Position numbers and translations under genes: made by a program. The notes under the pieces are model-generated. The model worked only from the letters and a program-made list of their open reading frames with translations, ran no database searches and was not told the DNA's origin. From Anaeromonas frigoriresistens (GTDB lineage: Bacteria > Bacillota > Clostridia > Tissierellales > SIT17): 64,000 bases of DNA. The stretch is taken from assembly GCF_016820655.1 (NCBI RefSeq), contig NZ_WSFT01000053.1, forward strand, positions 186,001 to 250,000, written 5' to 3'. Below are positions 1-64,000 of the stretch, piece by piece. How positions within the stretch are numbered: the first letter of the stretch is position 1; each line of letters starts with the position of its first letter.

Positions 1-174
1 ACTTTAGGCCTGGTAAAGAAATTTGAGAACAATAGATTTAAAACGAAGGAATTGAAGGTTTTATTAGAAGAATTAAAGCATTCAGTTACTATTAACAAAG
101 ATAATAAAGATATATTTGAAAATATAACAAAGATCCTTGAACAATTACTTGAGAATAATCAGGAGGTGAGATAA
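1..174 (+). CDS. ylxM: YlxM family signal-recognition-particle accessory protein (3' end only)
   Basis: The last 57 codons of a gene entering from the left edge. The visible part is charged and helical and ends in EQLLENNQEVR. Its stop overlaps the ffh start in TAATG, so the two are translationally coupled. In Firmicutes the gene directly upstream of ffh is ylxM, a small helix-turn-helix protein that stimulates the SRP GTPase. The identification rests mainly on this position, because the conserved N-terminal HTH is outside the window. Confidence 0.75.
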   Translation, partial: TLGLVKKFENNRFKTKELKVLLEELKHSVTINKDNKDIFENITKILEQLLENNQEVR

Positions 175-1517
175 TGGTTTTTGAAAGTTTAGCTGAAAAA
201 CTTCAAAATACTCTTGGAAAATTAAAGGGAAAAGGTAAACTAACAGAAAAAGATGTTAAAGAAGCAATGAGGGAAGTAAAACTAGCTCTTTTAGAAGCTG
301 ATGTTAACTTTAGAGTTGTAAAGAATTTTGTTAACAAAGTTAAAGAAAGATCTATAGGCCATGAAGTTATGGAAAGTCTTACCCCTGGACAACAGGTAGT
401 AAAGATTGTTAATGAAGAACTTACATCTTTAATGGGTAAAGAAGAGAGCAAAATTAATTTTGCAGATAACCCTCCAACAGTAATAATGTTATGTGGACTT
501 CAAGGAGCAGGTAAAACCACACTATCAGGTAAATTGGGTAACCTTTTAAAAAAGAAAGGAAAAAAACCTTTATTAGTAGCATGTGATATATATAGACCTG
601 CCGCAATAAAACAATTACAAGTTGTTGGTGGTCAAGTTGACATACCAGTTTTCTCAATGGGAGATAAGCAGAATCCTGTAAATATTGCTAAAGCAGCTTT
701 AGAACATGGAAAGAAAAATGGTAATGACGTTATAATTGTAGATACTGCCGGTAGACTTCATATAGATGAAGGATTGATGGACGAACTTGGTAATATAAAA
801 AATGAAATCAATCCTAATGAAATTTTATTAGTAGTAGATGCAATGACTGGTCAAGATGCTGTTTCTGTAGCTGAAAGTTTCAATGAGAAACTAGACATAG
901 ATGGTGTAGTACTAACAAAGCTTGATGGTGATGCAAGAGGTGGAGCTGCTTTATCAATTAGAGCCGTAACTGGAAAACCATTAAAATTTGTTGGTATGGG
1001 TGAGAAACTTGAAGATTTAGAACCATTCCATCCAGATAGAATGGCATCAAGAATTCTAGGAATGGGAGATGTATTAAGTCTTATAGAAAAAGCCCAAGCT
1101 AATATTGATCAAAAAAAAGCAATGGAATTACAAAATAAATTAAGAAATCAGGATTTTACATTTGATGATTTCTTAGATCAATTAGAACAAATGAAAAATA
1201 TGGGACCCCTAAGTCAGATTTTAGAGATGGTTCCGGGTATGAATTCAAAACAACTTAAGAATCTAAATGTTGATGATAAAGAATTAGTTAAGATAGAAGC
1301 TATAATAAAATCAATGACTAAGAATGAAAGAAATGATCCATCAATTATAGATGGTAGTAGAAGAAAAAGAATTGCTAAAGGAAGTGGAACTAATATTCAA
1401 AGTGTTAATAGACTTTTAAAGCAATTTAAAGAAACTAGAAAAATGATGAAACAGTTTTCTGGTATGGAAAAAGCTATGAAAAAAAGAGGAAGAATGAACT
1501 TCCCATTTTTCAAATAA
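174..1517 (+). CDS. ffh: Signal recognition particle protein Ffh (SRP54)
   Basis: GTPase of the signal recognition particle; it binds signal peptides of nascent membrane and secreted proteins and docks them to FtsY. The 447 residues are full length. An N-terminal helical bundle is followed by the G domain with G1 GLQGAGKTT near residue 107, DTAGR near 190 and TKLDGDARGG near 248. The C-terminal M domain is methionine-rich (MKNMGPLSQILEMVPGM and MKQFSGMEKAMKKRGRM), as expected for signal-peptide and 4.5S RNA binding. It overlaps ylxM upstream and lies 28 bases before rpsP. Confidence 0.98.
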   Translation: MVFESLAEKLQNTLGKLKGKGKLTEKDVKEAMREVKLALLEADVNFRVVKNFVNKVKERSIGHEVMESLTPGQQVVKIVNEELTSLMGKEESKINFADNPPTVIMLCGLQGAGKTTLSGKLGNLLKKKGKKPLLVACDIYRPAAIKQLQVVGGQVDIPVFSMGDKQNPVNIAKAALEHGKKNGNDVIIVDTAGRLHIDEGLMDELGNIKNEINPNEILLVVDAMTGQDAVSVAESFNEKLDIDGVVLTKLDGDARGGAALSIRAVTGKPLKFVGMGEKLEDLEPFHPDRMASRILGMGDVLSLIEKAQANIDQKKAMELQNKLRNQDFTFDDFLDQLEQMKNMGPLSQILEMVPGMNSKQLKNLNVDDKELVKIEAIIKSMTKNERNDPSIIDGSRRKRIAKGSGTNIQSVNRLLKQFKETRKMMKQFSGMEKAMKKRGRMNFPFFK

Positions 1518-1545
1518 ATATTACTTTTTAAGGAGGTGAAATAAA

Positions 1546-1815
1546 ATGTCAGTTAAGATAAGATTAAAAAGAATGGGAGCTAAGAAGAAGCCTTTCTACA
1601 GAATTGTAGTTGCTGATTCTCGTTCACCTAGAGATGGAAGATTCATCGAAGAGCTTGGATACTATAACCCAGTTTCTGAACCAAAAGAAATTAAAATAGA
1701 TGCTGAAAAGGCTGTTAAATGGTTAAATAATGGTGCTAAACCAACTGATACTGTAAACACTCTTTTCAAAAACAATGGTGTTATTGAAAAATTTGAGGAA
1801 TCCAAAAAAGCATAA
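1546..1815 (+). CDS. rpsP: 30S ribosomal protein S16
   Basis: An 89-residue S16 with the family start [42 protein letters not shown]. It is an assembly protein of the 30S body. A strong AAGGAGGTG ribosome binding site precedes the ATG by about 9 bases. It lies in the conserved ffh-rpsP-khpA-rimM-trmD-rplS order. The length is normal and nothing is odd. Confidence 0.98.
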
Positions 1816-1836
1816 TAGCTTTTAGGGGGTGAAAAA

Positions 1837-2064
1837 ATGAAAGATTTAGTTGAGATGATTGCAAAAGCACTTGTAGATAATCCTGATGCTGTAGAAGTAA
1901 ATGAAGTTGAAGGATCACAGTCGGTTATCATTGAATTAAAGGTAGCCCCAGATGATATGGGTAAGGTAATTGGAAAACAAGGTAGAATAGCTAAAGCTAT
2001 AAGGACCGTTGTTAAGGCAGCTGCTATTAAAGAAAATAAAAGAGTGGTTGTAGAGATTATATAA
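1837..2064 (+). CDS. khpA: KhpA family KH-domain RNA-binding protein
   Basis: A 75-residue single KH domain. The GxxG loop is GKQGR in DMGKVIGKQGRIAKAIRTVV, followed by a basic helix. KhpA (YlqC) pairs with KhpB/Jag to bind RNA and affects cell division and envelope growth in Gram-positive bacteria. The location between rpsP and rimM is the standard one. It is followed directly by a rho-independent terminator, so rimM-trmD may depend on read-through or another promoter. Confidence 0.95.
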   Translation: MKDLVEMIAKALVDNPDAVEVNEVEGSQSVIIELKVAPDDMGKVIGKQGRIAKAIRTVVKAAAIKENKRVVVEII

Positions 2065-2094
2065 AAGGGATTAGTTTATCTAGTCCCTTTTTAA
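2065..2094 (+). terminator. Rho-independent terminator after khpA
   Basis: GGGATTAG and CTAGTCCC pair around a short loop and are followed by TTTTT. The hairpin begins at the khpA stop, between khpA and rimM. Confidence 0.8.
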
Positions 2095-2128
2095 ATATAT
2101 TCTTATAATTTATTAAGAGGTGCTAAAT

Positions 2129-2623
2129 ATGATTAATAAAATACAAGTTGGGAAGATAATAAATACACATGGATTAAAAGGTGAATTGAAAGTACTCCCC
2201 TTAACCGATGATCCTCAAAGATTTAATAACTTGAATAAAATGTATATAGATAATAAAGAATATATTATTGAAAAGGTATGGTATAAAAAAGGCTTTCCAA
2301 TAATAACGATTCAAAACTTTAATGATATAAATGATGTGTTGATATTTAAAAATAAATATATTTATATAACTCAAGAAGATATGATTGAATTAGAGGAAGA
2401 TACCTATTTTATTTTTCAAATAAAGGGACTAAATGTAGTTACTGTGGATGGTATAGAAATTGGAACTATCAAGGATGTATTAACTCCAGGGGCAAATGAT
2501 GTTTATGTGGTTAAGGGTAAAGATAAAGAATATCTAATACCAGCAGTTAAAGAATTCGTTAAAGAAATAGACTTAGAAGAGAAAAAAATGGTAATAATGC
2601 CTATAGAGGGGTTATTAGAATGA
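2129..2623 (+). CDS. rimM: 16S rRNA processing protein RimM
   Basis: A 164-residue ribosome maturation factor that binds S19 and helps finish the 30S head. The N-terminal domain has the family motif [23 protein letters not shown]. The C-terminal PRC-barrel has [17 protein letters not shown] followed by [11 protein letters not shown] take the ATG at 2129, 7-8 bases after AAGAGGTG, rather than a TTG nine bases upstream. The stop overlaps the trmD start (ATGA). Confidence 0.95.
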
Positions 2624-3357
2624 AAATAGATGTATTAACTCTTTTTCCTGATATGTTTAAATCGGTTTTAGGAGAAAGTATTATTGGAAGAGCAATCCAA
2701 AATAATATAGTAGATATTAATTACATTAATATTAGGGATTTTTCTAATGATAAGCATAATAGGGTTGATGATTATCCATTTGGTGGTGGACCTGGTATGG
2801 TAATGAAACCAGAACCAATATATAGAGCTATAAACAGTATTAAGACTGATAGTTCTAGAGTAATATACCTAAGCCCAAAGGGTAAAGTATTTAATCAATC
2901 TATAGCAAATGAATTTTCAAGTGAAGAGCATTTAGTTTTTTTATGTGGACACTATGAAGGTATAGATAATAGAATTATAGAAAATTACGTAGATGATATT
3001 ATATCGGTAGGAGATTACGTGCTTACTGGTGGAGAAATACCAGCTATGACAGTAATAGATGCAGTAGTTCGCTTATTACCTGAAGTTTTAAAAAGTGATG
3101 AATCTTTTATGGATGAATCCCATTATAATGGATTATTAGAATATCCCCAATATACTAGACCTAGAGATTTTAATGGATATGAAGTTCCTAAAGTTTTACT
3201 ATCAGGAAATCACAAAAAGATAGAAGAGTGGAGAAGGTATCAGTCTATTAAAATGACCTATTATAATAGACCTGATTTGATTGAAGTTGAAGATCTATCA
3301 GAAGAAGATAATAAGACATTACAGGATATAATAATAGGGGATAAAAATAAGTTGTAA
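2620..3357 (+). CDS. trmD: tRNA (guanine-N1)-methyltransferase TrmD
   Basis: Makes m1G37 in tRNAs with G36, using SAM, which prevents +1 frameshifting. The 245 residues show the SPOUT deep-knot signatures: [17 protein letters not shown], then [12 protein letters not shown], and [26 protein letters not shown]. The C-terminal helical domain is complete. It is coupled to rimM by a four-base overlap. A separate promoter for rplS starts at its stop codon. Confidence 0.98.
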
Positions 3358-3380
3358 TATCAACTATTCTGTGCTATAAT
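3352..3380 (+). promoter_or_regulatory. Sigma-A promoter for rplS
   Basis: TTGTAA at 3352-3357, a 17-base spacer, and TATAAT at 3375-3380 with an extended TG one base upstream of the -10. It overlaps the end of trmD and gives rplS its own transcription. Confidence 0.7.
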
Positions 3381-3386
3381 AACATG

Positions 3387-3449
3387 GGTAACACGGACGG
3401 TCCTCTATCCTTTAGATATGAACGTCTAGGCAGAAGGGAGGTTATACAC
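3387..3449 (+). ncRNA. L19 leader (probable autoregulatory mRNA leader)
   Basis: About 60 transcribed bases between the promoter and the rplS start hold short complementary segments (GGAC/GTCC and CTTTAGA/TCTAGG-like arms) and end in AGGGAGG. Low-GC Gram-positive bacteria carry a described L19 ribosomal-protein leader at this position. The assignment rests on position and on foldable sequence; I could not check it against a covariance model. Confidence 0.5.
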
Positions 3450-3797
3450 ATGGATATAATTAAAATGATCGAGCAAGAACAAATGAGCAAAGAAATTACA
3501 GATTTTAATGTTGGTGATACAGTTCAAGTACATTACCATATTAAAGAAGGTAATAGAGAAAGAGTTCAGGTTTTTGAAGGTACAGTAATAAAGAGACAAG
3601 GCGGAAGCAATAGAGAAACATTTACTGTAAGAAGAATTTCTTATGGAGTAGGTGTGGAAAGAACTTTCGCATTACATTCACCTAAAATCGAAAAGCTAGT
3701 AGTAACTAGAAGAGGTAGCGTAAGAAGATCTAGACTTTTCTACCTAAGAGAAAGAACTGGTAAGAGAGCTAGAGTTAAAGAGAAGAGAAATTACTAA
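3450..3797 (+). CDS. rplS: 50S ribosomal protein L19
   Basis: A 115-residue L19, located at the 30S-50S interface. Family motifs are clear: [42 protein letters not shown] and [20 protein letters not shown]. The ATG at 3450 follows AAGGGAGG. The same frame is open upstream but that stretch is the leader RNA, so the longer version is rejected. Confidence 0.97.
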
Positions 3798-3802
3798 TAA
3801 GA

Positions 3803-3835
3803 TTATGGGGCTGGGGACAGTCCCATTATTTTATA
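3803..3835 (+). terminator. Terminator-like hairpin after rplS
   Basis: ATGGGGCTG and CAGTCCCAT can pair with a few mismatches, followed by TATTTTAT. It lies just after the rplS stop and before rbgA. The U-run is interrupted, so this is a moderate call. Confidence 0.5.
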
Positions 3836-3873
3836 TATTTATAAAAACAAAAAGATAAGACCGGGGTGATTTA

Positions 3874-4725
3874 ATGAATATTAATTGGTTTCCAGGGCAT
3901 ATGAAAAAAACTAGAGAATTATTGCAGAAAAATTTAAAATTAGTAGATATAGTATATGAGTTAATAGACTCAAGGATACCTTTAAGTAGCAGAAATCCAG
4001 AAATTGAAAAAATAGTTCATAATAAACCTAGAGTTGTTATTATGAATAAAAGTGATCTTAGTGATCCGCAAATTAATAAAGAATGGATAGAATACTTCAA
4101 AAAACAAGGTGTTAATACTGTATTAGTAGATGCTATTAAAAACAAGGGAATATCAAGGATAATAAGCGAAACTAATGACGCAGTTAAAGAAAAACAAGAA
4201 AGACTTTTAAAAAGAGGAATTAAAAACAAACCTGTAAGAGCAATGATAGTAGGAATTCCAAATGTGGGAAAATCTACCCTAATTAATACTTTAGCAGGTA
4301 AAAAAAGTGCTAAGACTGGAGATAGACCAGGGGTAACTAAAGGTAAGCAATGGATTAAATTAAAAGGAAATATTGAGTTATTAGATACTCCGGGGATTTT
4401 ATGGCCAAAATTTGAGGATCAAGAGGTTGCATTAAAACTTGCATTTACTGGAGCTATCAAAGATGAAATAATGGATATTGAAACTTTAGCTTTAAAATTA
4501 ATTGAAAAATTATTGATTTTGGCCCCAGATAAAATTGAAGCTAGGTATAATGTTTCCACTGAAAATAAAACAGCTCTTCAAGTAATGGATGATATTGCAT
4601 TAAGGAGAGGATGTATTTTAAAGGGTCAAGAAATAGATTATTCTCGAGTGGCTAATATACTTTTAGATGAGTTTAGAGATGGTACTATAGGATTTATTTC
4701 ATTGGAAAGACCAAAGAATATATAG
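3874..4725 (+). CDS. rbgA: Ribosome biogenesis GTPase RbgA (YlqF)
   Basis: Circularly permuted GTPase needed for late 50S assembly (entry of L16 and others). The 283 residues start MNINWFPGHMKKTRELLQ, the family signature. The permuted G motifs appear in order: G4 NKSDL near residue 57, G1 GIPNVGKSTLIN near 126, and G3 DTPGI near 172. The C-terminal helical domain is complete. Gene order rplS-rbgA-rnhB matches Bacillus. Confidence 0.96.
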   Translation: MNINWFPGHMKKTRELLQKNLKLVDIVYELIDSRIPLSSRNPEIEKIVHNKPRVVIMNKSDLSDPQINKEWIEYFKKQGVNTVLVDAIKNKGISRIISETNDAVKEKQERLLKRGIKNKPVRAMIVGIPNVGKSTLINTLAGKKSAKTGDRPGVTKGKQWIKLKGNIELLDTPGILWPKFEDQEVALKLAFTGAIKDEIMDIETLALKLIEKLLILAPDKIEARYNVSTENKTALQVMDDIALRRGCILKGQEIDYSRVANILLDEFRDGTIGFISLERPKNI

Positions 4726-4737
4726 TAGAATATAATT

Positions 4738-4774
4738 AGACTTCCCTTTATATAATGGAAGTCTTTTATTTTTA
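4738..4774 (+). terminator. Rho-independent terminator after rbgA
   Basis: AGACTTCC at 4738-4745 pairs perfectly with GGAAGTCT at 4757-4764, followed by TTTATTTTT. Confidence 0.8.
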
Positions 4775-4801
4775 AGTAATAAAGAAGAATGGAGTGTTAA
4801 G

Positions 4802-5407
4802 ATGTTAAAGATTGAACAAGAGATATGGAATGATGGGTATGAATATATTGCATGTATAGATGAAGTGGGTAGAGGTTGTCTTGCTGGTGATGTAGTAGCC
4901 TGTGCTATAGTTATGCCAAAGGATATATTGATAGATGGAGTAAAGGATTCTAAAAAAGTATCACCAAAAAACAGAGAGAAATTATATGATATAATACATG
5001 AAAAAGCAATTGCAGTAGGGATTGGTTCAGTTGATAATAACACTATAGATGAAATAAATATAAGAAAAAGTACTCACTTAGCCATGAAAAAAGCTATTGA
5101 AAACTTAAGAACAAAAGAAGGAAAGAAAATAGTTCCTAATATGTTACTTATAGATGCAGAAAAAATAGATATTGATATAGAGCAAAGAAGTATAATAAAG
5201 GGTGATGCTAAATGTCATGGTATAGCAGCCGCATCTATTATTGCAAAAGTTTATAGAGATAGAACTATTGTTGAATTATCTGAAGTATATTCAGGGTATG
5301 CCTTTGAAAAAAATAAAGGATATGGTACAAAAGAACATAGAGAAGCTCTTAAAGAGTTAGGGCCTACACCAATTCATAGAATGACTTTCTTAAAAAATAT
5401 ATTATAG
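4802..5407 (+). CDS. rnhB: Ribonuclease HII
   Basis: Removes single ribonucleotides and RNA from RNA-DNA hybrids. The 201 residues carry the type 2 RNase H acid set: IDEVGRGCLAGDVVACAIV at the N-terminus (DEVGRG, then the SKK of DSKKVSP), LLIDAEKI in the middle, and GDAKCHGIAAASIIAKVYRDR with the third Asp. The G-Y-G and HR motifs (GYGTKEHREAL and PIHRMTF) close the protein. The length is normal. The next gene starts 12 bases later. Confidence 0.97.
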   Translation: MLKIEQEIWNDGYEYIACIDEVGRGCLAGDVVACAIVMPKDILIDGVKDSKKVSPKNREKLYDIIHEKAIAVGIGSVDNNTIDEINIRKSTHLAMKKAIENLRTKEGKKIVPNMLLIDAEKIDIDIEQRSIIKGDAKCHGIAAASIIAKVYRDRTIVELSEVYSGYAFEKNKGYGTKEHREALKELGPTPIHRMTFLKNIL

Positions 5408-5418
5408 ATGGTGATGTA

Positions 5419-6801
5419 ATGAAATTAAATAATATATCTTCATTATTAAATAAAACTATAGATAATACTAGTAAAGATATATTCATTAAAGGAACAATAA
5501 TTGATGTTAAACTATTAGAAAAATTAAATAACCAAATTCTTATTGAATTGGCTAATGGAGAGATAGTTAAAGCTGAGACGAAAATTCCACTTGATGCAAG
5601 AGTGGGTAGTAATCTAGAGTTTATAGTTAAAGATAAGAAAGATGGAATTTTATATTTAAAACCTAATGAGGAAAATTTAGCTGAAAAAACATCTATAGAT
5701 TTAATCAACAAAGTTATTGATGAATATAATCTTGTAGAATCTAAGAAAAACATAGAAATGGTCAAAGGATTAGTAAGTTTAGATATGAATATTAATAAAG
5801 AGAGCATAGCAAATACTATTAAAAATATTAATATTTTAGAAGTATTATATAATAAATTAGATAATACTTCTTTACAAAATAATAAAGAGCAATTAATTGT
5901 AAAAGATCAAGTATTTAATAATAAAATATCTGAAAAAGAATTAGATAAACTGATAAGCTTAAATTTAAAAGAACTAGATAAAGAATCTTCGATCATAAAG
6001 AATTTTTTTTATGATAAACAATCTAATGAAAATAACAAAGAATTAGAATTAAAAGAAAATACTATTAAATCTTTGTTGTTTCTAATAAAGAATGATATGA
6101 AAATAAACCTTGAAAATTTAAAATTTACAATGGATATAATTGAAGGAAAAAATTTCCTGTCATCTAATCTTAAAGAAATTATAAAAAATTTATCATCAAA
6201 TAATAAATATGAAAAACTATCAGATAAAATAAAGAATTTAATAGAAATTGATAAATATTTTTTAGGAGAAAAATCAGATAAATCTTTTATTAAAAATTAT
6301 TATACAAAACTTACTGAAGTAGTTGAAGAAATTAATAAGAAAGTTTCTAATGAAGACAATAATCAAATTAAAACATTATTAGATTCTACAAAAAATGAAC
6401 TAGAGTATTTAAAAAATATAAATAAAAATATGAGTTTATTATATTATCCATTAAAAATAAAAAATGAAGAAATATTGGATAAAATACTTATATTCAATAA
6501 AAATAAAAATAAATTTAAAAAAGATAAATTTAAAATTTATTTTTCACTTAATACTATTAATTTAGATGAAGTTAACATCACATATGAAATAGTTGAAAGT
6601 AGAAACACTATAACTTTTAATTTAAAGGATAGAAATATTGCAAGTTATTTTGAGGAAAACAAATATAGTTTAGAAAAGCATTTGGTTCAATCAGGTATTA
6701 AAAATTTTATCATTAATATAAATATTTCAAAAGAAGTTGCAGCATTTAATCTATTAGATGATGTAGATTATGATAATTACATTTTCGATGCTAGGGTGTG
6801 A
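5419..6801 (+). CDS. YlqG/FliK-like protein, probable hook-length-control relative
   Basis: A 460-residue, Asn- and Lys-rich protein that is mostly helical. Residues 20-75 look like a small beta domain (IFIKGTIIDVKLLEKLNNQILIEL and then IPLDARVGSNLEFIVKD). The last 90 residues (DEVNITYEIVESRNTITFNLKDRN, then IINI strands) resemble the C-terminal domain of FliK-type proteins. Bacillus has ylqG, then ylqH (FlhB-like), at this same place. I infer a link to flagellar export from the neighbouring FlhB-like gene, which it overlaps by one base; the function is not proven. Confidence 0.55.
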   Translation: MKLNNISSLLNKTIDNTSKDIFIKGTIIDVKLLEKLNNQILIELANGEIVKAETKIPLDARVGSNLEFIVKDKKDGILYLKPNEENLAEKTSIDLINKVIDEYNLVESKKNIEMVKGLVSLDMNINKESIANTIKNINILEVLYNKLDNTSLQNNKEQLIVKDQVFNNKISEKELDKLISLNLKELDKESSIIKNFFYDKQSNENNKELELKENTIKSLLFLIKNDMKINLENLKFTMDIIEGKNFLSSNLKEIIKNLSSNNKYEKLSDKIKNLIEIDKYFLGEKSDKSFIKNYYTKLTEVVEEINKKVSNEDNNQIKTLLDSTKNELEYLKNINKNMSLLYYPLKIKNEEILDKILIFNKNKNKFKKDKFKIYFSLNTINLDEVNITYEIVESRNTITFNLKDRNIASYFEENKYSLEKHLVQSGIKNFIININISKEVAAFNLLDDVDYDNYIFDARV

Positions 6802-7091
6802 TGAAATTGGAGAGAAATAGAAAAGTAGCTATTGCTCTAAAATACAAGACAAATAAAGATAATGCCCCAAAGATAATAGCAAAAGGAAAAGGTATAGTGG
6901 CAGCTAATATCCTTGAAACAGGACAGAAAGAAGATATATATGTATATAAAGACGAGAAATTAGTAAATAAGCTTTTTTCTATTGAATTAGGTAGTGAAAT
7001 ACCTTCGGAGTTATATGAGGCAATAGCAGGTATTTTAGCCTTTGTATATGAAATTGATAAAAAGAAGGGATTATATGAAGAAAGAAAATAG
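6801..7091 (+). CDS. FlhB C-terminal-domain-like protein (YlqH)
   Basis: A 96-residue protein matching only the cytoplasmic C-terminal domain of FlhB/YscU export-switch proteins: AIALKYKTNKDNAPKIIAKG, then EDIYVYKDEKLVNKLFSIELGSEIPSELYEAIAGILAFVY. There are no membrane helices. The autocleavage Asn-Pro-Thr-His of true FlhB is absent, as in B. subtilis YlqH. It overlaps both neighbours, so it is co-translated with the FliK-like gene and yraN. Confidence 0.85.
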   Translation: MKLERNRKVAIALKYKTNKDNAPKIIAKGKGIVAANILETGQKEDIYVYKDEKLVNKLFSIELGSEIPSELYEAIAGILAFVYEIDKKKGLYEERK

Positions 7092-7431
7092 AAGTAAGGG
7101 TAATTTTGGAGAAGAAATAGCAATAAAATACCTTTTACAAAAAGATTATAAGATACTTGAGAAAAATTTTACTACAAAGCTAGGAGAAATAGATATAATT
7201 GCTAAAGATAAGGATATCGTGACATTTATTGAAGTTAAATTGAGAAGAAATTCAAGCTATGGTCATCCTTTTGAAGCTGTAGACTATAGAAAACAGAAAA
7301 AAATTATAAATGTAGCTAAGCTATACGCAAAATATAAAAACCTCTATAATACCCAATTTAGGTTTGATATTATAGAGGTTTATTCAGATAGCAATGATAT
7401 AAATCATATTATTGATGCCTTTTGGACATAA
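7075..7431 (+). CDS. yraN: YraN family endonuclease-like protein (UPF0102)
   Basis: A 118-residue protein with the restriction-endonuclease fold seen in Holliday-junction resolvase-like proteins: KGNFGEEIAIKYLLQKDYKILEKNF, then GEIDIIAKDKDIVTFIEVKLRR, holding the E-x(n)-D-x(n)-EVK acid-lysine set, and FRFDIIEV near the end. The ATG at 7075 follows GAAGGG and sits inside the end of the FlhB-like gene in another frame. Its exact cellular role is unknown; it is usually next to comM and rnhB. Confidence 0.93.
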   Translation: MKKENRSKGNFGEEIAIKYLLQKDYKILEKNFTTKLGEIDIIAKDKDIVTFIEVKLRRNSSYGHPFEAVDYRKQKKIINVAKLYAKYKNLYNTQFRFDIIEVYSDSNDINHIIDAFWT

Positions 7432-7433
7432 AA

Positions 7434-7482
7434 GATCACATTAAAAGAAACTCCTACTTAGGAGTCTCTTTTAATGTGATCA
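7434..7482. terminator. Bidirectional terminator between convergent genes
   Basis: GATCACATTAAAAGA pairs with CTTTTAATGTGATC around an inner AACTCC/GGAGT hairpin. It lies between yraN (plus) and the CmpB-like gene (minus) and can serve both strands; its right part overlaps the end of the minus-strand gene. Confidence 0.8.
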
Positions 7483-7879
7483 TAAAATTATCTATATAAT
7501 CATGAAGTTGTTCAAATAAAAGACCTAATACAAACCAAAAAGGAAGGTAGTCTAGTCTTATATAACCTAGAATAGTATAGGGCGAATTTCCACTATAGTC
7601 CCATGGACAGACACCAATTATTTTATGCAATAAAAAACCAGTAACAAATTCTATAGAAAAGATTATAACAGACCAAACACCTCCTCGTATTATAAAGTTT
7701 TTATCTCTGATAATATCATGTATTCTTTCTAAAAAAACTGCAGATCCATAAATAAAAAACATCCAAATATAAGTATGACCTATTAATGTAAAATCATTAG
7801 ATATAAGGGAACCTATTCCAGTAAAAAAAACTTCAATCAATAGACCTATTAAACCATACATAACAAATTTTATTATCAT
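7454..7879 (-). CDS. CmpB-like membrane protein (putative ABC transporter type IV family)
   Basis: A 141-residue integral membrane protein with about four hydrophobic helices. The conserved core is GVWSVIIFSIEFVTGFLLHKIIGVCPWDYSGNSPYTILGYIRLDY, typical of the CmpB/type IV permease-like family (E-x-x-x-G near the membrane and the W-D-Y-S motif). The substrate is unknown. It is the only host gene here on the minus strand and is convergent with yraN. Confidence 0.75.
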   Translation of the reverse strand: MIIKFVMYGLIGLLIEVFFTGIGSLISNDFTLIGHTYIWMFFIYGSAVFLERIHDIIRDKNFIIRGGVWSVIIFSIEFVTGFLLHKIIGVCPWDYSGNSPYTILGYIRLDYLPFWFVLGLLFEQLHDYIDNFMITLKETPK

Positions 7880-7993
7880 AATATTATTATTTGATATAAA
7901 AACTATAATATACTTTACAACATTTTCAAAGATGATTAATGAAATCCAAAAAAACTAAGTTTTATGTTAGAAAAAGATGAACAATGTCTTAAT

Positions 7994-8022
7994 TTGACTA
8001 TTACCCCGGCAATAGATATAAT
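7994..8022 (+). promoter_or_regulatory. Sigma-A promoter for the RibD-like gene
   Basis: TTGACT at 7994-7999, a 17-base spacer and TATAAT at 8017-8022, placed 38 bases before the start codon at 8060. Confidence 0.75.
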
Positions 8023-8059
8023 TAGAACAAATATTCAGTATTTTAAAGGAGGTGTATAT

Positions 8060-8974
8060 ATGAAGTTACATAGGATAGAATTTTCGAAAGAAAAAGTTAA
8101 GTTGAGAAATATTTTTCTATCAAAAATTGAAACGAATATGAATACACCAAAATATATAAAAGAAATATATGGTGATTTTCATTTACCTATAAAAGATAAA
8201 TTTCCTTATCTATATGGGAGTCTAATTATGACATTAGATGGTAAAATAGGTTTAGAAGATCAAACAAAGAGTAATGAAATATCCAAAGGGAATTTTTTAG
8301 ACCCAGATGGAGGACTAGCAGATTTATGGGTTTTGAATCTTTTAAGAACCTATAGTGATGCAATCATATTTGGTAGTAGAACCCTGAACGTTGAAAAAAA
8401 TATAACTGGACACATATATGATAAGAATCTAGAAGAAATAAGAATCAATGATTTACAGAAAAGTATGACAGTACCATGGAATATTATAATTAGCAGAAAA
8501 GGAGATATAGATATAAACCATAAAATAATTCAACAGGATAATATTCCTACAATTATTTTGACCACAGAAATGGGTTATAATAAAATTTCTAATAGACTAG
8601 ATAAGCCAATTAAAGAAATAGAAATTAATAGCTATGAAGAAGAACTTGAGCAAACTAAAGAAGTAATTATAATGTATGAAAGAGATAATAAATACTTTAG
8701 TATAAAATCTTTTTTATTAAAACTCAAAGATCTAGGATTAGATAAAATATTAGTAGAATCTCCTGGTCTGATATCAATTTTAATAAAAGAGCAGTTGATG
8801 GATGAAATGTTTATTAATTATTCTTGTATATATGCTGGAGGAGATTTAACATTAGGTAAACGCATACCCTTTTATAGACATGATTATCCAGGAGTAGATA
8901 TCATGTCATTACATATTCATAAAGAAAACTTTCTGTATATGAGACAAAAAATAAAATATAGAACATTTGAGTAG
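8060..8974 (+). CDS. RibD C-terminal-domain (dihydrofolate-reductase-like) reductase
   Basis: A 304-residue protein with a pyrimidine-reductase/DHFR-like fold: YLYGSLIMTLDGKIG, then LLRTYSDAIIFGSRTL, and later DKILVESPGLISILIKEQLMDEMFINY. The RibD deaminase domain is missing, so a complete riboflavin enzyme is not implied; a stand-alone NADPH reductase is likely. The ATG at 8060 follows a perfect AAAGGAGGTG; an upstream in-frame ATG overlaps the promoter and is rejected. Confidence 0.8.
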   Translation: MKLHRIEFSKEKVKLRNIFLSKIETNMNTPKYIKEIYGDFHLPIKDKFPYLYGSLIMTLDGKIGLEDQTKSNEISKGNFLDPDGGLADLWVLNLLRTYSDAIIFGSRTLNVEKNITGHIYDKNLEEIRINDLQKSMTVPWNIIISRKGDIDINHKIIQQDNIPTIILTTEMGYNKISNRLDKPIKEIEINSYEEELEQTKEVIIMYERDNKYFSIKSFLLKLKDLGLDKILVESPGLISILIKEQLMDEMFINYSCIYAGGDLTLGKRIPFYRHDYPGVDIMSLHIHKENFLYMRQKIKYRTFE

Positions 8975-8997
8975 ACTTCTAGGTCTACTTTTTTTAC
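8971..8997 (+). terminator. Rho-independent terminator after the RibD-like gene
   Basis: GTAGAC pairs with GTCTAC around TTCTAG and is followed by seven T. Confidence 0.85.
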
Positions 8998-9165
8998 GTC
9001 TGAAAAACCTTACTTATGTGGAAAAAAAAATAGTCTAAATAGATGTTATCATAATTGATAATAAATAATACATAAACAATTATTTAAAATTTAAAAAAAT
9101 TAAAGGATTATAAGATAAACGTATTGAATAATAAAATGGTATATAAGAAAAGGGGTAATGTGGGT

Positions 9166-9843
9166 ATGTTTACAAAAATTAATACTTGTGTTTTGCAGGG
9201 TTTAGATGGAAGTATAGTTGAAGTAGAAACAGATCTATCAAATGGAATGCCAAGCTTTAATATTGTAGGGCTACCGGATGCAGCAATAAAAGAATCTAAG
9301 GATAGAGTAAGGACAGCTATAAATAATAGTAATTATCAGTTTCCATTAAATAGAATTACTATTAACTTATCTCCAGCCAACTTGAAAAAAGAAGGATCTC
9401 AAATGGATTTAGCTATTGCTACGGGTATATTAAAATGTATGGATATTATTAAAGATATAGATTTTTCTGATACTTGTTTTATAGGTGAATTATCTTTAGA
9501 TGGAGAAGTAACTAAAATTGATGGAGCTCTTCCTATGGTTATATCTTTATTATCTTTGAATATGAAAAGAGTTATAATACCATTTGATAATAAAGAAGAG
9601 TGCGGTGTAGTGAAAGGTATCAAAATTATACCAGTTAAAAACATAGAACAATTAGTTTCATATTTAAATGAAACAGAGATTATTGAACCTTGGGAAACAA
9701 AATCTTTTAATAAAGTTACTAGTGATGACGTTCTTTATGACTTTAAGGATATAAAGGGACAAGAATCATTAAAAAGAGCAATGGAAGTAGCTGCTGCAGG
9801 AGGACATAATATATTAATATCATGGTACAATGTCCACAACTAA
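9166..9843 (+). pseudogene. comM: comM/yifB, 5' part, cut by the prophage
   Basis: N-terminal part of a ComM/YifB Mg-chelatase-like AAA+ protein: CVLQGLDGSIVEVETDLSNGMPSFNIVGLPDAAIKESKDRVR is the family's Lon-protease-like N-domain. Native sequence runs to GGHNILI at codon 218, then eight phage-encoded residues (SWYNVHN) end the frame. The missing part resumes at 47,786 in the same frame; together they give about 510 codons, the normal length. ComM is a branch-migration helicase for natural transformation in Gram-negatives; in Firmicutes the role of YifB is less clear. The ATG at 9166 has a well-placed AAGGGG. Confidence 0.95.
9805..9819 (+). other. attL core of the prophage
   Basis: CATAATATATTAATA, identical to 47,771-47,785. 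It encodes HNILI of the ComM Walker A region in both places and in the same frame. On its phage side, ACAATGTC at 9827-9834 mirrors GACAGTGT beside the right core. Confidence 0.9.
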
Positions 9844-9863
9844 ACTAAATAGGGGTGGATATG

Positions 9864-10532
9864 ATGCAAAAAACAGTAAACAACTACTATACAGCTGTAG
9901 ACAATTCTATACTATCAAAATTAAAAGGATTAGAAATTAGTACTTATGTAACAATACGAAAATTTATGAACTGGCAAACTTGTATAGCAAAAGTAGGTAT
10001 TAGAAGATTAGCTGAAGAAATGGGAGTATCTAAAAATACTGTACTCAAATATACAAAAAGACTTATTGAAAAAGGATTAATTATAAAAAGGACAAATTAT
10101 AACCCTGTAAAGCAAGAATATGATGTTAACGAATATTTTTTTACACATGTGGTTCAGAAGAATAAAGATAGTAGTTCACCAAAGAAGACAAAACAAAAAC
10201 ATATTGATAAAGAAGAGAGTATGACTCTTTACTTTATAAAATCATTATTATTAAAAAAATTTGGACAAGATATATTAGATAAAGCTTTACAACAGTTAAA
10301 AATATCTACAGAAAAGGGTACTATAGTGAATGATCTATATAAGTATTTAACTAAGCTATGTACCAATCTTAAGAAACAGTATGACTTAATAAAAGAAATA
10401 CCATTTAAAAAAGAAAATAACCCTAGTGCCGCAAACACTAGAGCTAAAATAAATACTTTCCATAACTTTGAACAACGAACCTCTAAATACTCCGCAAAAG
10501 ATTTAGAAGCAAAAGTTAGATTTAAGTTTTAA
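9864..10532 (+). CDS. Winged-helix phage replication-type protein
   Basis: About 222 residues. The N-terminal 85 form a winged helix: LEISTYVTIRKFMNW, then IRRLAEEMGVSKNTVLKYTKRLIEKGLI, as in HTH_36-type replication initiators. The middle is polar and basic, and the C-terminal half is helical (SLLLKKFGQDILDKALQQLKIS). This resembles the layout of phage DnaD/replication O-like initiators, but no specific family is certain. It is the first gene inside attL. Start chosen at ATG 9864, 5-6 bases after AGGGGTGG; an adjacent ATG at 9861 is equally possible. Confidence 0.6.
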   Translation: MQKTVNNYYTAVDNSILSKLKGLEISTYVTIRKFMNWQTCIAKVGIRRLAEEMGVSKNTVLKYTKRLIEKGLIIKRTNYNPVKQEYDVNEYFFTHVVQKNKDSSSPKKTKQKHIDKEESMTLYFIKSLLLKKFGQDILDKALQQLKISTEKGTIVNDLYKYLTKLCTNLKKQYDLIKEIPFKKENNPSAANTRAKINTFHNFEQRTSKYSAKDLEAKVRFKF

Positions 10533-10566
10533 GTTTTTAAACTTTTAACTAAATATTATATCTCCT

Positions 10567-10617
10567 AACCCAGCATTTCTTACTTTTTGAAAAATAAGAT
10601 GTGGTGGGATAAAAGTA
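10567..10617. other. Imperfect hairpin between two early prophage genes
   Basis: CTCCTAACCCAGCAT and ATGTGGTGGGA flank CTTA/TAAG arms, giving a stem with internal mismatches followed by TAAAAG. It could be a weak terminator; the 150-base gap holds nothing else I can name. Confidence 0.35.
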
Positions 10618-10686
10618 TATCTATTAAGACCATTATAATAAATTATTTATTATATTTCAACTAATTAATAAAAAGGAGATGACAAA

Positions 10687-11313
10687 ATGATAGAAATAAA
10701 ATTTAATGCAAGTATCTTTGAAAGGGATTTTCCAGATAAACTGAACGAATATCTTAAGTACAATCAAGAAAAGTTTAAAGCCAATGTTAGTTATGATTTG
10801 AGAATAGAGTACTCTTATGCAAAATTTGATAAGTCAAAAACTATACTAACTGAACCACTAGATCAAGAAAATACTGAAATAAAGCACAATCAAATTCAAA
10901 AAGTTTTAAATTCTCAATTTAACAAAATAGGAGAAATTTTAGATGAATATAAAATATCTATCTTTGATTATATAAGTATGGGAAATACATTTATGAAGAA
11001 AAAACAAGTTTTAATAAGTTTTAAAGAAGTATCATCTGATGATAAGAAAAGAAATCTACGAGTTTTTTCTAACATACCAGATATAAGCCCTACTATGGAT
11101 GTTTTAGCAGATATTGCAAGGGATAAATTTAAAGAGTTTATTGATAAAATAGGTAGCTGGGATGATGTAGCAAGAATGTTTGGAACATATCCTGATAAAG
11201 ACCAAAAGAAGTTATATAAAATATATCTAGAAAAATTATATTTTCCTTCTGGAGAAGAATATAAAAAGAATACTAAAGAATTAATATCTAATTACAAAAA
11301 AACATTTGAATAA
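10687..11313 (+). CDS. Prophage protein of unknown function, 208 aa
   Basis: Not recognised. A soluble, charged protein with predicted helices and strands: MIEIKFNASIFERDFPDKLNEYLKYN at the start and a helical C-terminus (YKIYLEKLYFPSGEEYKKNTKELISNYKK). It has no cysteine cluster, signal peptide or membrane helix. AAAGGAGATG lies 5-8 bases before the ATG, so translation is well supported. It stands alone between hairpins in the early region. Confidence 0.75.
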   Translation: MIEIKFNASIFERDFPDKLNEYLKYNQEKFKANVSYDLRIEYSYAKFDKSKTILTEPLDQENTEIKHNQIQKVLNSQFNKIGEILDEYKISIFDYISMGNTFMKKKQVLISFKEVSSDDKKRNLRVFSNIPDISPTMDVLADIARDKFKEFIDKIGSWDDVARMFGTYPDKDQKKLYKIYLEKLYFPSGEEYKKNTKELISNYKKTFE

Positions 11314-11325
11314 GTTTTATATTAT

Positions 11326-11350
11326 ACAGTCCTGGAAGGGGCTGTTTTTT
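11326..11350 (+). terminator. Rho-independent terminator
   Basis: ACAGTCC and GGGGCTGT pair around TGGAA and are followed by TTTTTT. It ends the 208-aa gene. The remaining 240 bases up to 11,590 show no coding frame that I can support. Confidence 0.75.
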
Positions 11351-11589
11351 ATAGAATAAATTCTTTTATAGTATCAATTATATTATTTATAAATAGTATG
11401 TTGGATAGTATAAAAGACGAATTATCACCTATACCCTGCCTGTTGAGGTAGGCAAGTTACTATTTAAAATAAGTTATGGTATCATTGTATACCTTGAAAA
11501 TTGAAGTCCTTAGAATCGAAATATAAGGGCTGTTTTTATTATCCTATTTATCTATTATATTTTAATTAATAAAATCCACATCAAAAAAT

Positions 11590-11796
11590 TTACTCATCAT
11601 ATATAAATTTTACAATATCTCCTATATTACAATCTAAGTATTTGCATATCTCATATAAGATACTTAGAGAAGTAGACTCCCCTCTATTAATTCTAGTCAT
11701 AGTCGCTTGACTAACATTAGCATTTTTTACTATGTCAGCTGCTCTTATATTCTTCTCAGCCATTCGAATTCTCAATCCCTTATATGATATCTTCAA
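11590..11796 (-). CDS. XRE-family helix-turn-helix repressor (68 aa)
   Basis: A Cro/CI-type HTH across nearly the whole protein: KISYKGLRIRMAEKNIRAADIVKNANVSQATMTRINRGESTSL, with SQATMTRIN as the recognition helix. It ends in the YLDCNIGDIVKF pattern typical of small Xre regulators. It is divergent from the ParM-like operon, with 246 bases between, so it may control that operon. An 18-base motif TATTATATTTTAATTAAT follows its stop, and the same motif follows the second XRE gene. Confidence 0.88.
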   Translation of the reverse strand: MKISYKGLRIRMAEKNIRAADIVKNANVSQATMTRINRGESTSLSILYEICKYLDCNIGDIVKFIYDE

Positions 11797-12042
11797 TTTT
11801 ATCCCCCCGTTAATTCTTATATATAAATGTTTATTTATTAAAGTTCTTTTTTATTTCCTTAAATCCTTCTTATTAAATCTAAATTCCTCAATAATTAAAA
11901 AAAACACTTAAAAATTACAAAAAGTAGTCACAATTGATTAATAATTTTAATATATTACTAATATATATTTACAAGAGTATATACTTTCTAAAAGGTAAAG
12001 GAGACGGTATATACAGGTGTAAATAATTTAAGGAGGGATTAG
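11797..12042. promoter_or_regulatory. Divergent control region before the ParM-like gene
   Basis: 246 AT-rich bases between the XRE gene (minus) and the ParM-like gene (plus). GTATATAC occurs twice, near 11,977 and 12,008, about 31 bases apart, and short TCCTTAAAT-like repeats occur near 11,855-11,895. These could be operators or part of a centromere site. No promoter can be assigned firmly. Confidence 0.35.
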
Positions 12043-12975
12043 ATGTATATTGATAGTATCGGAATAGACAAAGGAAGTGTTTTAACAAAGGACTCTAACA
12101 GAAATGTATTTAAATCTATAGTAGCTCCTGTTAAGGATAACTTTAAGATAAATCAACATGAAATATTCAAGATGGATGATAAAAAGTTTTATGTAGGAGA
12201 CCATGCATTAAATTATAAATACGATTTTGCAACAGACTTGGCTAAAACAACTCAATACAATACAAAAGTTTGTATCTACTACGCATTAGCAAATAATCAC
12301 TATGATAAATACTTAGAATATAATCTTGTAAATCTTGGATTACCTATAGGTAAATATTTTAGGTTTAAAGACACTTATAGAAAATTACTAAATGTAGGAA
12401 AGCAAACAGAAGTAATATTAGGATCTAATAGAAAATTAATTAAAATAAATGATATACAGGTATTACCTGAATCCTCTGGTTTTTTATATGGAGAAGATGT
12501 AAGTAAATTTTCAAATGAAAAAGTTATTGCTATTGATATTGGAGGATTGTCTGTAGATGTGAGTGTCTATAGGAATTGCAATATCACCGATGGATACGAT
12601 AGCTTTAATTTAGGAATCTTACCTATTTATGACAAAATAGCTAATAGCATAAACAATATCTATTATACTGATTTTTCTGCCTGGGATATGGAAAGTAAGT
12701 TTGAAAATGGATTATTTATTCAAGGAAGAAATGAGACAGAAACATTTAAATCTATATATGAACCTTTATTTAAAGAGAGATCAGAAGAGATATATAAGAA
12801 GGTTAAACTAATAACTAATCTAACCGAAGCAAGATATGTACTCTTAGGTGGGGGAGGATCAGAACAATTAAAAGATTATATTAAAGAATTAATTCCTCAG
12901 TCATATCAAGTAAATAATTATTGTTTTGGCAATGCCGAAATATTTAATGAAATCGGTAAGGTGATGTCAAAATGA
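12043..12975 (+). CDS. ParM/Alp-type actin-like plasmid segregation protein
   Basis: A 310-residue actin-like ATPase. Visible actin-fold motifs: phosphate-1 region DSIGIDKGSVLTK at residues 3-15, phosphate-2 VIAIDIGGLSVDVSVY near 165, and adenosine motif VLLGGGGSEQL near 270. ParM-type filaments push plasmid copies apart using a centromere-binding partner. The next gene overlaps by four bases and looks like that partner. Presence in an integrated element suggests it also exists as an extrachromosomal circle. The subfamily (ParM, Alp7A or other) cannot be told here. Confidence 0.85.
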   Translation: MYIDSIGIDKGSVLTKDSNRNVFKSIVAPVKDNFKINQHEIFKMDDKKFYVGDHALNYKYDFATDLAKTTQYNTKVCIYYALANNHYDKYLEYNLVNLGLPIGKYFRFKDTYRKLLNVGKQTEVILGSNRKLIKINDIQVLPESSGFLYGEDVSKFSNEKVIAIDIGGLSVDVSVYRNCNITDGYDSFNLGILPIYDKIANSINNIYYTDFSAWDMESKFENGLFIQGRNETETFKSIYEPLFKERSEEIYKKVKLITNLTEARYVLLGGGGSEQLKDYIKELIPQSYQVNNYCFGNAEIFNEIGKVMSK

Positions 12976-13220
12976 GAAAAATATTTCCTTTAAGTTTCCC
13001 TTTAGATGAAATAGAACTATATGATTATCTGAAATCACAAAATAACTCTAGCAAATATATAAGAAACCTAATAAGACAGGATATAGAAGGAAAGAAGTTA
13101 AAAGATATATTAGCAGATTATTTAGAAGGAATAGATATTAAGAATATAAAAAAAGAAGATAAAAAAGATTTATCACAATTCAAGAATCAATTTCAAGGAT
13201 TATTATCTTTGAGTAAATAG
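12972..13220 (+). CDS. Small ParR-like partner of the actin-like protein
   Basis: An 82-residue basic protein overlapping the ParM-like gene (ATGA). The segment LDEIELYDYLKSQNNSSKYIRNLIRQDIEG resembles the ribbon-helix-helix region of small partition adaptors, in which a beta strand is followed by NSSKYIRNLI-type helices. The C-terminus is lysine-rich. I infer that it binds the DNA repeats just downstream or upstream and loads the actin filament. The assignment rests on operon position and this short motif. Confidence 0.65.
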   Translation: MRKIFPLSFPLDEIELYDYLKSQNNSSKYIRNLIRQDIEGKKLKDILADYLEGIDIKNIKKEDKKDLSQFKNQFQGLLSLSK

Positions 13221-13241
13221 ATTGTCTACTTTACTTCGTTA

Positions 13242-13285
13242 TCTATTCGTTTTGATGTTCATTTAGTGTTCATTTTCTATTCGTT
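13242..13285. repeat. Iteron-like direct repeats after the partition genes
   Basis: TCTATTCGTT occurs at 13,242-13,251 and 13,276-13,285. Between them TGTTCATTT occurs twice with an 11-bp period (13,256 and 13,267), one DNA helical turn. Flanking CTACTT and AAGTAG are inverted. This is a candidate centromere (parC) for the ParM/ParR-like pair or an origin region. Confidence 0.45.
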
Positions 13286-13315
13286 CGAAACTAAGTAGAG
13301 AAATGTGTATTTTTA

Positions 13316-13433
13316 GGGAATTAGATATAAGTATTATATAGTTATGGGAAGGAACGAGCGAGCGGAAGCGAGAGAAGTGGATGACCGACCTGCTCCAACC
13401 GAGCCAAAACTTATACCTATAATTAGTATTCCC
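13316..13433. other. GC-rich island flanked by an imperfect inverted repeat
   Basis: GGGAATTAGATATAAGT at 13,316-13,332 is inverted, with small gaps, at 13,409-13,433. The enclosed stretch 13,344-13,405 is far more GC-rich than its surroundings, with GAGCGAGCGG and GCGAGAG runs. It lies just before the FtsK-like and Replic_Relax-like genes and could be an origin of replication or transfer, or a structured leader. Confidence 0.45.
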
Positions 13434-13474
13434 AGTCAAGTCATAAAATATGTATGGAAATTGGAGGAAATACA

Positions 13475-15385
<1,911 letters not shown>

Positions 15386-15422
15386 TATGGATAACTAATT
15401 AATATAAAAAAGACAAGATAAA

Positions 15423-15572
15423 CTATATATCCTGTCTCGCTAGTATTTTTAATAATTCCATATTTATTTCTTCAGTTTCTTTTTCAGTTGCGTTTGGATT
15501 GCCTTCAATGGTTATAGACATACCTGTTTCTTCATCTATGATCTCAAATGTGTTTTCATTAAGCCACTTCAT
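15423..15572 (-). CDS. Small acidic protein, 49 aa
   Basis: ATG at 15,572 preceded on the minus strand by AAAGGAGCG, 6 bases away. It encodes MKWLNENTFEIIDEETGMSI followed by an acidic helix ending ELLKILARQDI. The family is unknown. It lies just downstream of, and on the same strand as, the second XRE repressor, so the two are probably co-transcribed. Its position suggests an immunity or anti-repressor accessory role, but nothing in the sequence proves it. Confidence 0.6.
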   Translation of the reverse strand: MKWLNENTFEIIDEETGMSITIEGNPNATEKETEEINMELLKILARQDI

Positions 15573-15614
15573 CTAATCGCTCCTTTATTATATTTTAATT
15601 AATGGTAAAATTTA

Positions 15615-15839
15615 TCAATTATTTTTATCAGTATTTTCTGGTAGGTACTCTATTAAATCTCTAATGTCATCTAATTGAAAAACTTTGCATAGCTTATCAA
15701 TCATATCAACATCCAATCTTTGAATTTTCTCATGGTAAAGAAGACTTACGGTATTTGGTCTTATATCTGCTTTTTCTGCTAAATCCTTTTGAGTCATTTT
15801 ATGTTTCCCTAGTAATTCTGAAACTTTAATCTTGATCAT
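15615..15839 (-). CDS. XRE-family helix-turn-helix repressor (74 aa), likely lysogeny switch
   Basis: A Cro/CI-like HTH: KIKVSELLGKHKMTQKDLAEKADIRPNTVSLLYHEKIQRLDVDMIDKLCKVFQ. It is divergent from the promoter at 15,931-15,959, whose spacer is filled by a 17-bp palindrome, the expected arrangement for a repressor and its early operator. The ribosome binding site on the minus strand is AAGGTGGTG. It has no dimerization or LexA-like peptidase domain, so it would not self-cleave after DNA damage. Confidence 0.88.
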   Translation of the reverse strand: MIKIKVSELLGKHKMTQKDLAEKADIRPNTVSLLYHEKIQRLDVDMIDKLCKVFQLDDIRDLIEYLPENTDKNN

Positions 15840-15930
15840 AAATTCACCACCTTATTATTCTTATGATTATATTATATTACAGAGAGCTAAAATTTATCAA
15901 TAAAATGTTATAAAATATCGCATAAAGTTA

Positions 15931-15959
15931 TTGACAAATAACTCTAAGAGTTATATTAT
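15931..15959 (+). promoter_or_regulatory. Early promoter with embedded operator
   Basis: TTGACA at 15,931-15,936 and TATTAT at 15,954-15,959 are separated by 17 bp. The perfect inverted repeat ATAACTC-TAA-GAGTTAT (15,938-15,954) fills that spacer, so a bound repressor would block RNA polymerase. The XRE gene at 15,615-15,839 is divergent, and the promoter drives the small genes at 16,006 and 16,108. Confidence 0.8.
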
Positions 15960-16005
15960 ATAGATAAGGGTTAAGAAATTATATTTATTGGAGGTGGAAT
16001 TATGG

Positions 16006-16083
16006 ATGTCAAGCAATTTAAAAGGGAAATCAAAAAGAATCAAGGATAGGGGATATAGAGATTGGTTTAAAGAGGTTATTTAA
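16006..16083 (+). CDS. Possible 25-aa basic peptide
   Basis: ATG at 16,006 lies 8 bases after GAGGTGG and encodes a basic peptide, MSSNLKGKSKRIKDRGYRDW plus five residues. A second ATG four bases earlier, in another frame, gives only 15 codons. It is the first reading frame after the repressed early promoter, where phages often encode Cro-like or antirepressor peptides. Too short to assign. Confidence 0.35.
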   Translation: MSSNLKGKSKRIKDRGYRDWFKEVI

Positions 16084-16107
16084 AATAATAATTAGGGGGA
16101 ATTGTAA

Positions 16108-16371
16108 ATGTTAAAAAGTAATATGAATAGTTACATAGAAGAGGTATATGGAATATGTGAGACAGAAGGTAAAGGATCTATTAGGGAATTTGTTAAAAAC
16201 ATGGATATTAAGAATATAGAAGGTTGGACTAATTATTTTTATAATAAGTATCTTAATTTAAATATACATGAAAAGGTAAGATTTTGGTGGCTATTGGATG
16301 AGTATAGTAATTTAGATAGAATATTTACAAGGCTGATTTTAGATAAAAATAGAGTAGTAGAAACTATATAA
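16108..16371 (+). CDS. Early prophage protein of unknown function, 87 aa
   Basis: Not recognised. It is a helical, slightly acidic protein, rich in aromatics: MNSYIEEVYGICETEGKG, then WTNYFYNKYLNLN and VRFWWLLDEYSNLDRIF. It is preceded by AGGGGGAA and lies in the operon under the operator-controlled early promoter. A regulatory role is possible from position only. Confidence 0.65.
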   Translation: MLKSNMNSYIEEVYGICETEGKGSIREFVKNMDIKNIEGWTNYFYNKYLNLNIHEKVRFWWLLDEYSNLDRIFTRLILDKNRVVETI

Positions 16372-16411
16372 AAAAAGGCATAAAAAAAGACAGAAAATAA
16401 CCAAAATTTAG

Positions 16412-16439
16412 TTGACAAATTCTGTATACATGCTATAAT
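16412..16439 (+). promoter_or_regulatory. Strong promoter for the RNA polymerase transcript
   Basis: TTGACA at 16,412-16,417, a 16-base spacer, and TATAAT at 16,434-16,439 with an extended TGC before the -10. This is the closest match to consensus in the element, and it precedes a 460-base leader. Confidence 0.85.
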
Positions 16440-16445
16440 AGTTTA

Positions 16446-16905
16446 TGGAGAGGGATACAACGTTCCTAAGTAAATTATAACACACTGCAAATTCAATGTC
16501 AAGAGAAAAAGGTGCGTTATAATAAAAATTATACGTACCTGGCGAAAAGGGGGTCAAATTATGTGAATGAGAAAGGTACATAGGTTTTAGGGGAAGTTTT
16601 TTATAAGAGTTACTATTTAAAAGGAGGAATTTAGTGAACATATATATTAAAAATAGGCAAAAGAAAAAAGATGGCTGCAACCATCCATTTTCTAAAAGTT
16701 TTATGTAATTAGATTATAAAGTTAAATAAAGGGCTGAATTAGGATGGGTGGCACCATCCTTATTCGTCATTGTTTTAAAGGGTGGAATAGTCCACTTCTT
16801 TAAACGTGCCTATATTTAATTAACTTTATATATATTATATTACCTAATTTATAGAAATTATTCAAGTACCGAAAAAATAGAGAGAGAAAAATTTGAGGGG
16901 GCAAA
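16446..16905 (+). ncRNA. Long structured leader of the phage RNA polymerase gene
   Basis: About 460 untranslated bases. Hairpins seen: GGTGCGTTATAAT with ATTATACGTACC (16,511-16,539); GATGG-CTGCAA-CCATC with outer AGAAAA/TTTTCT (16,662-16,693); AGGATGG-GTGGCA-CCATCCT (16,741-16,760); and GTTTTAAAG-GTGGA-ATAG-TCCAC-CTTTAAAC (16,771-16,806). ATTATAAC at 16,475-16,482 can compete for GTTATAAT in the first hairpin, so alternative folds are possible. Two short frames with good ribosome binding sites lie inside. GGGTGGCACC with TTCGTC downstream recalls a T-box, but no stem I can be recognised. Confidence 0.55.
16634..16708 (+). CDS. Possible 24-aa leader peptide
   Basis: GTG at 16,634 lies 7 bases after AAAAGGAGG, one of the best ribosome binding sites in the element. 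It encodes a basic peptide beginning VNIYIKNRQKKKDGCNHPF. The GATGG/CCATC hairpin of the leader lies inside the coding part, so translation would melt it. This could be an attenuation device or a spurious frame. Confidence 0.4.
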   Translation: MNIYIKNRQKKKDGCNHPFSKSFM

Positions 16906-19900
16906 GTGATAGTGATGAAAATAAAAAGAAAACAATATTATGTTAATGCTTATAGATTTGGTGATGTTAAGAAAGAAAAAGGTATATTAATTTTAGATAA
17001 AGACAATAGAGAAGAATATTCGAATAGTGAAAATATAATATTTGATACCTTATATAGAATTATGAAGAAAGAATACAATTATGAGAGATTCGATCAAGAG
17101 GGAAATAAAATTAAAAACTATATACCAGAGATTTTTATATTAAAAGCTGATGGAATTAAAGAAGATAACGATGATTATATAGAAATTATGAAAAATGGAG
17201 TATACATAGCAGATAAACATTATATTAGATTTGGTAAATCTGCATCAATGACTAGAGAGGTTAGAACATTATTTATTGAAAAAGAATGGCATGATAAGCT
17301 CAAAGATTTTATTTCTCTAGGAAAGACACCAAAAAAATGTACTATATCAAAGTTTGAAAGTGCTATAGGTCTTATGCTTAGTTCGGTTTATTTATTGCCT
17401 ATACAACCTAGAATATGTGTAATAGAAGATATGACTAGAACTATATATGAAGATGTGAAGGTAGTTAAAAAGTATGAAGGAGATATTAATGATCCTGAGT
17501 ATTTAAAATATGAAGAATTGCTTAGAAAAGAAGAGGAATATAATGAAGACTATATAACTAAAACGGAAGAAATTAACAAGAAATTCACCAATGAATATTT
17601 AAAGAAAAATTATAAGAAAAAGAAAGACGGTCATACTCCTGCTCAATGGAGAGAGTTAGGCAGAAGAGTTAAAATTGATGAATTAGATAAACCTTATGGT
17701 TACATAGGAAATTATTATAGAAAATATAAATTCGACCAAACTGAAGAAAGTCCAGATATACCAATGAACAAATATACAGTAGGCTACGAAGTTGTAGAAG
17801 ACGATAAGCATGAAATAGAAGTAGAAATTTTTGATGGAAATGGAGTAATGAGTTATGATGTGGCTGACAAGATTAGTAAGTTACTTGGATTAAATTATAC
17901 AACTAATGCAATGCAAATAAGACAAAATTATATAAAAGGGCTAGTCGTGAGAATGGATTTTAAGAGCTACTTTAAAGAAAAAGGTATTACTCATATAAAG
18001 GGCATTTGGGGAAAAGAGTATTCGGTAAATGAGTTAGATATGATTATACCCGAATCTATGTTTAAGGCAAAATTAGAGGTAGTAGGTAGGAAAGAAGATG
18101 GCTCTGATAAAAAAGAATGGTTATTTAGAAACTTCCAGGAGTATGAAGGACTTAGAGACTTCTATGGATTTAATAAATTAGGAGTTGCTAACTATGCAAA
18201 AGATAAATTAGATGAATACACGAAAATGACATATCAATTTATTAATGCTCTTAATCTAAGTAAGAAAGATATTAAAAAATTAGCAAATTCTACAGGGAGA
18301 TATATCGAAAAGGCTCTAGAAGGCGATGTATCTTCAGTTAAAAGCCTTTTAGGGATAATTAAAAATATAGATAAAGACGATGATAGAATAGACATTATTT
18401 ATGAAGCACTATCTAAAAATGAAGACTTAATATGGGAACCTCATATTCAGAAAGAAGTATTATATAAGATCATAGGAATATTAGAAGATATTTGTAAAGG
18501 AGAAATATGGACGGAAGGTAATTATAGATATGTAGCTACGGATATGATTCAATTTTTAGAGTGGGCAGGATATAGAGATGAAAGTAAGGTAACAGGTTTC
18601 CTTAATCCTTATGAATTTTATACAAGTGGAGAAGAAGGTTATAGAGTTTGTATTCGTAATCCACTGTGTTCATGGCATGAAGTAGGAAAAGAAAAGTTTG
18701 TTACTAGTAATAATAAGTGGATTCAACACCTACATAATATAGTTCAGATATCTAATAAATCGCCTGAAATGGCTAAATATAGCGGAATGGATATGGATGG
18801 AGATTTATTAGGAATATTTAAAAATCCAATATTATTAGATGCAGTGTTAGAAGATAAAGTAATTGTAAATGATGATGATGGAGTTACAGCGAATGGCGTT
18901 GAATATAACATTGATAATATAATCAATATCTTTGAGCTTAAAAACCTAGAAAATAAAATAGGTGCTGTGACTATGTTGGGGACTACTATTGCAGATAGTG
19001 CTTTAGAAGAAGGTGACTTAAGAAGTGTTGAGTTACCTATTGCAGTTGTTAAGTATTTACAAGCAGCCTATATAGATGCAGCTAAAAATGGAATTGGAGA
19101 TGAGATTGCAATACCAGAAATCATCAAGAAACATGCAGAGAAAAAAGCTTATTTCTTAAGACATGTAAAGGGTGGTCAAAAGTTTCTTTATAATGATTCG
19201 GAATCTCCTTTCAATAAATTTGTAAAATCTTTAGAAGTGTATATGGAAGGTAGCATTAAGCAATTAAATAAAAAATTAGTTAAACCTGAAAATATAGAGA
19301 TAGATCACAATAAGTTATATAACAAGTTAATTGATTACGATAGATTTGATAGTAAAACTATGACTAAAATTATTAAAGCTATTGCTCCCATTCATAATGA
19401 TTTTATAGAGAGAAGAAAAGAGATTAACAAAGAAAAAATAGAAGAAGAAAAGAAAAGAAAAACAGATAAAGTTAAGAAAGAACTGAAGATTATTAATAAA
19501 AAGTATACCGAGTTAAATGAAGAAACGATTAATAAATGTGAAGAAATAAAGTTATTTGAGGATAAAGATATTAAATTAGGCGATGATCCTTCAGTATTAG
19601 CAAGTGCGGCAGTCATTATCTCCTATGTATTGACTGAAGATAAAACCAAGAATGATAAATTTTTAAACAAAAAGAGTAAAGATTATAGTTTTGCTTGGAT
19701 ATTTAAAGAGGGGTTACTTCTTAATATTGAAAAAAATAAAGGAAAAATTACATCGGAAATAATTAGATTACGTGAGTTAGAAGAAATAAAAGAGAAGTTA
19801 AATTTAGTAAGTATTAAAAATAACAAAGTTGTTGTAAATGGAGAAAGTATTCCTCTAAATAATAAGTTGTTAAAAAACAAAAAAGGAACATTCGAAGTAG

Positions 19901-20295
19901 ATAAAGATTTCAGAGGTCATGTATATTTAAAGATACCTAAAGAATCGGAAGGAATACAATTTAATGAGAATGAAACAATATTTAAAATTAATTCAGAATT
20001 AGAGCATTTTATTGATTTTAAATGTAGGTTATTAAAACTCAATGGTGATGTAAAAGAAATTAAAAATATATTACTTAATATATCTGATGAAGATATTCTT
20101 TCGATTTGTATTCATAGAGAAGATCTAAAATTATTTTTAAATGGTGAAGAGTTAGGAACTATTAGAAATCAAGATACATGGGATTTAGAGAAAGAAGTGT
20201 ATTTGAGAGATTATCTATATAAATTAGTAAAGTGTAAAGTTGTTAAAGTAAATAAAAGTACAGTGGATATTGAATTAAGTAGTTTAGAAGTATAA
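16906..20295 (+). CDS. Phage RNA polymerase of the two-barrel QDE-1/YonO class
   Basis: A large 1,129-residue protein. Residues 309-345 read FDGNGVMS...A..I...QIR...KG and match the first double-psi barrel of eukaryotic RNA-dependent RNA polymerases (DGCG-S-A, QIR-G-KG). Residues 584-633 have RNP and then SGMDMDGD; the DxDGD metal-binding aspartates are D629, D631 and D633, about 45 residues after RNP, as in that family. SPbeta YonO, a phage DNA-dependent RNA polymerase, belongs to the same class. The C-terminal third is lysine-rich and unassigned. I infer transcription of late prophage genes. The start is GTG 16,906 or ATG 16,915; GAGGGGG fits both loosely. Confidence 0.82.
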   Translation: MIVMKIKRKQYYVNAYRFGDVKKEKGILILDKDNREEYSNSENIIFDTLYRIMKKEYNYERFDQEGNKIKNYIPEIFILKADGIKEDNDDYIEIMKNGVYIADKHYIRFGKSASMTREVRTLFIEKEWHDKLKDFISLGKTPKKCTISKFESAIGLMLSSVYLLPIQPRICVIEDMTRTIYEDVKVVKKYEGDINDPEYLKYEELLRKEEEYNEDYITKTEEINKKFTNEYLKKNYKKKKDGHTPAQWRELGRRVKIDELDKPYGYIGNYYRKYKFDQTEESPDIPMNKYTVGYEVVEDDKHEIEVEIFDGNGVMSYDVADKISKLLGLNYTTNAMQIRQNYIKGLVVRMDFKSYFKEKGITHIKGIWGKEYSVNELDMIIPESMFKAKLEVVGRKEDGSDKKEWLFRNFQEYEGLRDFYGFNKLGVANYAKDKLDEYTKMTYQFINALNLSKKDIKKLANSTGRYIEKALEGDVSSVKSLLGIIKNIDKDDDRIDIIYEALSKNEDLIWEPHIQKEVLYKIIGILEDICKGEIWTEGNYRYVATDMIQFLEWAGYRDESKVTGFLNPYEFYTSGEEGYRVCIRNPLCSWHEVGKEKFVTSNNKWIQHLHNIVQISNKSPEMAKYSGMDMDGDLLGIFKNPILLDAVLEDKVIVNDDDGVTANGVEYNIDNIINIFELKNLENKIGAVTMLGTTIADSALEEGDLRSVELPIAVVKYLQAAYIDAAKNGIGDEIAIPEIIKKHAEKKAYFLRHVKGGQKFLYNDSESPFNKFVKSLEVYMEGSIKQLNKKLVKPENIEIDHNKLYNKLIDYDRFDSKTMTKIIKAIAPIHNDFIERRKEINKEKIEEEKKRKTDKVKKELKIINKKYTELNEETINKCEEIKLFEDKDIKLGDDPSVLASAAVIISYVLTEDKTKNDKFLNKKSKDYSFAWIFKEGLLLNIEKNKGKITSEIIRLRELEEIKEKLNLVSIKNNKVVVNGESIPLNNKLLKNKKGTFEVDKDFRGHVYLKIPKESEGIQFNENETIFKINSELEHFIDFKCRLLKLNGDVKEIKNILLNISDEDILSICIHREDLKLFLNGEELGTIRNQDTWDLEKEVYLRDYLYKLVKCKVVKVNKSTVDIELSSLEV

Positions 20296-20301
20296 TGTAT
20301 C

Positions 20302-20354
20302 AGCCCCCGCCCTTCTGCCACTACGTGGCTTCGGGCGAGAAACGGGCGGGGGCT
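20302..20354. ncRNA. GC-rich stem-loop element 1
   Basis: AGCCCCCGCCC (20,302-20,312) pairs perfectly with GGGCGGGGGCT (20,344-20,354). The 31-base interior holds an inner hairpin GCCAC-TAC-GTGGC and then single-stranded GGGCGAGAAA. It begins 6 bases after the RNA polymerase stop. No U-run follows, so a simple terminator is unlikely. It shares its architecture with the element at 20,398. Confidence 0.7.
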
Positions 20355-20397
20355 TAATAATAAATTTTATATATTTTATATTCTATTAATATTATTC

Positions 20398-20453
20398 GGC
20401 TACCTCGCCCTAAGCCGACAACGCGGCTAAGGACGAGAAAGGGCGAGGTAGCC
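20398..20453. ncRNA. GC-rich stem-loop element 2
   Basis: GGCTACCTCGCCC (20,398-20,410) pairs perfectly with GGGCGAGGTAGCC (20,441-20,453). The 30-base interior holds AGCCG-ACAACG-CGGCT and then AAGGACGAGAAA. The outer stem differs from element 1 while pairing is kept, and the segment GGRCGAGAAA before the closing strand is conserved. Both elements could act as RNA or as single-stranded DNA. Confidence 0.7.
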
Positions 20454-20495
20454 TATTCTTAAACTATTTAATCTAATCGAAAGGTGGCTATTTTA

Positions 20496-20672
20496 ATGAA
20501 AGATAATAACCAATTTTACGTAATAAAAAGTATTAAAATGATGACGTATTTAATAAGAGCGGGTTTTGATCTATACAGAGTTATAGATGACGATAAAAAC
20601 TCACATTACAAAGTTTTTCTTTTTAATGACAGCGATGAGTTAAGAAGTGCTATGTTTAAATATAATAATTAA
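20496..20672 (+). CDS. DUF5659-like small phage protein
   Basis: A 58-residue protein: FYVIKSIKMMTYLIRAGFDLYRVIDDDKNSHYKVFLFNDSDEL. The pattern of a short strand, a YLIRAGF helix and an F-x-F strand followed by an acidic turn is typical of DUF5659 phage proteins, of unknown function. The ATG lies 8 bases after AAAGGTGG. TTAATCTAATCGAA upstream is repeated exactly before the next gene. Confidence 0.65.
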   Translation: MKDNNQFYVIKSIKMMTYLIRAGFDLYRVIDDDKNSHYKVFLFNDSDELRSAMFKYNN

Positions 20673-20708
20673 TTAATCTAATCGAATATATATCGAAAGG
20701 AGCAGCCT

Positions 20709-21761
20709 ATGAAATTAGAGGAAGGACAGGTAATAAAAAATTATAAACAACTATGCAATTTATTAGATGTAGAACCTACCAAAGGAAAAGGTAGAAAATA
20801 TCATATCAAAGAATTTGAAAGATATTGTAAATATCACAAAACAGGTCATAAGTTTATAGTCGACGAAGTGTACTCAGAGCCAAAGCCTAAAACAGATGGC
20901 AGAATAAATAATGGCGGACACATTTCAAACACAAAGTATGAAGATTTAATGGATAGAATAATAATAAATACTTTAATAGACTATAATTATATAGAAGAAT
21001 CTTTTAGCGAAATGATGAATATATTAGACTTTTTTACTACTAAATATGTAGATTTAAATAAAGCAGGCTATAAAAAGTTTGCAGAAAGTAATAAATTAGG
21101 TATAGGAGTTACGCTTACATATCAACAGAAACTTAATAATATAGTTAGAAAATGCCTAGAAACATCGTTAAATAGATTGCATAAAAATGGTATTATTACA
21201 TATGAAAAAAGAATCAATATAAGAGATAAAAATCTTACTGAAAATCTTGCAGATGAAAAAATGGAATTATTAATTAAAAAATATGAAATTGAAACTTATG
21301 AAGAAATGGGAATAAAACCTCACAATAGAATCTTGTTAGATGTAAATAGACAGTTTAAAAATAAAGTAAGTAGAAAACTAGATATACTGTCTTATTGGAA
21401 TGTTTATTGTATTAAATTAATTAATCAAAAGACAGATAAAGTTAAAGAGTATACGGATGAATTAAGGGAAAGACTTATTAAATCTGTAGTCGATGCAGTT
21501 AAAAATAAAAAAACAAAAGATGATTTGGATGATATATATTATCCTTATTCTTACGATAAATATACATTACAAATAGACAAACTAAACAACTTATTATGGA
21601 ATTTACCAGAAACATATATGTCAAAGTATGATTTTGATTTGATTATGTCTGAAGGTATAAATGATTTGAAGTGTGAAACTGTTAAGAGTTCTAATACAGG
21701 ATTTTATATAAATAATTATAATGAATTTTACACAGCAGATGATAGTTCTATTCCATTTTAA
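20709..21761 (+). CDS. Prophage protein of unknown function, 350 aa
   Basis: A soluble protein of 350 residues. The N-terminus (IKNYKQLCNLLDVEPTKGKGRKYHIKEFERYCKY) looks like a small DNA-binding helix domain of the kind found before phage replication or regulator genes. The rest is helical with basic patches, and the C-terminal end is Tyr- and Asn-rich. I do not recognise a catalytic motif. AAAGGAGC precedes the ATG. It sits between the stem-loop elements and a hairpin-rich gap. Confidence 0.75.
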   Translation: MKLEEGQVIKNYKQLCNLLDVEPTKGKGRKYHIKEFERYCKYHKTGHKFIVDEVYSEPKPKTDGRINNGGHISNTKYEDLMDRIIINTLIDYNYIEESFSEMMNILDFFTTKYVDLNKAGYKKFAESNKLGIGVTLTYQQKLNNIVRKCLETSLNRLHKNGIITYEKRINIRDKNLTENLADEKMELLIKKYEIETYEEMGIKPHNRILLDVNRQFKNKVSRKLDILSYWNVYCIKLINQKTDKVKEYTDELRERLIKSVVDAVKNKKTKDDLDDIYYPYSYDKYTLQIDKLNNLLWNLPETYMSKYDFDLIMSEGINDLKCETVKSSNTGFYINNYNEFYTADDSSIPF

Positions 21762-21846
21762 CTAATCAAATATAACACAAATCAAACAAATAAATGACAT
21801 TCACTTGCGTTCATGAATTATAATTTATTTAATATTTATTATATAA

Positions 21847-21914
21847 AAAAGTAACACCATTTAAAGGGATTATAGTATATATATAATATAACTCTTTTAA
21901 TTAGTGTTACTTTT
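21847..21914. other. Long imperfect hairpin
   Basis: AAAAGTAACAC (21,847-21,857) pairs perfectly with GTGTTACTTTT (21,904-21,914), with a second inner stem TTAAAGGGATTATA/TAATATAACTCTTTTAA. It could terminate the upstream operon or be part of the structured region that follows. Confidence 0.55.
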
Positions 21915-21944
21915 CAAAAAAGCATAAACTATAATATTTAATAT

Positions 21945-22012
21945 GCTAGACAGAAGACGCTTTTTCTTCTGGATAGCAAGGAAACGTTTTGCAAGCGATA
22001 GCGAAGCAAAAG
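21945..22012. ncRNA. Two adjacent hairpins, the first with a tandem G-A mismatch
   Basis: GCTA-GA-CAGAAGA pairs with TCTTCTG-GA-TAGC (21,945-21,977), where the two GA steps form a tandem sheared-type mismatch common in structured RNA. It is followed by TTTTGC...GCAAAA (21,987-22,011) enclosing GC-GATA-GC. No gene overlaps it. Confidence 0.5.
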
Positions 22013-22062
22013 GGATGCCTGCTTTTAACCTTTAATACATAATACATTTATATCGATTATAG

Positions 22063-22098
22063 AACTACTTAAACCAATTTTGGTTTGAGTAGTTTTTT
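22063..22098 (+). terminator. Rho-independent terminator
   Basis: AACTACTTAAACCA pairs with TGGTTTGAGTAGTT with one mismatch around ATTT, followed by TTTT. It isolates the next gene from upstream transcription. Confidence 0.88.
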
Positions 22099-22124
22099 AT
22101 ATGCAAATTTAGGAGATGAGGAAA

Positions 22125-22619
22125 TTGAAAAAGGTAGCTTGTGTTTACAGTATTGCAAATATATCAAGTAATAAAATTTATATTGGTAGCACTGTAAACT
22201 ATAAGAAAAGAATACAGAAACATCTTAGCTTGTTAAGACGAGATAAACATATAAATAAACAGTTACAAGAAGATTTTAATAAGTATGGAGAAGATAATTT
22301 TATATTTGATATTTTATTGGAAGTTGATGATTTAGATGATTTGAGAGATTTAGAGAAGCATTACATAGATATCTATTGTACAGAAGATGATTATAACTCT
22401 AAATATGATTCATACGCACCATTAACATTTAAGTTATCAGATCAAAGTTGGGTAGTGGGAATCCATTAGCTATACTAACAGAAAATCAGGTAAGAGAAAT
22501 AAAGGTATTAATGCATGAAGGTGAAAGTCCTACCGAGCTTGCATTAGTCTATGGTGTAAAAAGAGGTACTTTATATTCAATAAAATATAATACATCATGG
22601 AGTCATATACAAATTTAAT
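22125..22619 (+). pseudogene. Frameshifted GIY-YIG homing endonuclease
   Basis: The first frame (to 22,469) is a GIY-YIG nuclease: CVYSIANISSNKIYIGSTVNYKKRIQKHL, then EDNFIFDILLEVDD and LEKHYIDIY. It ends in SWVVGIH and a stop. The +1/-2 frame then reads GNPLAILTENQVREIKVLMH to TAA 22,619, a NUMOD-like helix-turn-helix (ESPTELALVYGVKRGTLYSIK, then SWSHI) that normally follows in such homing endonucleases. One small indel near 22,450-22,465 explains both. The nuclease half may still be made. TTG 22,125 is preferred because AGGAG abuts the ATG at 22,116. Confidence 0.75.
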
Positions 22620-22840
22620 TTGATGTTAGAGAGTGTGCAGACTCTTTGATAAAGATAAAACTTTACTATTGTTTTAGTTTTAGTCATGATATTACGGTAA
22701 TTTTGCATGTTTTATCTAGGTTCAAGTCCTAGGCTCCTACAAAAACTAAAAACATGATGAGTATAGCGAGGATTCTATACACACAAGAGGTGGTACAAGT
22801 TACTATCTCTTTTATTTTTAAAATAATTTATATTATATAG
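22620..22840. ncRNA. Non-coding stretch with several hairpins, including a tRNA T-arm mimic
   Basis: CTAGG-TTCAAGT-CCTAG at 22,716-22,732 has the exact form of a tRNA T arm. No acceptor, D or anticodon arms fit around it, so it is not a working tRNA. Other hairpins are AGAGT/ACTCT near 22,630, GTATAG/CTATAC at 22,761-22,780 and AAGAG/CTCTT at 22,785-22,811. This runs into the tandem array below, so all may belong to one long RNA. Confidence 0.5.
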
Positions 22841-22844
22841 ATTT

Positions 22845-23255
22845 GTCGAACTCACAAGGGCGACGTAAAATAAAAAACTTGTGCAACATAAAATTCTTCT
22901 TTTATTGCCATTGCAGAGGGCTTATAATACTCTGCTCTCCTTTATGTAAATAATTAATATTATTATAAATTTGGTCGGCTCACAATCACGACTCAAAATA
23001 AGTATTGTGGCGATAACTATTCTTTTTGATGCCATTGCAAGGGGCTATATACCTTGCTCTCCTTATATAAATAATTTAATTATATAAATTTTGTCTAGTA
23101 GAGTGAGACGTAAAATAAAGACTCGATTTACATCTAAGAATTAAAAACTGTTACCGTCATTGTAGAGGGCAGCTAATACTCTACTACTTGAATTTCTATT
23201 CTTATTGGTCAAACCATATTATTTACGCCTTTGGTGGAGGGCTTTGTACTCCACC
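22845..23255 (+). ncRNA. Tandem array of pseudoknot-plus-hairpin RNA units
   Basis: Units recur every 120-125 bases. Unit A: GTCG/CGAC (22,845/22,861) with CACAAG/CTTGTG (22,853/22,878), interleaved as an H-type pseudoknot. B: GTCG/CGAC with CACAAT/ATTGTG (22,981/23,004). C: GTCT/AGAC with GAGT/ACTC (23,101/23,121). AAAATAA links the strands each time. A hairpin follows in each: GCAGAG/CTCTGC, GCAAGG/CCTTGC, GTAGAG/CTCTAC and, in a fourth partial unit, GGTGGAG/CTCCACC. Every loop starts GGC and ends TA. Stems change together while pairing is kept. The strand is inferred from the flanking genes. Confidence 0.75.
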
Positions 23256-23321
23256 CCATTATTTTGTAACAGTTTAAGAGAAAAAATTATAAAATCATAG
23301 AATTCTAGGGGGTTATTATAA

Positions 23322-23810
23322 ATGATTAAAGATGAAGATAAGAAAAAATTAGAAGAGTTAAAAAAGAAAACTGTATCTAATAATAAAAAAGGGGCTGTTC
23401 ATGTGAAAGAAAGTAAAGATGTTAAAATTGAAAATTCAAAAATTGATATTGACTATGATGAAATAAGGAAAATTTTTAAAAGTGAATTAAATGTACGTTT
23501 AGAAGAGATGCAAAAACGCATATTTAAGGGGTTTGTAAAAAGCATGCAAGACCAACACGATTTCTTAAGAGATAGGATATATGACAATATTAAGATAACT
23601 AAAGATGCAAATAATAAATTAAATAAATTATATAAAGCAGCTGTTAAAGAAGGATCAATAGTTGATGAAGAAGAGGTTAAGCGTAAGCAAGAAGAGGAAA
23701 AAAGGAAGGCTGAGGAACAACGCAAAAAAGAAGAAAAGGCTAAGATATTAATGGCAGAGTTAGAGAGTTTAGGCGTTAATGTAGAGGTGAAAAAGAGAAA
23801 TGCTAGGTAG
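23322..23810 (+). CDS. Coiled-coil prophage protein, 162 aa
   Basis: Not assigned to a family. The first 45 residues are lysine-rich and probably disordered; the middle has QKRIFKGFVKSMQDQHDFLRDRI; residues 115-150 form a highly charged helix (EEEVKRKQEEEKRKAEEQRKKEEKAKILMAEL). It starts after TAGGGGG and overlaps the next gene by 11 bases in another frame, so the two are coupled. It is the first gene after the RNA array. Confidence 0.7.
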   Translation: MIKDEDKKKLEELKKKTVSNNKKGAVHVKESKDVKIENSKIDIDYDEIRKIFKSELNVRLEEMQKRIFKGFVKSMQDQHDFLRDRIYDNIKITKDANNKLNKLYKAAVKEGSIVDEEEVKRKQEEEKRKAEEQRKKEEKAKILMAELESLGVNVEVKKRNAR

Positions 23811-24015
23811 AGATTATACATATATAAACAAAGCTTTAGATGAAATATTAATAAGGACAGGTGGAGAGTTTAGTCGAATGTCTAAGAAGGATAAGTTGAC
23901 TGTAAGCTCAATTATGAAAGTCCTTAAGAAGGATTTTGAAAAGAAGTTTAGTGAGAATTATCCATATATGAGCCAATGGGCTGAAATGGATATGGAAGAT
24001 ATACTAAGGGGGTAA
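23800..24015 (+). CDS. Small prophage protein, 71 aa
   Basis: MLGRDYTYINKALDEILIRTGGEFSRMSKKDKLTVSSIMKVLKKDFEKKF and an aromatic acidic end (YPYMSQWAEMDMEDILRG). No family is recognised. It overlaps the coiled-coil gene and lies 4 bases before the next one, in one tight operon. Confidence 0.65.
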   Translation: MLGRDYTYINKALDEILIRTGGEFSRMSKKDKLTVSSIMKVLKKDFEKKFSENYPYMSQWAEMDMEDILRG

Positions 24016-24019
24016 TGTG

Positions 24020-24373
24020 ATGGAAGAATTGATAGACGAGTTATTAGAGGAAATGGATTATTCTTATTATAATAGGGATTTTAGAGATCAGTATCTAATA
24101 GATTTGCTTAGTAATGTTTTAGGTGAAGTATCTAAAATTAATAGAGATATATTACAATTTAATGTTGACCAAGAGGTATTGAATAAGATGCCTACAAGTA
24201 TGTTGAAGGAGTTAAAAGCTATAAAGTTATTAGAAAATATCGATAAGGCTAATCGAAAATTAGATTATTACATAGAAAAAGCTGATTCAATAAATAGAAT
24301 ATTAGAAGAACATGACATTGAGGTAGAATTATATATAGAAGAAGATAAAATTAAGTTAAGTATAGAGGAATAA
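24020..24373 (+). CDS. Small acidic helical prophage protein, 117 aa
   Basis: Mostly helical and acidic: MEELIDELLEEMDYSYYNRDF, then LLSNVLGEVSKINRDILQFN and a long helix LLENIDKANRKLDYYIEKADSI. No family is recognised. AAGGGGG lies 7 bases upstream of the ATG at 24,020; a GTG three bases earlier is possible. It belongs to the operon leading to the tail-tip-like gene. Confidence 0.65.
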   Translation: MEELIDELLEEMDYSYYNRDFRDQYLIDLLSNVLGEVSKINRDILQFNVDQEVLNKMPTSMLKELKAIKLLENIDKANRKLDYYIEKADSINRILEEHDIEVELYIEEDKIKLSIEE

Positions 24374-24395
24374 ATATTATGAAGAGGGTGAATTA

Positions 24396-25298
24396 ATGTT
24401 TTTAGGATTAGATTTTGCGAGTGATAAAGATAGTCTCGACACAAGTCCGATTGCAATTAACGAATTTAAGAAGTTAAGAGTGCAACATGGTGTTTTTGAT
24501 GAGGTAATGGTAGATCAAGAAGGTAAGTCGGAATATAGTAATTTAAAAACTGACTGGAAATATGAAACAGTAATACATGCTAAATTCCTGGATAATTTGT
24601 TAGCAGGTAACGTAAGTTTCTATAGTGATCAGGTATCTTATATAAGAATTAAGAGACGTAAAATAGAAGATTTAAATAATTGGATAACTTTAAAAGAAAT
24701 CTCGTATAAAGAAGAGTTAGAATTTGAGTTATATGACTATCTAAATAGTTCTAATCAAGAGTATGAATATGCTTTAATACCAATATTAGCCGATGGAACT
24801 GAAGGAGACTATATTACAAGTACCATTAAGTCAGAATTTTACACTACATTTATTGTAGAAAGAGAAAAGGCATATGAATTAGCATATGAATTAGCATATG
24901 GAGATAAAGAAAGAGTAAGTCCGAATCAAGTATTTGAACCTATTAATGGGAAATATCCTATAGTTGTATCTAATGGTAGTTTAAATTATGACAAAGGAAA
25001 TTTGAGTGCTTTAATTGTGTCTCCTCAAACAGTAGATAACAATATGAAGATAGATCCTAAAAGTGAGTATAAGTTAAGGGAATCTATGATGGATTTCTTT
25101 ACCAATAAAGCACCCAAGTTATTAAAAGGACATAATGGAGAGATGAGTTTAATTACAGTATTAAATCCTAATATTAGCTATAATAATAATTTAGATCAAG
25201 CATTAGGAAGTGTATCTTTTAATTGGGTTGAAATTGGAGATTCTGAAAGTGTTGAGGATTTATTTAATTCAAATCTAATTGATAGATACAATGCATAA
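24396..25298 (+). CDS. Tail-tip/distal-tail-like virion protein (tentative)
   Basis: 300 residues, beta-rich. The C-terminal part, with FFTNKAPKLLKGHNGEMSLITVLN, then SVSFNWVEIGD and EDLFNSNLID, resembles a motif block in tail proteins of siphophages of Gram-positive hosts (a graft-like LLK-x-NG-x-x-W/LI-V, then F-x-W-x-E-I-G-D). Such genes normally follow the tape measure; here it lies about 16 kb upstream of that gene, among small unknown genes. AGAGGGTG lies 7 bases before the ATG. The assignment is by pattern and needs a profile search. Confidence 0.5.
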   Translation: MFLGLDFASDKDSLDTSPIAINEFKKLRVQHGVFDEVMVDQEGKSEYSNLKTDWKYETVIHAKFLDNLLAGNVSFYSDQVSYIRIKRRKIEDLNNWITLKEISYKEELEFELYDYLNSSNQEYEYALIPILADGTEGDYITSTIKSEFYTTFIVEREKAYELAYELAYGDKERVSPNQVFEPINGKYPIVVSNGSLNYDKGNLSALIVSPQTVDNNMKIDPKSEYKLRESMMDFFTNKAPKLLKGHNGEMSLITVLNPNISYNNNLDQALGSVSFNWVEIGDSESVEDLFNSNLIDRYNA

Positions 25299-25360
25299 AT
25301 TTAAAGGATATTAAAGTTATATGTAGAATAGTTAATTAAAACTATTCTGGAGGTTTTTGT

Positions 25361-25735
25361 ATGAGGAAGAAAATATTGATTCCTGGGCTTATTATTTTGT
25401 ATGTTGCTTTAGTTTATAATTTTACAGCTCTACCATATGGCTTAGAGAATAAAGTGTTATATATGGAAATGAAGTCGTTGAGCAAAGAGATACAGGACAA
25501 TACAATAGATTCTAAGGCATTAATAAATACGTACATAAGTAAATACTATATTGATAAGGTTGACTTTAATGCAGATAAAATAGAAGGTTTAAGTAATTAT
25601 GATGAAGTTTTAGTTGATACAGCATATCTTATGTTATTTAATTATAGTAAGTACCAAGAAACCAAAGAAAAAGTATATTATCATATTTATTTAGATACAA
25701 AAGAAAATTTTATAGGAATATTGGAAGTTAATTAA
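25361..25735 (+). CDS. Membrane-anchored prophage protein, 124 aa
   Basis: Residues 3-24 (KKILIPGLIILYVALVYNFTAL) form one N-terminal transmembrane anchor; the other 100 residues are soluble and face outside if the positive-inside rule holds (RKK at the N-terminus). No lipobox is seen. TGGAGG precedes the ATG. Function unknown; a holin is unlikely because only one helix is present and the soluble domain is large. Confidence 0.65.
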   Translation: MRKKILIPGLIILYVALVYNFTALPYGLENKVLYMEMKSLSKEIQDNTIDSKALINTYISKYYIDKVDFNADKIEGLSNYDEVLVDTAYLMLFNYSKYQETKEKVYYHIYLDTKENFIGILEVN

Positions 25736-25795
25736 AGGAAACTAAATGTACACGTAGAATAATAAATATATACTAATATATGGGAGCTGATATTA

Positions 25796-26119
25796 ATGAG
25801 AGCTAAATCTATACCAGTAACAAGTAAAGAAGAGTTGGTATATGCTATTCTAAAGAGTTTAAGAGATGAAAATAGTAAGCCAAAACAAAAATATAATGAA
25901 GAAACTGAACGTTCTGAGTATATTTTAATTCCAGGAAAGATGCCTGACCCTCAGAATTTAATTAATGCTTATACTTATCTTTATAGAGAAGATTATATAA
26001 CAGAAAAAAATGTGGAAGTAACTAAAAGATTTCAAATAGATACAGTTTTAGTAAATGGTGACGCTCAGATAACAGATAAAGGGATTAAGTATTTAGAATC
26101 TATTGAAAAAGAATATTAA
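25796..26119 (+). CDS. Prophage protein of unknown function, 107 aa
   Basis: A soluble protein with a possible winged-helix shape: SKEELVYAILKSLRDENSK at the start and a C-terminal DAQITDKGIKYLESIEKEY that looks like the wing and last helix of a small transcription-factor fold (compare YjcQ-like proteins). GGGAGC precedes the ATG. It ends with a terminator 7 bases later. Confidence 0.6.
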   Translation: MRAKSIPVTSKEELVYAILKSLRDENSKPKQKYNEETERSEYILIPGKMPDPQNLINAYTYLYREDYITEKNVEVTKRFQIDTVLVNGDAQITDKGIKYLESIEKEY

Positions 26120-26125
26120 TAACTT

Positions 26126-26154
26126 AGATACCTATCGAAAGGTATCTTTTTTTA
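26126..26154 (+). terminator. Rho-independent terminator
   Basis: AGATACC pairs with GGTATCT around TATCGAAA and is followed by seven T. Confidence 0.85.
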
Positions 26155-26179
26155 TGCAGAAAATTAAGGGGTGAGAAAG

Positions 26180-26317
26180 TTGTATTACGAGATATTGTTT
26201 ATAGAAGAAGGAATTTACTATATAAACTACTATCCTAATAGGGAAGATCGAGCTATGGCTCTTAGGATGAATGAAAAACAATTTTATGCGTGGAGCACAG
26301 GAAAGGTGGAAAGATAG
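26180..26317 (+). CDS. Possible small protein, 45 aa
   Basis: TTG at 26,180 lies 8 bases after GGGGTGAG. It encodes an aromatic-rich peptide, MYYEILFIEEGIYYINYYPN, ending KQFYAWSTGKVER. The stop is followed by the next ATG one base later, which suggests coupling. No family is recognised. Confidence 0.5.
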   Translation: MYYEILFIEEGIYYINYYPNREDRAMALRMNEKQFYAWSTGKVER

Positions 26318-26318
26318 A

Positions 26319-26540
26319 ATGTTTAAGATTATATTAGGAATTATTTTTATTGTTTTTATTGGACTTATAGCATTAATAGAATATTTGAGAAGAGCATTTA
26401 TTAATAAACATGACAATGATGAAATAAAAAATATATTAAGTGATAAAGAATATAAAGATACTTTGAGTAGAAGTATTGCTGAGTATAATCAATCTATTCA
26501 AGGATTAAAGGAGGCTTTTAGATGGAAGAAAAGGACTTAG
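26319..26540 (+). CDS. Small membrane protein, 73 aa
   Basis: One N-terminal transmembrane helix (KIILGIIFIVFIGLIALIEYL) and a charged, helical cytoplasmic part. The ATG at 26,319 follows AAAGGTGG; an upstream in-frame ATG at 26,271 falls inside the previous small gene and is rejected. The stop overlaps the next gene in another frame. It could be a membrane-acting early phage protein; not assigned. Confidence 0.6.
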   Translation: MFKIILGIIFIVFIGLIALIEYLRRAFINKHDNDEIKNILSDKEYKDTLSRSIAEYNQSIQGLKEAFRWKKRT

Positions 26541-26740
26541 ATAAATTAGAAGATAGATTCGCTCATCTATTTGAAGAAGTTATTCTTGATATTGTTGGGA
26601 GAATTAAAGATAGTGAGAAGAATATTGATAATAGGATAGATAAATTAGATGAGAGATTAGATAGTTTAAGTAATAGTATAGATAGTTTAGAAGGTTATGT
26701 TAAGGAATTAGTAGATGTACTGAAGGAAGTTATAGAATAG
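26522..26740 (+). CDS. Small coiled-coil protein, 72 aa
   Basis: Almost entirely a heptad-repeat coiled coil: DKLEDRFAHLFEEVILDIVG, then IDNRIDKLDERLDSLSNSIDSLEGYVKELVDVLKEVIE. AAGGAGG lies 10 bases upstream of the ATG. It overlaps the membrane protein gene by 19 bases, so the two may form a membrane-bound pair. Confidence 0.65.
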   Translation: MEEKDLDKLEDRFAHLFEEVILDIVGRIKDSEKNIDNRIDKLDERLDSLSNSIDSLEGYVKELVDVLKEVIE

Positions 26741-26756
26741 AAAGGGGATTAATTAT

Positions 26757-26918
26757 ATGATGGATAGAAAAGAAACTAGAGAAGTATTAGAGGATTTAGA
26801 GTTTGATTTGCAAACAATTAAATTTCAATTAAAGAAAAATAGAATTGAAAAAGGTATGGTAGAGAATTTACTTAATAATGCTGTTAATACGATTGGTAAG
26901 GTTAAGGGAAGTATATAA
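26757..26918 (+). CDS. Small helical protein, 53 aa
   Basis: MMDRKETREVLEDLEFDLQT followed by a basic helix and ending NTIGKVKGSI. AAAGGGGA lies 10 bases upstream of the first ATG. The stop abuts the end of the convergent gene at 26,919. It has no known family; it is the last gene of the small-protein operon. Confidence 0.6.
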   Translation: MMDRKETREVLEDLEFDLQTIKFQLKKNRIEKGMVENLLNNAVNTIGKVKGSI

Positions 26919-27521
26919 TTATAATATTTCCCATAACTGCTTTTCAAAGCTCCATTCATATTCTTGAACATTAATTTTATTTAATCTATTTAAAAAAGTA
27001 AATTCATAAGAAACTTTCAATTTTACGCTTTTTCCTTGGTTAGTTATATTATTAATATCAAAACCTTTATTTAAAGAAATATTTAAAACTTCAAAATCAC
27101 GTATTCTAGAATCACGAGAAGCCATATACATATTTCTATTAAATAAATCATTACAGTTTATTTTTTTATCATCTGAATGAATAGTAATATTTATTGATAA
27201 GTCTTCAAATGAATTATTTGATATATTTGTATAAGCTATTCTAGTAACAGGTTCTTTAGTATATACATTATGTCTATTCTCTAGTTGAATAAGTAGATAA
27301 GGTTTCTGACTAAGAATAAAAGCATTATTGGTCTCTATGTAACTAGAAATAACAAAAATAGAAGAAATAATAGCAGTTGTTGCAATTATTATATTGAAAA
27401 TAAAATTAGCTTTATTAGAAATTAAGTTATAATTATCTTGAGAAATTGTAAGTCCAATAATAGATAACATAACTAGAAAGAATATTATAGCTAGTATAAC
27501 AGGTATTTTTATTCTATTCAT
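26919..27521 (-). CDS. Two-helix membrane protein, 200 aa, likely a moron
   Basis: Two N-terminal transmembrane helices (IPVILAIIFFLVMLSIIGLTI and FIFNIIIATTAIISSIFVIS) and a beta-rich C-terminal domain of about 120 residues (PYLLIQLENRHNVY, then LSINITIHSD). It is transcribed against its neighbours and has its own AGAGGAG site, as is usual for cargo genes in prophages. The function is unknown; a membrane-located defence or superinfection-exclusion role is only a possibility. Confidence 0.7.
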   Translation of the reverse strand: MNRIKIPVILAIIFFLVMLSIIGLTISQDNYNLISNKANFIFNIIIATTAIISSIFVISSYIETNNAFILSQKPYLLIQLENRHNVYTKEPVTRIAYTNISNNSFEDLSINITIHSDDKKINCNDLFNRNMYMASRDSRIRDFEVLNISLNKGFDINNITNQGKSVKLKVSYEFTFLNRLNKINVQEYEWSFEKQLWEIL

Positions 27522-27697
27522 AAAATAACTCCTCTTTAAATTAGTTTATATAGGAATATATATCCATATTCTAATAATATTATATATCATTAATAATAAC
27601 AATACAAAAATCAGAGATATAAATGCAAGAAATTTGCAGGGATTTCCTTTTATTTGTAGAAGTATGTAATTAAATACAAATTTAAGGGGATGATTTT

Positions 27698-27988
27698 GTG
27701 CTATTAGAAGGAAGAAAGCTGCAAGAAGTTGTATATAATGAATTGTTTAATGAGTTACAAAGTTCTCTAGAAGAAAAGGAAATAGAGTATAATAATATGG
27801 TGAAAAGTAGAGAAAAAGAGATACTTTTAGATAAGTTTTATTATATGATGAACTTAAAATATGAACAGAATAAATCAAATATTGACTATGCAAATGAGCA
27901 TGAAAATAGAGTTAAAAACGAAATTATTACACTCAAAAGAAAAATAGATGTATTAGAAAAATGTAAATCTACTTTTATAGATGAGTAA
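27698..27988 (+). CDS. Small coiled-coil protein, 96 aa
   Basis: Helical throughout, with heptad pattern in VVYNELFNELQSSLEEKEIEYNN and RVKNEIITLKRKIDVLEKC. It starts at GTG after AAGGGGATG, and is followed 21 bases later by the Ntn-like gene, with which it may form an operon. Not assigned. Confidence 0.6.
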   Translation: MLLEGRKLQEVVYNELFNELQSSLEEKEIEYNNMVKSREKEILLDKFYYMMNLKYEQNKSNIDYANEHENRVKNEIITLKRKIDVLEKCKSTFIDE

Positions 27989-28009
27989 TTCTACTTTGGG
28001 AGGAATATA

Positions 28010-28813
28010 ATGAGTGTTGCTATATGTTATGTAACTGATACTATGTCAATTATTGCCACTGATACTAGAGTTACAAGAAATACTATAGGAAAACAATTAT
28101 CATTTAGCGATGATGCAATTAAACTGACAAGTATACCTAACCTTGGTTGGTGTTCAGGTGTTGGTAGTGAAGGTATGATAAATGATTTTAAAAAAGAATT
28201 GCTAAAAAATAGAAATGAATCAATTACTACTAGAGATATACGTCTACTATATAACAATATTCTATTAGATTATCATAGTAAATTACATGACCTGAGTTTG
28301 AAATATGATAAAAAAAAAGAAAGGTTAGAAGTGGCAAATCATAAAGAAAAAGTTAATAATACTATAATTATTCTTACTTGGATTAAGCTAATAAATTATA
28401 GATTAAAGTGTTGTATTGGGTTGTTGTCTAAAGACTTTACAAAGAAATTTGATTCTTTTAATGAAATACAAAGTATAGAGAATAATAGAATTTATATATT
28501 TTATCCTCCGTTAGATGATCAAAATAAAAACATAAGAAACGATATAGAAGAGAAATATCAATTAAATTTTCAATCAACTATGAAGTATACAGATTTACTT
28601 TATGAAATTTTTAACATATTTGATGACATTCAATCAAAATCTAGCTCAGTTAGTAATATTATTGATGTAGGGATTCACGCATTAAGAAATAAAAGAGACG
28701 AAATAAAAATTAATATAAGAGATGATATACATGTTTTAAAAACTAAATTAAGAGAAGGCAATATTGAAGATGAATATAATATTGTAGAATACAATCCAAT
28801 TTGTACTAGATAA
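28010..28813 (+). CDS. Ntn-hydrolase-like (proteasome-fold) prophage protein
   Basis: 267 residues. The first 65 (SVAICYVTDTMSIIATDTRVT, then FSDDAIKLTSIPNLGWCSGVGSEGM) follow the beta-sandwich opening of HslV/proteasome-like Ntn hydrolases, in which A-x-D-x-R and a K-x-x-x-I step precede a G-x-G-x turn. A candidate nucleophile after Met removal would be Ser2, but this is not proven. The rest is helical and unassigned. TGGGAGG precedes the ATG and a strong terminator follows. Confidence 0.5.
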   Translation: MSVAICYVTDTMSIIATDTRVTRNTIGKQLSFSDDAIKLTSIPNLGWCSGVGSEGMINDFKKELLKNRNESITTRDIRLLYNNILLDYHSKLHDLSLKYDKKKERLEVANHKEKVNNTIIILTWIKLINYRLKCCIGLLSKDFTKKFDSFNEIQSIENNRIYIFYPPLDDQNKNIRNDIEEKYQLNFQSTMKYTDLLYEIFNIFDDIQSKSSSVSNIIDVGIHALRNKRDEIKINIRDDIHVLKTKLREGNIEDEYNIVEYNPICTR

Positions 28814-28834
28814 CTCCCTTGTGGGAGTTTTTTT
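28812..28834 (+). terminator. Rho-independent terminator
   Basis: AACTCCC pairs with GGGAGTT around TTGT and is followed by TTTTT. Confidence 0.9.
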
Positions 28835-28869
28835 ATGCACGATATAATAAATTAAAAGGAGATGTTACT

Positions 28870-29298
28870 ATGGAATTAGATATTCACTATCTTACTGGAT
28901 TTATTAAATATGGATGGAAAATGGATGAGATTCAAGATATGAAATCTAAGGATTTAGAAGTATTAATATCTGAATTTAAGGAAGACAATTATATAAAAAA
29001 ACTTAAGTTCAAGGTATTGAAAGGAATAATTGATGAATATGAAGAATTTAAAGATGGAGTTGAAAGAGAATATAAGGAAAAAGAAGAAGTATTGTTAAAT
29101 TTAGGGTTTATGTCAAAAGAAGAAGCAATCAAAAAAGGAATCTTATATCCTAAAAATGAGGAAGTAGGGTATGTTAGAAAATTAAACAATGGAGCATTGC
29201 ATATTTTACCTTTAGATTATCTTGTTAATAAGACCATTGATGAGATATATAAGAATTTTTATGAGTCTAATAGAGAAATTAATAATACTTTTAGTTAA
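28870..29298 (+). CDS. Prophage protein of unknown function, 142 aa
   Basis: A charged soluble protein: MELDIHYLTGFIKYGWKMDEI, a long helix (IDEYEEFKDGVEREYKEKEEVLLNLG) and a small C-terminal part. The ATG at 28,870 follows AAAGGAGATG; an upstream in-frame ATG overlaps the terminator and is rejected. No family is recognised. Confidence 0.65.
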   Translation: MELDIHYLTGFIKYGWKMDEIQDMKSKDLEVLISEFKEDNYIKKLKFKVLKGIIDEYEEFKDGVEREYKEKEEVLLNLGFMSKEEAIKKGILYPKNEEVGYVRKLNNGALHILPLDYLVNKTIDEIYKNFYESNREINNTFS

Positions 29299-29356
29299 TA
29301 ATGAAGGAATTTCCCATATTATGTCTAATTATATAGATTATATGGGAGGGAATAGA

Positions 29357-30238
29357 ATGACTGTAAATAAAAAGTGCTTTATTATAACACCTATAGGTGG
29401 AGATGGTAGTGAGATTAGGAGAAAAGCTGATGGTGTCATCAATTCCGTCATCAAACCAATTTTAAAAGAAATGGGTTTTACAGATATAAAGGCAGCTCAT
29501 GAAATTACATCACCTGGATCTATTAATAAGCAAGTAATAAATAGAATCATTGAAGATGATCTAGTTATAGCGAATCTAACTGGTCTTAATCCAAATGTTA
29601 TGTATGAATTAGCAGTTAGACATGCAACAATGAAACCTATTGTACATATATGCGAAAATAATACAAAGTTGCCATTTGATATTGTAGATCAACGAAGTAT
29701 ATTTTATAACGATGATATGTACGGTACTGAAGAATTAAAAAGTAAATTAGTAAAAATGGTTAATAGTTGTTTAGATGTTGAAAATAAAGATAACCCTATT
29801 TATTCCGCTACTCAGGATAAGATATTTAGGGAAGTGGCTGCTAGTAGTAATGAAACAAATTTAGAAGGATATGTAATAGATAGAATTGATAATTTAGAAG
29901 CTTTAATCCAGAATTTAAGCAACAACATAACTAATAAATATCAAGTAAGTTCTTATACCGAAGAATTTGTATTAGATATTGAATCAAGTGAAGAAATTAA
30001 TTTAGATAATTTAATAAATAATATTTATAAAAATTGCAAAAAAGAAAATATAAAATTAGAAAACTTCTCTATTTCTGAACCTAGTAAAAATAAAAGCAAT
30101 GTAAATTCTGTAATAAACATGTATATGCAATTACAATCATATCATATTAAACCCACTAAGACACAAGTGACAAAAATAATATCTTCAAGTCTAGATAAAA
30201 ACATGAAACTGTTAAGATTAGATATGTTACCTTTTTAA
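29357..30238 (+). CDS. NDT/TIR-like nucleotide-processing protein, candidate defence gene
   Basis: 293 residues. The first 130 have a Rossmann-like layout of the nucleoside 2-deoxyribosyltransferase/TIR superfamily: KCFIITPIGGDGSEIRRKAD, then INRIIEDDLVIANLTGLNPNVMYELAVRHATMKPIVHI. The NPNVMYELAVRH block, with a conserved Glu, is the hallmark catalytic motif. The C-terminal part is helical. Such proteins hydrolyse nucleotides or NAD in anti-phage systems; here it is a lone gene with its own GGGAGGG site and terminator. Function inferred. Confidence 0.65.
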   Translation: MTVNKKCFIITPIGGDGSEIRRKADGVINSVIKPILKEMGFTDIKAAHEITSPGSINKQVINRIIEDDLVIANLTGLNPNVMYELAVRHATMKPIVHICENNTKLPFDIVDQRSIFYNDDMYGTEELKSKLVKMVNSCLDVENKDNPIYSATQDKIFREVAASSNETNLEGYVIDRIDNLEALIQNLSNNITNKYQVSSYTEEFVLDIESSEEINLDNLINNIYKNCKKENIKLENFSISEPSKNKSNVNSVINMYMQLQSYHIKPTKTQVTKIISSSLDKNMKLLRLDMLPF

Positions 30239-30240
30239 AA

Positions 30241-30262
30241 AGAGCCTAAAAGGCTTTTTTTT
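30241..30262 (+). terminator. Rho-independent terminator
   Basis: AGCCT pairs with AGGCT around AAA and is followed by eight T. Confidence 0.8.
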
Positions 30263-30342
30263 CATACAATAATGGAATTATATCAGTAGGAATACAGTGA
30301 GATCAATTATATTTAAATAAAGCTAGTGACAAATTTTTATAG

Positions 30343-30513
30343 GAATTAAATAAAGTTCATAAGAAAATAGAGAAAATGAATGATAAGTTTAGACCGTTAG
30401 ATCTTTTTATAGATAGTAAAAAAAGGTTATTAAATATGAGATTACAGTTAGGAACAGTATGTGAAGGAAGAGATAATATAAAGAATATATTCCCGTTAAT
30501 CAATAGAATATAA
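30343..30513 (+). pseudogene. Decayed small reading frame
   Basis: An open stretch of 56 codons directly after a stop: ELNKVHKKIEKMNDKFRPLD, then a basic middle and FPLINRI before TAA. The only internal ATGs lack a ribosome binding site. It may be the remnant of a small helical protein gene, or chance. Nothing else is seen between 30,263 and 30,565. Confidence 0.3.
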
Positions 30514-30565
30514 AAATTACAAGTAAAAATCTTATAAGTTATAATATACAGTATCAATTATAAAT

Positions 30566-30597
30566 CTTAAAAGCCTATATAATATTATATAGGCTTA
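30566..30597 (-). terminator. Terminator of the GIY-YIG/DnaB-like gene
   Basis: AAGCCTATATAAT and ATTATATAGGCTT form a near-perfect palindrome. Read on the minus strand, the hairpin is followed by TTTT. It overlaps the stop of that gene and may work on both strands. Confidence 0.75.
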
Positions 30598-31784
30598 AGA
30601 TTATTGAAATTGTTTCCCAAATTATATATACCGCTAAATTTATCTAAGCATACTAACTCAAATACATATAACTTGTGTAATCTATTTTTAAATACAATTA
30701 CTTCAAGTATATTTCTTTGCTCTATATCTTCATTATATAATTCGTTTCTATATAAAAATTTAATTATATCTGGGAATGATTTCATACTATCGTATTCTAA
30801 ATCAGAAATTGTAGGTCTTTTATCTGATCGACATAATAGTTTGTCTGATGAAATTCCAGATAGTAAGAGTATTGGTGTCTTAATATCTGTAGTTAGACTT
30901 TTAAATTTTTGCATAATTTCAAGAAACTTATCTTTTATATATATTTCTTTATTATTAACAATACATTGTAAATCATCAATAACAATTAAATCATAAGAGT
31001 CGGTTTTTATTACTTTTATAATACTATCTATAGTCTTATTTTCATAAGTTAAATTAGTAAATTGTATATTTGATTTATATAACTTAGTTGAAGATTTTGA
31101 GTATGTTTCAACTTCTTCTTCGGTAAATGTATTATTTCTTATTATCTCTAAAGGAATATGAGAATCTCTTGATATTAATTTTTTAGTTAATATTTCAGCA
31201 TCCTCTTTTAGATTAACGTATAAAACTTTTTTATTTCTATTCATTACTAGGTGAGAACAAATATTTAATGCATATGTAGTTTTTCCACTTGAGGTATCTC
31301 CTGCAGCTAAAATTAAATCGCTATTACTAATAGAAGTTCGTTCATCAAAATCTAAATAACCAGTAGTTAAAAAGTCATTATCAATACCTATATTGGCTAC
31401 TTCATGTAATATGAGATCTTTTATATCTTGAATACTATTTTTTCTATTCTTTAAATATTTTAAATATCCATCGTAAGGAAAAACATAATCTTTCCATTCA
31501 AACACAGGTAAGTCTATTTCAAAATTTCCTTCATCTTTGAATTGAATATTGTACTTTGGTTTTGTCTTATTAATCAATATTGCTTCAAAAGCTATTTCTT
31601 CTGATTCATTTTTAAATTCAGAATATTGTATTTTTTCTATTGATTGATAACATTCTGAAGGTAGATGACCTAGAGATGTAGAGTGCTCTTTAAGTATCCT
31701 TCTATCTATATCATTAGTTCTTCCAATATATAAAATATTATCATTATTATCTAAAAATCTATAAATATAATACTGATTATTCAT
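30585..31784 (-). CDS. GIY-YIG nuclease fused to a DnaB-like helicase domain
   Basis: 399 residues with two parts. Residues 1-85 are a GIY-YIG domain: YYIYRFLDNNDNILYIGRTNDIDRR with a conserved Glu near 67 and KPKYN. Residues 135-390 are RecA-like, as in the DnaB C-terminal domain: TTGYLDFDERTSISNSDLILAAG, Walker A AGDTSSGKTT (161-170), Walker B DLIVIDDLQ, and the DnaB-type block PTISDLEYDSMKSFPDIIKFLYRNELY. The usual DnaB N-terminal domain is replaced by the nuclease. It is transcribed against the operon. A helicase-nuclease for restart, defence or homing is possible. Confidence 0.8.
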   Translation of the reverse strand: MNNQYYIYRFLDNNDNILYIGRTNDIDRRILKEHSTSLGHLPSECYQSIEKIQYSEFKNESEEIAFEAILINKTKPKYNIQFKDEGNFEIDLPVFEWKDYVFPYDGYLKYLKNRKNSIQDIKDLILHEVANIGIDNDFLTTGYLDFDERTSISNSDLILAAGDTSSGKTTYALNICSHLVMNRNKKVLYVNLKEDAEILTKKLISRDSHIPLEIIRNNTFTEEEVETYSKSSTKLYKSNIQFTNLTYENKTIDSIIKVIKTDSYDLIVIDDLQCIVNNKEIYIKDKFLEIMQKFKSLTTDIKTPILLLSGISSDKLLCRSDKRPTISDLEYDSMKSFPDIIKFLYRNELYNEDIEQRNILEVIVFKNRLHKLYVFELVCLDKFSGIYNLGNNFNNLKPI

Positions 31785-31889
31785 TATCTCACCAACCTTT
31801 CTTTACAAAACTATTATACCAAGTTATTTCATAAATAAATGTCAGAATTTGTCGTTTCGATTAAGTACTTAGTAATAGGAGTGAGTTTT

Positions 31890-32321
31890 ATGCCATTAAA
31901 AAAAAAATGTAGTAAAATGGGATGTAATACTTTAGTAGATGTTAGTTTAAAGTACTGTAAGGAGCATAAAGATACACAGAAACAAAGACATAGAGAATAT
32001 AAGCAAAAGAGAAGAGATAAAGAAGAACAGAGGTTTTATAATAGGAAACCATGGAAAGATACAAGAGAGTTGGTATTGATGAGAGATAATGGATTATGTC
32101 AATTAAGTTTAGAGAATAATGAAATAGTATTTGCATCTATGGTTCATCATATTATTCCTATGAAAGAGAATAGTAGTAGGAAGTTAGATCCTAAGAATCT
32201 TATTTCATTGAGTAATGGTATGCATAACTATGTTGAGAGTCAGTATGACAAAGGTGAAGATAGTAAGGAGAAGATGCAAGAGAAGTTATTTGAGATAGTT
32301 AAGAATAAGTATAAGAAGTAG
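31890..32321 (+). CDS. HNH endonuclease next to terminase
   Basis: 143 residues. Zinc-binding Cys pairs (KKCSKMGCN, then KYCKEH) precede the HNH core: RDNGLCQLSLENNEIV, then MVHHIIPMKENSSRKLDPKNLISLSNGMHNYVE, with HH, N and H of the beta-beta-alpha-metal site. In HK97-type phages an HNH protein beside the small terminase helps cut cos DNA during packaging. The ATG at 31,890 follows AGGAGTG. A terminator follows. Confidence 0.9.
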   Translation: MPLKKKCSKMGCNTLVDVSLKYCKEHKDTQKQRHREYKQKRRDKEEQRFYNRKPWKDTRELVLMRDNGLCQLSLENNEIVFASMVHHIIPMKENSSRKLDPKNLISLSNGMHNYVESQYDKGEDSKEKMQEKLFEIVKNKYKK

Positions 32322-32323
32322 TT

Positions 32324-32354
32324 CTAAGTCTATTGAATGGCTTAGGCTTTTTTT
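32324..32354 (+). terminator. Rho-independent terminator after HNH
   Basis: CTAAG pairs with CTTAG across a short loop and is followed by GCTTTTTTT. Confidence 0.7.
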
Positions 32355-32477
32355 ATGCGAAAAACTAGAGGGTAGGGTAAGGTCAATAATTTAAAATTGA
32401 TTGGTTAAAAGGTCGCAGCCTCCCTCTCGGTAAAAATAACTTCCCTAAATGAAATTTCAAGAAAGGTAGGTGGTACT
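32355..32477. other. Candidate cos region
   Basis: A gene-free 120 bases between HNH and the small terminase, the usual place for the cohesive-end site in HNH/P27-type phages. It holds GGGTAGGGTAAGG and the GC-rich stretch GGTCGCAGCCTCCCTCTCGG, unusual for this AT-rich element. The cut positions cannot be told from sequence alone. Confidence 0.4.
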
Positions 32478-32942
32478 ATGGCAAGACCTGCAAAAAGTGT
32501 AGATGTTATGTCTAAAAATTTAACTAAAGAAGAATATGAAGCTAGAAAAGCAGCAGAAGAATCTTTAAAGGGTGGATCGGATAAAATTAAGCCACCTATA
32601 TACTTAAATGATAAAGCTAAATCTATATTTAATTACATAGTTGAAGAATTAAAAGAAAGTGGCATATTAACTAATTTAGATGTTTATATATTAGCTACTT
32701 GTGCTAATGCAATAGTTAGAATTCAAGAAGCAGAAGAAATATTGAATGAAGGATTATTTGAAAAAGATGGAAAAGTTAAGAATGCTTTACGAGTAAAAGA
32801 AAGCTATACTAAAGAATTCTTTAGATGTACTAATGAATTAAGTTTAAGTCCACAAAGTAGAGCTAAGCTTGCAAATATTAATATACAAAAACAATTAGAA
32901 AAAGATGATCCAGTTTTAAAGTTACTAGGTGGCGATAATTAA
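32478..32942 (+). CDS. terS: Terminase small subunit, P27 family
   Basis: 154 residues: MARPAKSVDVMSKNLTKEEYEARKAAE, then PPIYLNDKAKSIFNYIVEELKESGILTNLDVYILATCANA, the P27-type helical DNA-recognition domain. The C-terminal end (SLSPQSRAKLANINI) is also typical. It recognises phage DNA and hands it to the large subunit. AAAGGTAGGTGG lies upstream. Its stop overlaps the next start by one base. Confidence 0.92.
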   Translation: MARPAKSVDVMSKNLTKEEYEARKAAEESLKGGSDKIKPPIYLNDKAKSIFNYIVEELKESGILTNLDVYILATCANAIVRIQEAEEILNEGLFEKDGKVKNALRVKESYTKEFFRCTNELSLSPQSRAKLANINIQKQLEKDDPVLKLLGGDN

Positions 32943-34633
32943 TGCTAAAAGAGAAGGCAATAAAATATGCTAATGATGTAGTTAATGGTGAAGAAGTTGC
33001 TACTAAAGAAGTAATCAAACAATGTGAATGGTTCTTAAATGATTTAAAAAGGCAAGATGATAATAATTTCAAATATTATTTTGATGAAAAAGAAATAGAA
33101 AAAATTGAAGGTATACTAAAACTCTTAAATTTTGCTACAGGTTTGGGAGTTGTAGGATTACCGATATTAGAAGGGCTTTGGGGATTCCAAGCCTTTTTTT
33201 TATGCAATGTTTTTGGATGGAGATTTAAAGAAGATAAGAAGAAGTTTAAGAATAGAACTAATATATTGTTTATACCTAGAAAAAATGCAAAAACTTTTAT
33301 ATGTGCTTTGATAATTATAATTCTAATGTTGATAGAAGATCATTATAGTGAATTTTATAGTATATGTTTAGATAGAGAATTAGCAAGTAAAGTAAAAGAA
33401 GCTATGACACAGATAATTAATGCAAGTCCTGATATATTAAAACATTTTATAACTTCAAAAACATTAAACGGTAAAATTACATGCAAAATAACTAATAGTT
33501 TTTATCAAGCAAGAACAGCAGAAGCTAATAAAAATAACTCTATAAGACCAAGTGCATTTATTGCAGATGAGATAGGAGCTTTTAGGGATTCTAAAAACAT
33601 TAATGCAATGAAATCAGGTCAATTATCTGTTAAGAACCCTTTAAGGTTTAAGATCACAACAGCTTATGCAGAATCTGAAAGTATAATGATAGAGGAACTA
33701 GATTATATACGTAAGGTTTATGATGGTGTAATAGATGATGATAGAATATTTTCATTACTATATTATGCTGAAAAGAGTCACGAATGGGATGATATAGGAT
33801 TAGAAATGGCTAATCCTTTAAGAGTTAAAGAAAATTATCAAGAAATTAAAGATAATAGAAAAGTAGCAAAAGAAAAACTTTCTGAACAGACTGAATTTCT
33901 CACTAAACATATGAATGTATTTGTAACGAATGATAAATCAGAAAGATACATTGATATGGATGATTGGAAAAAGTGTCAAGTAGAAACAATTGATTTAGAA
34001 GGTAAACAAGTTGTAGTTTCTATTGATGCAAGTTTAACTACAGACTTAACAGCTATAAATATTATGTATAAGGAAAAGGGAATATACTACTTAAAATCTC
34101 ATGCTTTTCTACCAAGGTTATCACTATCAGAAAGAAGAGAAAAAATAGATTATAACCTTATGGAGAAACTAGGATATTGTACTATTGTAGAGGGAAAATA
34201 TGTCGACTATAATCTATTAGAAGATTATATAAGAAATATAGAATCAAAATACAATTGTACAATAAAGAAGATTTGTTCTGATCCATTTAATTTTATTCAA
34301 AATCTACAGAATCTAGCCAATGATTATGATGTTGATATAATTAAACAGACATATTCAGAACTGTCAGCACCTACTAAAACCTTTAGAAATGATGTTTATG
34401 GTGAAAAGGTTAAATATGAAAAGAATAAATTATTAGATTGGAATATGAGTAACGCTAAAGCAAAACCTAAGAAAGTTACTGGTGACATTCTATTAGAAAA
34501 AGTTAATAAGAATAAAACTCGAATAGATATGGTTGTGGCTACTATTTTTGCTTATAGTAAATTATATCTCGAAGAAGATGATACGTATGATTATGAGATA
34601 ACAGATGAGAAGCTTGATGAATGGGGGTGGTAA
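32942..34633 (+). CDS. terL: Terminase large subunit (Terminase_1 family)
   Basis: 563 residues; the motor and nuclease for DNA packaging. The ATPase part has the divergent P-loop NILFIPRKNAKTFICALI, then ARTAEANKNNSIRPSAFIADEIG as Walker B. The RNase H-like nuclease part has VVVSIDASLTTDLTAI with the first catalytic Asp, a second acid in KKICSDPFNF, and a third in TRIDMVVATIFAYS. Full length. A terminator-like hairpin lies shortly after its stop. Confidence 0.95.
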   Translation: MLKEKAIKYANDVVNGEEVATKEVIKQCEWFLNDLKRQDDNNFKYYFDEKEIEKIEGILKLLNFATGLGVVGLPILEGLWGFQAFFLCNVFGWRFKEDKKKFKNRTNILFIPRKNAKTFICALIIIILMLIEDHYSEFYSICLDRELASKVKEAMTQIINASPDILKHFITSKTLNGKITCKITNSFYQARTAEANKNNSIRPSAFIADEIGAFRDSKNINAMKSGQLSVKNPLRFKITTAYAESESIMIEELDYIRKVYDGVIDDDRIFSLLYYAEKSHEWDDIGLEMANPLRVKENYQEIKDNRKVAKEKLSEQTEFLTKHMNVFVTNDKSERYIDMDDWKKCQVETIDLEGKQVVVSIDASLTTDLTAINIMYKEKGIYYLKSHAFLPRLSLSERREKIDYNLMEKLGYCTIVEGKYVDYNLLEDYIRNIESKYNCTIKKICSDPFNFIQNLQNLANDYDVDIIKQTYSELSAPTKTFRNDVYGEKVKYEKNKLLDWNMSNAKAKPKKVTGDILLEKVNKNKTRIDMVVATIFAYSKLYLEEDDTYDYEITDEKLDEWGW

Positions 34634-34844
34634 TATCAAATCTATAAAATTAAATAAATTAAAAGATAAATTTTTAGAACTTCTATGTATTTACATAGAA
34701 GATTTTTTTATTTTAGTAGGATTATTATTTATTATAATACCTACCTATATTGTAAATATAATAATAGGTCTATATGTAACGGGGCTAATATTTATAATGT
34801 TAGGAATATATTTTGCTAGAAATCCACTGAAGAAAGAGAGGTGA
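34617..34844 (+). CDS. Small two-helix membrane protein, start uncertain
   Basis: About 75 residues with two membrane segments (FFILVGLLFIIIPTYIVNIIIG and YVTGLIFIMLGIYFA) and a basic end. It overlaps the end of terL in another frame. No good ribosome binding site serves the ATGs at 34,605 or 34,617. A perfect 10-bp hairpin with a T-run lies inside its frame. Small membrane proteins do occur between terL and portal genes, so I keep it at modest confidence. Confidence 0.5.
   Translation: MNGGGNIKSIKLNKLKDKFLELLCIYIEDFFILVGLLFIIIPTYIVNIIIGLYVTGLIFIMLGIYFARNPLKKER
34680..34709 (+). terminator. Terminator-like hairpin inside a small gene
   Basis: CTTCTATGTA pairs perfectly with TACATAGAAG, with only TT between, followed by ATTTTTTT. 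It lies within the frame of the small membrane protein downstream of terL. Confidence 0.65.
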
Positions 34845-34850
34845 TAATAT

Positions 34851-36095
34851 ATGTTATTTAGAAGAAATGTGGAATCAGAAAAGAGAACTTCATATAGTTT
34901 ATCTGATGAAGAAATTCTAAAGATATTTAATATAGACGCTGATGGAGTTAGTGAAGATAAATTAAAACAGGCTACTTATTTTTCTTGTTTTAGAATATTA
35001 ACTGATTCTATTAGTAAGCTACCTTTGAAGATGTATCAAGAAAACAAAGAAGGTATTGAAAAAGCTAATGATCATTATCTATATAATTTATTAAAATTAA
35101 GACCTAATCCCTATATGTCTAGTTCTGATTTCTGGAAGATGATTGAATTTCAGAGATTAGATAAAGGGCATAGTATTGTTTATATTGATACTATAAAAAG
35201 AGGAAGAAATGCAGGGAAAATAAAAGGATTATATCCTTTAGAAATGAATAAAGTAGAAGTCTGGATAGATAACGCTGGTATTATAGGAAAAGATAATGCT
35301 ATCTGGTATATCTATAAACAGGATAAAAATACAGAATTTAAGTTTAAATCAGATCAAGTATTACATTTTAAAGGCATGACAAGGGATGGAATTACTGGAT
35401 TATCTATTAAAGATTATCTTAAAACTACAATAGAGAATGCTCAGAGTGGTGAAAAGTATGTAAATAACTATTTTAAAAATGGTTTACAGGCTACAGGACT
35501 ATTACAATATACAGGGAACATTTCAAAAGAAGATGAAAATAGAATGAGGGAAAGATTTGAGAAGATGGCAAATGGTCTTAAAAACGCTCATCGTATTTTA
35601 CCAGTTCCAACTCCTTTTAGCTTTCAGCCCATAACCCCTTCAATGGTAGATTCTCAATTCTTAGAAATCAATGAATTATCAATTAGACAAATTGCATCAG
35701 GGTTTGGAATAAAACCTCATCAGTTAGGTAATTTAGATAGATCAACTCATACTAACATAGTAGAACAAAATAAGGAATTTTATATAGATACCTTACAACC
35801 AATTCTTACTATGTATGAACAAGAGCTTACTTGGAAGTTACTTCTACAAAATGAATTAGAGCAAGGTTATTTCTTTAGATTTAATGTAGATAGTATCTTG
35901 AGGAGCGACATTAGGACAAGATATGAAGCTTATCAAATAGGTGTTCAGTCAGGTTTCTTATCAATAAATGAGGTGCGGGATAAAGAAAATCTATCATCTA
36001 AAGAAGAAGGCAATCAATTAATTTGTAATGGAAATATGATACCTGTTTCAATGGCAGGTGAGCAATATAAAAAGAATAACACTCAGAATGAGTAG
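34851..36095 (+). CDS. HK97-type portal protein
   Basis: 414 residues forming the dodecameric DNA gate at the capsid vertex. Family features: LKQATYFSCFRILTDSISKLPLKMYQENKEG near the start, LRPNPYMSSSDFWKMIE, then FKGMTRDGITGLSIKDY, and FLEINELSIRQIASGFGIKPHQLG. It starts 10 bases after GAGAGGTG. The prohead protease follows 20 bases later. Complete. Confidence 0.95.
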   Translation: MLFRRNVESEKRTSYSLSDEEILKIFNIDADGVSEDKLKQATYFSCFRILTDSISKLPLKMYQENKEGIEKANDHYLYNLLKLRPNPYMSSSDFWKMIEFQRLDKGHSIVYIDTIKRGRNAGKIKGLYPLEMNKVEVWIDNAGIIGKDNAIWYIYKQDKNTEFKFKSDQVLHFKGMTRDGITGLSIKDYLKTTIENAQSGEKYVNNYFKNGLQATGLLQYTGNISKEDENRMRERFEKMANGLKNAHRILPVPTPFSFQPITPSMVDSQFLEINELSIRQIASGFGIKPHQLGNLDRSTHTNIVEQNKEFYIDTLQPILTMYEQELTWKLLLQNELEQGYFFRFNVDSILRSDIRTRYEAYQIGVQSGFLSINEVRDKENLSSKEEGNQLICNGNMIPVSMAGEQYKKNNTQNE

Positions 36096-36115
36096 AAACC
36101 TTGAGAGGAGGTGAT

Positions 36116-36709
36116 ATGATGAGCAAACAGAAGGAAACAAGGTACATAAGTATTGAGAAATTAGAAACTAGGGCAACAGAAGAAGATAATAAATTATCTA
36201 TCTCTGGGTATGTAGTCCAGTTTAACAAAAGAAGTAAAGTAATGTGGGATTTTGTTGAAGTAGTAGCTAAAGGTGCATTTAGAAACTCTCTTAAAGAAAA
36301 TGTTATAAAAGCACTTTGGAATCATAATCATGATTATGTTTTAGGGAGTACTAAAAATTCAACTTTAAAATTAAGAGAGGATGATTATGGTCTTAAGTTT
36401 GAACTAGACCTACCTAGTAATACCTGGGGAAAAGATTGTTACGAGTCAGTATCTAGAGGTGATGTGGATGGTGTTTCGTTTGGATTTTTTGTAAGAGAAG
36501 ACGAGTGGGAATACATAGACGATGAAGACCTTTATAAAAGGACACTTTTAGAAGTAGATTTATTTGAAATAAGTCCAACTCCATTCCCCGCCTATGAAGA
36601 TAGTCAGGCAAGTTGTAGAAGTTTTGAAAATTTTAAAACAGAACTTGAAGAAAAGGAAAATAAAGAGTTAAGAAAAAGAAAATTATCTTTAGAGCTAGAT
36701 TTAATCTAG
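36116..36709 (+). CDS. HK97-type prohead protease
   Basis: 197 residues. It matures the capsid by cutting the delta domain of the capsid protein. Motifs: ISGYVVQFNKRSKVMWDFVEVVAKGAF, WNHNHDYVLG with the catalytic His, and GVSFGFFV with the catalytic Ser, then LLEVDLFEISPTPFPAYEDSQA. The tail is charged. Start at ATG 36,116 or 36,119 after GAGGAGGTG. Confidence 0.95.
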   Translation: MMSKQKETRYISIEKLETRATEEDNKLSISGYVVQFNKRSKVMWDFVEVVAKGAFRNSLKENVIKALWNHNHDYVLGSTKNSTLKLREDDYGLKFELDLPSNTWGKDCYESVSRGDVDGVSFGFFVREDEWEYIDDEDLYKRTLLEVDLFEISPTPFPAYEDSQASCRSFENFKTELEEKENKELRKRKLSLELDLI

Positions 36710-36758
36710 GTCTTTTTTTATATCTAAAATAAATTGAAAATGAAAGGATGTTGTATGT

Positions 36759-37907
36759 ATGAGTAAAGAAATTAGAGAATTATTAGCAAAAGTTGAGGAA
36801 GTAAAAGCAGAGGCTAGAGGTTTAATGCAAGAAGATAAATTAGAAGATGCTGAAGCTAAGATGGAAGAAGTAAGGAAATTACAAAAGAAAATTGAACTAC
36901 AAAAAGAACTAGAAGAGGAAGGAGAAAGAGAAATTGATACTAAAATCGAAAATAGAAAGGTCGATGATAATATGAATGAAAATGAGACAAGAAAAGTAGA
37001 TACAGCAGCAGAGTTAAGAGCTATTATTAAAGCTAGTATGGGTAAAGATATAACAACTGAAGAAAGAGCATTATTAACTACTGGGGCTAATGGAGAGGGG
37101 TATTTATTACCTGAAGATGTAAGAACTAAAATTCATACTTTAGTAAGAGATTATAGAAGTTTTAGAGAAGTGTTAGGTTACATGCCTACAATTGCACTAA
37201 GTGGATCATTTCCTATAGAAGATTTTGAGACTGTTTCTGAATTAATAGATTTTACAGATGGAACGGATGGAAGCGAAGCAAATGATATTAAATTTAGAAA
37301 TGTATCTTTTGCACTTAAGCAAAAAGGTGCTTTAATTAAGTTATCTAATACTTTATTATCTATGACAGATAATGATCTTATTGATTATGTAGCTAAAGTA
37401 TTTGCTAAGAAAGCTGTTATTACAGAAAACAAAATGGCTATTAGTGCTCTAGGAACTGGCAAAACAGTTAAGAGTATTGCTGACTGGAAAGCATTAAAGA
37501 AGAGTATAAATATAGATTTAGATGAAGCTGTAAAATATGGCTTAGTTATTGTAACTAATCAAGATGGATTTGATAAATTAGATAGTGAAGTTGATTCTCA
37601 AGGTAGACCAATTTTACAACCAGATCCAACTAATCCTACTCAAAAGAGATTTATGGGATATCCTATAAAGGTATATAGTAATTCCTTATTACCTACTACT
37701 GGAACTACAACATTGAAGGCTCCATTATACTATGGAAACTTAGAAGAGGCTGTAAAGTTTGTAGATAATAATAAATATGCTTTTGCAACTTCTGCTCATG
37801 CTGGATTTAACTCTAATTCCACCATGGCTAGAGTAATTGAGTATGTAGATGTTATCCAGGTAGATTCTTCTGATAAGATATACATTGCAGGAACATTAAC
37901 TGTATAA
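36759..37907 (+). CDS. HK97-type major capsid protein
   Basis: 382 residues. Residues 1-75 form a coiled-coil delta (scaffold) domain, KEIRELLAKVEEVKAEARGL and so on, to be removed by the protease. The capsid fold follows: TTGANGEGYLLPEDVRTKIHTLVRDYRSFREVLGYMP, then VSFALKQKGALIKLSNTLLSMTDNDLIDYV, RFMGYPIKVYSNSLLP, and a C-terminal ARVIEYVDVIQVD strand. AAAGGATG lies upstream. A strong terminator follows. Confidence 0.96.
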   Translation: MSKEIRELLAKVEEVKAEARGLMQEDKLEDAEAKMEEVRKLQKKIELQKELEEEGEREIDTKIENRKVDDNMNENETRKVDTAAELRAIIKASMGKDITTEERALLTTGANGEGYLLPEDVRTKIHTLVRDYRSFREVLGYMPTIALSGSFPIEDFETVSELIDFTDGTDGSEANDIKFRNVSFALKQKGALIKLSNTLLSMTDNDLIDYVAKVFAKKAVITENKMAISALGTGKTVKSIADWKALKKSINIDLDEAVKYGLVIVTNQDGFDKLDSEVDSQGRPILQPDPTNPTQKRFMGYPIKVYSNSLLPTTGTTTLKAPLYYGNLEEAVKFVDNNKYAFATSAHAGFNSNSTMARVIEYVDVIQVDSSDKIYIAGTLTV

Positions 37908-37927
37908 AAAATAATATAAAACTTATA

Positions 37928-37968
37928 GGGGCATAGAGAAAAAGGCTCTTTTTTTATGCCCTTTTTTA
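37928..37968 (+). terminator. Terminator after the capsid gene
   Basis: GGGCATA pairs with TATGCCC around an inner AGAG/CTCT hairpin and is followed by TTTTTT. It lies inside the morphogenesis operon. Confidence 0.85.
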
Positions 37969-37987
37969 TATTTAAGGCGGTGATATA

Positions 37988-38290
37988 TTGATATTAACAT
38001 TAGAAGAAGTAAAGCAATTTTTAAGAATTGAAAGTGATTATACTGAAGAAGATTCAACTATTCAAATTATGATAAATAATGCAGAGGCTTTTGTTAAAAA
38101 TATTGTGGAATACTTAGATGAAACAAATAATTTAATGATGAGTCAAGCTAAACTATTAGTACTTGTTTTAGTAGCTGATTTTTATGAGAATAGAGAATTA
38201 AGTTGTAAGCCTTCTGAAAAAGTTAGATACTCAATTCAATCAATCATCACTCAACTTCAATATAGCTATGGTGATACTTATGAAAGTTAA
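37988..38290 (+). CDS. Head-tail connector (gp6-like adaptor)
   Basis: 100 residues starting at TTG after AAGGCGGTGA. MILTLEEVKQFLRIESDYTEEDSTIQIMINNAEAFVKNIV, then QAKLLVLVLVADFYENRELSCKPSEKVRYSIQSIITQLQY, is the standard gp6/DUF3199-type helical adaptor that seals the portal. The next gene starts inside it. Confidence 0.88.
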   Translation: MILTLEEVKQFLRIESDYTEEDSTIQIMINNAEAFVKNIVEYLDETNNLMMSQAKLLVLVLVADFYENRELSCKPSEKVRYSIQSIITQLQYSYGDTYES

Positions 38291-38609
38291 TATAGGTGAA
38301 CTTAATAAAAGAATCGCTATTGTTGAATTGATAGAAGGACAGGATGATGAAGGTTTTCCACTAGATGAGCCTATACCTGTAGAAATATACAAAGTATGGG
38401 CAAAAGTTACGAATAAAAGCGGGTCGGAGATATTCAAATCTAACTCTGATTATTCTAAAAAGATAACTAGATTTCTAATACGATATAGGAAAAGGATTAA
38501 TGAATCTCAAAAGGTAAGGTACAATAATATCTTATATGATATTCAATATCTCAATAACTACAATGAGGAAAATAAATGGTTAGAAATCATAGCTGAGGTT
38601 GTGAAGTGA
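38280..38609 (+). CDS. Head closure protein (SPP1 gp16-like)
   Basis: 109 residues, beta-rich: MKVNIGELNKRIAIVELIEGQDDEGFPLDEPIPVEIYKVWAKV, then TRFLIRYRKRINESQKVRYNNILYDIQYLNN. This is the head-tail joining/stopper family. I use the ATG at 38,280, 4-5 bases after GGTGA; an ATG at 38,268 is also in frame. It ends in a TGATG overlap with the next gene. Confidence 0.88.
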   Translation: MKVNIGELNKRIAIVELIEGQDDEGFPLDEPIPVEIYKVWAKVTNKSGSEIFKSNSDYSKKITRFLIRYRKRINESQKVRYNNILYDIQYLNNYNEENKWLEIIAEVVK

Positions 38610-38965
38610 TGAATGGTTTTGAAATTGATGGTATGGAAGATTTAGAAGAACTATTATCTGATATGACATTAGATATAGCTAATGAGAAAAAGGCTATGAA
38701 GGCAGCAATTCAACCAATAAAGGAAGAAGTTGAAAAGAATACGCCAGTATTATCTGGTGATATGAAAGACGATATAAAAACGAGTGTTAGACAGTCCAAA
38801 GAAGGTATAATTGGTGAAGTAAAGATACAAAATTATCATGTATTATTCCAGGAATTTGGTACAAGTTATCAGCAAGCTAATGTTGGTTTTTACGAAAGAA
38901 GTATTAATAAGACATATAAAGAAGGACTGAGTATATTAGCAAAAGAATTATTGAAAGGCAGATGA
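38609..38965 (+). CDS. HK97 gp10-like tail-connector protein
   Basis: 118 residues: FEIDGMEDLEELLSDMTLDIANEKKAMKAAIQPIKEEVEKNTPVLSGDMKDDI, with the NTPVLSG motif of the family, then VLFQEFGTSYQQAN. It joins head and tail during assembly. It is coupled to the preceding gene through TGATG. Confidence 0.9.
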   Translation: MNGFEIDGMEDLEELLSDMTLDIANEKKAMKAAIQPIKEEVEKNTPVLSGDMKDDIKTSVRQSKEGIIGEVKIQNYHVLFQEFGTSYQQANVGFYERSINKTYKEGLSILAKELLKGR

Positions 38966-38969
38966 TGCA

Positions 38970-39326
38970 ATGAGCATTAGAAAACTAGTTAAAGATACAC
39001 TTAGTCATGCTGAGATTCTTAATCTTACAAGCAATGGTTATGTGTATTTTTTAAAGAAAAGTCAAGATGTTCAACCTCCATATGTTACATATAGAATCTA
39101 TGACGAAGGTGGAGAAGATTGGACAGAGAATAGAGAAGTGGCTACTAATTATTATGTACAAGTTGATATATTCTCTAAAGGTAGTTATTCAGAGTTAGAA
39201 AGATTAATAAAAGAAAAAATGATAAACGCATGTTTTATTAGAACAGCATCGGTTGATCTTTATGAAGAAGAGACTGAACTGTACCATAAGGCAATCCGTT
39301 TTTTATTTACTCAAAATAATATATAA
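38970..39326 (+). CDS. Tail terminator/completion protein
   Basis: 118 residues: MSIRKLVKDTLSHAEILNLTSNGYVYFLKKSQDVQPPYVTYRIYDEGGEDWTENREVATNYYVQVDIFS is the DUF3168/gp17-like pattern (PPYVTY, then a VQVDIFS strand). It caps the tail tube. It follows the gp10-like gene after 4 bases. Confidence 0.85.
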   Translation: MSIRKLVKDTLSHAEILNLTSNGYVYFLKKSQDVQPPYVTYRIYDEGGEDWTENREVATNYYVQVDIFSKGSYSELERLIKEKMINACFIRTASVDLYEEETELYHKAIRFLFTQNNI

Positions 39327-39344
39327 AAATTGAAAGGATGATAA

Positions 39345-39941
39345 ATGATGAGTCAAAGTACAATTGTAGGATTAGAAAAATTATATTATGCAAAATTAAC
39401 AAGTGATGAAAGAGGTGGGCTTATTGCCTATGATGCTCCCATATATCTTGATAATGTAAAAGAGATAAGCATAAATCCAAAGCAAAACACAGAAAAAGGA
39501 TATGGGGGTAATAAACTAGTTCTTCAAATGACCACCCTAGACGAAATAGAAGTAGGTATTAATTTACTTACTTTAACAAATGCACAAAAGGCAGATTTAT
39601 TAGGACATAAATTAGCTGCCGAAGGTGGTGTTATATCTAAAAGCGATGATATTGCTCCCTATGTAGCATTATTGTATTTAGCTAACAAAAGTAATGGGGA
39701 GAAAAGATATGGAATACTTTACAAAGGTAAAATGCAATTACCAGAAGGCGGAGCAAAAGGTCAAGAGGGAAAAGCAGAAATTCAGAGTAACGAAATGAAG
39801 GCTATATTCCAACCATTAAGCGATGGTACTTGGCAATATCAAGTTGATACAGATGATCCGAACTGTCCAGCAACAATAGACACAACATTTTTTACAGATG
39901 TTTTAATACCAACAGAAGCTTCAGAAGGTACTGTTGTATAG
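39345..39941 (+). CDS. Major tail protein (phi13 family)
   Basis: 198 residues forming the tail tube: STIVGLEKLYYAKLTSDERGGLIAYDAPIYLDNVKEISINPKQN, then LLGHKLAAEGGVISKSDDIAPYVALLYLA and KRYGILYKGKMQLPEGGAKGQEGKAEIQSNEM. These blocks fit the phi13-type tube protein. GAAAGGATGAT precedes the start (ATG at 39,345 or 39,348). A strong terminator follows. Confidence 0.92.
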   Translation: MMSQSTIVGLEKLYYAKLTSDERGGLIAYDAPIYLDNVKEISINPKQNTEKGYGGNKLVLQMTTLDEIEVGINLLTLTNAQKADLLGHKLAAEGGVISKSDDIAPYVALLYLANKSNGEKRYGILYKGKMQLPEGGAKGQEGKAEIQSNEMKAIFQPLSDGTWQYQVDTDDPNCPATIDTTFFTDVLIPTEASEGTVV

Positions 39942-39975
39942 AGAATAGGGTATATACCCTATTCTCTATTTTTTT
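39940..39975 (+). terminator. Terminator after the tail tube gene
   Basis: GAGAATAGGGTA pairs with TACCCTATTCTC, followed by TATTTTTTT. It starts at the tail tube stop codon. Confidence 0.9.
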
Positions 39976-40009
39976 ACTTAAAAGATTAAAATTTGAAAGG
40001 ATGATTATA

Positions 40010-40345
40010 TTGTTAGATAAAGTTAGAAAAATGAAAATTGGAGAAAAAGAATATAGTTTTAAAATGACAAATAAGACTATATTTAAGGTTGATGAGAAGT
40101 ACGGAAACTATGGAAGTGTAATATATGGTTTAATGCAAGGAGTACAATATTATACAAATGCAGTAAAACTAATATCTTGTGCCTGTATAGAAAAAGAATG
40201 GAATATAGAAGAATTAATAGAGTTATTTACATCAGATCAATTAAATGGGGATGTACCCAATTTTGCAGCAGAATTATATTTTGATTATATAGGGATAGAG
40301 GAAACTGACAAAAAGGAAGAAGATAACAAAAAAGAAAAAAACTAA
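40010..40345 (+). CDS. Tail assembly chaperone, short form (gpG-like)
   Basis: 111 residues from TTG 40,010: MLDKVRKMKIGEKEYSFKMTNKTIFKVDEKYGNYGSVIYGLMQG and an acidic, lysine-rich end. Position between tail tube and tape measure is that of lambda gpG and Gram-positive equivalents. Its last codons carry the slippery heptamer A-AAA-AAC (40,336-40,342), with the stop directly after, so a -1 shift makes a longer form. The ATG at 40,001 is too close to the GAAAGG to be preferred. Confidence 0.85.
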   Translation: MLDKVRKMKIGEKEYSFKMTNKTIFKVDEKYGNYGSVIYGLMQGVQYYTNAVKLISCACIEKEWNIEELIELFTSDQLNGDVPNFAAELYFDYIGIEETDKKEEDNKKEKN

Positions 40346-40388
40346 AAGACCGATCTGTATCTGATTTTGAAATTGATATAGATCGGCT
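40336..40388 (+). other. Programmed -1 frameshift site with downstream hairpin
   Basis: The heptamer A AAA AAC sits at 40,336-40,342 in the zero frame. After an 8-12 base gap, CCGATCT pairs with AGATCGG, and TTTTTT follows. The hairpin may stimulate the shift or act as a weak terminator. The -1 frame is open for 70 codons to 40,554. Confidence 0.8.
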
Positions 40389-40554
40389 TTTTTACATGGC
40401 TAAAGTCCATTTAAATTATTCAAAAAATGAATTTATGAATTCTACTATGAAAGAAATAGTGGACTTATGGAAATTACATGGAGAATTTAATGGTTGGAAA
40501 TTCAAAAAAGAAAAAAATCAAGATAGACGAGTTTATATAGATCAAATCCTTTAA
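40342..40554 (+). CDS. Tail assembly chaperone, frameshift extension (gpGT-like)
   Basis: Read only after a -1 slip. The 70 codons encode LKDRSVSDFEIDIDRLFYMA, then KNEFMNSTMKEIVDLWKLHG and so on, a helical extension typical of the T part of gpGT, which binds the tail tube subunit while the G part coats the tape measure. The internal ATG has no ribosome binding site, which supports frameshifting over independent translation. The fusion would be about 181 residues. Confidence 0.8.
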   Translation, partial: LKDRSVSDFEIDIDRLFYMAKVHLNYSKNEFMNSTMKEIVDLWKLHGEFNGWKFKKEKNQDRRVYIDQIL

Positions 40555-40569
40555 GAAAGGAGGAATATA

Positions 40570-43500
40570 ATGTCGAATAATGTAGAAAGAAAAATAACCA
40601 CTAAGATGATTTTGGATAGTTCGGGCTATAATAAGTCGATTAAAGGGATAAATTCTAATTTGAAGCAGGTTAGGTCTGAATTTCAATTAGCATCACAGGG
40701 TATTAAGTCATTTGGAAAAGATAGTGATAAATTACGTTCTGTTCAAGAAGCATTAAATAAACAATTAGATTTACAGAGAAAGAAAGTAAGTACATATAGA
40801 GATGCTATAGATAAAACTAATGATAAAATGCAAGATAATGTTAAACAGAGAGACAAGCTTAGAAGTAGTTTAGATAAAGCCAATAGAGAGTATCAAGAGG
40901 CTATAGAGCTATATGGGAAAGAGTCCGAAGAAGTAAAGAAAGCAAAAGAAGAGATACAAAAACTTGAAAAAGAATATAAGCAGAAAGAAAGAGCAGTAGA
41001 ATCTAATGCTAGACAAATTGAAAATTATACTACTAATATGAATAGAGCAGAAAGACAAGTAGTAAGAACTACAGGAGAATTAGAAGAAATAAATGAAGAA
41101 CTAGCTAGATCAGAGTCAAGATGGGTTCAAGCTAGTGAAGGACTTCAAAGGTCAAGTGAAAGATTAAAAAATATAGGCAGTGGTTTATCTAGTGCAGGAG
41201 ATAAATTGTTAAAGTTTTCAGCTCCACTTGCAGCGGCAGGAATAGCATCGGGGAAATTTGCCTTAGATTTTGAAAAGAGTCTTGCAAAAGTAAGTACTAT
41301 TGTAGATAAAACTCAAATTTCTATGGATAATGTTAAAAAAGGAATAGTGGAGTTATCCAATGAGACTGGTGATGGAGTAAATGAGTTAAATGAGGCTTTA
41401 TATCAGTCAATCAGTGCTGGGGTCGAAAGTGGAAAATCTATCGAATTTTTAAGTAGTGCTGTTAAATTAGCAAAAGGTGGATTTACTGATACCACTAATT
41501 CTGTTGATCTATTAACTACTATATTAAATGGTTATAAGTTAGAGGCAGAAGAAACAGCTAAAATAAGTGATACATTAATCGCAACTCAAAATTTGGGGAA
41601 AACGAGTGTAGACGAATTATCTGCAAGTATGGGTAAAGTTATCCCTGTTGCAAGTGCAACTAATTTAGGATTAGATCAACTTTCTTCCGCTTATGTGTTA
41701 CTTACTAAAAATGGTGTCAAGACAGCAGAATCTACTACTTATATTAGAAGTATGTTATCGGAATTATCTAAAACAGGAAGTAAAGCAGATATAGCATTAA
41801 GAGATTTATCTGGCAAATCTTTTGCGGAGTTAATGGCAGAGGGTGAAAATCTTGGTGATGTATTACAAGATTTAACAGAATATGCAGAAGAAAACGGATT
41901 AACTCTTAAAGATATGTTCGGCTCTGTAGAGGCTGGATCGGCAGCTATGGTTATTGCATCCGATGAATCAAAAGAATTTATTGATACCTTAGAAGATATG
42001 CAAGATGTAACAGGTAACACAGATGAAGCTTTTAATAAAGTAAATGAAACAGCAGGAGAAAAACTGAATAGAAGTTTTAATAAACTTAAGAATAGCAGTA
42101 TAAAATTGGGTGATGCTTTAGTGCCTATGATAGATAAGGCATCTGATATAATAGGCAAATTAACGGATAAATTAAATGATATGGATGAAGAACAAGTACA
42201 AACTATTGCTAAATTAGGATTATTTACCCTTGGTATGGGTGGATTCCTTAAAGTTGCAGGGGGTACTGTATCGACAGTTGGATCTATAGCAGGAGTTTTA
42301 GGTAAGTTTACTGGATCTATTGGAACTGCAACTATAGCTACTCAAGGAGTAGCAACAGCGACAGCAGGTGCAACAAGTAGTGTAGGTGGTTTAGGTTTAG
42401 CAGCAAAAGTAGGGGCTGGTCTATTAAGTCCTTGGGGAGTTGCATTAGGAGCAGCAACTGTAGCAGGTGTTGGATTATATAAGCACTTGCAAAAGGATGT
42501 AGTTCCTGAAGTTGATTTATTTAATGAGAAATTTATTGATAGTAAAACTGTTATGAATGAAGCAGGAGAAGCGATACAATCAGCAGATTATAAAATAGTA
42601 AATTTTAGTGAGTCAACTAAGAAAGCTGTAGGAGCATACATGAAGCTTAACGATGATGCGAGTAAATTTCTTACTAGCTTTTATGTTAATTCATCAAAAA
42701 TAACAGAAGACACAGCTAATAATTTAATTTCTAAATATTCAACTATGGGCGAGCAAATCAAAACAAGTCTCGATAAAGATTTAGAAGACATGTATAAGGA
42801 TATGGAGACCTTCTTTGTCAATAGTGATACATTAACTAATAAAGAAGAAACTGAAGCTTTATTATCTTTACAAACTCATAATACTGAGAAGAAAAAAGAA
42901 ATAGATAAATATAATCAAGATATAAAAGCTATATTAAATAAGGCAGTAGAGGAGAAAAGACAGTTAACAGAGGGTGAATATAATAAAATATCAGTTATTC
43001 AACAGAAAATGAAAGAATCAGCTATTAAGAGTATGTCTGAAACTGAATTGGAATCTAAAGTTATCATGGAAAGAATGTCTAGTTATAATGGTAGAATGTC
43101 AGCGGAACAAGCTTCTGTAATAATAAAAAATGCTAATAAGGCTCGTGATAAAGCTGTATCAGCAGCTAATTCTCAGTATGATGAGTCAGTGAGAGCAATA
43201 ATAAAAATGAGAGATGAAACAGGTGTTATTACAAAAGATCAAGCTGATAAATTAATTAAAGAAGCAGAAAGACAAAGAGATGAGACTATAAAAAAGGCAG
43301 ATCAATTAAAAGCTGGAGTTATAGATAAATTTGAAGATATGACTCCTGGTATATCCGAACAGGTTGATTTACAAACTGGAGAAATCATGTCTAAGTGGGA
43401 TAGGGTTAAGAATTGGTGGGATAATTTAAGTTTTAATACTAAAACACCAGAAATCAATGTAAAATATTCAGAACCTAAATACACAGGGTCTTCAAGAGGG

Positions 43501-43854
43501 TATAGTAAACCTAATTACAATTATTCTCCTTCTAAGACATCACGAATTGCTAGTAACTGGACAGGTGATAATAACTGGAGGGGCGGATTAACTACTCTTC
43601 ATGAACGAGGATATGAAGTATATGATTTACCGAAAGGAACTAGAATTTACAATCACGATGCTAGTGAAGATTTAGTATTAAAAACAGCTAGAGAAGTAGT
43701 AAAGGGTATGTCAAATACAAAAGAAAGTAAATCAGAACAAATTACATATAATATAGCAAAAGTTGAATTTCCTAATGCAAGGAATCAACAAGACATAGAA
43801 AATGCTTTTAATAATATAAAGTTAAAGGCTCAACAATTGGCGACAAGTAGGTAA
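40570..43854 (+). CDS. Tape measure protein
   Basis: 1,094 residues that set tail length. Residues 20-190 are coiled coil. Then comes the TP901-type core: FALDFEKSLAKVSTIVDKTQISMDNVKKGIVELSNETG, then AISTLIAT-like helices and NKVNETAGEKLNRSFNKLKNS. Hydrophobic helices lie near residues 545-640 (LGLFTLGMGGFLKVAGG, GLLSPWGVALGAATVAGVGLY). The last 150 residues carry WDNLSFNTKTPEINV and a glycine-rich region; the conserved HERGYEVYDLPKGTRIYNH lies near the end. AGGAGG precedes the ATG. Confidence 0.95.
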   Translation: MSNNVERKITTKMILDSSGYNKSIKGINSNLKQVRSEFQLASQGIKSFGKDSDKLRSVQEALNKQLDLQRKKVSTYRDAIDKTNDKMQDNVKQRDKLRSSLDKANREYQEAIELYGKESEEVKKAKEEIQKLEKEYKQKERAVESNARQIENYTTNMNRAERQVVRTTGELEEINEELARSESRWVQASEGLQRSSERLKNIGSGLSSAGDKLLKFSAPLAAAGIASGKFALDFEKSLAKVSTIVDKTQISMDNVKKGIVELSNETGDGVNELNEALYQSISAGVESGKSIEFLSSAVKLAKGGFTDTTNSVDLLTTILNGYKLEAEETAKISDTLIATQNLGKTSVDELSASMGKVIPVASATNLGLDQLSSAYVLLTKNGVKTAESTTYIRSMLSELSKTGSKADIALRDLSGKSFAELMAEGENLGDVLQDLTEYAEENGLTLKDMFGSVEAGSAAMVIASDESKEFIDTLEDMQDVTGNTDEAFNKVNETAGEKLNRSFNKLKNSSIKLGDALVPMIDKASDIIGKLTDKLNDMDEEQVQTIAKLGLFTLGMGGFLKVAGGTVSTVGSIAGVLGKFTGSIGTATIATQGVATATAGATSSVGGLGLAAKVGAGLLSPWGVALGAATVAGVGLYKHLQKDVVPEVDLFNEKFIDSKTVMNEAGEAIQSADYKIVNFSESTKKAVGAYMKLNDDASKFLTSFYVNSSKITEDTANNLISKYSTMGEQIKTSLDKDLEDMYKDMETFFVNSDTLTNKEETEALLSLQTHNTEKKKEIDKYNQDIKAILNKAVEEKRQLTEGEYNKISVIQQKMKESAIKSMSETELESKVIMERMSSYNGRMSAEQASVIIKNANKARDKAVSAANSQYDESVRAIIKMRDETGVITKDQADKLIKEAERQRDETIKKADQLKAGVIDKFEDMTPGISEQVDLQTGEIMSKWDRVKNWWDNLSFNTKTPEINVKYSEPKYTGSSRGYSKPNYNYSPSKTSRIASNWTGDNNWRGGLTTLHERGYEVYDLPKGTRIYNHDASEDLVLKTAREVVKGMSNTKESKSEQITYNIAKVEFPNARNQQDIENAFNNIKLKAQQLATSR

Positions 43855-43859
43855 CAAGT

Positions 43860-43886
43860 AGAGGATAGATTATCTATCCTCTTTTA
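43860..43886 (+). terminator. Terminator after the tape measure gene
   Basis: AGAGGATAGAT and ATCTATCCTCT form a perfect hairpin followed by TTTAATTT. Confidence 0.8.
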
Positions 43887-43904
43887 ATTTATGGAGGTGT
43901 TTAT

Positions 43905-44165
43905 ATGAAAGATAAAGATACAAATATTCTAGAAGCATGTAACATATTGATAGATGCAAAGTTGAAAAGTATGAAATTTAATAAAACTCTTGAAGGTAAA
44001 GTAACAGAAGTAATTGATAGCTCTACTTATAAAGTTAATATTAACAATGAAGAATATAAAATCAGAAAACTAAATGATGATATATATCAAGTAGGGGATA
44101 TTGTTTTTGTACTTATTATTAATAACAATTTTTCTAATAAAGTTATATTATCTAAAAGACCATAG
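43905..44165 (+). CDS. Small beta-rich prophage protein, 86 aa
   Basis: An N-terminal helix (NILEACNILIDAKLKSMKFN) and then an OB-like run of strands (LEGKVTEVIDSSTYKVNINNEEYKIRK and VGDIVFVLIINNNFSNKVILS). Short proteins of this shape occur among tail genes of Gram-positive phages, but no family is certain. GGAGGTG precedes the ATG. It is the last gene of the truncated tail module. Confidence 0.7.
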   Translation: MKDKDTNILEACNILIDAKLKSMKFNKTLEGKVTEVIDSSTYKVNINNEEYKIRKLNDDIYQVGDIVFVLIINNNFSNKVILSKRP

Positions 44166-44258
44166 AAGTATTAGTGAGTAGTAATACTCATAAGTAATCT
44201 TATCATAAATGATAATAAATTTATTATTATAATGATTGCTTATAAGTTACTTTTGACC

Positions 44259-44287
44259 TTTACATCGAACAAATGTTCTAATATAAT
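44259..44287 (+). promoter_or_regulatory. SOS-type promoter with LexA box
   Basis: TTTACA (44,259-44,264), a 17-base spacer and TATAAT (44,282-44,287). The spacer holds CGAACAAATGTTCT (44,266-44,279), which matches the Bacillus/Clostridium LexA box CGAACRNRYGTTYG at 13 of 14 positions. LexA bound here would block the promoter until DNA damage. Confidence 0.85.
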
Positions 44288-44318
44288 TATTATAAGAATA
44301 ATACTCGGAGGTATAGTT

Positions 44319-44579
44319 ATGAAAGTAATAAATAAAAGAGTAGATATGATAGCTATATTTTATAAAAATGGAAACATAAGACCTTATAAATTTAAATTTT
44401 ATGAAGGAGATAATGAAGTGAAAATTACAGTAGATACACTTCAATTTTCAGATAAGATAAAAAGAGTAGGGGAAGTAGTACTTACATATAGATGTCAATC
44501 TACCATACACAATATATTAAGAATATATGAATTACATTACATACCACAAAAACTGGAATGGTATTTATATAAGATATAA
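44319..44579 (+). CDS. LexA-controlled small protein, 86 aa
   Basis: MKVINKRVDMIAIFYKNGNIRPYKFKFYEGDNEVKITVDTLQFSDKI, then VVLTYRCQSTIHNILRIYELHYIPQKLEWYLYKI. From memory, proteins of this shape (I-A-x-F-x-x-x-G-x-I-x-P, then Y-R-C-Q-S, and a W-x-L-x-K-I end) are widespread in clostridia and often lie in SOS-regulated operons. The ATG follows CGGAGGT. In this place it could be a recombination directionality factor or an induction factor. Confidence 0.65.
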   Translation: MKVINKRVDMIAIFYKNGNIRPYKFKFYEGDNEVKITVDTLQFSDKIKRVGEVVLTYRCQSTIHNILRIYELHYIPQKLEWYLYKI

Positions 44580-44625
44580 GATATAACCCCTACATATTCA
44601 AATTATATAAGGGTTGCATCTCAAA

Positions 44626-45882
44626 TTATTCAGATTTCTGTATCGCTGTTACTACACCATCATCTAAATATATATAACGATCTAAACTATAAACCCACTG
44701 TTCTGATGTACCATATTGAGTAATAGTTTTATTTATTTCATATGGTTTACCCCATGAAGATTCTTCAACTTCTTGAGCGCTCATACCAATTCTAGGCTCA
44801 GGCTTTAATGATTGATCTTTTTTACGTTCTCTTTCTTTTGCATATGCTTTTCTTGTTTCGATAGATTCTTTCCATTCGCTAAGTGTCTGATGTATAAGAA
44901 TTTCATTTAGAATGGTATCAGATAAAACTCCTTTATAGTCAGGAGATATATATGTGAAATAATGATGCATCATATTTAAATTTCCATTAACTTGTGAATT
45001 CATACCATTAGAATAATTGTATAAGACTTCAAATTCCTCATCTTTATTTTTATGAAAATATATTATAGAAGTTGCTTCATCGTATTTTTTATTTTTTATT
45101 AAATTTACAGCTTGTTTTTTTATATTTTCTGGTTCTAATTTTTCTAAATATTTCTCGATAACTTTTAGTGAATTTTCTTTAAAACTAACTATTTTTTCAG
45201 ATAAGTCCCCATTATAGGTGTTGTCTATTTGATGCAATAATTTAAGTACATCTTGTCTAAAATATTTATTCTCCATGTCATATTTATGAAAGTCGGTATA
45301 TGCTTTGGCAAAAGTTACAAGAGTGCTTGTGTCTTTATAACCTCTAATTTTATCTAATTTCTTAAAAGCTTCTTCACATTTATTATCTTCTATAAGTTTA
45401 ATTGATTCTTGATAAATAGTTTCTAGCTTTTCTTCTATATTTTTTAAGTATTCTTTTGAATCTTTATAATTACCTAACTCTTCAAATTTTTTCTTTGCAA
45501 AATATAGATCATTGTTTTTAAATATTTTTATAGAAACTTGATATATTTTTTCTTTTTCTTCTAATGAAAAGACATCGTTTATTTCAGATATGTAAGTATT
45601 TGAATCTCTATAATTTGATATTGATTCAAATTTAGTTAGAGCATTTTTAAGATCTTCATTATTAAATAATTCGATAGCTTCATTATATGTAGTATTATTC
45701 TGTATGATTTCTTTACTGTCCTTGTAGTTCTGTATTACTTTTAACTTATCAATAGCTTCATCATAATTATTATTCTCTATTAATTTCATTGCCGATTGAT
45801 ATGTATCTTCATCGGAGGTGCATCCACTAACTAAAAAGGTTGTTAATAAAAAAAGAACTATCAAAAACTTTAGCTTATCCAT
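44626..45882 (-). CDS. Repeat lipoprotein with a C-terminal BamE/SmpA-like domain
   Basis: 418 residues from ATG 45,882. A signal peptide ends in the lipobox LVSGC near residue 21. Six or so repeats of about 35-40 residues follow, each with a Y-x-x-A-x-x-x-I/F-x-x-x-x-Y-x-x-A helix pair ending in NYKDS, as in TPR-type repeats. The end (RIGMSAQEVEESSWGKPYEINKTITQYGTSEQWVYSL) resembles the small BamE/SmpA fold. It is anchored in the membrane facing outside. Probably cargo, encoded against the late operon next to the integrase. Confidence 0.8.
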   Translation of the reverse strand: MDKLKFLIVLFLLTTFLVSGCTSDEDTYQSAMKLIENNNYDEAIDKLKVIQNYKDSKEIIQNNTTYNEAIELFNNEDLKNALTKFESISNYRDSNTYISEINDVFSLEEKEKIYQVSIKIFKNNDLYFAKKKFEELGNYKDSKEYLKNIEEKLETIYQESIKLIEDNKCEEAFKKLDKIRGYKDTSTLVTFAKAYTDFHKYDMENKYFRQDVLKLLHQIDNTYNGDLSEKIVSFKENSLKVIEKYLEKLEPENIKKQAVNLIKNKKYDEATSIIYFHKNKDEEFEVLYNYSNGMNSQVNGNLNMMHHYFTYISPDYKGVLSDTILNEILIHQTLSEWKESIETRKAYAKERERKKDQSLKPEPRIGMSAQEVEESSWGKPYEINKTITQYGTSEQWVYSLDRYIYLDDGVVTAIQKSE

Positions 45883-45969
45883 CAATAACAATCACCCACC
45901 CATCTATTTTATTCCATTTTACCACATGGAAGATATATTTTACAAAGATTACATATATATCAAAATGCC

Positions 45970-46002
45970 TATTATATATACATAAAATTAGTATATATAA
46001 TA
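45970..46002. repeat. Perfect 12-bp inverted repeat upstream of the integrase
   Basis: TATTATATATAC and GTATATATAATA are separated by 9 bases. It lies between the divergent lipoprotein and integrase genes and may be an operator for one or both. Further down, GACAATGTGATATATTATC near 46,038 partly resembles the attachment-site arm. Confidence 0.45.
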
Positions 46003-46089
46003 GTACGAACTTTTTACAGAATATAGAAACAATAATGACAATGTGATATATTATCTATAAATAGTACATAACCAAAGGGGAGAGTTAAT

Positions 46090-47751
46090 TTGAAAAAACT
46101 AAAAGTATGTGCTTATGCAAGAGTGTCCACCAGTTCAAAGGATCAAGAAAATAGTTTTGATAATCAAAAGACATATTTTGAAAGAGAAATAGAAAAGAAT
46201 GAGAAATATGATTTTATAGGCTTATATGCAGATAAAGGAATAACCGCTACAAGTATGAACAGAAGAGAAAATTTTTTAAGAATGATTGTAGATGGTGGGT
46301 TAGATATACAAGAACATAAATATAAACATCAAAATAGAGATAAGATAGAGAACTTTTATACATTAAGTGATAGATCCCCTAAATTTGATAGAATTTTTGT
46401 TAAAAATACTTCTAGATTTGCTAGAAATATTGATGTAGTAGACATGCTTAGAAAATTAAGACAGAAAAAAGTTTATGTGGACTTTTTAGATATAGGCAAA
46501 ACAACAGAAGATGAAGCAGACTTTGTATTCATTGAAATGTTACTTATATTTGATGAGAATGAAAGTAGAGATAAGAGTAGAAAGATTAGATTCGGACATA
46601 AAGAGAGCATGAATAAAGGGGTAATAATGGCAAATAGTCGGCTTTATGGGTATAAAAGAGTGGACAAGTATACTTTAAAGATTATCCCTGAAGAAGCTGA
46701 GATTATAAAATTTATGTATGAGAAGTACTCAGAGGGTTGCGGAATAAGAAAATTGATTGAGTTACTAAATAAAAAAGGATATAAAACAAGACAAGGAAAA
46801 CCATTCAGTAAAACTACTATTAGTAAGATATTAAAAAATGAGAAATACAAAGGCATACTAATTAGAAATAAATACGATACAGGAATAGTTTTTGTAGACA
46901 AAAGAACAACTCCATTAATTAAAGATAAAGATGATTGGATTGAACATAAAGATGTTATTCCAGTAATAGTAAGTGAAGAACTATGGGACAAAGTTCAAGA
47001 AGTTAGAGATAGTAAGATTAGTACCAAAAACCAAAAAGGTGTATATCATGGTAGAAGTAAGTATTCTGGTATATTAAAGTGTGGCAAATGTGGCAGTAGC
47101 TATACAAGAAATAGTGATAGGGGTAAGGTGTTCTATAATTGTAGCTTAAAGAAAAGAAAAGGTACTGAAGCATGTGATAGTCCTAATATTTACTTAGATT
47201 ACTTAGAAGATAGTTTAAAGGATTTAGCAGAAGGTGAATACTATGAAACCATTACTTACGATAAGGATGTATATATTAGTAGACTTTATAGAATACAAGA
47301 AGCCATATATAACAAAATGAGCAATAGAGATAGTATAGATTATGAAAAAACTAATACAGAATTAGAAAAACTAAAGAAACAAAAAGATAAGTTAACCGAT
47401 CTTTACTTAGAAGAAAGAATAGAAAAAGATTATTATAATTCAAAAAATTCTGAAATTGATAGAAGGATTAAAGAGTTAAAAGGAGAACTTAAATATATAA
47501 ATAGTAGTAATAAAGAAATTATTCATGATCTTAAAGAGATTGATGAAATAATATCGAAACTTGAAAACTTAAATATTAAAGAGAAGTATACCATTGATGA
47601 GATTATCAATGAGTTAGGTTTTATAGAAATAGCAAGACATTTTGAAAGAACAGATGAGTTAATGTTAACATTCCAATTTAAGCTATTAACCTACATAAAT
47701 GAACTATCCCAAAAATATATAGATTTATCTTATGATGAAAATTTAGAATAA
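46090..47751 (+). CDS. int: Large serine recombinase (integrase)
   Basis: 553 residues from TTG 46,090. The catalytic domain has CAYARVSTSSKDQENSFDNQ with the nucleophile Ser13, then the R-x-x-R helices (FVKNTSRFARNIDVVDML) and the D-E-N-E-S-R-D-K-S hinge. The recombinase domain has YGYKRVDKY and IRKLIELLNKKGYKTRQGKPFSKTTISKILKNEKYKG. A zinc ribbon follows: KCGKCGSSYTRNSDRGKVFYNCS, with a last Cys in EACDSPN, and then a long coiled coil that controls synapsis. Its stop is 20 bases from attR, as expected. Confidence 0.96.
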   Translation: MKKLKVCAYARVSTSSKDQENSFDNQKTYFEREIEKNEKYDFIGLYADKGITATSMNRRENFLRMIVDGGLDIQEHKYKHQNRDKIENFYTLSDRSPKFDRIFVKNTSRFARNIDVVDMLRKLRQKKVYVDFLDIGKTTEDEADFVFIEMLLIFDENESRDKSRKIRFGHKESMNKGVIMANSRLYGYKRVDKYTLKIIPEEAEIIKFMYEKYSEGCGIRKLIELLNKKGYKTRQGKPFSKTTISKILKNEKYKGILIRNKYDTGIVFVDKRTTPLIKDKDDWIEHKDVIPVIVSEELWDKVQEVRDSKISTKNQKGVYHGRSKYSGILKCGKCGSSYTRNSDRGKVFYNCSLKKRKGTEACDSPNIYLDYLEDSLKDLAEGEYYETITYDKDVYISRLYRIQEAIYNKMSNRDSIDYEKTNTELEKLKKQKDKLTDLYLEERIEKDYYNSKNSEIDRRIKELKGELKYINSSNKEIIHDLKEIDEIISKLENLNIKEKYTIDEIINELGFIEIARHFERTDELMLTFQFKLLTYINELSQKYIDLSYDENLE

Positions 47752-47764
47752 AATTTGCCTGACA

Positions 47765-48664
47765 GTGTTGCATAATATATTAATAATAGGTCCCCCTGGC
47801 TCAGGTAAAACTATGATTTCAAAAAGACTTCCTACAATACTTCCAGATATGTCTTTTGAAGAAGCCTTAGAGGTTACAAAAATATATAGTGTAGCTGGAT
47901 TAGTTAAAGATAATGGTATAATTAGCAAAAGACCTTATAGATCACCCCACCATACTATATCTCGAGTATCATTAGTTGGGGGAGGAAGAATACCTACTCC
48001 TGGAGAAGTATCCTTAGCTCATTATGGAGTATTATTTCTCGATGAGCTTCCTGAGTTTGGCAAATCAGTATTAGAAGTTTTAAGACAACCCATGGAAGAT
48101 AATGTTGTAACTATATCAAGAGTAAATGCAACTTTAACATATCCATCTAATTTCATGTTAGTTGCTAGTATGAATCCTTGTCCCTGTGGTTATTATGGAG
48201 ATCCACTACATGAATGCAGTTGCAGTCCACGGGATATAGATCGATATTTGAAGAAAATAAGTGGACCTTTACTAGATAGAATAGACATACATATAGAAGT
48301 GAGTCCTGTAAATTTTGAGGATTTAAAAAATAGAAATATTAAGAGTGAGTCTTCAGCTAAGATAAGAAATAGAGTAAATGAGTGTAGAGAGTTACAAATT
48401 AATAGATACAAAGAGGATAGAGTATTTTCTAATTCTGAATTACAAGGAAGAAATATTAATAAATATTGTAAGATTAATAATGAAAGTGAAAAAATCTTAA
48501 AAAATGCTTTTGATAAATTAGGACTTAGCGCTAGAGCTTATAATAAAATACTAAAAGTAGCTAGAACTATAGCAGATTTAGATGGATGTGATGATATTAC
48601 TGAAAATCATATATTAGAGGCAATACAGTATAGAAGTATGGATAGAAAGTATTTTTCTATATAG
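47765..48664 (+). pseudogene. comM: comM/yifB, 3' part, cut by the prophage
   Basis: The AAA+ core and C-terminus of ComM: HNILIIGPPGSGKTMISKRLP (Walker A), GVLFLDELPEF (Walker B), the zinc-like ASMNPCPCGYYGDPLHECSC block, and the C-terminal SARAYNKILKVARTIADL motif. The frame begins with a prophage GTG at 47,765, so a truncated ATPase could be made, though no clear ribosome binding site is seen. From 47,786 on, the sequence continues the frame of the 5' part exactly. Confidence 0.95.
47771..47785 (+). other. attR core of the prophage
   Basis: CATAATATATTAATA, the same as attL. To the left, on the phage side, is GACAGTGT (47,761-47,768); ACAATGTC on the phage side of attL is its mirror with one mismatch. 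Rejoined, these give an attP with imperfect dyad arms. Confidence 0.9.
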
Positions 48665-48717
48665 TTATAATTAAATTTTAAAATAATATGAAAAATAAAT
48701 ATAAATTGGGGTAGATT

Positions 48718-49815
48718 ATGGATAATAGAGATATTTTAATATGGTTAAATAGTATCCAAGGGATTGGAGAAAAGACTATAAATAAATTATATGATCACTT
48801 TAAAAACTTGACAGATTTATGGTACTGTAGTAAAAATGATATAATGCAATTACCTAGTATCACTGATAATATTAAAAGAAAATTAATTGATTCAAGAAGT
48901 GAAAGTTACTATAATCATATAATAACTTATTCTAAAAGCAGTGATGTAAAAATTATCACTATACTAGATGAAGAGTATCCTGAAAATTTAAGGAATATAT
49001 ATAATCCACCAAAAGTATTATATTTAAAGGGTAACTACAATTTGATGTATAAACCATCAATAGCTATAGTTGGTTCTAGGAAAGCTACTTACTATGGTAA
49101 GTGGGTTACAGAAAGATTATCAAAAGAATTAAGTAGTTTAGGTATTTGCATTATTAGTGGGATGGCACTAGGCATTGATGCTGTTGCCCATAAAGGAGCT
49201 TTGGACCATAATGGTGAAACTATAGCTGTATTAGGTTCTGGAGTTGATAGACCTTATCCTAAGAGAAATATAGGTATTTATAATGACATAAGTAAAAAAG
49301 GGTTAGTTGTGTCTGAGTTTCCACTGGGAATGGAAGCGATTGCGGGTAATTTTCCATTAAGAAACAGAATAATAAGTGGATTATCACTAGGAATCCTAGT
49401 TATAGAAGCTAAAGAAAAGAGTGGCTCACTGATAACTGCTTATCATGGACTAGAACAAGGAAAAGACATATTTGCAGTTCCTGGAAATATTAATAGTATA
49501 TATAGTAAAGGTACAAATCTATTAATAAAAGATGGGGCGAAAATAGTTACAAAGGTAGAGGACATACTAGAGGAAATACCTAAGTTAAGAAAACTAATAA
49601 AAGAGAATGAAGAAAATAGTATAAAATATGATGATTTTAGTGATAAAGAAGTATCTGTTATAAAAGCTATACATAATGGACCTATACATTCTGATATGAT
49701 AGCATATAATACTGGTATATATATAGTAGAGTTGAATAGTATTCTTACTATACTAGAAATGAAAAATGTAATTAAAGCTCTACCGGGTAAAGTATATACA
49801 ATTAATAACTTTTAA
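48718..49815 (+). CDS. dprA: DNA-processing protein DprA (Smf)
   Basis: 365 residues. It loads RecA on incoming single-stranded DNA. The N-terminal SAM-like domain (LIWLNSIQGIGEKTINKLYDHF) precedes the Rossmann core: PSIAIVGSRKATYYGKWV, then GMALGIDAVAHKGALDHNGETIAVLGSGVDRPYPKRN, FPLRNRIISGLSLGILVIEAKEKSGSLITA and GKDIFAVPGNI. A winged-helix end follows. Here the transformation gene dprA is intact while comM, its neighbour, is cut. Confidence 0.96.
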   Translation: MDNRDILIWLNSIQGIGEKTINKLYDHFKNLTDLWYCSKNDIMQLPSITDNIKRKLIDSRSESYYNHIITYSKSSDVKIITILDEEYPENLRNIYNPPKVLYLKGNYNLMYKPSIAIVGSRKATYYGKWVTERLSKELSSLGICIISGMALGIDAVAHKGALDHNGETIAVLGSGVDRPYPKRNIGIYNDISKKGLVVSEFPLGMEAIAGNFPLRNRIISGLSLGILVIEAKEKSGSLITAYHGLEQGKDIFAVPGNINSIYSKGTNLLIKDGAKIVTKVEDILEEIPKLRKLIKENEENSIKYDDFSDKEVSVIKAIHNGPIHSDMIAYNTGIYIVELNSILTILEMKNVIKALPGKVYTINNF

Positions 49816-49866
49816 ATAGAACTAACTAATCTGACATATTTTCATAAATAACCGGAGGTGCGTATT

Positions 49867-51942
49867 TTGGCAAAATCACTAGTGATAGTTGAGTCTCCTG
49901 CTAAGGCAAAAACTATAGGAAAATTTTTAGGGAGAAAATATAAAATCAAAGCTTCTGTAGGTCATATTATCGATTTACCTAAGAGTAAATTAGGTATTGA
50001 TATTGAAGATAATTTTGAACCTCGATATATAACTATAAGGGGAAAAGGACCTATACTTAGTGAGTTAAAGAAAGAAGCAAAAAAAGCGGATAAAGTATAT
50101 TTAGCCACTGACCCAGATAGAGAAGGAGAAGCAATATCATGGCATCTAGCAAATGCCCTTAATTTAGATAAAGATGATAAAAATAGAATAGAGTTCAATG
50201 AGATAACTAAAAATGCTATAATAAATGCTATGAAAAAACCTCGAAAAATTGACATGGATCTTGTAGATGCTCAGCAAGCAAGGAGGGTACTAGATAGACT
50301 TGTGGGATATAAGATTAGTCCCTTATTATGGAAAAAAGTAAGAAAAGGATTAAGTGCTGGTAGAGTACAATCAGTAGCAACAAAACTAATTGTAGATAGA
50401 GAAAGAGAGATTGAAAAATTCATTCCAGAAGAATATTGGAGTATTGATTTTCTTCTATTAAAAGATAAAGCTGAATTCGAATCAACATTAAACGGTAAAA
50501 TGATAGATGGTAAAGTTAAAAAAATAAAAATCTCTAATGAAGAAGAGAGTAAGGAAATTTCAGAGAAGATTTCTAAATCTGAACTTATTGTTAAAGAAGT
50601 TAAAAGGGGTAAGAAAAGAAGAAATCCATATCCTTCATATACAACTAGTAGTTTGCAACAAGATGCTTCAACAAGATTAGGATTTTCAACCAAAAAAACT
50701 ATGAGAGTTGCTCAAGATCTTTATCAAGGTATTGATATTAAGGGAGCCGGAACTGTAGGTCTTATTACATATATAAGAACGGATTCTACAAGAATATCTA
50801 ATGAAGCTCAACAAGCTGCAAAAGAATACATATCATCAAATTATGGTGAAAAATATCTAGCTAGAAATAATAAATCTAAAAATAAAAAGAATATTCAAGA
50901 TGCTCATGAAGCAATTAGACCCACAGATATACTTAGGACTCCATCATCAATCAAGGAATCTTTAAAGAATGATCAATATAAATTATATAAACTAATTTGG
51001 GAGAGATTTGTAGCCAGCCAGATGTCACAAGCCGTATACGATACTCTTGGTATAAACATAAGTGCTGAAGATTATGTATTAAGGACCAGTGGATCGCAAA
51101 TTAACTTTGATGGATTTATGAAAGTTTATCCTATCAAAAGCCAAGACAAGAATATGGATATCCCAAATATGGAGGTTGGAGATAAATTAAATTTAAAGGA
51201 TATATTACCTAAACAACATTTTACTCAACCACCTGCTAAATATTCTGAAGCAAGTTTAGTAAAGGCTATGGAAGAATTAGGAATAGGTAGACCTGCTACT
51301 TACTCTCCTACTATTAGTACTATATTAAGTAGAGGATATGTATTGATAGAGAATAAATATTTCAAGCCAACGGAACTAGGATTTGTTGTTACAGATTTAC
51401 TTATAGAATACTTTGAAAATATAATAAATGAGGAATTCACAGCTAGTATGGAGGATAAACTAGATAAGGTAGAGGAAGGAAATATTATTTGGAAAAAGGT
51501 TATAGAAGACTTCTATAATGATTTTGAACATGTATTAAAGGTAGCAGAAGAAGAAATAACTGAAATAGATATGGATGAAGAAACTGATATTGAATGTGAA
51601 AAATGTGGAAGAAATATGGTTATTAAGCATGGTAGATATGGTAAGTTTTTAGCATGTCCTGGTTATCCAGAATGTAAAAATACCAAACCAATATTAAATA
51701 AACTAGATATACCTTGTCCTAAATGTAAAGATGGAGAAATAATAGAGAGAAGATCAAAAAAAGGAAGAAAGTTTTATGGGTGTACTAATTACCCAGAGTG
51801 TGACTTTGTTTCTTGGGATATGCCTATCAATGAAAGCTGTCCAGATTGTGGAAGTATTTTAGTTAAGAAAAATTCAAAAAAAGGCAATTATATAAAGTGT
51901 AGTGAATGTGATTATAAGAGAAATGAAAAAGAAGAAAATTAG
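49867..51942 (+). CDS. topA: DNA topoisomerase I
   Basis: 691 residues. Type IA enzyme that relaxes negative supercoils. Toprim: [19 protein letters not shown] and [17 protein letters not shown]. The active Tyr is in [14 protein letters not shown]. Conserved AHEAIRPTD, then [24 protein letters not shown]. Three C-terminal zinc ribbons follow: [26 protein letters not shown] and [14 protein letters not shown] 49,867 follows GGAGGTG; the upstream in-frame ATG lies in the ribosome binding site. Confidence 0.97.
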
Positions 51943-51956
51943 ATAGGAGGAATGAG

Positions 51957-52487
51957 ATGTTAAGAGCTACCACTATTATAGCAGTTAAAAAAGATAATAA
52001 ATTAGCTTTTGCAGGAGATGGACAGGTAACTATGGGTGACAAAACTATAATGAAAAATACTGCTAAAAAGGTAAGAAAGCTATATAACGATAAAGTAATA
52101 GTAGGATTTGCAGGGTCAGTAGCAGATGCAGTGACATTATCAGATAAATTAGAAGAAAAATTACAACAATTTAATGGTAATTTGATGAGAGCAGCAGTAG
52201 AGTTAGCAAGAGAATGGCGGGGAGATAAAATACTAAGGAAGTTGGAAGCCATGCTAATAGCAGGAGATATGGAAAATCTATTACTAATATCTGGTAATGG
52301 GGAGGTTATAGAACCAGATGAAGGAATTATTGCTATAGGCTCAGGTGGAAATTATGCCCTAGCTGCTGGAAAGGCACTAAAAGATAATACTAACCTTAAT
52401 TCGAAAGATATTGCATATAAATCAATAAAAATTGCTTCAGAAATTTGTGTTTTCACTAATGATAATATTATAGTAGAAGAGTTTTAG
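51957..52487 (+). CDS. hslV: ATP-dependent protease subunit HslV
   Basis: 176 residues. The proteolytic part of the HslUV (ClpQY) machine. After removal of MLRA the chain would begin [24 protein letters not shown], with the catalytic Thr first. [31 protein letters not shown] and [29 protein letters not shown] complete the signature. TAGGAGG precedes the ATG. hslU follows after 10 bases. Confidence 0.97.
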
Positions 52488-52497
52488 GAGGTTTATT

Positions 52498-53886
52498 ATG
52501 GAAGGTTATACCCCAATAGAAATAGTAGAGAAGTTAAATAACTATATTATAGGTCAAGATAAAGCGAAAAAATCTGTAGCTATAGCTTTAAGAAATAGAT
52601 ATAGGAGAAACAAGTTAAATGATGAATTTAGAGAAGAAGTAAAGCCGAAAAATATAATTATGATGGGCCCTACTGGGGTAGGTAAAACGGAAATAGCTAG
52701 AAGGTTGGCTAAAATAGAAAATTCACCCTTTGTAAAAGTAGAGGCAACAAAATTTACTGAAGTAGGATATGTAGGAAGAGACGTTGAATCCATGATTAGA
52801 GATTTAGTAGAAACTTCAATTCGGCTAGTTAAAAACGAAAAGATATCTAAAGTTTATGATAAAGCTCAAAAACTAGCAGAAGAACGGATATTAAAAAATT
52901 TAATAAACGGACCTGAGAAGAAGAAAGATAAAATGACTAATCCTTTTGAGGCCTTTTTTGGATCTAATATAGATAATGATAATAATAATGATGATGAAGA
53001 AAGTGAAATTCATGATAAAGGTGATAGAAAAATAATAGAAGCTAAATTAAAGAATAAAGAAATAGAGGACCAATATATTGAAATAGAAGTTCAAGATAAT
53101 AGTGCTAATCCTATAGGTATGATTAATACTATGGGTATGGATGACTTGAATATGAATGATGTTTTTTCTGGACTTCTTCCAAAAAAGAAGAAAAATAGGA
53201 AAGTTACAATCAAAGAAGCTAGAAACATAATTGCTAATGAAGAAGCGCAAAAGATGATAGATATGGATGATATTATTTCTATAGCTATAGAAAAGGCTGA
53301 AAACCATGGGATTATATTTATTGATGAAATAGATAAGATTGCTGGTAGAGGCGGTTCAGGTCCTGATGTGTCTAGAGAAGGTGTGCAAAGAGACATACTA
53401 CCTATAATTGAAGGATGTACTGTAATGAGTAAATATGGACCAATTAAAACTGATCATATATTGTTTGTAGCTGCTGGAGCTTTTCATGTATCAAAGATAA
53501 CAGATTTGATTCCTGAGATTCAAGGTAGGTTCCCTATAAGAGTAAAACTTCATAATCTCACAGAAGAAAATTTTATTGAAATTTTAACAAAGCCTCAAAA
53601 TGCATTAATAAAACAATATCAACTATTACTTAAAACTGAGAATGTTGAATTAGAATTTACGGAAGAAGGAATTAAAGAAATAGCTAAAACAGCTTATATT
53701 ATTAATGATCAAACAGAAAATATTGGAGCAAGAAGACTACATACTATATTGGAAGAACTATTAGAAGAATTATCATTTAATGCTCCCACATACCAAGGAC
53801 AAAAATTCATAATAGATAAAGATTATGTAAAAGAAAAACTAAAAGATAGCATGGCGAGAACAGATATGTCAAAATACATATTGTAA
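52498..53886 (+). CDS. hslU: ATP-dependent protease ATPase subunit HslU
   Basis: 462 residues; AAA+ unfoldase feeding HslV. TPIEIVEKLNNYIIGQDKAKKSVAIALRNRYRR, then Walker A MMGPTGVGKTEIARRLAK, KVEATKFTEVGYVGRDVESMIRDL, the variable I domain (about 120-250, here with an Asp/Asn-rich insert), Walker B GIIFIDEIDKIA and sensor FQGRFPIRVKL. The C-terminal end, KYIL, is the HslV-docking tail. Unlike Bacillus, codY does not follow; the flagellar operon does. Confidence 0.97.
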   Translation: MEGYTPIEIVEKLNNYIIGQDKAKKSVAIALRNRYRRNKLNDEFREEVKPKNIIMMGPTGVGKTEIARRLAKIENSPFVKVEATKFTEVGYVGRDVESMIRDLVETSIRLVKNEKISKVYDKAQKLAEERILKNLINGPEKKKDKMTNPFEAFFGSNIDNDNNNDDEESEIHDKGDRKIIEAKLKNKEIEDQYIEIEVQDNSANPIGMINTMGMDDLNMNDVFSGLLPKKKKNRKVTIKEARNIIANEEAQKMIDMDDIISIAIEKAENHGIIFIDEIDKIAGRGGSGPDVSREGVQRDILPIIEGCTVMSKYGPIKTDHILFVAAGAFHVSKITDLIPEIQGRFPIRVKLHNLTEENFIEILTKPQNALIKQYQLLLKTENVELEFTEEGIKEIAKTAYIINDQTENIGARRLHTILEELLEELSFNAPTYQGQKFIIDKDYVKEKLKDSMARTDMSKYIL

Positions 53887-53930
53887 TAGAAAGCCAGCCT
53901 ATAATATATTATAGGCTGGCTTTCTATTAC
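53886..53930. terminator. Strong bidirectional-type terminator after hslU
   Basis: AATAGAAAGCCAGCCTATAAT and its exact complement form a palindrome of about 44 bases with almost no loop. The U-run is short, but the stem is the longest in the host part. It separates hslVU from the flagellar operon. Confidence 0.75.
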
Positions 53931-54148
53931 AAATATATAATATATACCCATTTTAATTAGGTCTAAAATACTAAATACCAAAAAAAATGAAAAATACCTC
54001 AAAAAAAGAAGGATTTAATAGTATTATGGTAGAATAGGTTGAGAAGAGAAGTGATTATTCAACAAAATTTTACAAAAACTCTTTTAATATTCAGAAATTA
54101 ATAATACAATAATATATGCAATTAAAAAATGATTTGGAGGTGTATAAA

Positions 54149-54556
54149 TTGCTAAACAATTCATTTAATAATATAAATTTCATGGAGAAAGCCCTTGATG
54201 GTTATTGGAAAAGAAATGAAACGATAAATAATAATATTTCCAATGTTAATACCCCAGGTTACAAAAAAACAAAGGTAGAATTTGAAGAAAATTTGAAAAA
54301 TGAGTTAAATATACAGAGGGGATTAAAAGTTAAAACTACTGATCCAAAACACATGAAATTTATTGGACAAAGAAACACCGAAAGCATAAAGGTAACAAAA
54401 GACGAAACATACTCCACTAGAAAAGATGGTAATAACGTGAATATAGATGTGGAAATGGCAAATTTAGCTAAGAATACTATGATGTATAATGCATTGATAA
54501 AACAGGTATCAAGTGAAACTAAAAAACTTAGAAGTATTATTAATGAGGGGAGATAA
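54149..54556 (+). CDS. flgB: Flagellar basal-body rod protein FlgB
   Basis: 135 residues of the proximal rod: NFMEKALDGYWKRNETINNNISNVNTPGYKKTKVEFEENLK carries the rod-family N-N-I-x-N-x-N-T-P-G-Y motif; VDVEMANLAKNTMMYNALIKQVSSETKKLRSII is the family end. TTG 54,149 follows GGAGGTG by 7 bases; the upstream ATG at 54,116 would place the ribosome site inside the gene. It opens the flagellar operon; no sigma-D promoter is clear upstream. Confidence 0.95.
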   Translation: MLNNSFNNINFMEKALDGYWKRNETINNNISNVNTPGYKKTKVEFEENLKNELNIQRGLKVKTTDPKHMKFIGQRNTESIKVTKDETYSTRKDGNNVNIDVEMANLAKNTMMYNALIKQVSSETKKLRSIINEGR

Positions 54557-54563
54557 TTAATAT

Positions 54564-55001
54564 ATGGGATTATTTAATTCAATTAATGTAAGTGCCACAG
54601 GAATGACTGCTGAACGTACGAGAATGGATATTATATCAGAAAATATTGCAAACGCAAATACTACTAAAACTAGTAATGGTACTCCCTATAATCGTAAAAT
54701 GATTGTGTTTGAAGAAAATAAACCTAATTTTTCAACACTATTAAATGATGCTATAAAATCTACCAATAATTCATCTGGAGTAAAGATTAAAAAAATTGTA
54801 GAGGATGAAACGCCATATAAAAAGGTATATGAACCAGGCCACCCAGATGCAAATGAAGATGGATATGTAGAAATGCCAAATGTTGATGTAGTAAAAGAGA
54901 TGGTAGATATGATATCAGCTACCAGAGCATATGAAGCGAATATAACTTCATTAAACTCATCGAAATCAATGTTTATGAAAGCATTAGAAATTGGTAGATA
55001 A
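54564..55001 (+). CDS. flgC: Flagellar basal-body rod protein FlgC
   Basis: 145 residues: MGLFNSINVSATGMTAERTRMDIISENIANANTTKTSNGTPYNRKMIVFEE, then EPGHPDANEDGYVEMPNVDVVKEMVDMISATRAYEANITSLNSSKSMFMKALEIGR. Both ends are the standard rod-protein helices that pair to form the tube. It follows flgB by 7 bases. Confidence 0.97.
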   Translation: MGLFNSINVSATGMTAERTRMDIISENIANANTTKTSNGTPYNRKMIVFEENKPNFSTLLNDAIKSTNNSSGVKIKKIVEDETPYKKVYEPGHPDANEDGYVEMPNVDVVKEMVDMISATRAYEANITSLNSSKSMFMKALEIGR

Positions 55002-55015
55002 TAAGGGGGATTAAA

Positions 55016-55306
55016 GTGCAAATACAGGGTTTATCAAACATATTAAGTAATAGTGATAAAATTAAAATTACAGATAATAAAGATAAAATCAATTTTGGAG
55101 ATTTTTTAAATAATTCTTTAAATGAAGTAAATTCATTGCAAAAACAAGATGAGACTTTAAAAAATATGTTGACAGTTGGTGAAGTTGAAAATATACATAG
55201 TGGTATGATAGCTACTGAAAAAGCTGATTTAGCCTTGCAATTAACTCTAAATATAAGAAATAAAGTGATTGATGCTTATAAAGAGATTATGAGAATGCAA
55301 ATATAG
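55016..55306 (+). CDS. fliE: Flagellar hook-basal body complex protein FliE
   Basis: 96 residues from GTG after AAGGGGG. FGDFLNNSLNEVNSLQKQDETLKNMLTVGEVENIHSGMIATEKADLALQLTLNIRNKVIDAYKEIMRMQI is the FliE pattern, ending in the conserved A-Y-x-E-I-M-R-M-Q-I. It joins the MS ring to the rod. Confidence 0.95.
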   Translation: MQIQGLSNILSNSDKIKITDNKDKINFGDFLNNSLNEVNSLQKQDETLKNMLTVGEVENIHSGMIATEKADLALQLTLNIRNKVIDAYKEIMRMQI

Positions 55307-55332
55307 ATATAGTAAGAATGGGGTGAGTTTAA

Positions 55333-56859
55333 TTGGCTGAAACGATTGAAAAGGCTAAAAATCAGTTATTAGAATTTTGGAATGGACTAGGTAAAAAGAA
55401 AAAATACAGATTAATTATTGGTCTTATATTAATGCTAGTTGTTTTAACTGGACTTATATATACCTTTACTAGAACTAAATATGTTACTTTATATAGAGAT
55501 TTATCAATGAAGGATACAGGGGCAATAACTCAAAGATTAGATGAAATGCCCATGGAGTGGAAGTTTGGAGATAACGAAACTACTATATTAGTTCCTGAAG
55601 AATATAAAAGCAAAGTAATGATTGAATTAGCATCAGAAGGACTACCTAAGGTAGGTTATAGTGTATTAGATGCCTTAAATGAGACAAGTTGGACAATGAC
55701 AGAATATGAAAAAAAGCAACGGATAGGCTTTGCTGTTGAAAGTCAATTAGCATCTACTATAGCTCAAATAGACGGAATATCAGAAGCAGATGTAATTGTT
55801 GATTTGCCTGAGGATACAGCATTTATGAATGAAGATAAAGTAGCGACATCTTCTATATTTGTTACACTAAACGGAGACATGCCCTTGTCTAATGAGAAAA
55901 TTGTTGCAATAAGAACTTTAGTATCTAGCTCTTTTAAAGATATGAATCAACAGAATGTTAATATTATTGATGATATGGGAAGGTCTTATGGAGATACAGA
56001 AAAGAACATGGAAGAATACGATCTTACAGATCAGTTTTCGGTGACTCAAGGTTTTGAAAATAAGTTAAATAATAGTATACAAAGATTCTTAGAAAATTTA
56101 TTTGGGATTGGAAATGTAGATGTTAGAGCTAGTGTTAATATGAACTTTGATAGTGAAATTGCTAATATCGTAGAATTTTCTCCACCAATAGAAGATTCTA
56201 CCGAGGGATTAGTTCGAAGCATGGAGAAAATTGAAGAACATACCATAAATGGTGATTCCAATGCAGCTGTAGGTGTCGAATCTAATACAGGGGATGTTAC
56301 TGATTATGTAGCTGAAGATGGAAATGTTTCTAAATATGACAAAGCTAGTGAAGTAATTAACTATGAATTAAATGAAATTAATAGACAAATCAAAAAAGCT
56401 CCTGGAGCAGTTGATTCTGTAACTGTTGCTATATTAATTAATGAAGAATCTATTGATGGAGAACTGACAGATGAAAGAAGAAAAGAAATAGTAAAGCTAA
56501 TTTATGCTGCAACAGGAATAAATACTCAAGAAGTAATTGTAAACACTGGTGTATTTAACACCCCCAAGGATAACAAAGGTTCTATGGAAGCTAATGAAGT
56601 ATCTCAAATACCATTATGGGTTTATGCATTGATAGGTGTAGCTTTATTTGGAGGAGTAGGTACAATATTACTTAGAAGACGAACTTCTAATAAAGACACA
56701 GATGAACTGGTAATAGATAATTATAGAGAATCTGAACATATAGAAGATATAGACTTTGAAAATGAAAAATCCCAATACAAATCAAAAATCAATGATTTTG
56801 TGCAGAAGAAGCCTGATGCTGTCGCTCAACTTCTTAGAAGCTGGCTAAACGAAGAATAG
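55333..56859 (+). CDS. fliF: Flagellar MS-ring protein FliF
   Basis: 508 residues from TTG after GGGGTGAG. Two transmembrane helices, at residues 25-45 (LIIGLILMLVVLTGLIYTF) and 430-450 (WVYALIGVALFGGVGTILL), flank the periplasmic ring-building domains (LYRDLSMKDTGAITQRLDEM, then ASEGLPKVGYSVLDALNETSWTMTEYEKKQR). The C-terminal tail (KINDFVQKKPDAVAQLLRSWLNEE) is the FliG-binding segment. Confidence 0.97.
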   Translation: MAETIEKAKNQLLEFWNGLGKKKKYRLIIGLILMLVVLTGLIYTFTRTKYVTLYRDLSMKDTGAITQRLDEMPMEWKFGDNETTILVPEEYKSKVMIELASEGLPKVGYSVLDALNETSWTMTEYEKKQRIGFAVESQLASTIAQIDGISEADVIVDLPEDTAFMNEDKVATSSIFVTLNGDMPLSNEKIVAIRTLVSSSFKDMNQQNVNIIDDMGRSYGDTEKNMEEYDLTDQFSVTQGFENKLNNSIQRFLENLFGIGNVDVRASVNMNFDSEIANIVEFSPPIEDSTEGLVRSMEKIEEHTINGDSNAAVGVESNTGDVTDYVAEDGNVSKYDKASEVINYELNEINRQIKKAPGAVDSVTVAILINEESIDGELTDERRKEIVKLIYAATGINTQEVIVNTGVFNTPKDNKGSMEANEVSQIPLWVYALIGVALFGGVGTILLRRRTSNKDTDELVIDNYRESEHIEDIDFENEKSQYKSKINDFVQKKPDAVAQLLRSWLNEE

Positions 56860-56869
56860 AGGTGAAATA

Positions 56870-57877
56870 ATGAGCAGAAAACAATATTTAACAGGAAAAG
56901 AGAAGGCAGCAATACTACTGATAACATTAGGACCAGAAAAATCTGCTGATATATTTAAACATTTAAATGAAGAGGAAATTGAAGAATTAACATTAGAAAT
57001 TGCAAATATGAGAAAAGTATCTCCTGATGATAAAGAGAAAATCGTAGAAGATTTTTATCAAATGTGCGTAGCACAAGAATTTATATCAGAAGGTGGAATT
57101 AATTATGCTAAAGATGTATTAGAAAGAGCTATGGGTAGTCAAAAAGCACTTGACATTATAAATAAACTTACCACATCACTACAGGTAAGACCCTTTGAAT
57201 TTATAAGAAAGGCAGACCCAGGACAATTATTGAACTATATTCAAAATGAACATCCCCAAACTATAGCATTAGTGCTTTCTTATTTATCTCCAGTACAATC
57301 TGGACAAATACTATCAAACCTTAATCATGAAAAACAATCTGAAGTTGCAAAAAGGATTGCAGTAATGGATAGAACTTCGCCGGAGATAATTAAAGAAGTT
57401 GAAAGGATTTTAGAAAGTAAATTTTCTACTATGGTTAATCAAGATTATACATCTGCAGGAGGAATTGAATCCATTGTTTCGATTTTAAATGCTGTGGATA
57501 GAGGTACAGAGAAACATATTATGGAAGAATTAGAATTAGATGATGCAGAATTGTCTGAAGAAATTAGAAGAAGAATGTTTGTATTTGAAGATATAGTCAC
57601 ACTAGATGGTAAATCTATCCAAAGATTTATTAGAGAAATCGATAACAGTCAATGGTCTATTGCATTAAAAGGAGCCAGTGAAGAAGTTAAGGAAGTTATA
57701 TTTACCAATATGTCAAAGCGCTTAGTAGAAATAATAAAAGAAGATATGGAGTTTATGGGCCCAGTTAGATTAAAAGACATAGAAGAAGCACAACAAAACA
57801 TTGTAAATGTAATTAGAAAACTAGAAGATGCTGGTGAAATTGTTACACCAAGGGGAGGAGATGAAGTAATTGTCTAG
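56870..57877 (+). CDS. fliG: Flagellar motor switch protein FliG
   Basis: 335 residues. The N domain (LTGKEKAAILLITLGPEKSADIFKHLNEEEIEELTLEIANM) binds FliF. The middle has QLLNYIQNEHPQTIALVLSYLSP with the EHPQT motif. The C domain carries the charged torque helix (MFVFEDIVTLDGKSIQRFIREIDN) and ends in GPVRLKDIEEAQQNIVNVIRKLEDAGEI. It overlaps fliH by 8 bases. Confidence 0.98.
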   Translation: MSRKQYLTGKEKAAILLITLGPEKSADIFKHLNEEEIEELTLEIANMRKVSPDDKEKIVEDFYQMCVAQEFISEGGINYAKDVLERAMGSQKALDIINKLTTSLQVRPFEFIRKADPGQLLNYIQNEHPQTIALVLSYLSPVQSGQILSNLNHEKQSEVAKRIAVMDRTSPEIIKEVERILESKFSTMVNQDYTSAGGIESIVSILNAVDRGTEKHIMEELELDDAELSEEIRRRMFVFEDIVTLDGKSIQRFIREIDNSQWSIALKGASEEVKEVIFTNMSKRLVEIIKEDMEFMGPVRLKDIEEAQQNIVNVIRKLEDAGEIVTPRGGDEVIV

Positions 57878-58625
57878 AATAATAAAGTCTTCTCTTGTAA
57901 CTGAAGCTATTGAGGAAAATAATAAAGTCCAAAGTAATAATATTGAAGATAACTATTTTGAAAAGCAATTTTTGCAAAAAAAAACCGAGATATTAAATGA
58001 AGCTAATAATAGAAAAGAAGATATCATAAAAAAAGCTAATATAGAAGCACAGAAGATTATTGACCAAGCAAATGAATCAGCAGAAAGAGTTTTACAAGAT
58101 ACTTATGATAAAAGTGCTCAAATTATTGATGAATTTAGAGAAAAGGGATATGAAGAAGGATATCAAGGTGGATACAATGATGGTAAAAATAAATCAGAAC
58201 TATTGATTAATGAAGCTATTGAAATTAAAGAAGATGTTATAAAAAGTAGAAAACAGATGTTAGAGACTTTAGAGGAAGATATTATAGAAGTAGTAATTAA
58301 GTCATGTAGTAAAGTGATTAATAGATTATATGATGAAGACAAAGAAATTATTTTATCTATTATTCAAAAAGGACTAGATAATTTAAATAATCCTTCAAAA
58401 ATTTGTATTAAAACCTCTAAAGAAGATTATGACTTTTTAGAAATGTATAAAAATAAGATTAATGCTATGGCAAATTCTGTTGAAAAGATAGAAATAGTTA
58501 TAGATAAACATATACATAAAGGTGGAATAATTATTGAAACTCCTGAAGGAAGTGTTGATGTAGGTATTGATACTCAAATAAATGAATTAGAAAAAATACT
58601 TAAAGAATTATTAAATAGCGAGTGA
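57870..58625 (+). CDS. fliH: Flagellar export ATPase regulator FliH
   Basis: 251 residues from TTG 57,870 inside the end of fliG. A long coiled coil with an Ala/Gln-rich repeat (KANIEAQKIIDQANESAERV), then the glycine-spaced GYEEGYQGGYNDGKNK motif, typical of FliH, and a V/A-ATPase E-like C-terminal domain (VEKIEIVIDKHIHKGGIIIETPEGSVDVGIDTQINELEKIL). It holds FliI at the export gate. Confidence 0.94.
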   Translation: MSRIIKSSLVTEAIEENNKVQSNNIEDNYFEKQFLQKKTEILNEANNRKEDIIKKANIEAQKIIDQANESAERVLQDTYDKSAQIIDEFREKGYEEGYQGGYNDGKNKSELLINEAIEIKEDVIKSRKQMLETLEEDIIEVVIKSCSKVINRLYDEDKEIILSIIQKGLDNLNNPSKICIKTSKEDYDFLEMYKNKINAMANSVEKIEIVIDKHIHKGGIIIETPEGSVDVGIDTQINELEKILKELLNSE

Positions 58626-58632
58626 TTTTATT

Positions 58633-59943
58633 ATGATAAATCTTAAGAAATATATAAATGGAATTGAAGACATTGATTTTATTAAATATAGAGGATTGGT
58701 TACAAAAGTAACTGGACTAACTATTGAATCCAATGGACCTTTATCTAAAATAGGTGAATTATGCTATATATATCCTTATAATTCTAAAGAGCCTATTATG
58801 TCTGAAGTGGTTGGATTTAAAGAAGATAAAATATTATTAATGCCTCTAGGTGAAATGGAAGGAATAGGTCCTGGAAGTATAGTTGTAGCAACTGGAGAAT
58901 CATTAAAGGTATCAGTAGGGTATGGACTTATAGGAAGAGTACTTGATGGTATGGGTAACCCTATTGATGGTAAAGGTCCTATAAAGATCAATGCAAAGTA
59001 TCCAGTATCCAATCTTCCACCTAACCCTTTACAAAGAAACAAAATTAAGGACGTACTTCCCTTGGGAATAAAAGCTATTGATGGTATGTTAACCTGTGGA
59101 AAAGGACAAAGAATTGGCATTTTTGCAGGTAGTGGAGTTGGTAAAAGTACTCTTATGGGAATGATAGCAAGAAATGCTTTAGCAGATGTAAATGTTATTG
59201 GATTAATAGGAGAAAGGGGTAGGGAAGTAAGAGAGTTTATTGAAAATGATTTAAAAGAAGAGGGATTAAAGAAATCTATAATAGTTGTAGCAACTTCAGA
59301 TCAACCAGCATTAGTCAGAATGAAAGGTGCATTATTAACTACAGCAATTGCTGAGTATTTTAGAGATAATGGTGAAGATGTAATGCTATTAATGGATTCA
59401 TTAACAAGGTTTGCAATGGCACAAAGAGAAGTTGGACTAGCTATAGGAGAACCACCTGTTACAAGAGGTTTTACTCCATCAGTTTTTGCGATATTACCAC
59501 GATTATTAGAAAGAGCAGGAAATTCTGATAAGGGAACAGTCACAGCTCTATACACAGTTTTAGTGGATGGAGATGATATGAATGAACCTATAACGGATAC
59601 TGTAAGAGGGATACTTGACGGACATATAGTTTTGTCCAGGGAATTAGCAAATAAAAATCACTATCCAGCCATTGATGTTCTAGCAAGTATAAGTAGAGTT
59701 ATGCCTAATATAGTAGACTCTACACATAGAGATACTGCCAATGAGCTAAAAGATATATTATCAACCTATAAAACCTCTGAAGATTTAATAAATATTGGTG
59801 CTTATAAACAGGGTTCTAATGGTAAAATTGATAGGTCTATAAAATTAATAGATGAAATTAATACATTTTTGACTCAAGATGTAATGAAGAATTACTCTTA
59901 TGAAGACATAGTAAATTCAATGAATAATATCGTTAGAGAATAA
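58633..59943 (+). CDS. fliI: Flagellum-specific ATP synthase FliI
   Basis: 436 residues, similar to F1 beta. Walker A is FAGSGVGKSTLMGMIARN, with GLIGERGREVREFIE, Walker B LLMDSLTRFAMAQREVGLAIGEPPVTRGFTPSVFA, and the DDMNEPITDTVRGILDGHIVLSRELA block. It energises unfolding and entry of export substrates. The ribosome site is weak (GCGAGTGA), suggesting coupling with fliH. Confidence 0.97.
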   Translation: MINLKKYINGIEDIDFIKYRGLVTKVTGLTIESNGPLSKIGELCYIYPYNSKEPIMSEVVGFKEDKILLMPLGEMEGIGPGSIVVATGESLKVSVGYGLIGRVLDGMGNPIDGKGPIKINAKYPVSNLPPNPLQRNKIKDVLPLGIKAIDGMLTCGKGQRIGIFAGSGVGKSTLMGMIARNALADVNVIGLIGERGREVREFIENDLKEEGLKKSIIVVATSDQPALVRMKGALLTTAIAEYFRDNGEDVMLLMDSLTRFAMAQREVGLAIGEPPVTRGFTPSVFAILPRLLERAGNSDKGTVTALYTVLVDGDDMNEPITDTVRGILDGHIVLSRELANKNHYPAIDVLASISRVMPNIVDSTHRDTANELKDILSTYKTSEDLINIGAYKQGSNGKIDRSIKLIDEINTFLTQDVMKNYSYEDIVNSMNNIVRE

Positions 59944-59956
59944 AGAGGGTGATTAA

Positions 59957-60394
59957 ATGGGGAATTATGATTTTAGATTACAAAATGTCTTAGATTTTAA
60001 ATCAAGTATGCAAACACAAATGGTATCCAAATATAATGATGCAAAAAAAATATTAGAAAAAGCTGAAAATGTACTAATTGATTATAATATTCTAAAAAAG
60101 AAAATAGAAAATGAAAAAAATAATTTAAGTATGTCTGGTAGAATTAAAGATCTAAAACTTTATAATCAATATATAAATCAAATTAAATTTCAAATTGAAG
60201 AACAAAAAAACCATATAAAAGAAGCTGAAATAAATGTAGAACTTGCTAAAGAAAATCTTGTAGAAGCAGCAAAGGATAAAAAGATATTTGAAAAATTAAA
60301 AGAAAATGAGTTTAATAAGTATTTAGATAAAGAGAAAAAGAAAGAAGCAATTATAGTGGATGAAATAGTCACATATATAAATAGTAATAATTAA
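59957..60394 (+). CDS. fliJ: Flagellar export chaperone FliJ
   Basis: 145 residues. An all-helical coiled coil starting MGNYDFRLQNVLDFKSSMQTQMVSKYNDAKKILEKAENVL, the FliJ opening, and ending in a KYLDKEKKKEAIIVDEIVTYIN segment. It acts as a stalk in the FliI hexamer. AGAGGGTG precedes the ATG. Confidence 0.9.
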   Translation: MGNYDFRLQNVLDFKSSMQTQMVSKYNDAKKILEKAENVLIDYNILKKKIENEKNNLSMSGRIKDLKLYNQYINQIKFQIEEQKNHIKEAEINVELAKENLVEAAKDKKIFEKLKENEFNKYLDKEKKKEAIIVDEIVTYINSNN

Positions 60395-60405
60395 TGGGTG
60401 ATGAG

Positions 60406-61572
60406 ATGAAAAATGAAAAAATAAGTGGAATAATTAAAATAATTTTAGTAATTATTATAGTCTTTATCTTAATTCCTATAGTTACATTAACAATATTCTA
60501 TAAAACTAATAGCGAATTTAAGGTAGAAGCAAATAAATTCTTGAGAAATATGCCTGGTTCAATAGGAGATTATTTCAATCAATATCCTACTACAGCTGAG
60601 ACAAAAGATAAAGTATTATACATATCAGAGCATTTTAGCACTATAGATCCAGACTCTGCAGCTGATAAATTGTATATTATAAAAAAAGACAACTCAGATT
60701 TGTATTTTAATATAATTCAACAAATGAATAAATTATCACCAGATAAGACAGAAATCATTATTAAAAAGGTTAGAGACATAGAACTTCGAAAAGATTTATT
60801 AATTTCAGTTTATGATGAGATTACTTCTACAAAAGAAAATGAACTGCAAGAGGATGTAAAGAAAATTGAAGGAATGGACTTATTAGTTGCTAAAAATATC
60901 ATTTTAGAATATTACAATAATGAAAATTTCAAAAGAATTAATGAAATTTTTGACAGTATAAGTATTGATAGAGCAGTTGATTTACTCTACTATTTTGATG
61001 AGGATGTTTATGATTATATATTAAATAATATTGATAATAATAAAAGAATAGAAATTAGTATCAAACTTACTGAGAAGAATTTAGAAATGGAGAAGTTGAT
61101 TAGGCAAAGTGAAATATATCAAGTCAATAACAGTACTGACTCTTTAAAAGAAATTGGAAATGAAGATACATATAATTTCAATCAATTATCAATAGTATAT
61201 TTAAATCTAACTACTACAAAAGCTGCTGAAATTTTATCTCAAATTGAAGACAAAGAATTTATTGAAAGTTTATTTACTGAGATGAGAAATATTGAACTTT
61301 TGAAGGATATTCTTGATTCTCGAACTGTTAAAATAGCTAGTGAAATTGAGCAAATAAAAGAATACAATAACAAGTTACAAGAGCTGGTTAAGATATATCA
61401 AAAAATGGATAGCAGTGTTGTGGCCTCTATAATAGAAAAAATGTTTAAAGAGGATGCCAAATTAGCTGTAGACTTAATAGGGCGTATGCCCAAAACTAAA
61501 GTAGCTGAAATAATGAATTATGTAGAAGCAGATATATCAAATGAACTATCAAAAAAATTGACATTAGAATAG
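60406..61572 (+). CDS. MotE/YlxF-like membrane protein with MgtE-N-like domain
   Basis: 388 residues. One N-terminal transmembrane helix (IIKIILVIIIVFILIPIVTLTIFY), then long helical repeats. The C-terminal 60 residues (YQKMDSSVVASIIEKMFKEDAKLAVDLIGRMPKTKVAEIMNYVEADISNELSKKL) form the MgtE-N-like module seen in MotE and YlxF. In Bacillus ylxF stands at this place between fliJ and fliK. It is longer than YlxF because the same kind of repeat seems to occur several times. The exact role in the motor is inferred. Confidence 0.75.
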   Translation: MKNEKISGIIKIILVIIIVFILIPIVTLTIFYKTNSEFKVEANKFLRNMPGSIGDYFNQYPTTAETKDKVLYISEHFSTIDPDSAADKLYIIKKDNSDLYFNIIQQMNKLSPDKTEIIIKKVRDIELRKDLLISVYDEITSTKENELQEDVKKIEGMDLLVAKNIILEYYNNENFKRINEIFDSISIDRAVDLLYYFDEDVYDYILNNIDNNKRIEISIKLTEKNLEMEKLIRQSEIYQVNNSTDSLKEIGNEDTYNFNQLSIVYLNLTTTKAAEILSQIEDKEFIESLFTEMRNIELLKDILDSRTVKIASEIEQIKEYNNKLQELVKIYQKMDSSVVASIIEKMFKEDAKLAVDLIGRMPKTKVAEIMNYVEADISNELSKKLTLE

Positions 61573-61602
61573 TTTCATAATAATTGAAAGGAGGTGAAAA
61601 AA

Positions 61603-62955
61603 ATGAATAGTATGATAATATCAACACAGTTTAAAGGGCCTTCTAATAATGCTAAAGAGAAAAATACTGTAAAGAATAAAGACACTGAATTTAATGACTG
61701 CTTGAAGGGAGCATTAAGTAAAAATCAAAATGAAATTAAAAACTCAAAGCAGAGTATTAAAGAAGAAAAAGCTAATGAATCTAATAGTAAAAATGAAATA
61801 AAAGAAAAAAAATCAGAAGAAAAGATTGAACAAAGTGATGAAGTAAAATCTAATGAACAAGATTCACAAGAAAGTGAAAATATACAAGATAATATTCAGC
61901 ATTTATTCTATCTTATAGACTCTATTATTGAAGATATTAAACTAGATAAAATAAGTGCAGATGATCATGCAAAACTACAGAATATAGAAGAATTAACTGA
62001 TAATATCAAAATGTTATTTTCTCAAAAAAATTTAGATGTTAATAATGAATATTTAGAAAAAGTAATTAAAGATCTTGATATCATAAGTAATAATTTACTT
62101 AAAAGTAATCTAGATAATATTATTAATACGATACAAATATCCGAAAATAAAAGTATGGATTCCATCAGCAGTTATATTAAAGTACTAGAAGACCTAGAAT
62201 CTATTATTAATGAAATTAAAATTAATGTAGAGGAGAAAAAGATTGAAACTAATTTTGATTCAGAATTAGTAAGCAGAGAGAATAAAGATATAGATAAAGT
62301 AAAACTTTCTCAAGTTAATTCAGATATTACTGAAGAAAATAAAAGTTCTACAAAGATTAATGATATACCAATAGAGATTAATAAAAGAGAAGTATTACAA
62401 GAAGATATGCCTAAAAATTATCAATCTAATTACAATGAAAATGACAATAGCATAAAATCTAATTTTATAATCGATTCTAAGGTAGAAATAATTGACAAAA
62501 CAGCTACCAAATCAACATCAGTATTAATGGATAAATTTGAAGTAATTAATCAAATTAAAGAGCAAGTAGTATTCAATAATAAAGGTGATATACAGGTTGC
62601 TAAAATTAATTTAAAACCTGAATCTTTAGGAGAAGTAACAATAAATCTTAGTATGCAGGAGGGAAGCGTTACTGGGAAAGTATTAGTTGAAAATCAAGAT
62701 ATAAAAGCATTGTTAGAAAATAATATTAATCAATTAAAAGAAGCAATCTCATCTAAAGGAATAAATATAGAGGGGTTTAGTGTTTCAGTTGGTAAAGACT
62801 CTCAATCTCATAGTAATAACAATTTTTTCTCTCACAAAAAGAAAAAAATTGATATAGATTTAGATGAATTAAGTGATAGTGACTATATAGACATTATATC
62901 TAATAATTATCAAGAGGCATTCAGTGAAAAAGGTTCACTAGATATTACTATATAA
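61603..62955 (+). CDS. fliK: Flagellar hook-length control protein FliK
   Basis: 450 residues. The N-terminal two thirds are Lys, Glu, Ser and Asn-rich and variable, the ruler part. The C-terminal domain is conserved: [70 protein letters not shown], with the L-x-P-x-x-L-G-x-V motif. The ATG at 61,603 follows AAAGGAGGTG by 6 bases; a GTG nine bases earlier overlaps that site. Confidence 0.95.
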
Positions 62956-62971
62956 AAGGAGGTACCAAAAC

Positions 62972-63349
62972 ATGAGTATAGAAGGAACTTCGAATAATAC
63001 TTTGGTATATGATATTAACCAAAGTAAAGAAAGTATTAAAACAGAAACAAATAAAGGAATGTTAGGAAAAGATTCTTTTTTAGAATTACTGGTTACTCAA
63101 TTACAAAATCAAGATCCATTAAAACCACTAGAAGATAAAGAATTCATATCACAGATGGCTCAATTCAGCACATTAGAACAATCACAAAATCTTAACAAAT
63201 CATTACAAGAGTCACAGGGGAAAATTATAGAAATAATGAATAGCTTACATAACAAAACTACATCTAATAATGAGGAATTAATAGAAGACATAAAAGAAAT
63301 AAAAAATTCAATAAAAAATTTAGTACAAGCCTATGAGAATAGTATTTAG
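62972..63349 (+). CDS. flgD: Flagellar hook-capping protein FlgD
   Basis: 125 residues: [48 protein letters not shown] is the diagnostic FlgD block. Only the N-terminal part is present, with no C-terminal Tudor/FN3 domain, as in some Firmicutes FlgD proteins. AAAAGGAGG precedes the ATG. Confidence 0.95.
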
Positions 63350-63364
63350 TATGGAGTGGAATTA

Positions 63365-63727
63365 ATGAAAACATACAACATTCATCAGATAAGTTCTAAT
63401 ATAACTAAAAGTAAAATTGATAACAAACAAAAAAATGATAAAAACACTTTTGATCAAATATTAAAAGATGTTGAAAATATTAAATTTTCAAAGCATGCAG
63501 TAAAAAGAATGGATGATAGAGACATATCTATTAATAATGAAGATGTATTAAGAATAAATCATGCTATGAATCAAGCAAGAGATAAGGGTGTAGATCAAGC
63601 TTTAATATTAATGGATAATAAAGCTTTCATTGCAAGTGTCAGAAATAACACTATAATAACTACAATTAATTCAGAACAGCTTAAAAATAACGTATTTTCA
63701 AATATTGATGGAGCCGTGATAGTATAG
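63365..63727 (+). CDS. Flagellar operon protein (TIGR02530 family)
   Basis: 120 residues: FDQILKDVENIKFSKHAVKRMDDRDISINNEDVLRINHAMNQARDKGVDQALILMDNKAFIASVRNNTIITTI. The F-S-x-H-A-x-x-R-x-x-x-R motif and a V-x-N-x-T-I-I-T end define this small family, always between flgD and flgE. Its role is unknown, possibly regulatory. The ATG at 63,365 is preferred; GGAGTGG lies 5 bases upstream. Confidence 0.9.
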   Translation: MKTYNIHQISSNITKSKIDNKQKNDKNTFDQILKDVENIKFSKHAVKRMDDRDISINNEDVLRINHAMNQARDKGVDQALILMDNKAFIASVRNNTIITTINSEQLKNNVFSNIDGAVIV

Positions 63728-63801
63728 CTGGACCTTCATAGGAAGCTATTAATATCTGACTGATAGATGATATTGCACGGAATATAAGGAGGTTATATAA
63801 A

Positions 63802-64000
63802 ATGATGAGTTCAATGTATTCTGGAGTATCGGGTTTAAGAACCCACCAGAAAAAAATGGATGTTATAGGTAATAATATTGCTAATGTTAATACTTTAGGT
63901 TATAAAAAAGGACAAGTTACTTTTACAGAAGTTTTTAGTCAGACCATCCAAGGGGGAGGATCTCCTCAAGGAGGAAAAGGAGGAACTAATCCTCAACAAG
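63802..64000 (+). CDS. flgE: Flagellar hook protein FlgE (5' end only)
   Basis: The first 66 codons: SSMYSGVSGLRTHQKKMDVIGNNIANVNTLGYKKGQVTFTEVFSQTIQGGG is the hook/rod N-terminal helix with the N-N-I-A-N-V-N-T-x-G-Y motif. The gene continues beyond the window. AAGGAGG lies 9 bases before the first of two ATGs. The 75 bases between it and the previous gene hold no terminator, so it is in the same operon. Confidence 0.95.
   Translation, partial: MMSSMYSGVSGLRTHQKKMDVIGNNIANVNTLGYKKGQVTFTEVFSQTIQGGGSPQGGKGGTNPQQ

Follow-up and report, generated by a model that had tools for sequence, protein, structure and literature searches.

The window, the whole 64,000-nucleotide stretch of DNA analysed here, belongs to a 549-kb contig of a 3.2-Mb bacterial genome and contains, in positions 22820–23285, an array of tandem pseudoknots with plus-strand genes on both sides. 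Upstream of the array are a ParM-like gene, a small ParR-like gene, a gene for an FtsK-like ATPase and one for a 1,129-aa polymerase; downstream are genes for proteins of 162 and 118 aa and for a 300-aa phage protein family, followed by structural genes. A long non-coding gap lies between the polymerase block and the late genes. The array lies at the head of the late (particle-building) operon of a prophage with its own RNA polymerase, a placement that the first-pass annotation had not made. The features are as follows, in window coordinates.

16906–20295, plus strand: YonO/RdRP-type single-chain RNA polymerase, 1,129 aa (PF05183, DMDGD catalytic motif)
22785–22820, plus strand: intrinsic terminator directly 5' of the array
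22820–23285, plus strand: whole array, non-coding, with two pseudoknots in each of three units and a further half unit; putative late-gene leader
22815–22848, plus strand: AT-rich conserved leader of unit 1 (~34 nt), either linker or phage promoter
22844–22883, plus strand: pseudoknot PKa1, stem 1 22844–22848/22861–22865 (TGTCG/CGACG), stem 2 22853–22858/22878–22883 (CACAAG/CTTGTG), loop 3 TAAAATAAAAAA (descriptor)
22907–22935, plus strand: pseudoknot PKb1, stem 1 GCC/GGC, loop 1 ATT, stem 2 GCAGAG/CTCTGC, loop 3 TTATAATA (descriptor, pair count)
22973–23010, plus strand: pseudoknot PKa2, stem 1 GGTCG/CGACT, stem 2 TCACAAT/ATTGTGG, loop 3 CAAAATAAGT (descriptor)
23031–23057, plus strand: pseudoknot PKb2, stem 1 GCC/GGC, stem 2 GCAAGG/CCTTGC, loop 3 TATATA (descriptor, pair count)
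23093–23124, plus strand: pseudoknot PKa3, weak, stem 1 GTCT/AGAC, stem 2 GAGT/ACTC, loop 3 GTAAAATAAAG (read from the sequence)
23156–23184, plus strand: pseudoknot PKb3, stem 1 GTC/GGC (one G-U), stem 2 GTAGAG/CTCTAC, loop 3 AGCTAATA (descriptor, pair count)
23227–23255, plus strand: pseudoknot PKb4 of the half unit, stem 1 GCC/GGC, stem 2 GGTGGAG/CTCCACC, loop 3 TTTGTA (descriptor, pair count)
23145–23275, plus strand: possible closing helix, AAACTGTTAC (23145–23154) with GTAACAGTTT (23266–23275), enclosing PKb3 and PKb4
23322–23810, plus strand: first gene 3' of the array, 162 aa, all-helical, without a family match
32942–43854, plus strand: structural genes for terminase, portal, head protease, major head protein and tape measure

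RNA polymerases of the YonO type consist of a single chain and are distant kin of the multi-subunit cellular enzymes. The phage polymerase to which the first-pass annotation had pointed, the 1,129-aa protein, is of this type: it matches PF05183, the RNA-dependent RNA polymerase family, with an E-value of 6e-15, shares 23–29% identity with phage relatives, including YonO of the SPbeta group, and carries catalytic aspartates that are invariant in six homologues. Single-sequence searches of viral and genome contigs returned no relatives of the enzyme, and an alignment search gave 36 loci at 22–27% identity. The long leader of the polymerase gene includes a strong sigma-70-type promoter (TTGACA + TATAAT) at 16410–16440 and several hairpins at 16660–16860. 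Immediately 3' of the gene stand two tandem GC-rich hairpins (20302–20355 and 20398–20453; −34 and −36 kcal/mol), which follow a common plan, CGCCC..inner hairpin..CGAGAAA..GGGCG, with differing stem sequences; neither has a gathering-level Rfam match, and the second overlaps a match to the pan motif (E 0.25). At the other end of the gap, the 162-aa protein was modelled as all-helical with a mean pLDDT of 80; searches of Pfam, PHROGs, PADLOC and PDB sequences gave no match for it, and none of its possible relatives was confirmed. Relatives of the terminase, at 66–68% identity, sit on fragments in which neither a polymerase nor an array was detected.

Within the gap, stable terminator-like hairpins occur at 21858–21915 and 22063–22098. 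The segment 21915–22098 contains a TATAAT-like box, a pair of hairpins and a strong terminator and resembles a separate small RNA gene. It is followed at 22116–22620 by a GIY-YIG homing endonuclease gene, apparently frameshifted, whose catalytic part ends at 22469 and whose likely C-terminal helix-turn-helix continues in another frame to about 22618; a GIY-YIG fragment was the only close DNA relative found in phage records. At 22715–22741, a perfect tRNA T-arm-like hairpin, CTAGG-TTCAAGT-CCTAG (22715–22731), is followed by GCTCCTAC, with no recognisable remainder of a tRNA; ARAGORN reported no tRNA or tmRNA. A tRNA split by the GIY-YIG gene, an idea that arose by eye from this hairpin, was dropped when the two halves paired unconvincingly. 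Pieces resembling tRNA are also present in the SPbeta leader and in the RNA island of phage BSP14. No strong sigma-70 promoter was seen immediately before the array, and no terminator lies between it and the gene at 23322; the scan match at 23227–23242 is the 5' part of PKb4.

Read directly from the sequence, the array comprises three full units and a half unit, in agreement with the tandem arrangement first described. The units start at 22845, 22974 and 23093, spaced by 129 and 119 nt, and their hairpin blocks recur with a period of 124 and 125 nt; the fourth copy (23227–23255) consists of the second half of a unit alone. Aligned over their whole length, the units have a mean column identity of 73–75%. 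Their most constant parts are the AT-rich leader and the linker AAAATAA, which is invariant, as had been noted; the hairpin blocks are 61–76% identical between copies. The G+C content is 0.31 in the array and 0.28 in the window, and on neither strand does an open reading frame of 80 aa or more extend into the array. Further copies of the AT-rich leader at 22942–22976 and 23063–23095 place one before each full unit. No copies were found outside the array in 164 kb of the contig that would mark it as a phage promoter used elsewhere, and it may be either a linker or a triplicated promoter.

The second element of each unit had been described as a covarying hairpin only. In all four copies, however, the GGC of the loop pairs with a trinucleotide located 3 nt before the stem, GCC or, in unit 3, GTC, so that the hairpin is itself an H-type pseudoknot, here termed PKb, and the second of its unit. 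Its plan comprises a stem 1 of 3 bp, a loop 1 of 3 nt, a stem 2 of 6–7 bp, no loop 2, and a loop 3 of 6–8 nt ending in TA. The four different stem sequences (GCAGAG/CTCTGC, GCAAGG/CCTTGC, GTAGAG/CTCTAC and (G)GTGGAG/CTCCAC(C)) keep both their pairing and the loop GGC..TA, as the earlier description held. Across the four copies all 36 cells are paired and four of six stem-2 pairs have changed on both sides; the covariation score was equalled in 1 of 500 shuffles, and sliding the partner by 1–3 columns lowered pairing to 38–56%. Stem 1 of PKb is nearly invariant, and its support therefore lies in perfect pairing, not in covariation. The helix that may enclose PKb3 and PKb4 is a single 10-bp match and could be due to chance.

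The first element, PKa, had been proposed as an H-type pseudoknot in every full unit, and this is solid in units 1 and 2, which have a stem 1 of five pairs and a stem 2 of six to seven pairs. Between these two units one stem-2 pair is altered on both sides (CACAAG/CTTGTG to CACAAT/ATTGTG). In unit 3 the proposal is weak, stem 2 having only 4 bp and falling under the descriptor threshold. All 12 cells of PKa stem 1 are paired, a count that is weak by itself, with one covarying pair that was matched by shuffling in a third of trials.

Altogether, the array is predicted to fold into seven pseudoknots in tandem, a structure well supported by pairing and covariation. A descriptor for H-type pseudoknots (score of at least 23) recovered six of the seven within 466 nt. 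Among 1000 first-order, dinucleotide-model shuffles of the array, 863 contained no pseudoknot, 126 contained one and 11 contained two. The descriptor parameters were picked after the first-stage finding and fitted to these elements, so the figure makes the result look rather more surprising than it is; the distance from two to six nevertheless leaves room for this. The array thereby offers compensatory change among neighbouring copies at one locus, and clean pseudoknot evidence without any relatives.

Searches for such relatives covered both known families and individual sequences. Rfam gave no relevant family at gathering score over the whole window and nothing relevant, including GOLLD and ROOL, at E ≤ 10 over 21700–23400. 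A covariance model of the unit, of the kind suggested with the first-pass annotation, identified only the three array copies within the genome that carries them. Among 249 genomes from the order and 391 from the class it gave nothing convincing; the weaker matches in these were single, and those inspected look like chance. In viral contigs, the PKa pattern gave two copies of one match, lone, outside any array and apparently in other coding sequence, and the PKb pattern gave lone matches mostly in apparently coding stretches, its only paired matches being in SPbeta relatives. The unit model found no match in the SPbeta locus (L029). A PKb model, which finds the four array copies, also matched GCCATTGAGAAGGCTTATAATG in the SPbeta leader (L029 8217–8252) weakly, with 15.1 bits and an E-value of 1.2 for 327 kb of sequence, or about E 0.003 for the 1.7-kb leader alone. 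Since several leaders were examined, and since the element in SPbeta could be no more than a simple hairpin, we treat this match as a lead only. By these searches, the array sequence appears nowhere else in the collections covered.

Other YonO phages were also compared by gene order. In SPbeta, the only phage for which such a start is known, the late operon transcribed by YonO starts at an unannotated non-coding RNA upstream of yonK, the promoter sequence recognised by YonO being undetermined in the paper that describes the enzyme (PMC5467207). In BUCT082 and SPBc2, the gap from yonN to yonK is about 1.7 kb and contains no annotated plus-strand genes. The order polymerase, non-coding gap, late genes is common to the present locus, SPbeta/BUCT082 and other YonO phages; many of the 36 polymerase loci from viral contigs, chiefly SPbeta-like ones, have downstream gaps of 0.5–2 kb, and the SPbeta-like gaps have raised G+C. 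SPbeta-type leaders also contain H-type pseudoknots with a covarying stem 2. One has the form AGCG..[TTGAGA/TCTCAA or CAAGA/TCTTG]..CGCTTTG, its stem 2 covarying between SPbeta-like phages and Herelleviridae. Another, GGTT..[CGCTG/CAGCG or GGCT/AGCC]..AACC, matches DUF3800-VIII RNA (RF03075), reads as an H-type pseudoknot and covaries in stem 2 among SPbeta relatives. DUF3800-VIII RNA resembles the array in being an H-type pseudoknot module, from SPbeta-type late leaders, but differs in sequence and was not found in the window. Pseudoknot counts in the four leaders tested exceeded all shuffles in two, exceeded nearly all, marginally, in a third, and were not clearly raised in the fourth. The likeness to the SPbeta RNA has limits: there is no significant sequence match, and the SPbeta leader has 1.7 kb of diverse modules as against 0.47 kb of one module in the array. 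As no sequence homologue was found, kinship with the SPbeta RNA rests on position, and on that positional basis we infer that the array is a divergent late-operon leader RNA of a YonO phage. Some YonO phages, PMBT24 and TR-TP1, have no long leader, which indicates that YonO transcription can do without the element.

A known Rfam family, an antitoxin and DNA repeats, the ordinary explanations for such an array, were each tested or argued against. In a type III toxin–antitoxin system the repeats would be the antitoxin RNA and the 162-aa product of the gene at 23322 the toxin, and the array does share with ToxI and its kin a run of tandem pseudoknots ahead of a gene, here one of about the right size. 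However, type III antitoxins consist of short, near-identical repeats of 20–50 nt, whereas the units here are 119–129 nt long with hairpin blocks 24–39% different; the terminator expected between repeats and toxin gene is absent, the all-helical protein has no match of ToxN, CptN or TenpN type, and Rfam gave no match, making this the least credible of the readings considered. We also think it very improbable that the array is an element of DNA, such as iterons, a centromere or a cruciform origin, instead of RNA. Its tandem repeats, and the ParM-like and ParR-like genes of the phage, would suit such a role, but the partition genes are 10 kb away, the array sits between same-strand genes, short interleaved stems make poor cruciforms, and the stems vary while keeping their pairing, which double-stranded protein sites do not need.

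Two further readings are less remote, if still unlikely. In one, the array would belong to a large phage RNA that stands on its own, as GOLLD and ROOL do: abundant, released from the mRNA by cleavage or termination, and perhaps assembling as RNA alone. The late genes would then simply happen to lie downstream. In several phages, large non-coding RNAs outnumber every other transcript, for example near lysis genes in ICP1 and near tRNA genes in phage K (PMC7567579, PMC9241854). The related leaders of SPbeta and Herelleviridae are long and pseudoknot-bearing, that of BSP14 being interspersed with tRNAs, and GOLLD and ROOL are themselves large structured phage RNAs with pseudoknots. Yet neither is a tandem array of one module and neither gave a covariance-model match; the earlier view that neither they nor type III antitoxins clearly fit is upheld by the lack of a relevant Rfam match even at E ≤ 10, by repeats unlike those of ToxI and by a neighbouring protein without a toxin match. 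Moreover, the terminators at 22063–22098 and 22785–22820 would split the region into separate RNAs, and none lies 3' of the array. Rated a shade lower is a leader that acts on the phage polymerase, its nascent pseudoknots binding or modifying the YonO-type enzyme (antitermination or anti-pausing) for the long late operon. The antitermination RNAs of phage HK022, the put RNAs, are comparable in logic. The array sits at the start of the operon that the YonO-type enzyme is expected to transcribe, terminators precede it, and tandem copies fit a nascent-RNA device. Against this, YonO is reported to be highly processive on its own (PMC5467207), the YonO phages named above manage without a leader, and Herelleviridae in which no YonO homologue was detected carry related modules in leaders that precede their portal genes.

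In the reading that we place first, at somewhat less than an even chance, the late transcript of a prophage with a YonO-type polymerase would begin with the array, which would serve as its structured, non-coding 5' leader, a duplicated module with a shape-based cis role. The array would correspond in place to the unannotated non-coding RNA from which YonO of SPbeta starts the late operon, and would probably be transcribed by the corresponding enzyme here. It may have grown by tandem duplication of a 120-nt module made up of two H-type pseudoknots; because the copies diverged in sequence and kept their fold, shape appears to be the selected trait. Such an RNA would most likely act in cis, on the long late mRNA whose 5' end it would form. 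RNase J is a bacterial 5'–3' exonuclease. A compact train of pseudoknots would bar the entry of this host enzyme, and would thereby let the late mRNA persist, or else the leader as a stable RNA in its own right. Tandem exonuclease-resistant RNAs (xrRNA; PMC5760640) and plant-virus pseudoknot domains resemble the array in being strings of compact pseudoknots in untranslated regions, with shape counting for more than sequence; they differ in lying in the 3' regions of eukaryotic viruses and in the details of their folds, so the analogy is functional only. The exonuclease block is the role that we rate highest, though not high. Whether the array would block 5' exonuclease or act on the polymerase, a shape-based cis role is in any case favoured over a type III antitoxin. 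More tentatively still, the array may represent a new class of phage RNA, a train of paired pseudoknots that leads a YonO-type late operon and acts through its shape, either by resisting exonuclease or by regulating the polymerase as nascent RNA. If pseudoknot-rich RNA commonly opens YonO late operons, the promoter, the RNA and its role would be directly testable, both in SPbeta and here.

Blocks of the SPbeta leader are also found in phages of the Bastillevirinae, a short distance ahead of the portal gene, and some individual elements were seen in several phages. The DUF3800-VIII pseudoknot (L029 8603–8631, L036 5026–5054) is found repeatedly in SPbeta-like leaders and also in phage KLEB27-3. 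A second element, TTGCGGTGTA.. (L029 about 7820–7890, L031 about 5130–5165, and L032, L033 and L037) occurs in the leaders or RNA islands of unrelated phages, namely the SPbeta group, Perkons and Bastillevirinae, and in several lies near an ACCTGACAAG block. Elsewhere in the window, a perfect 26-bp palindrome (53881–53932) stands immediately 3' of a gene.
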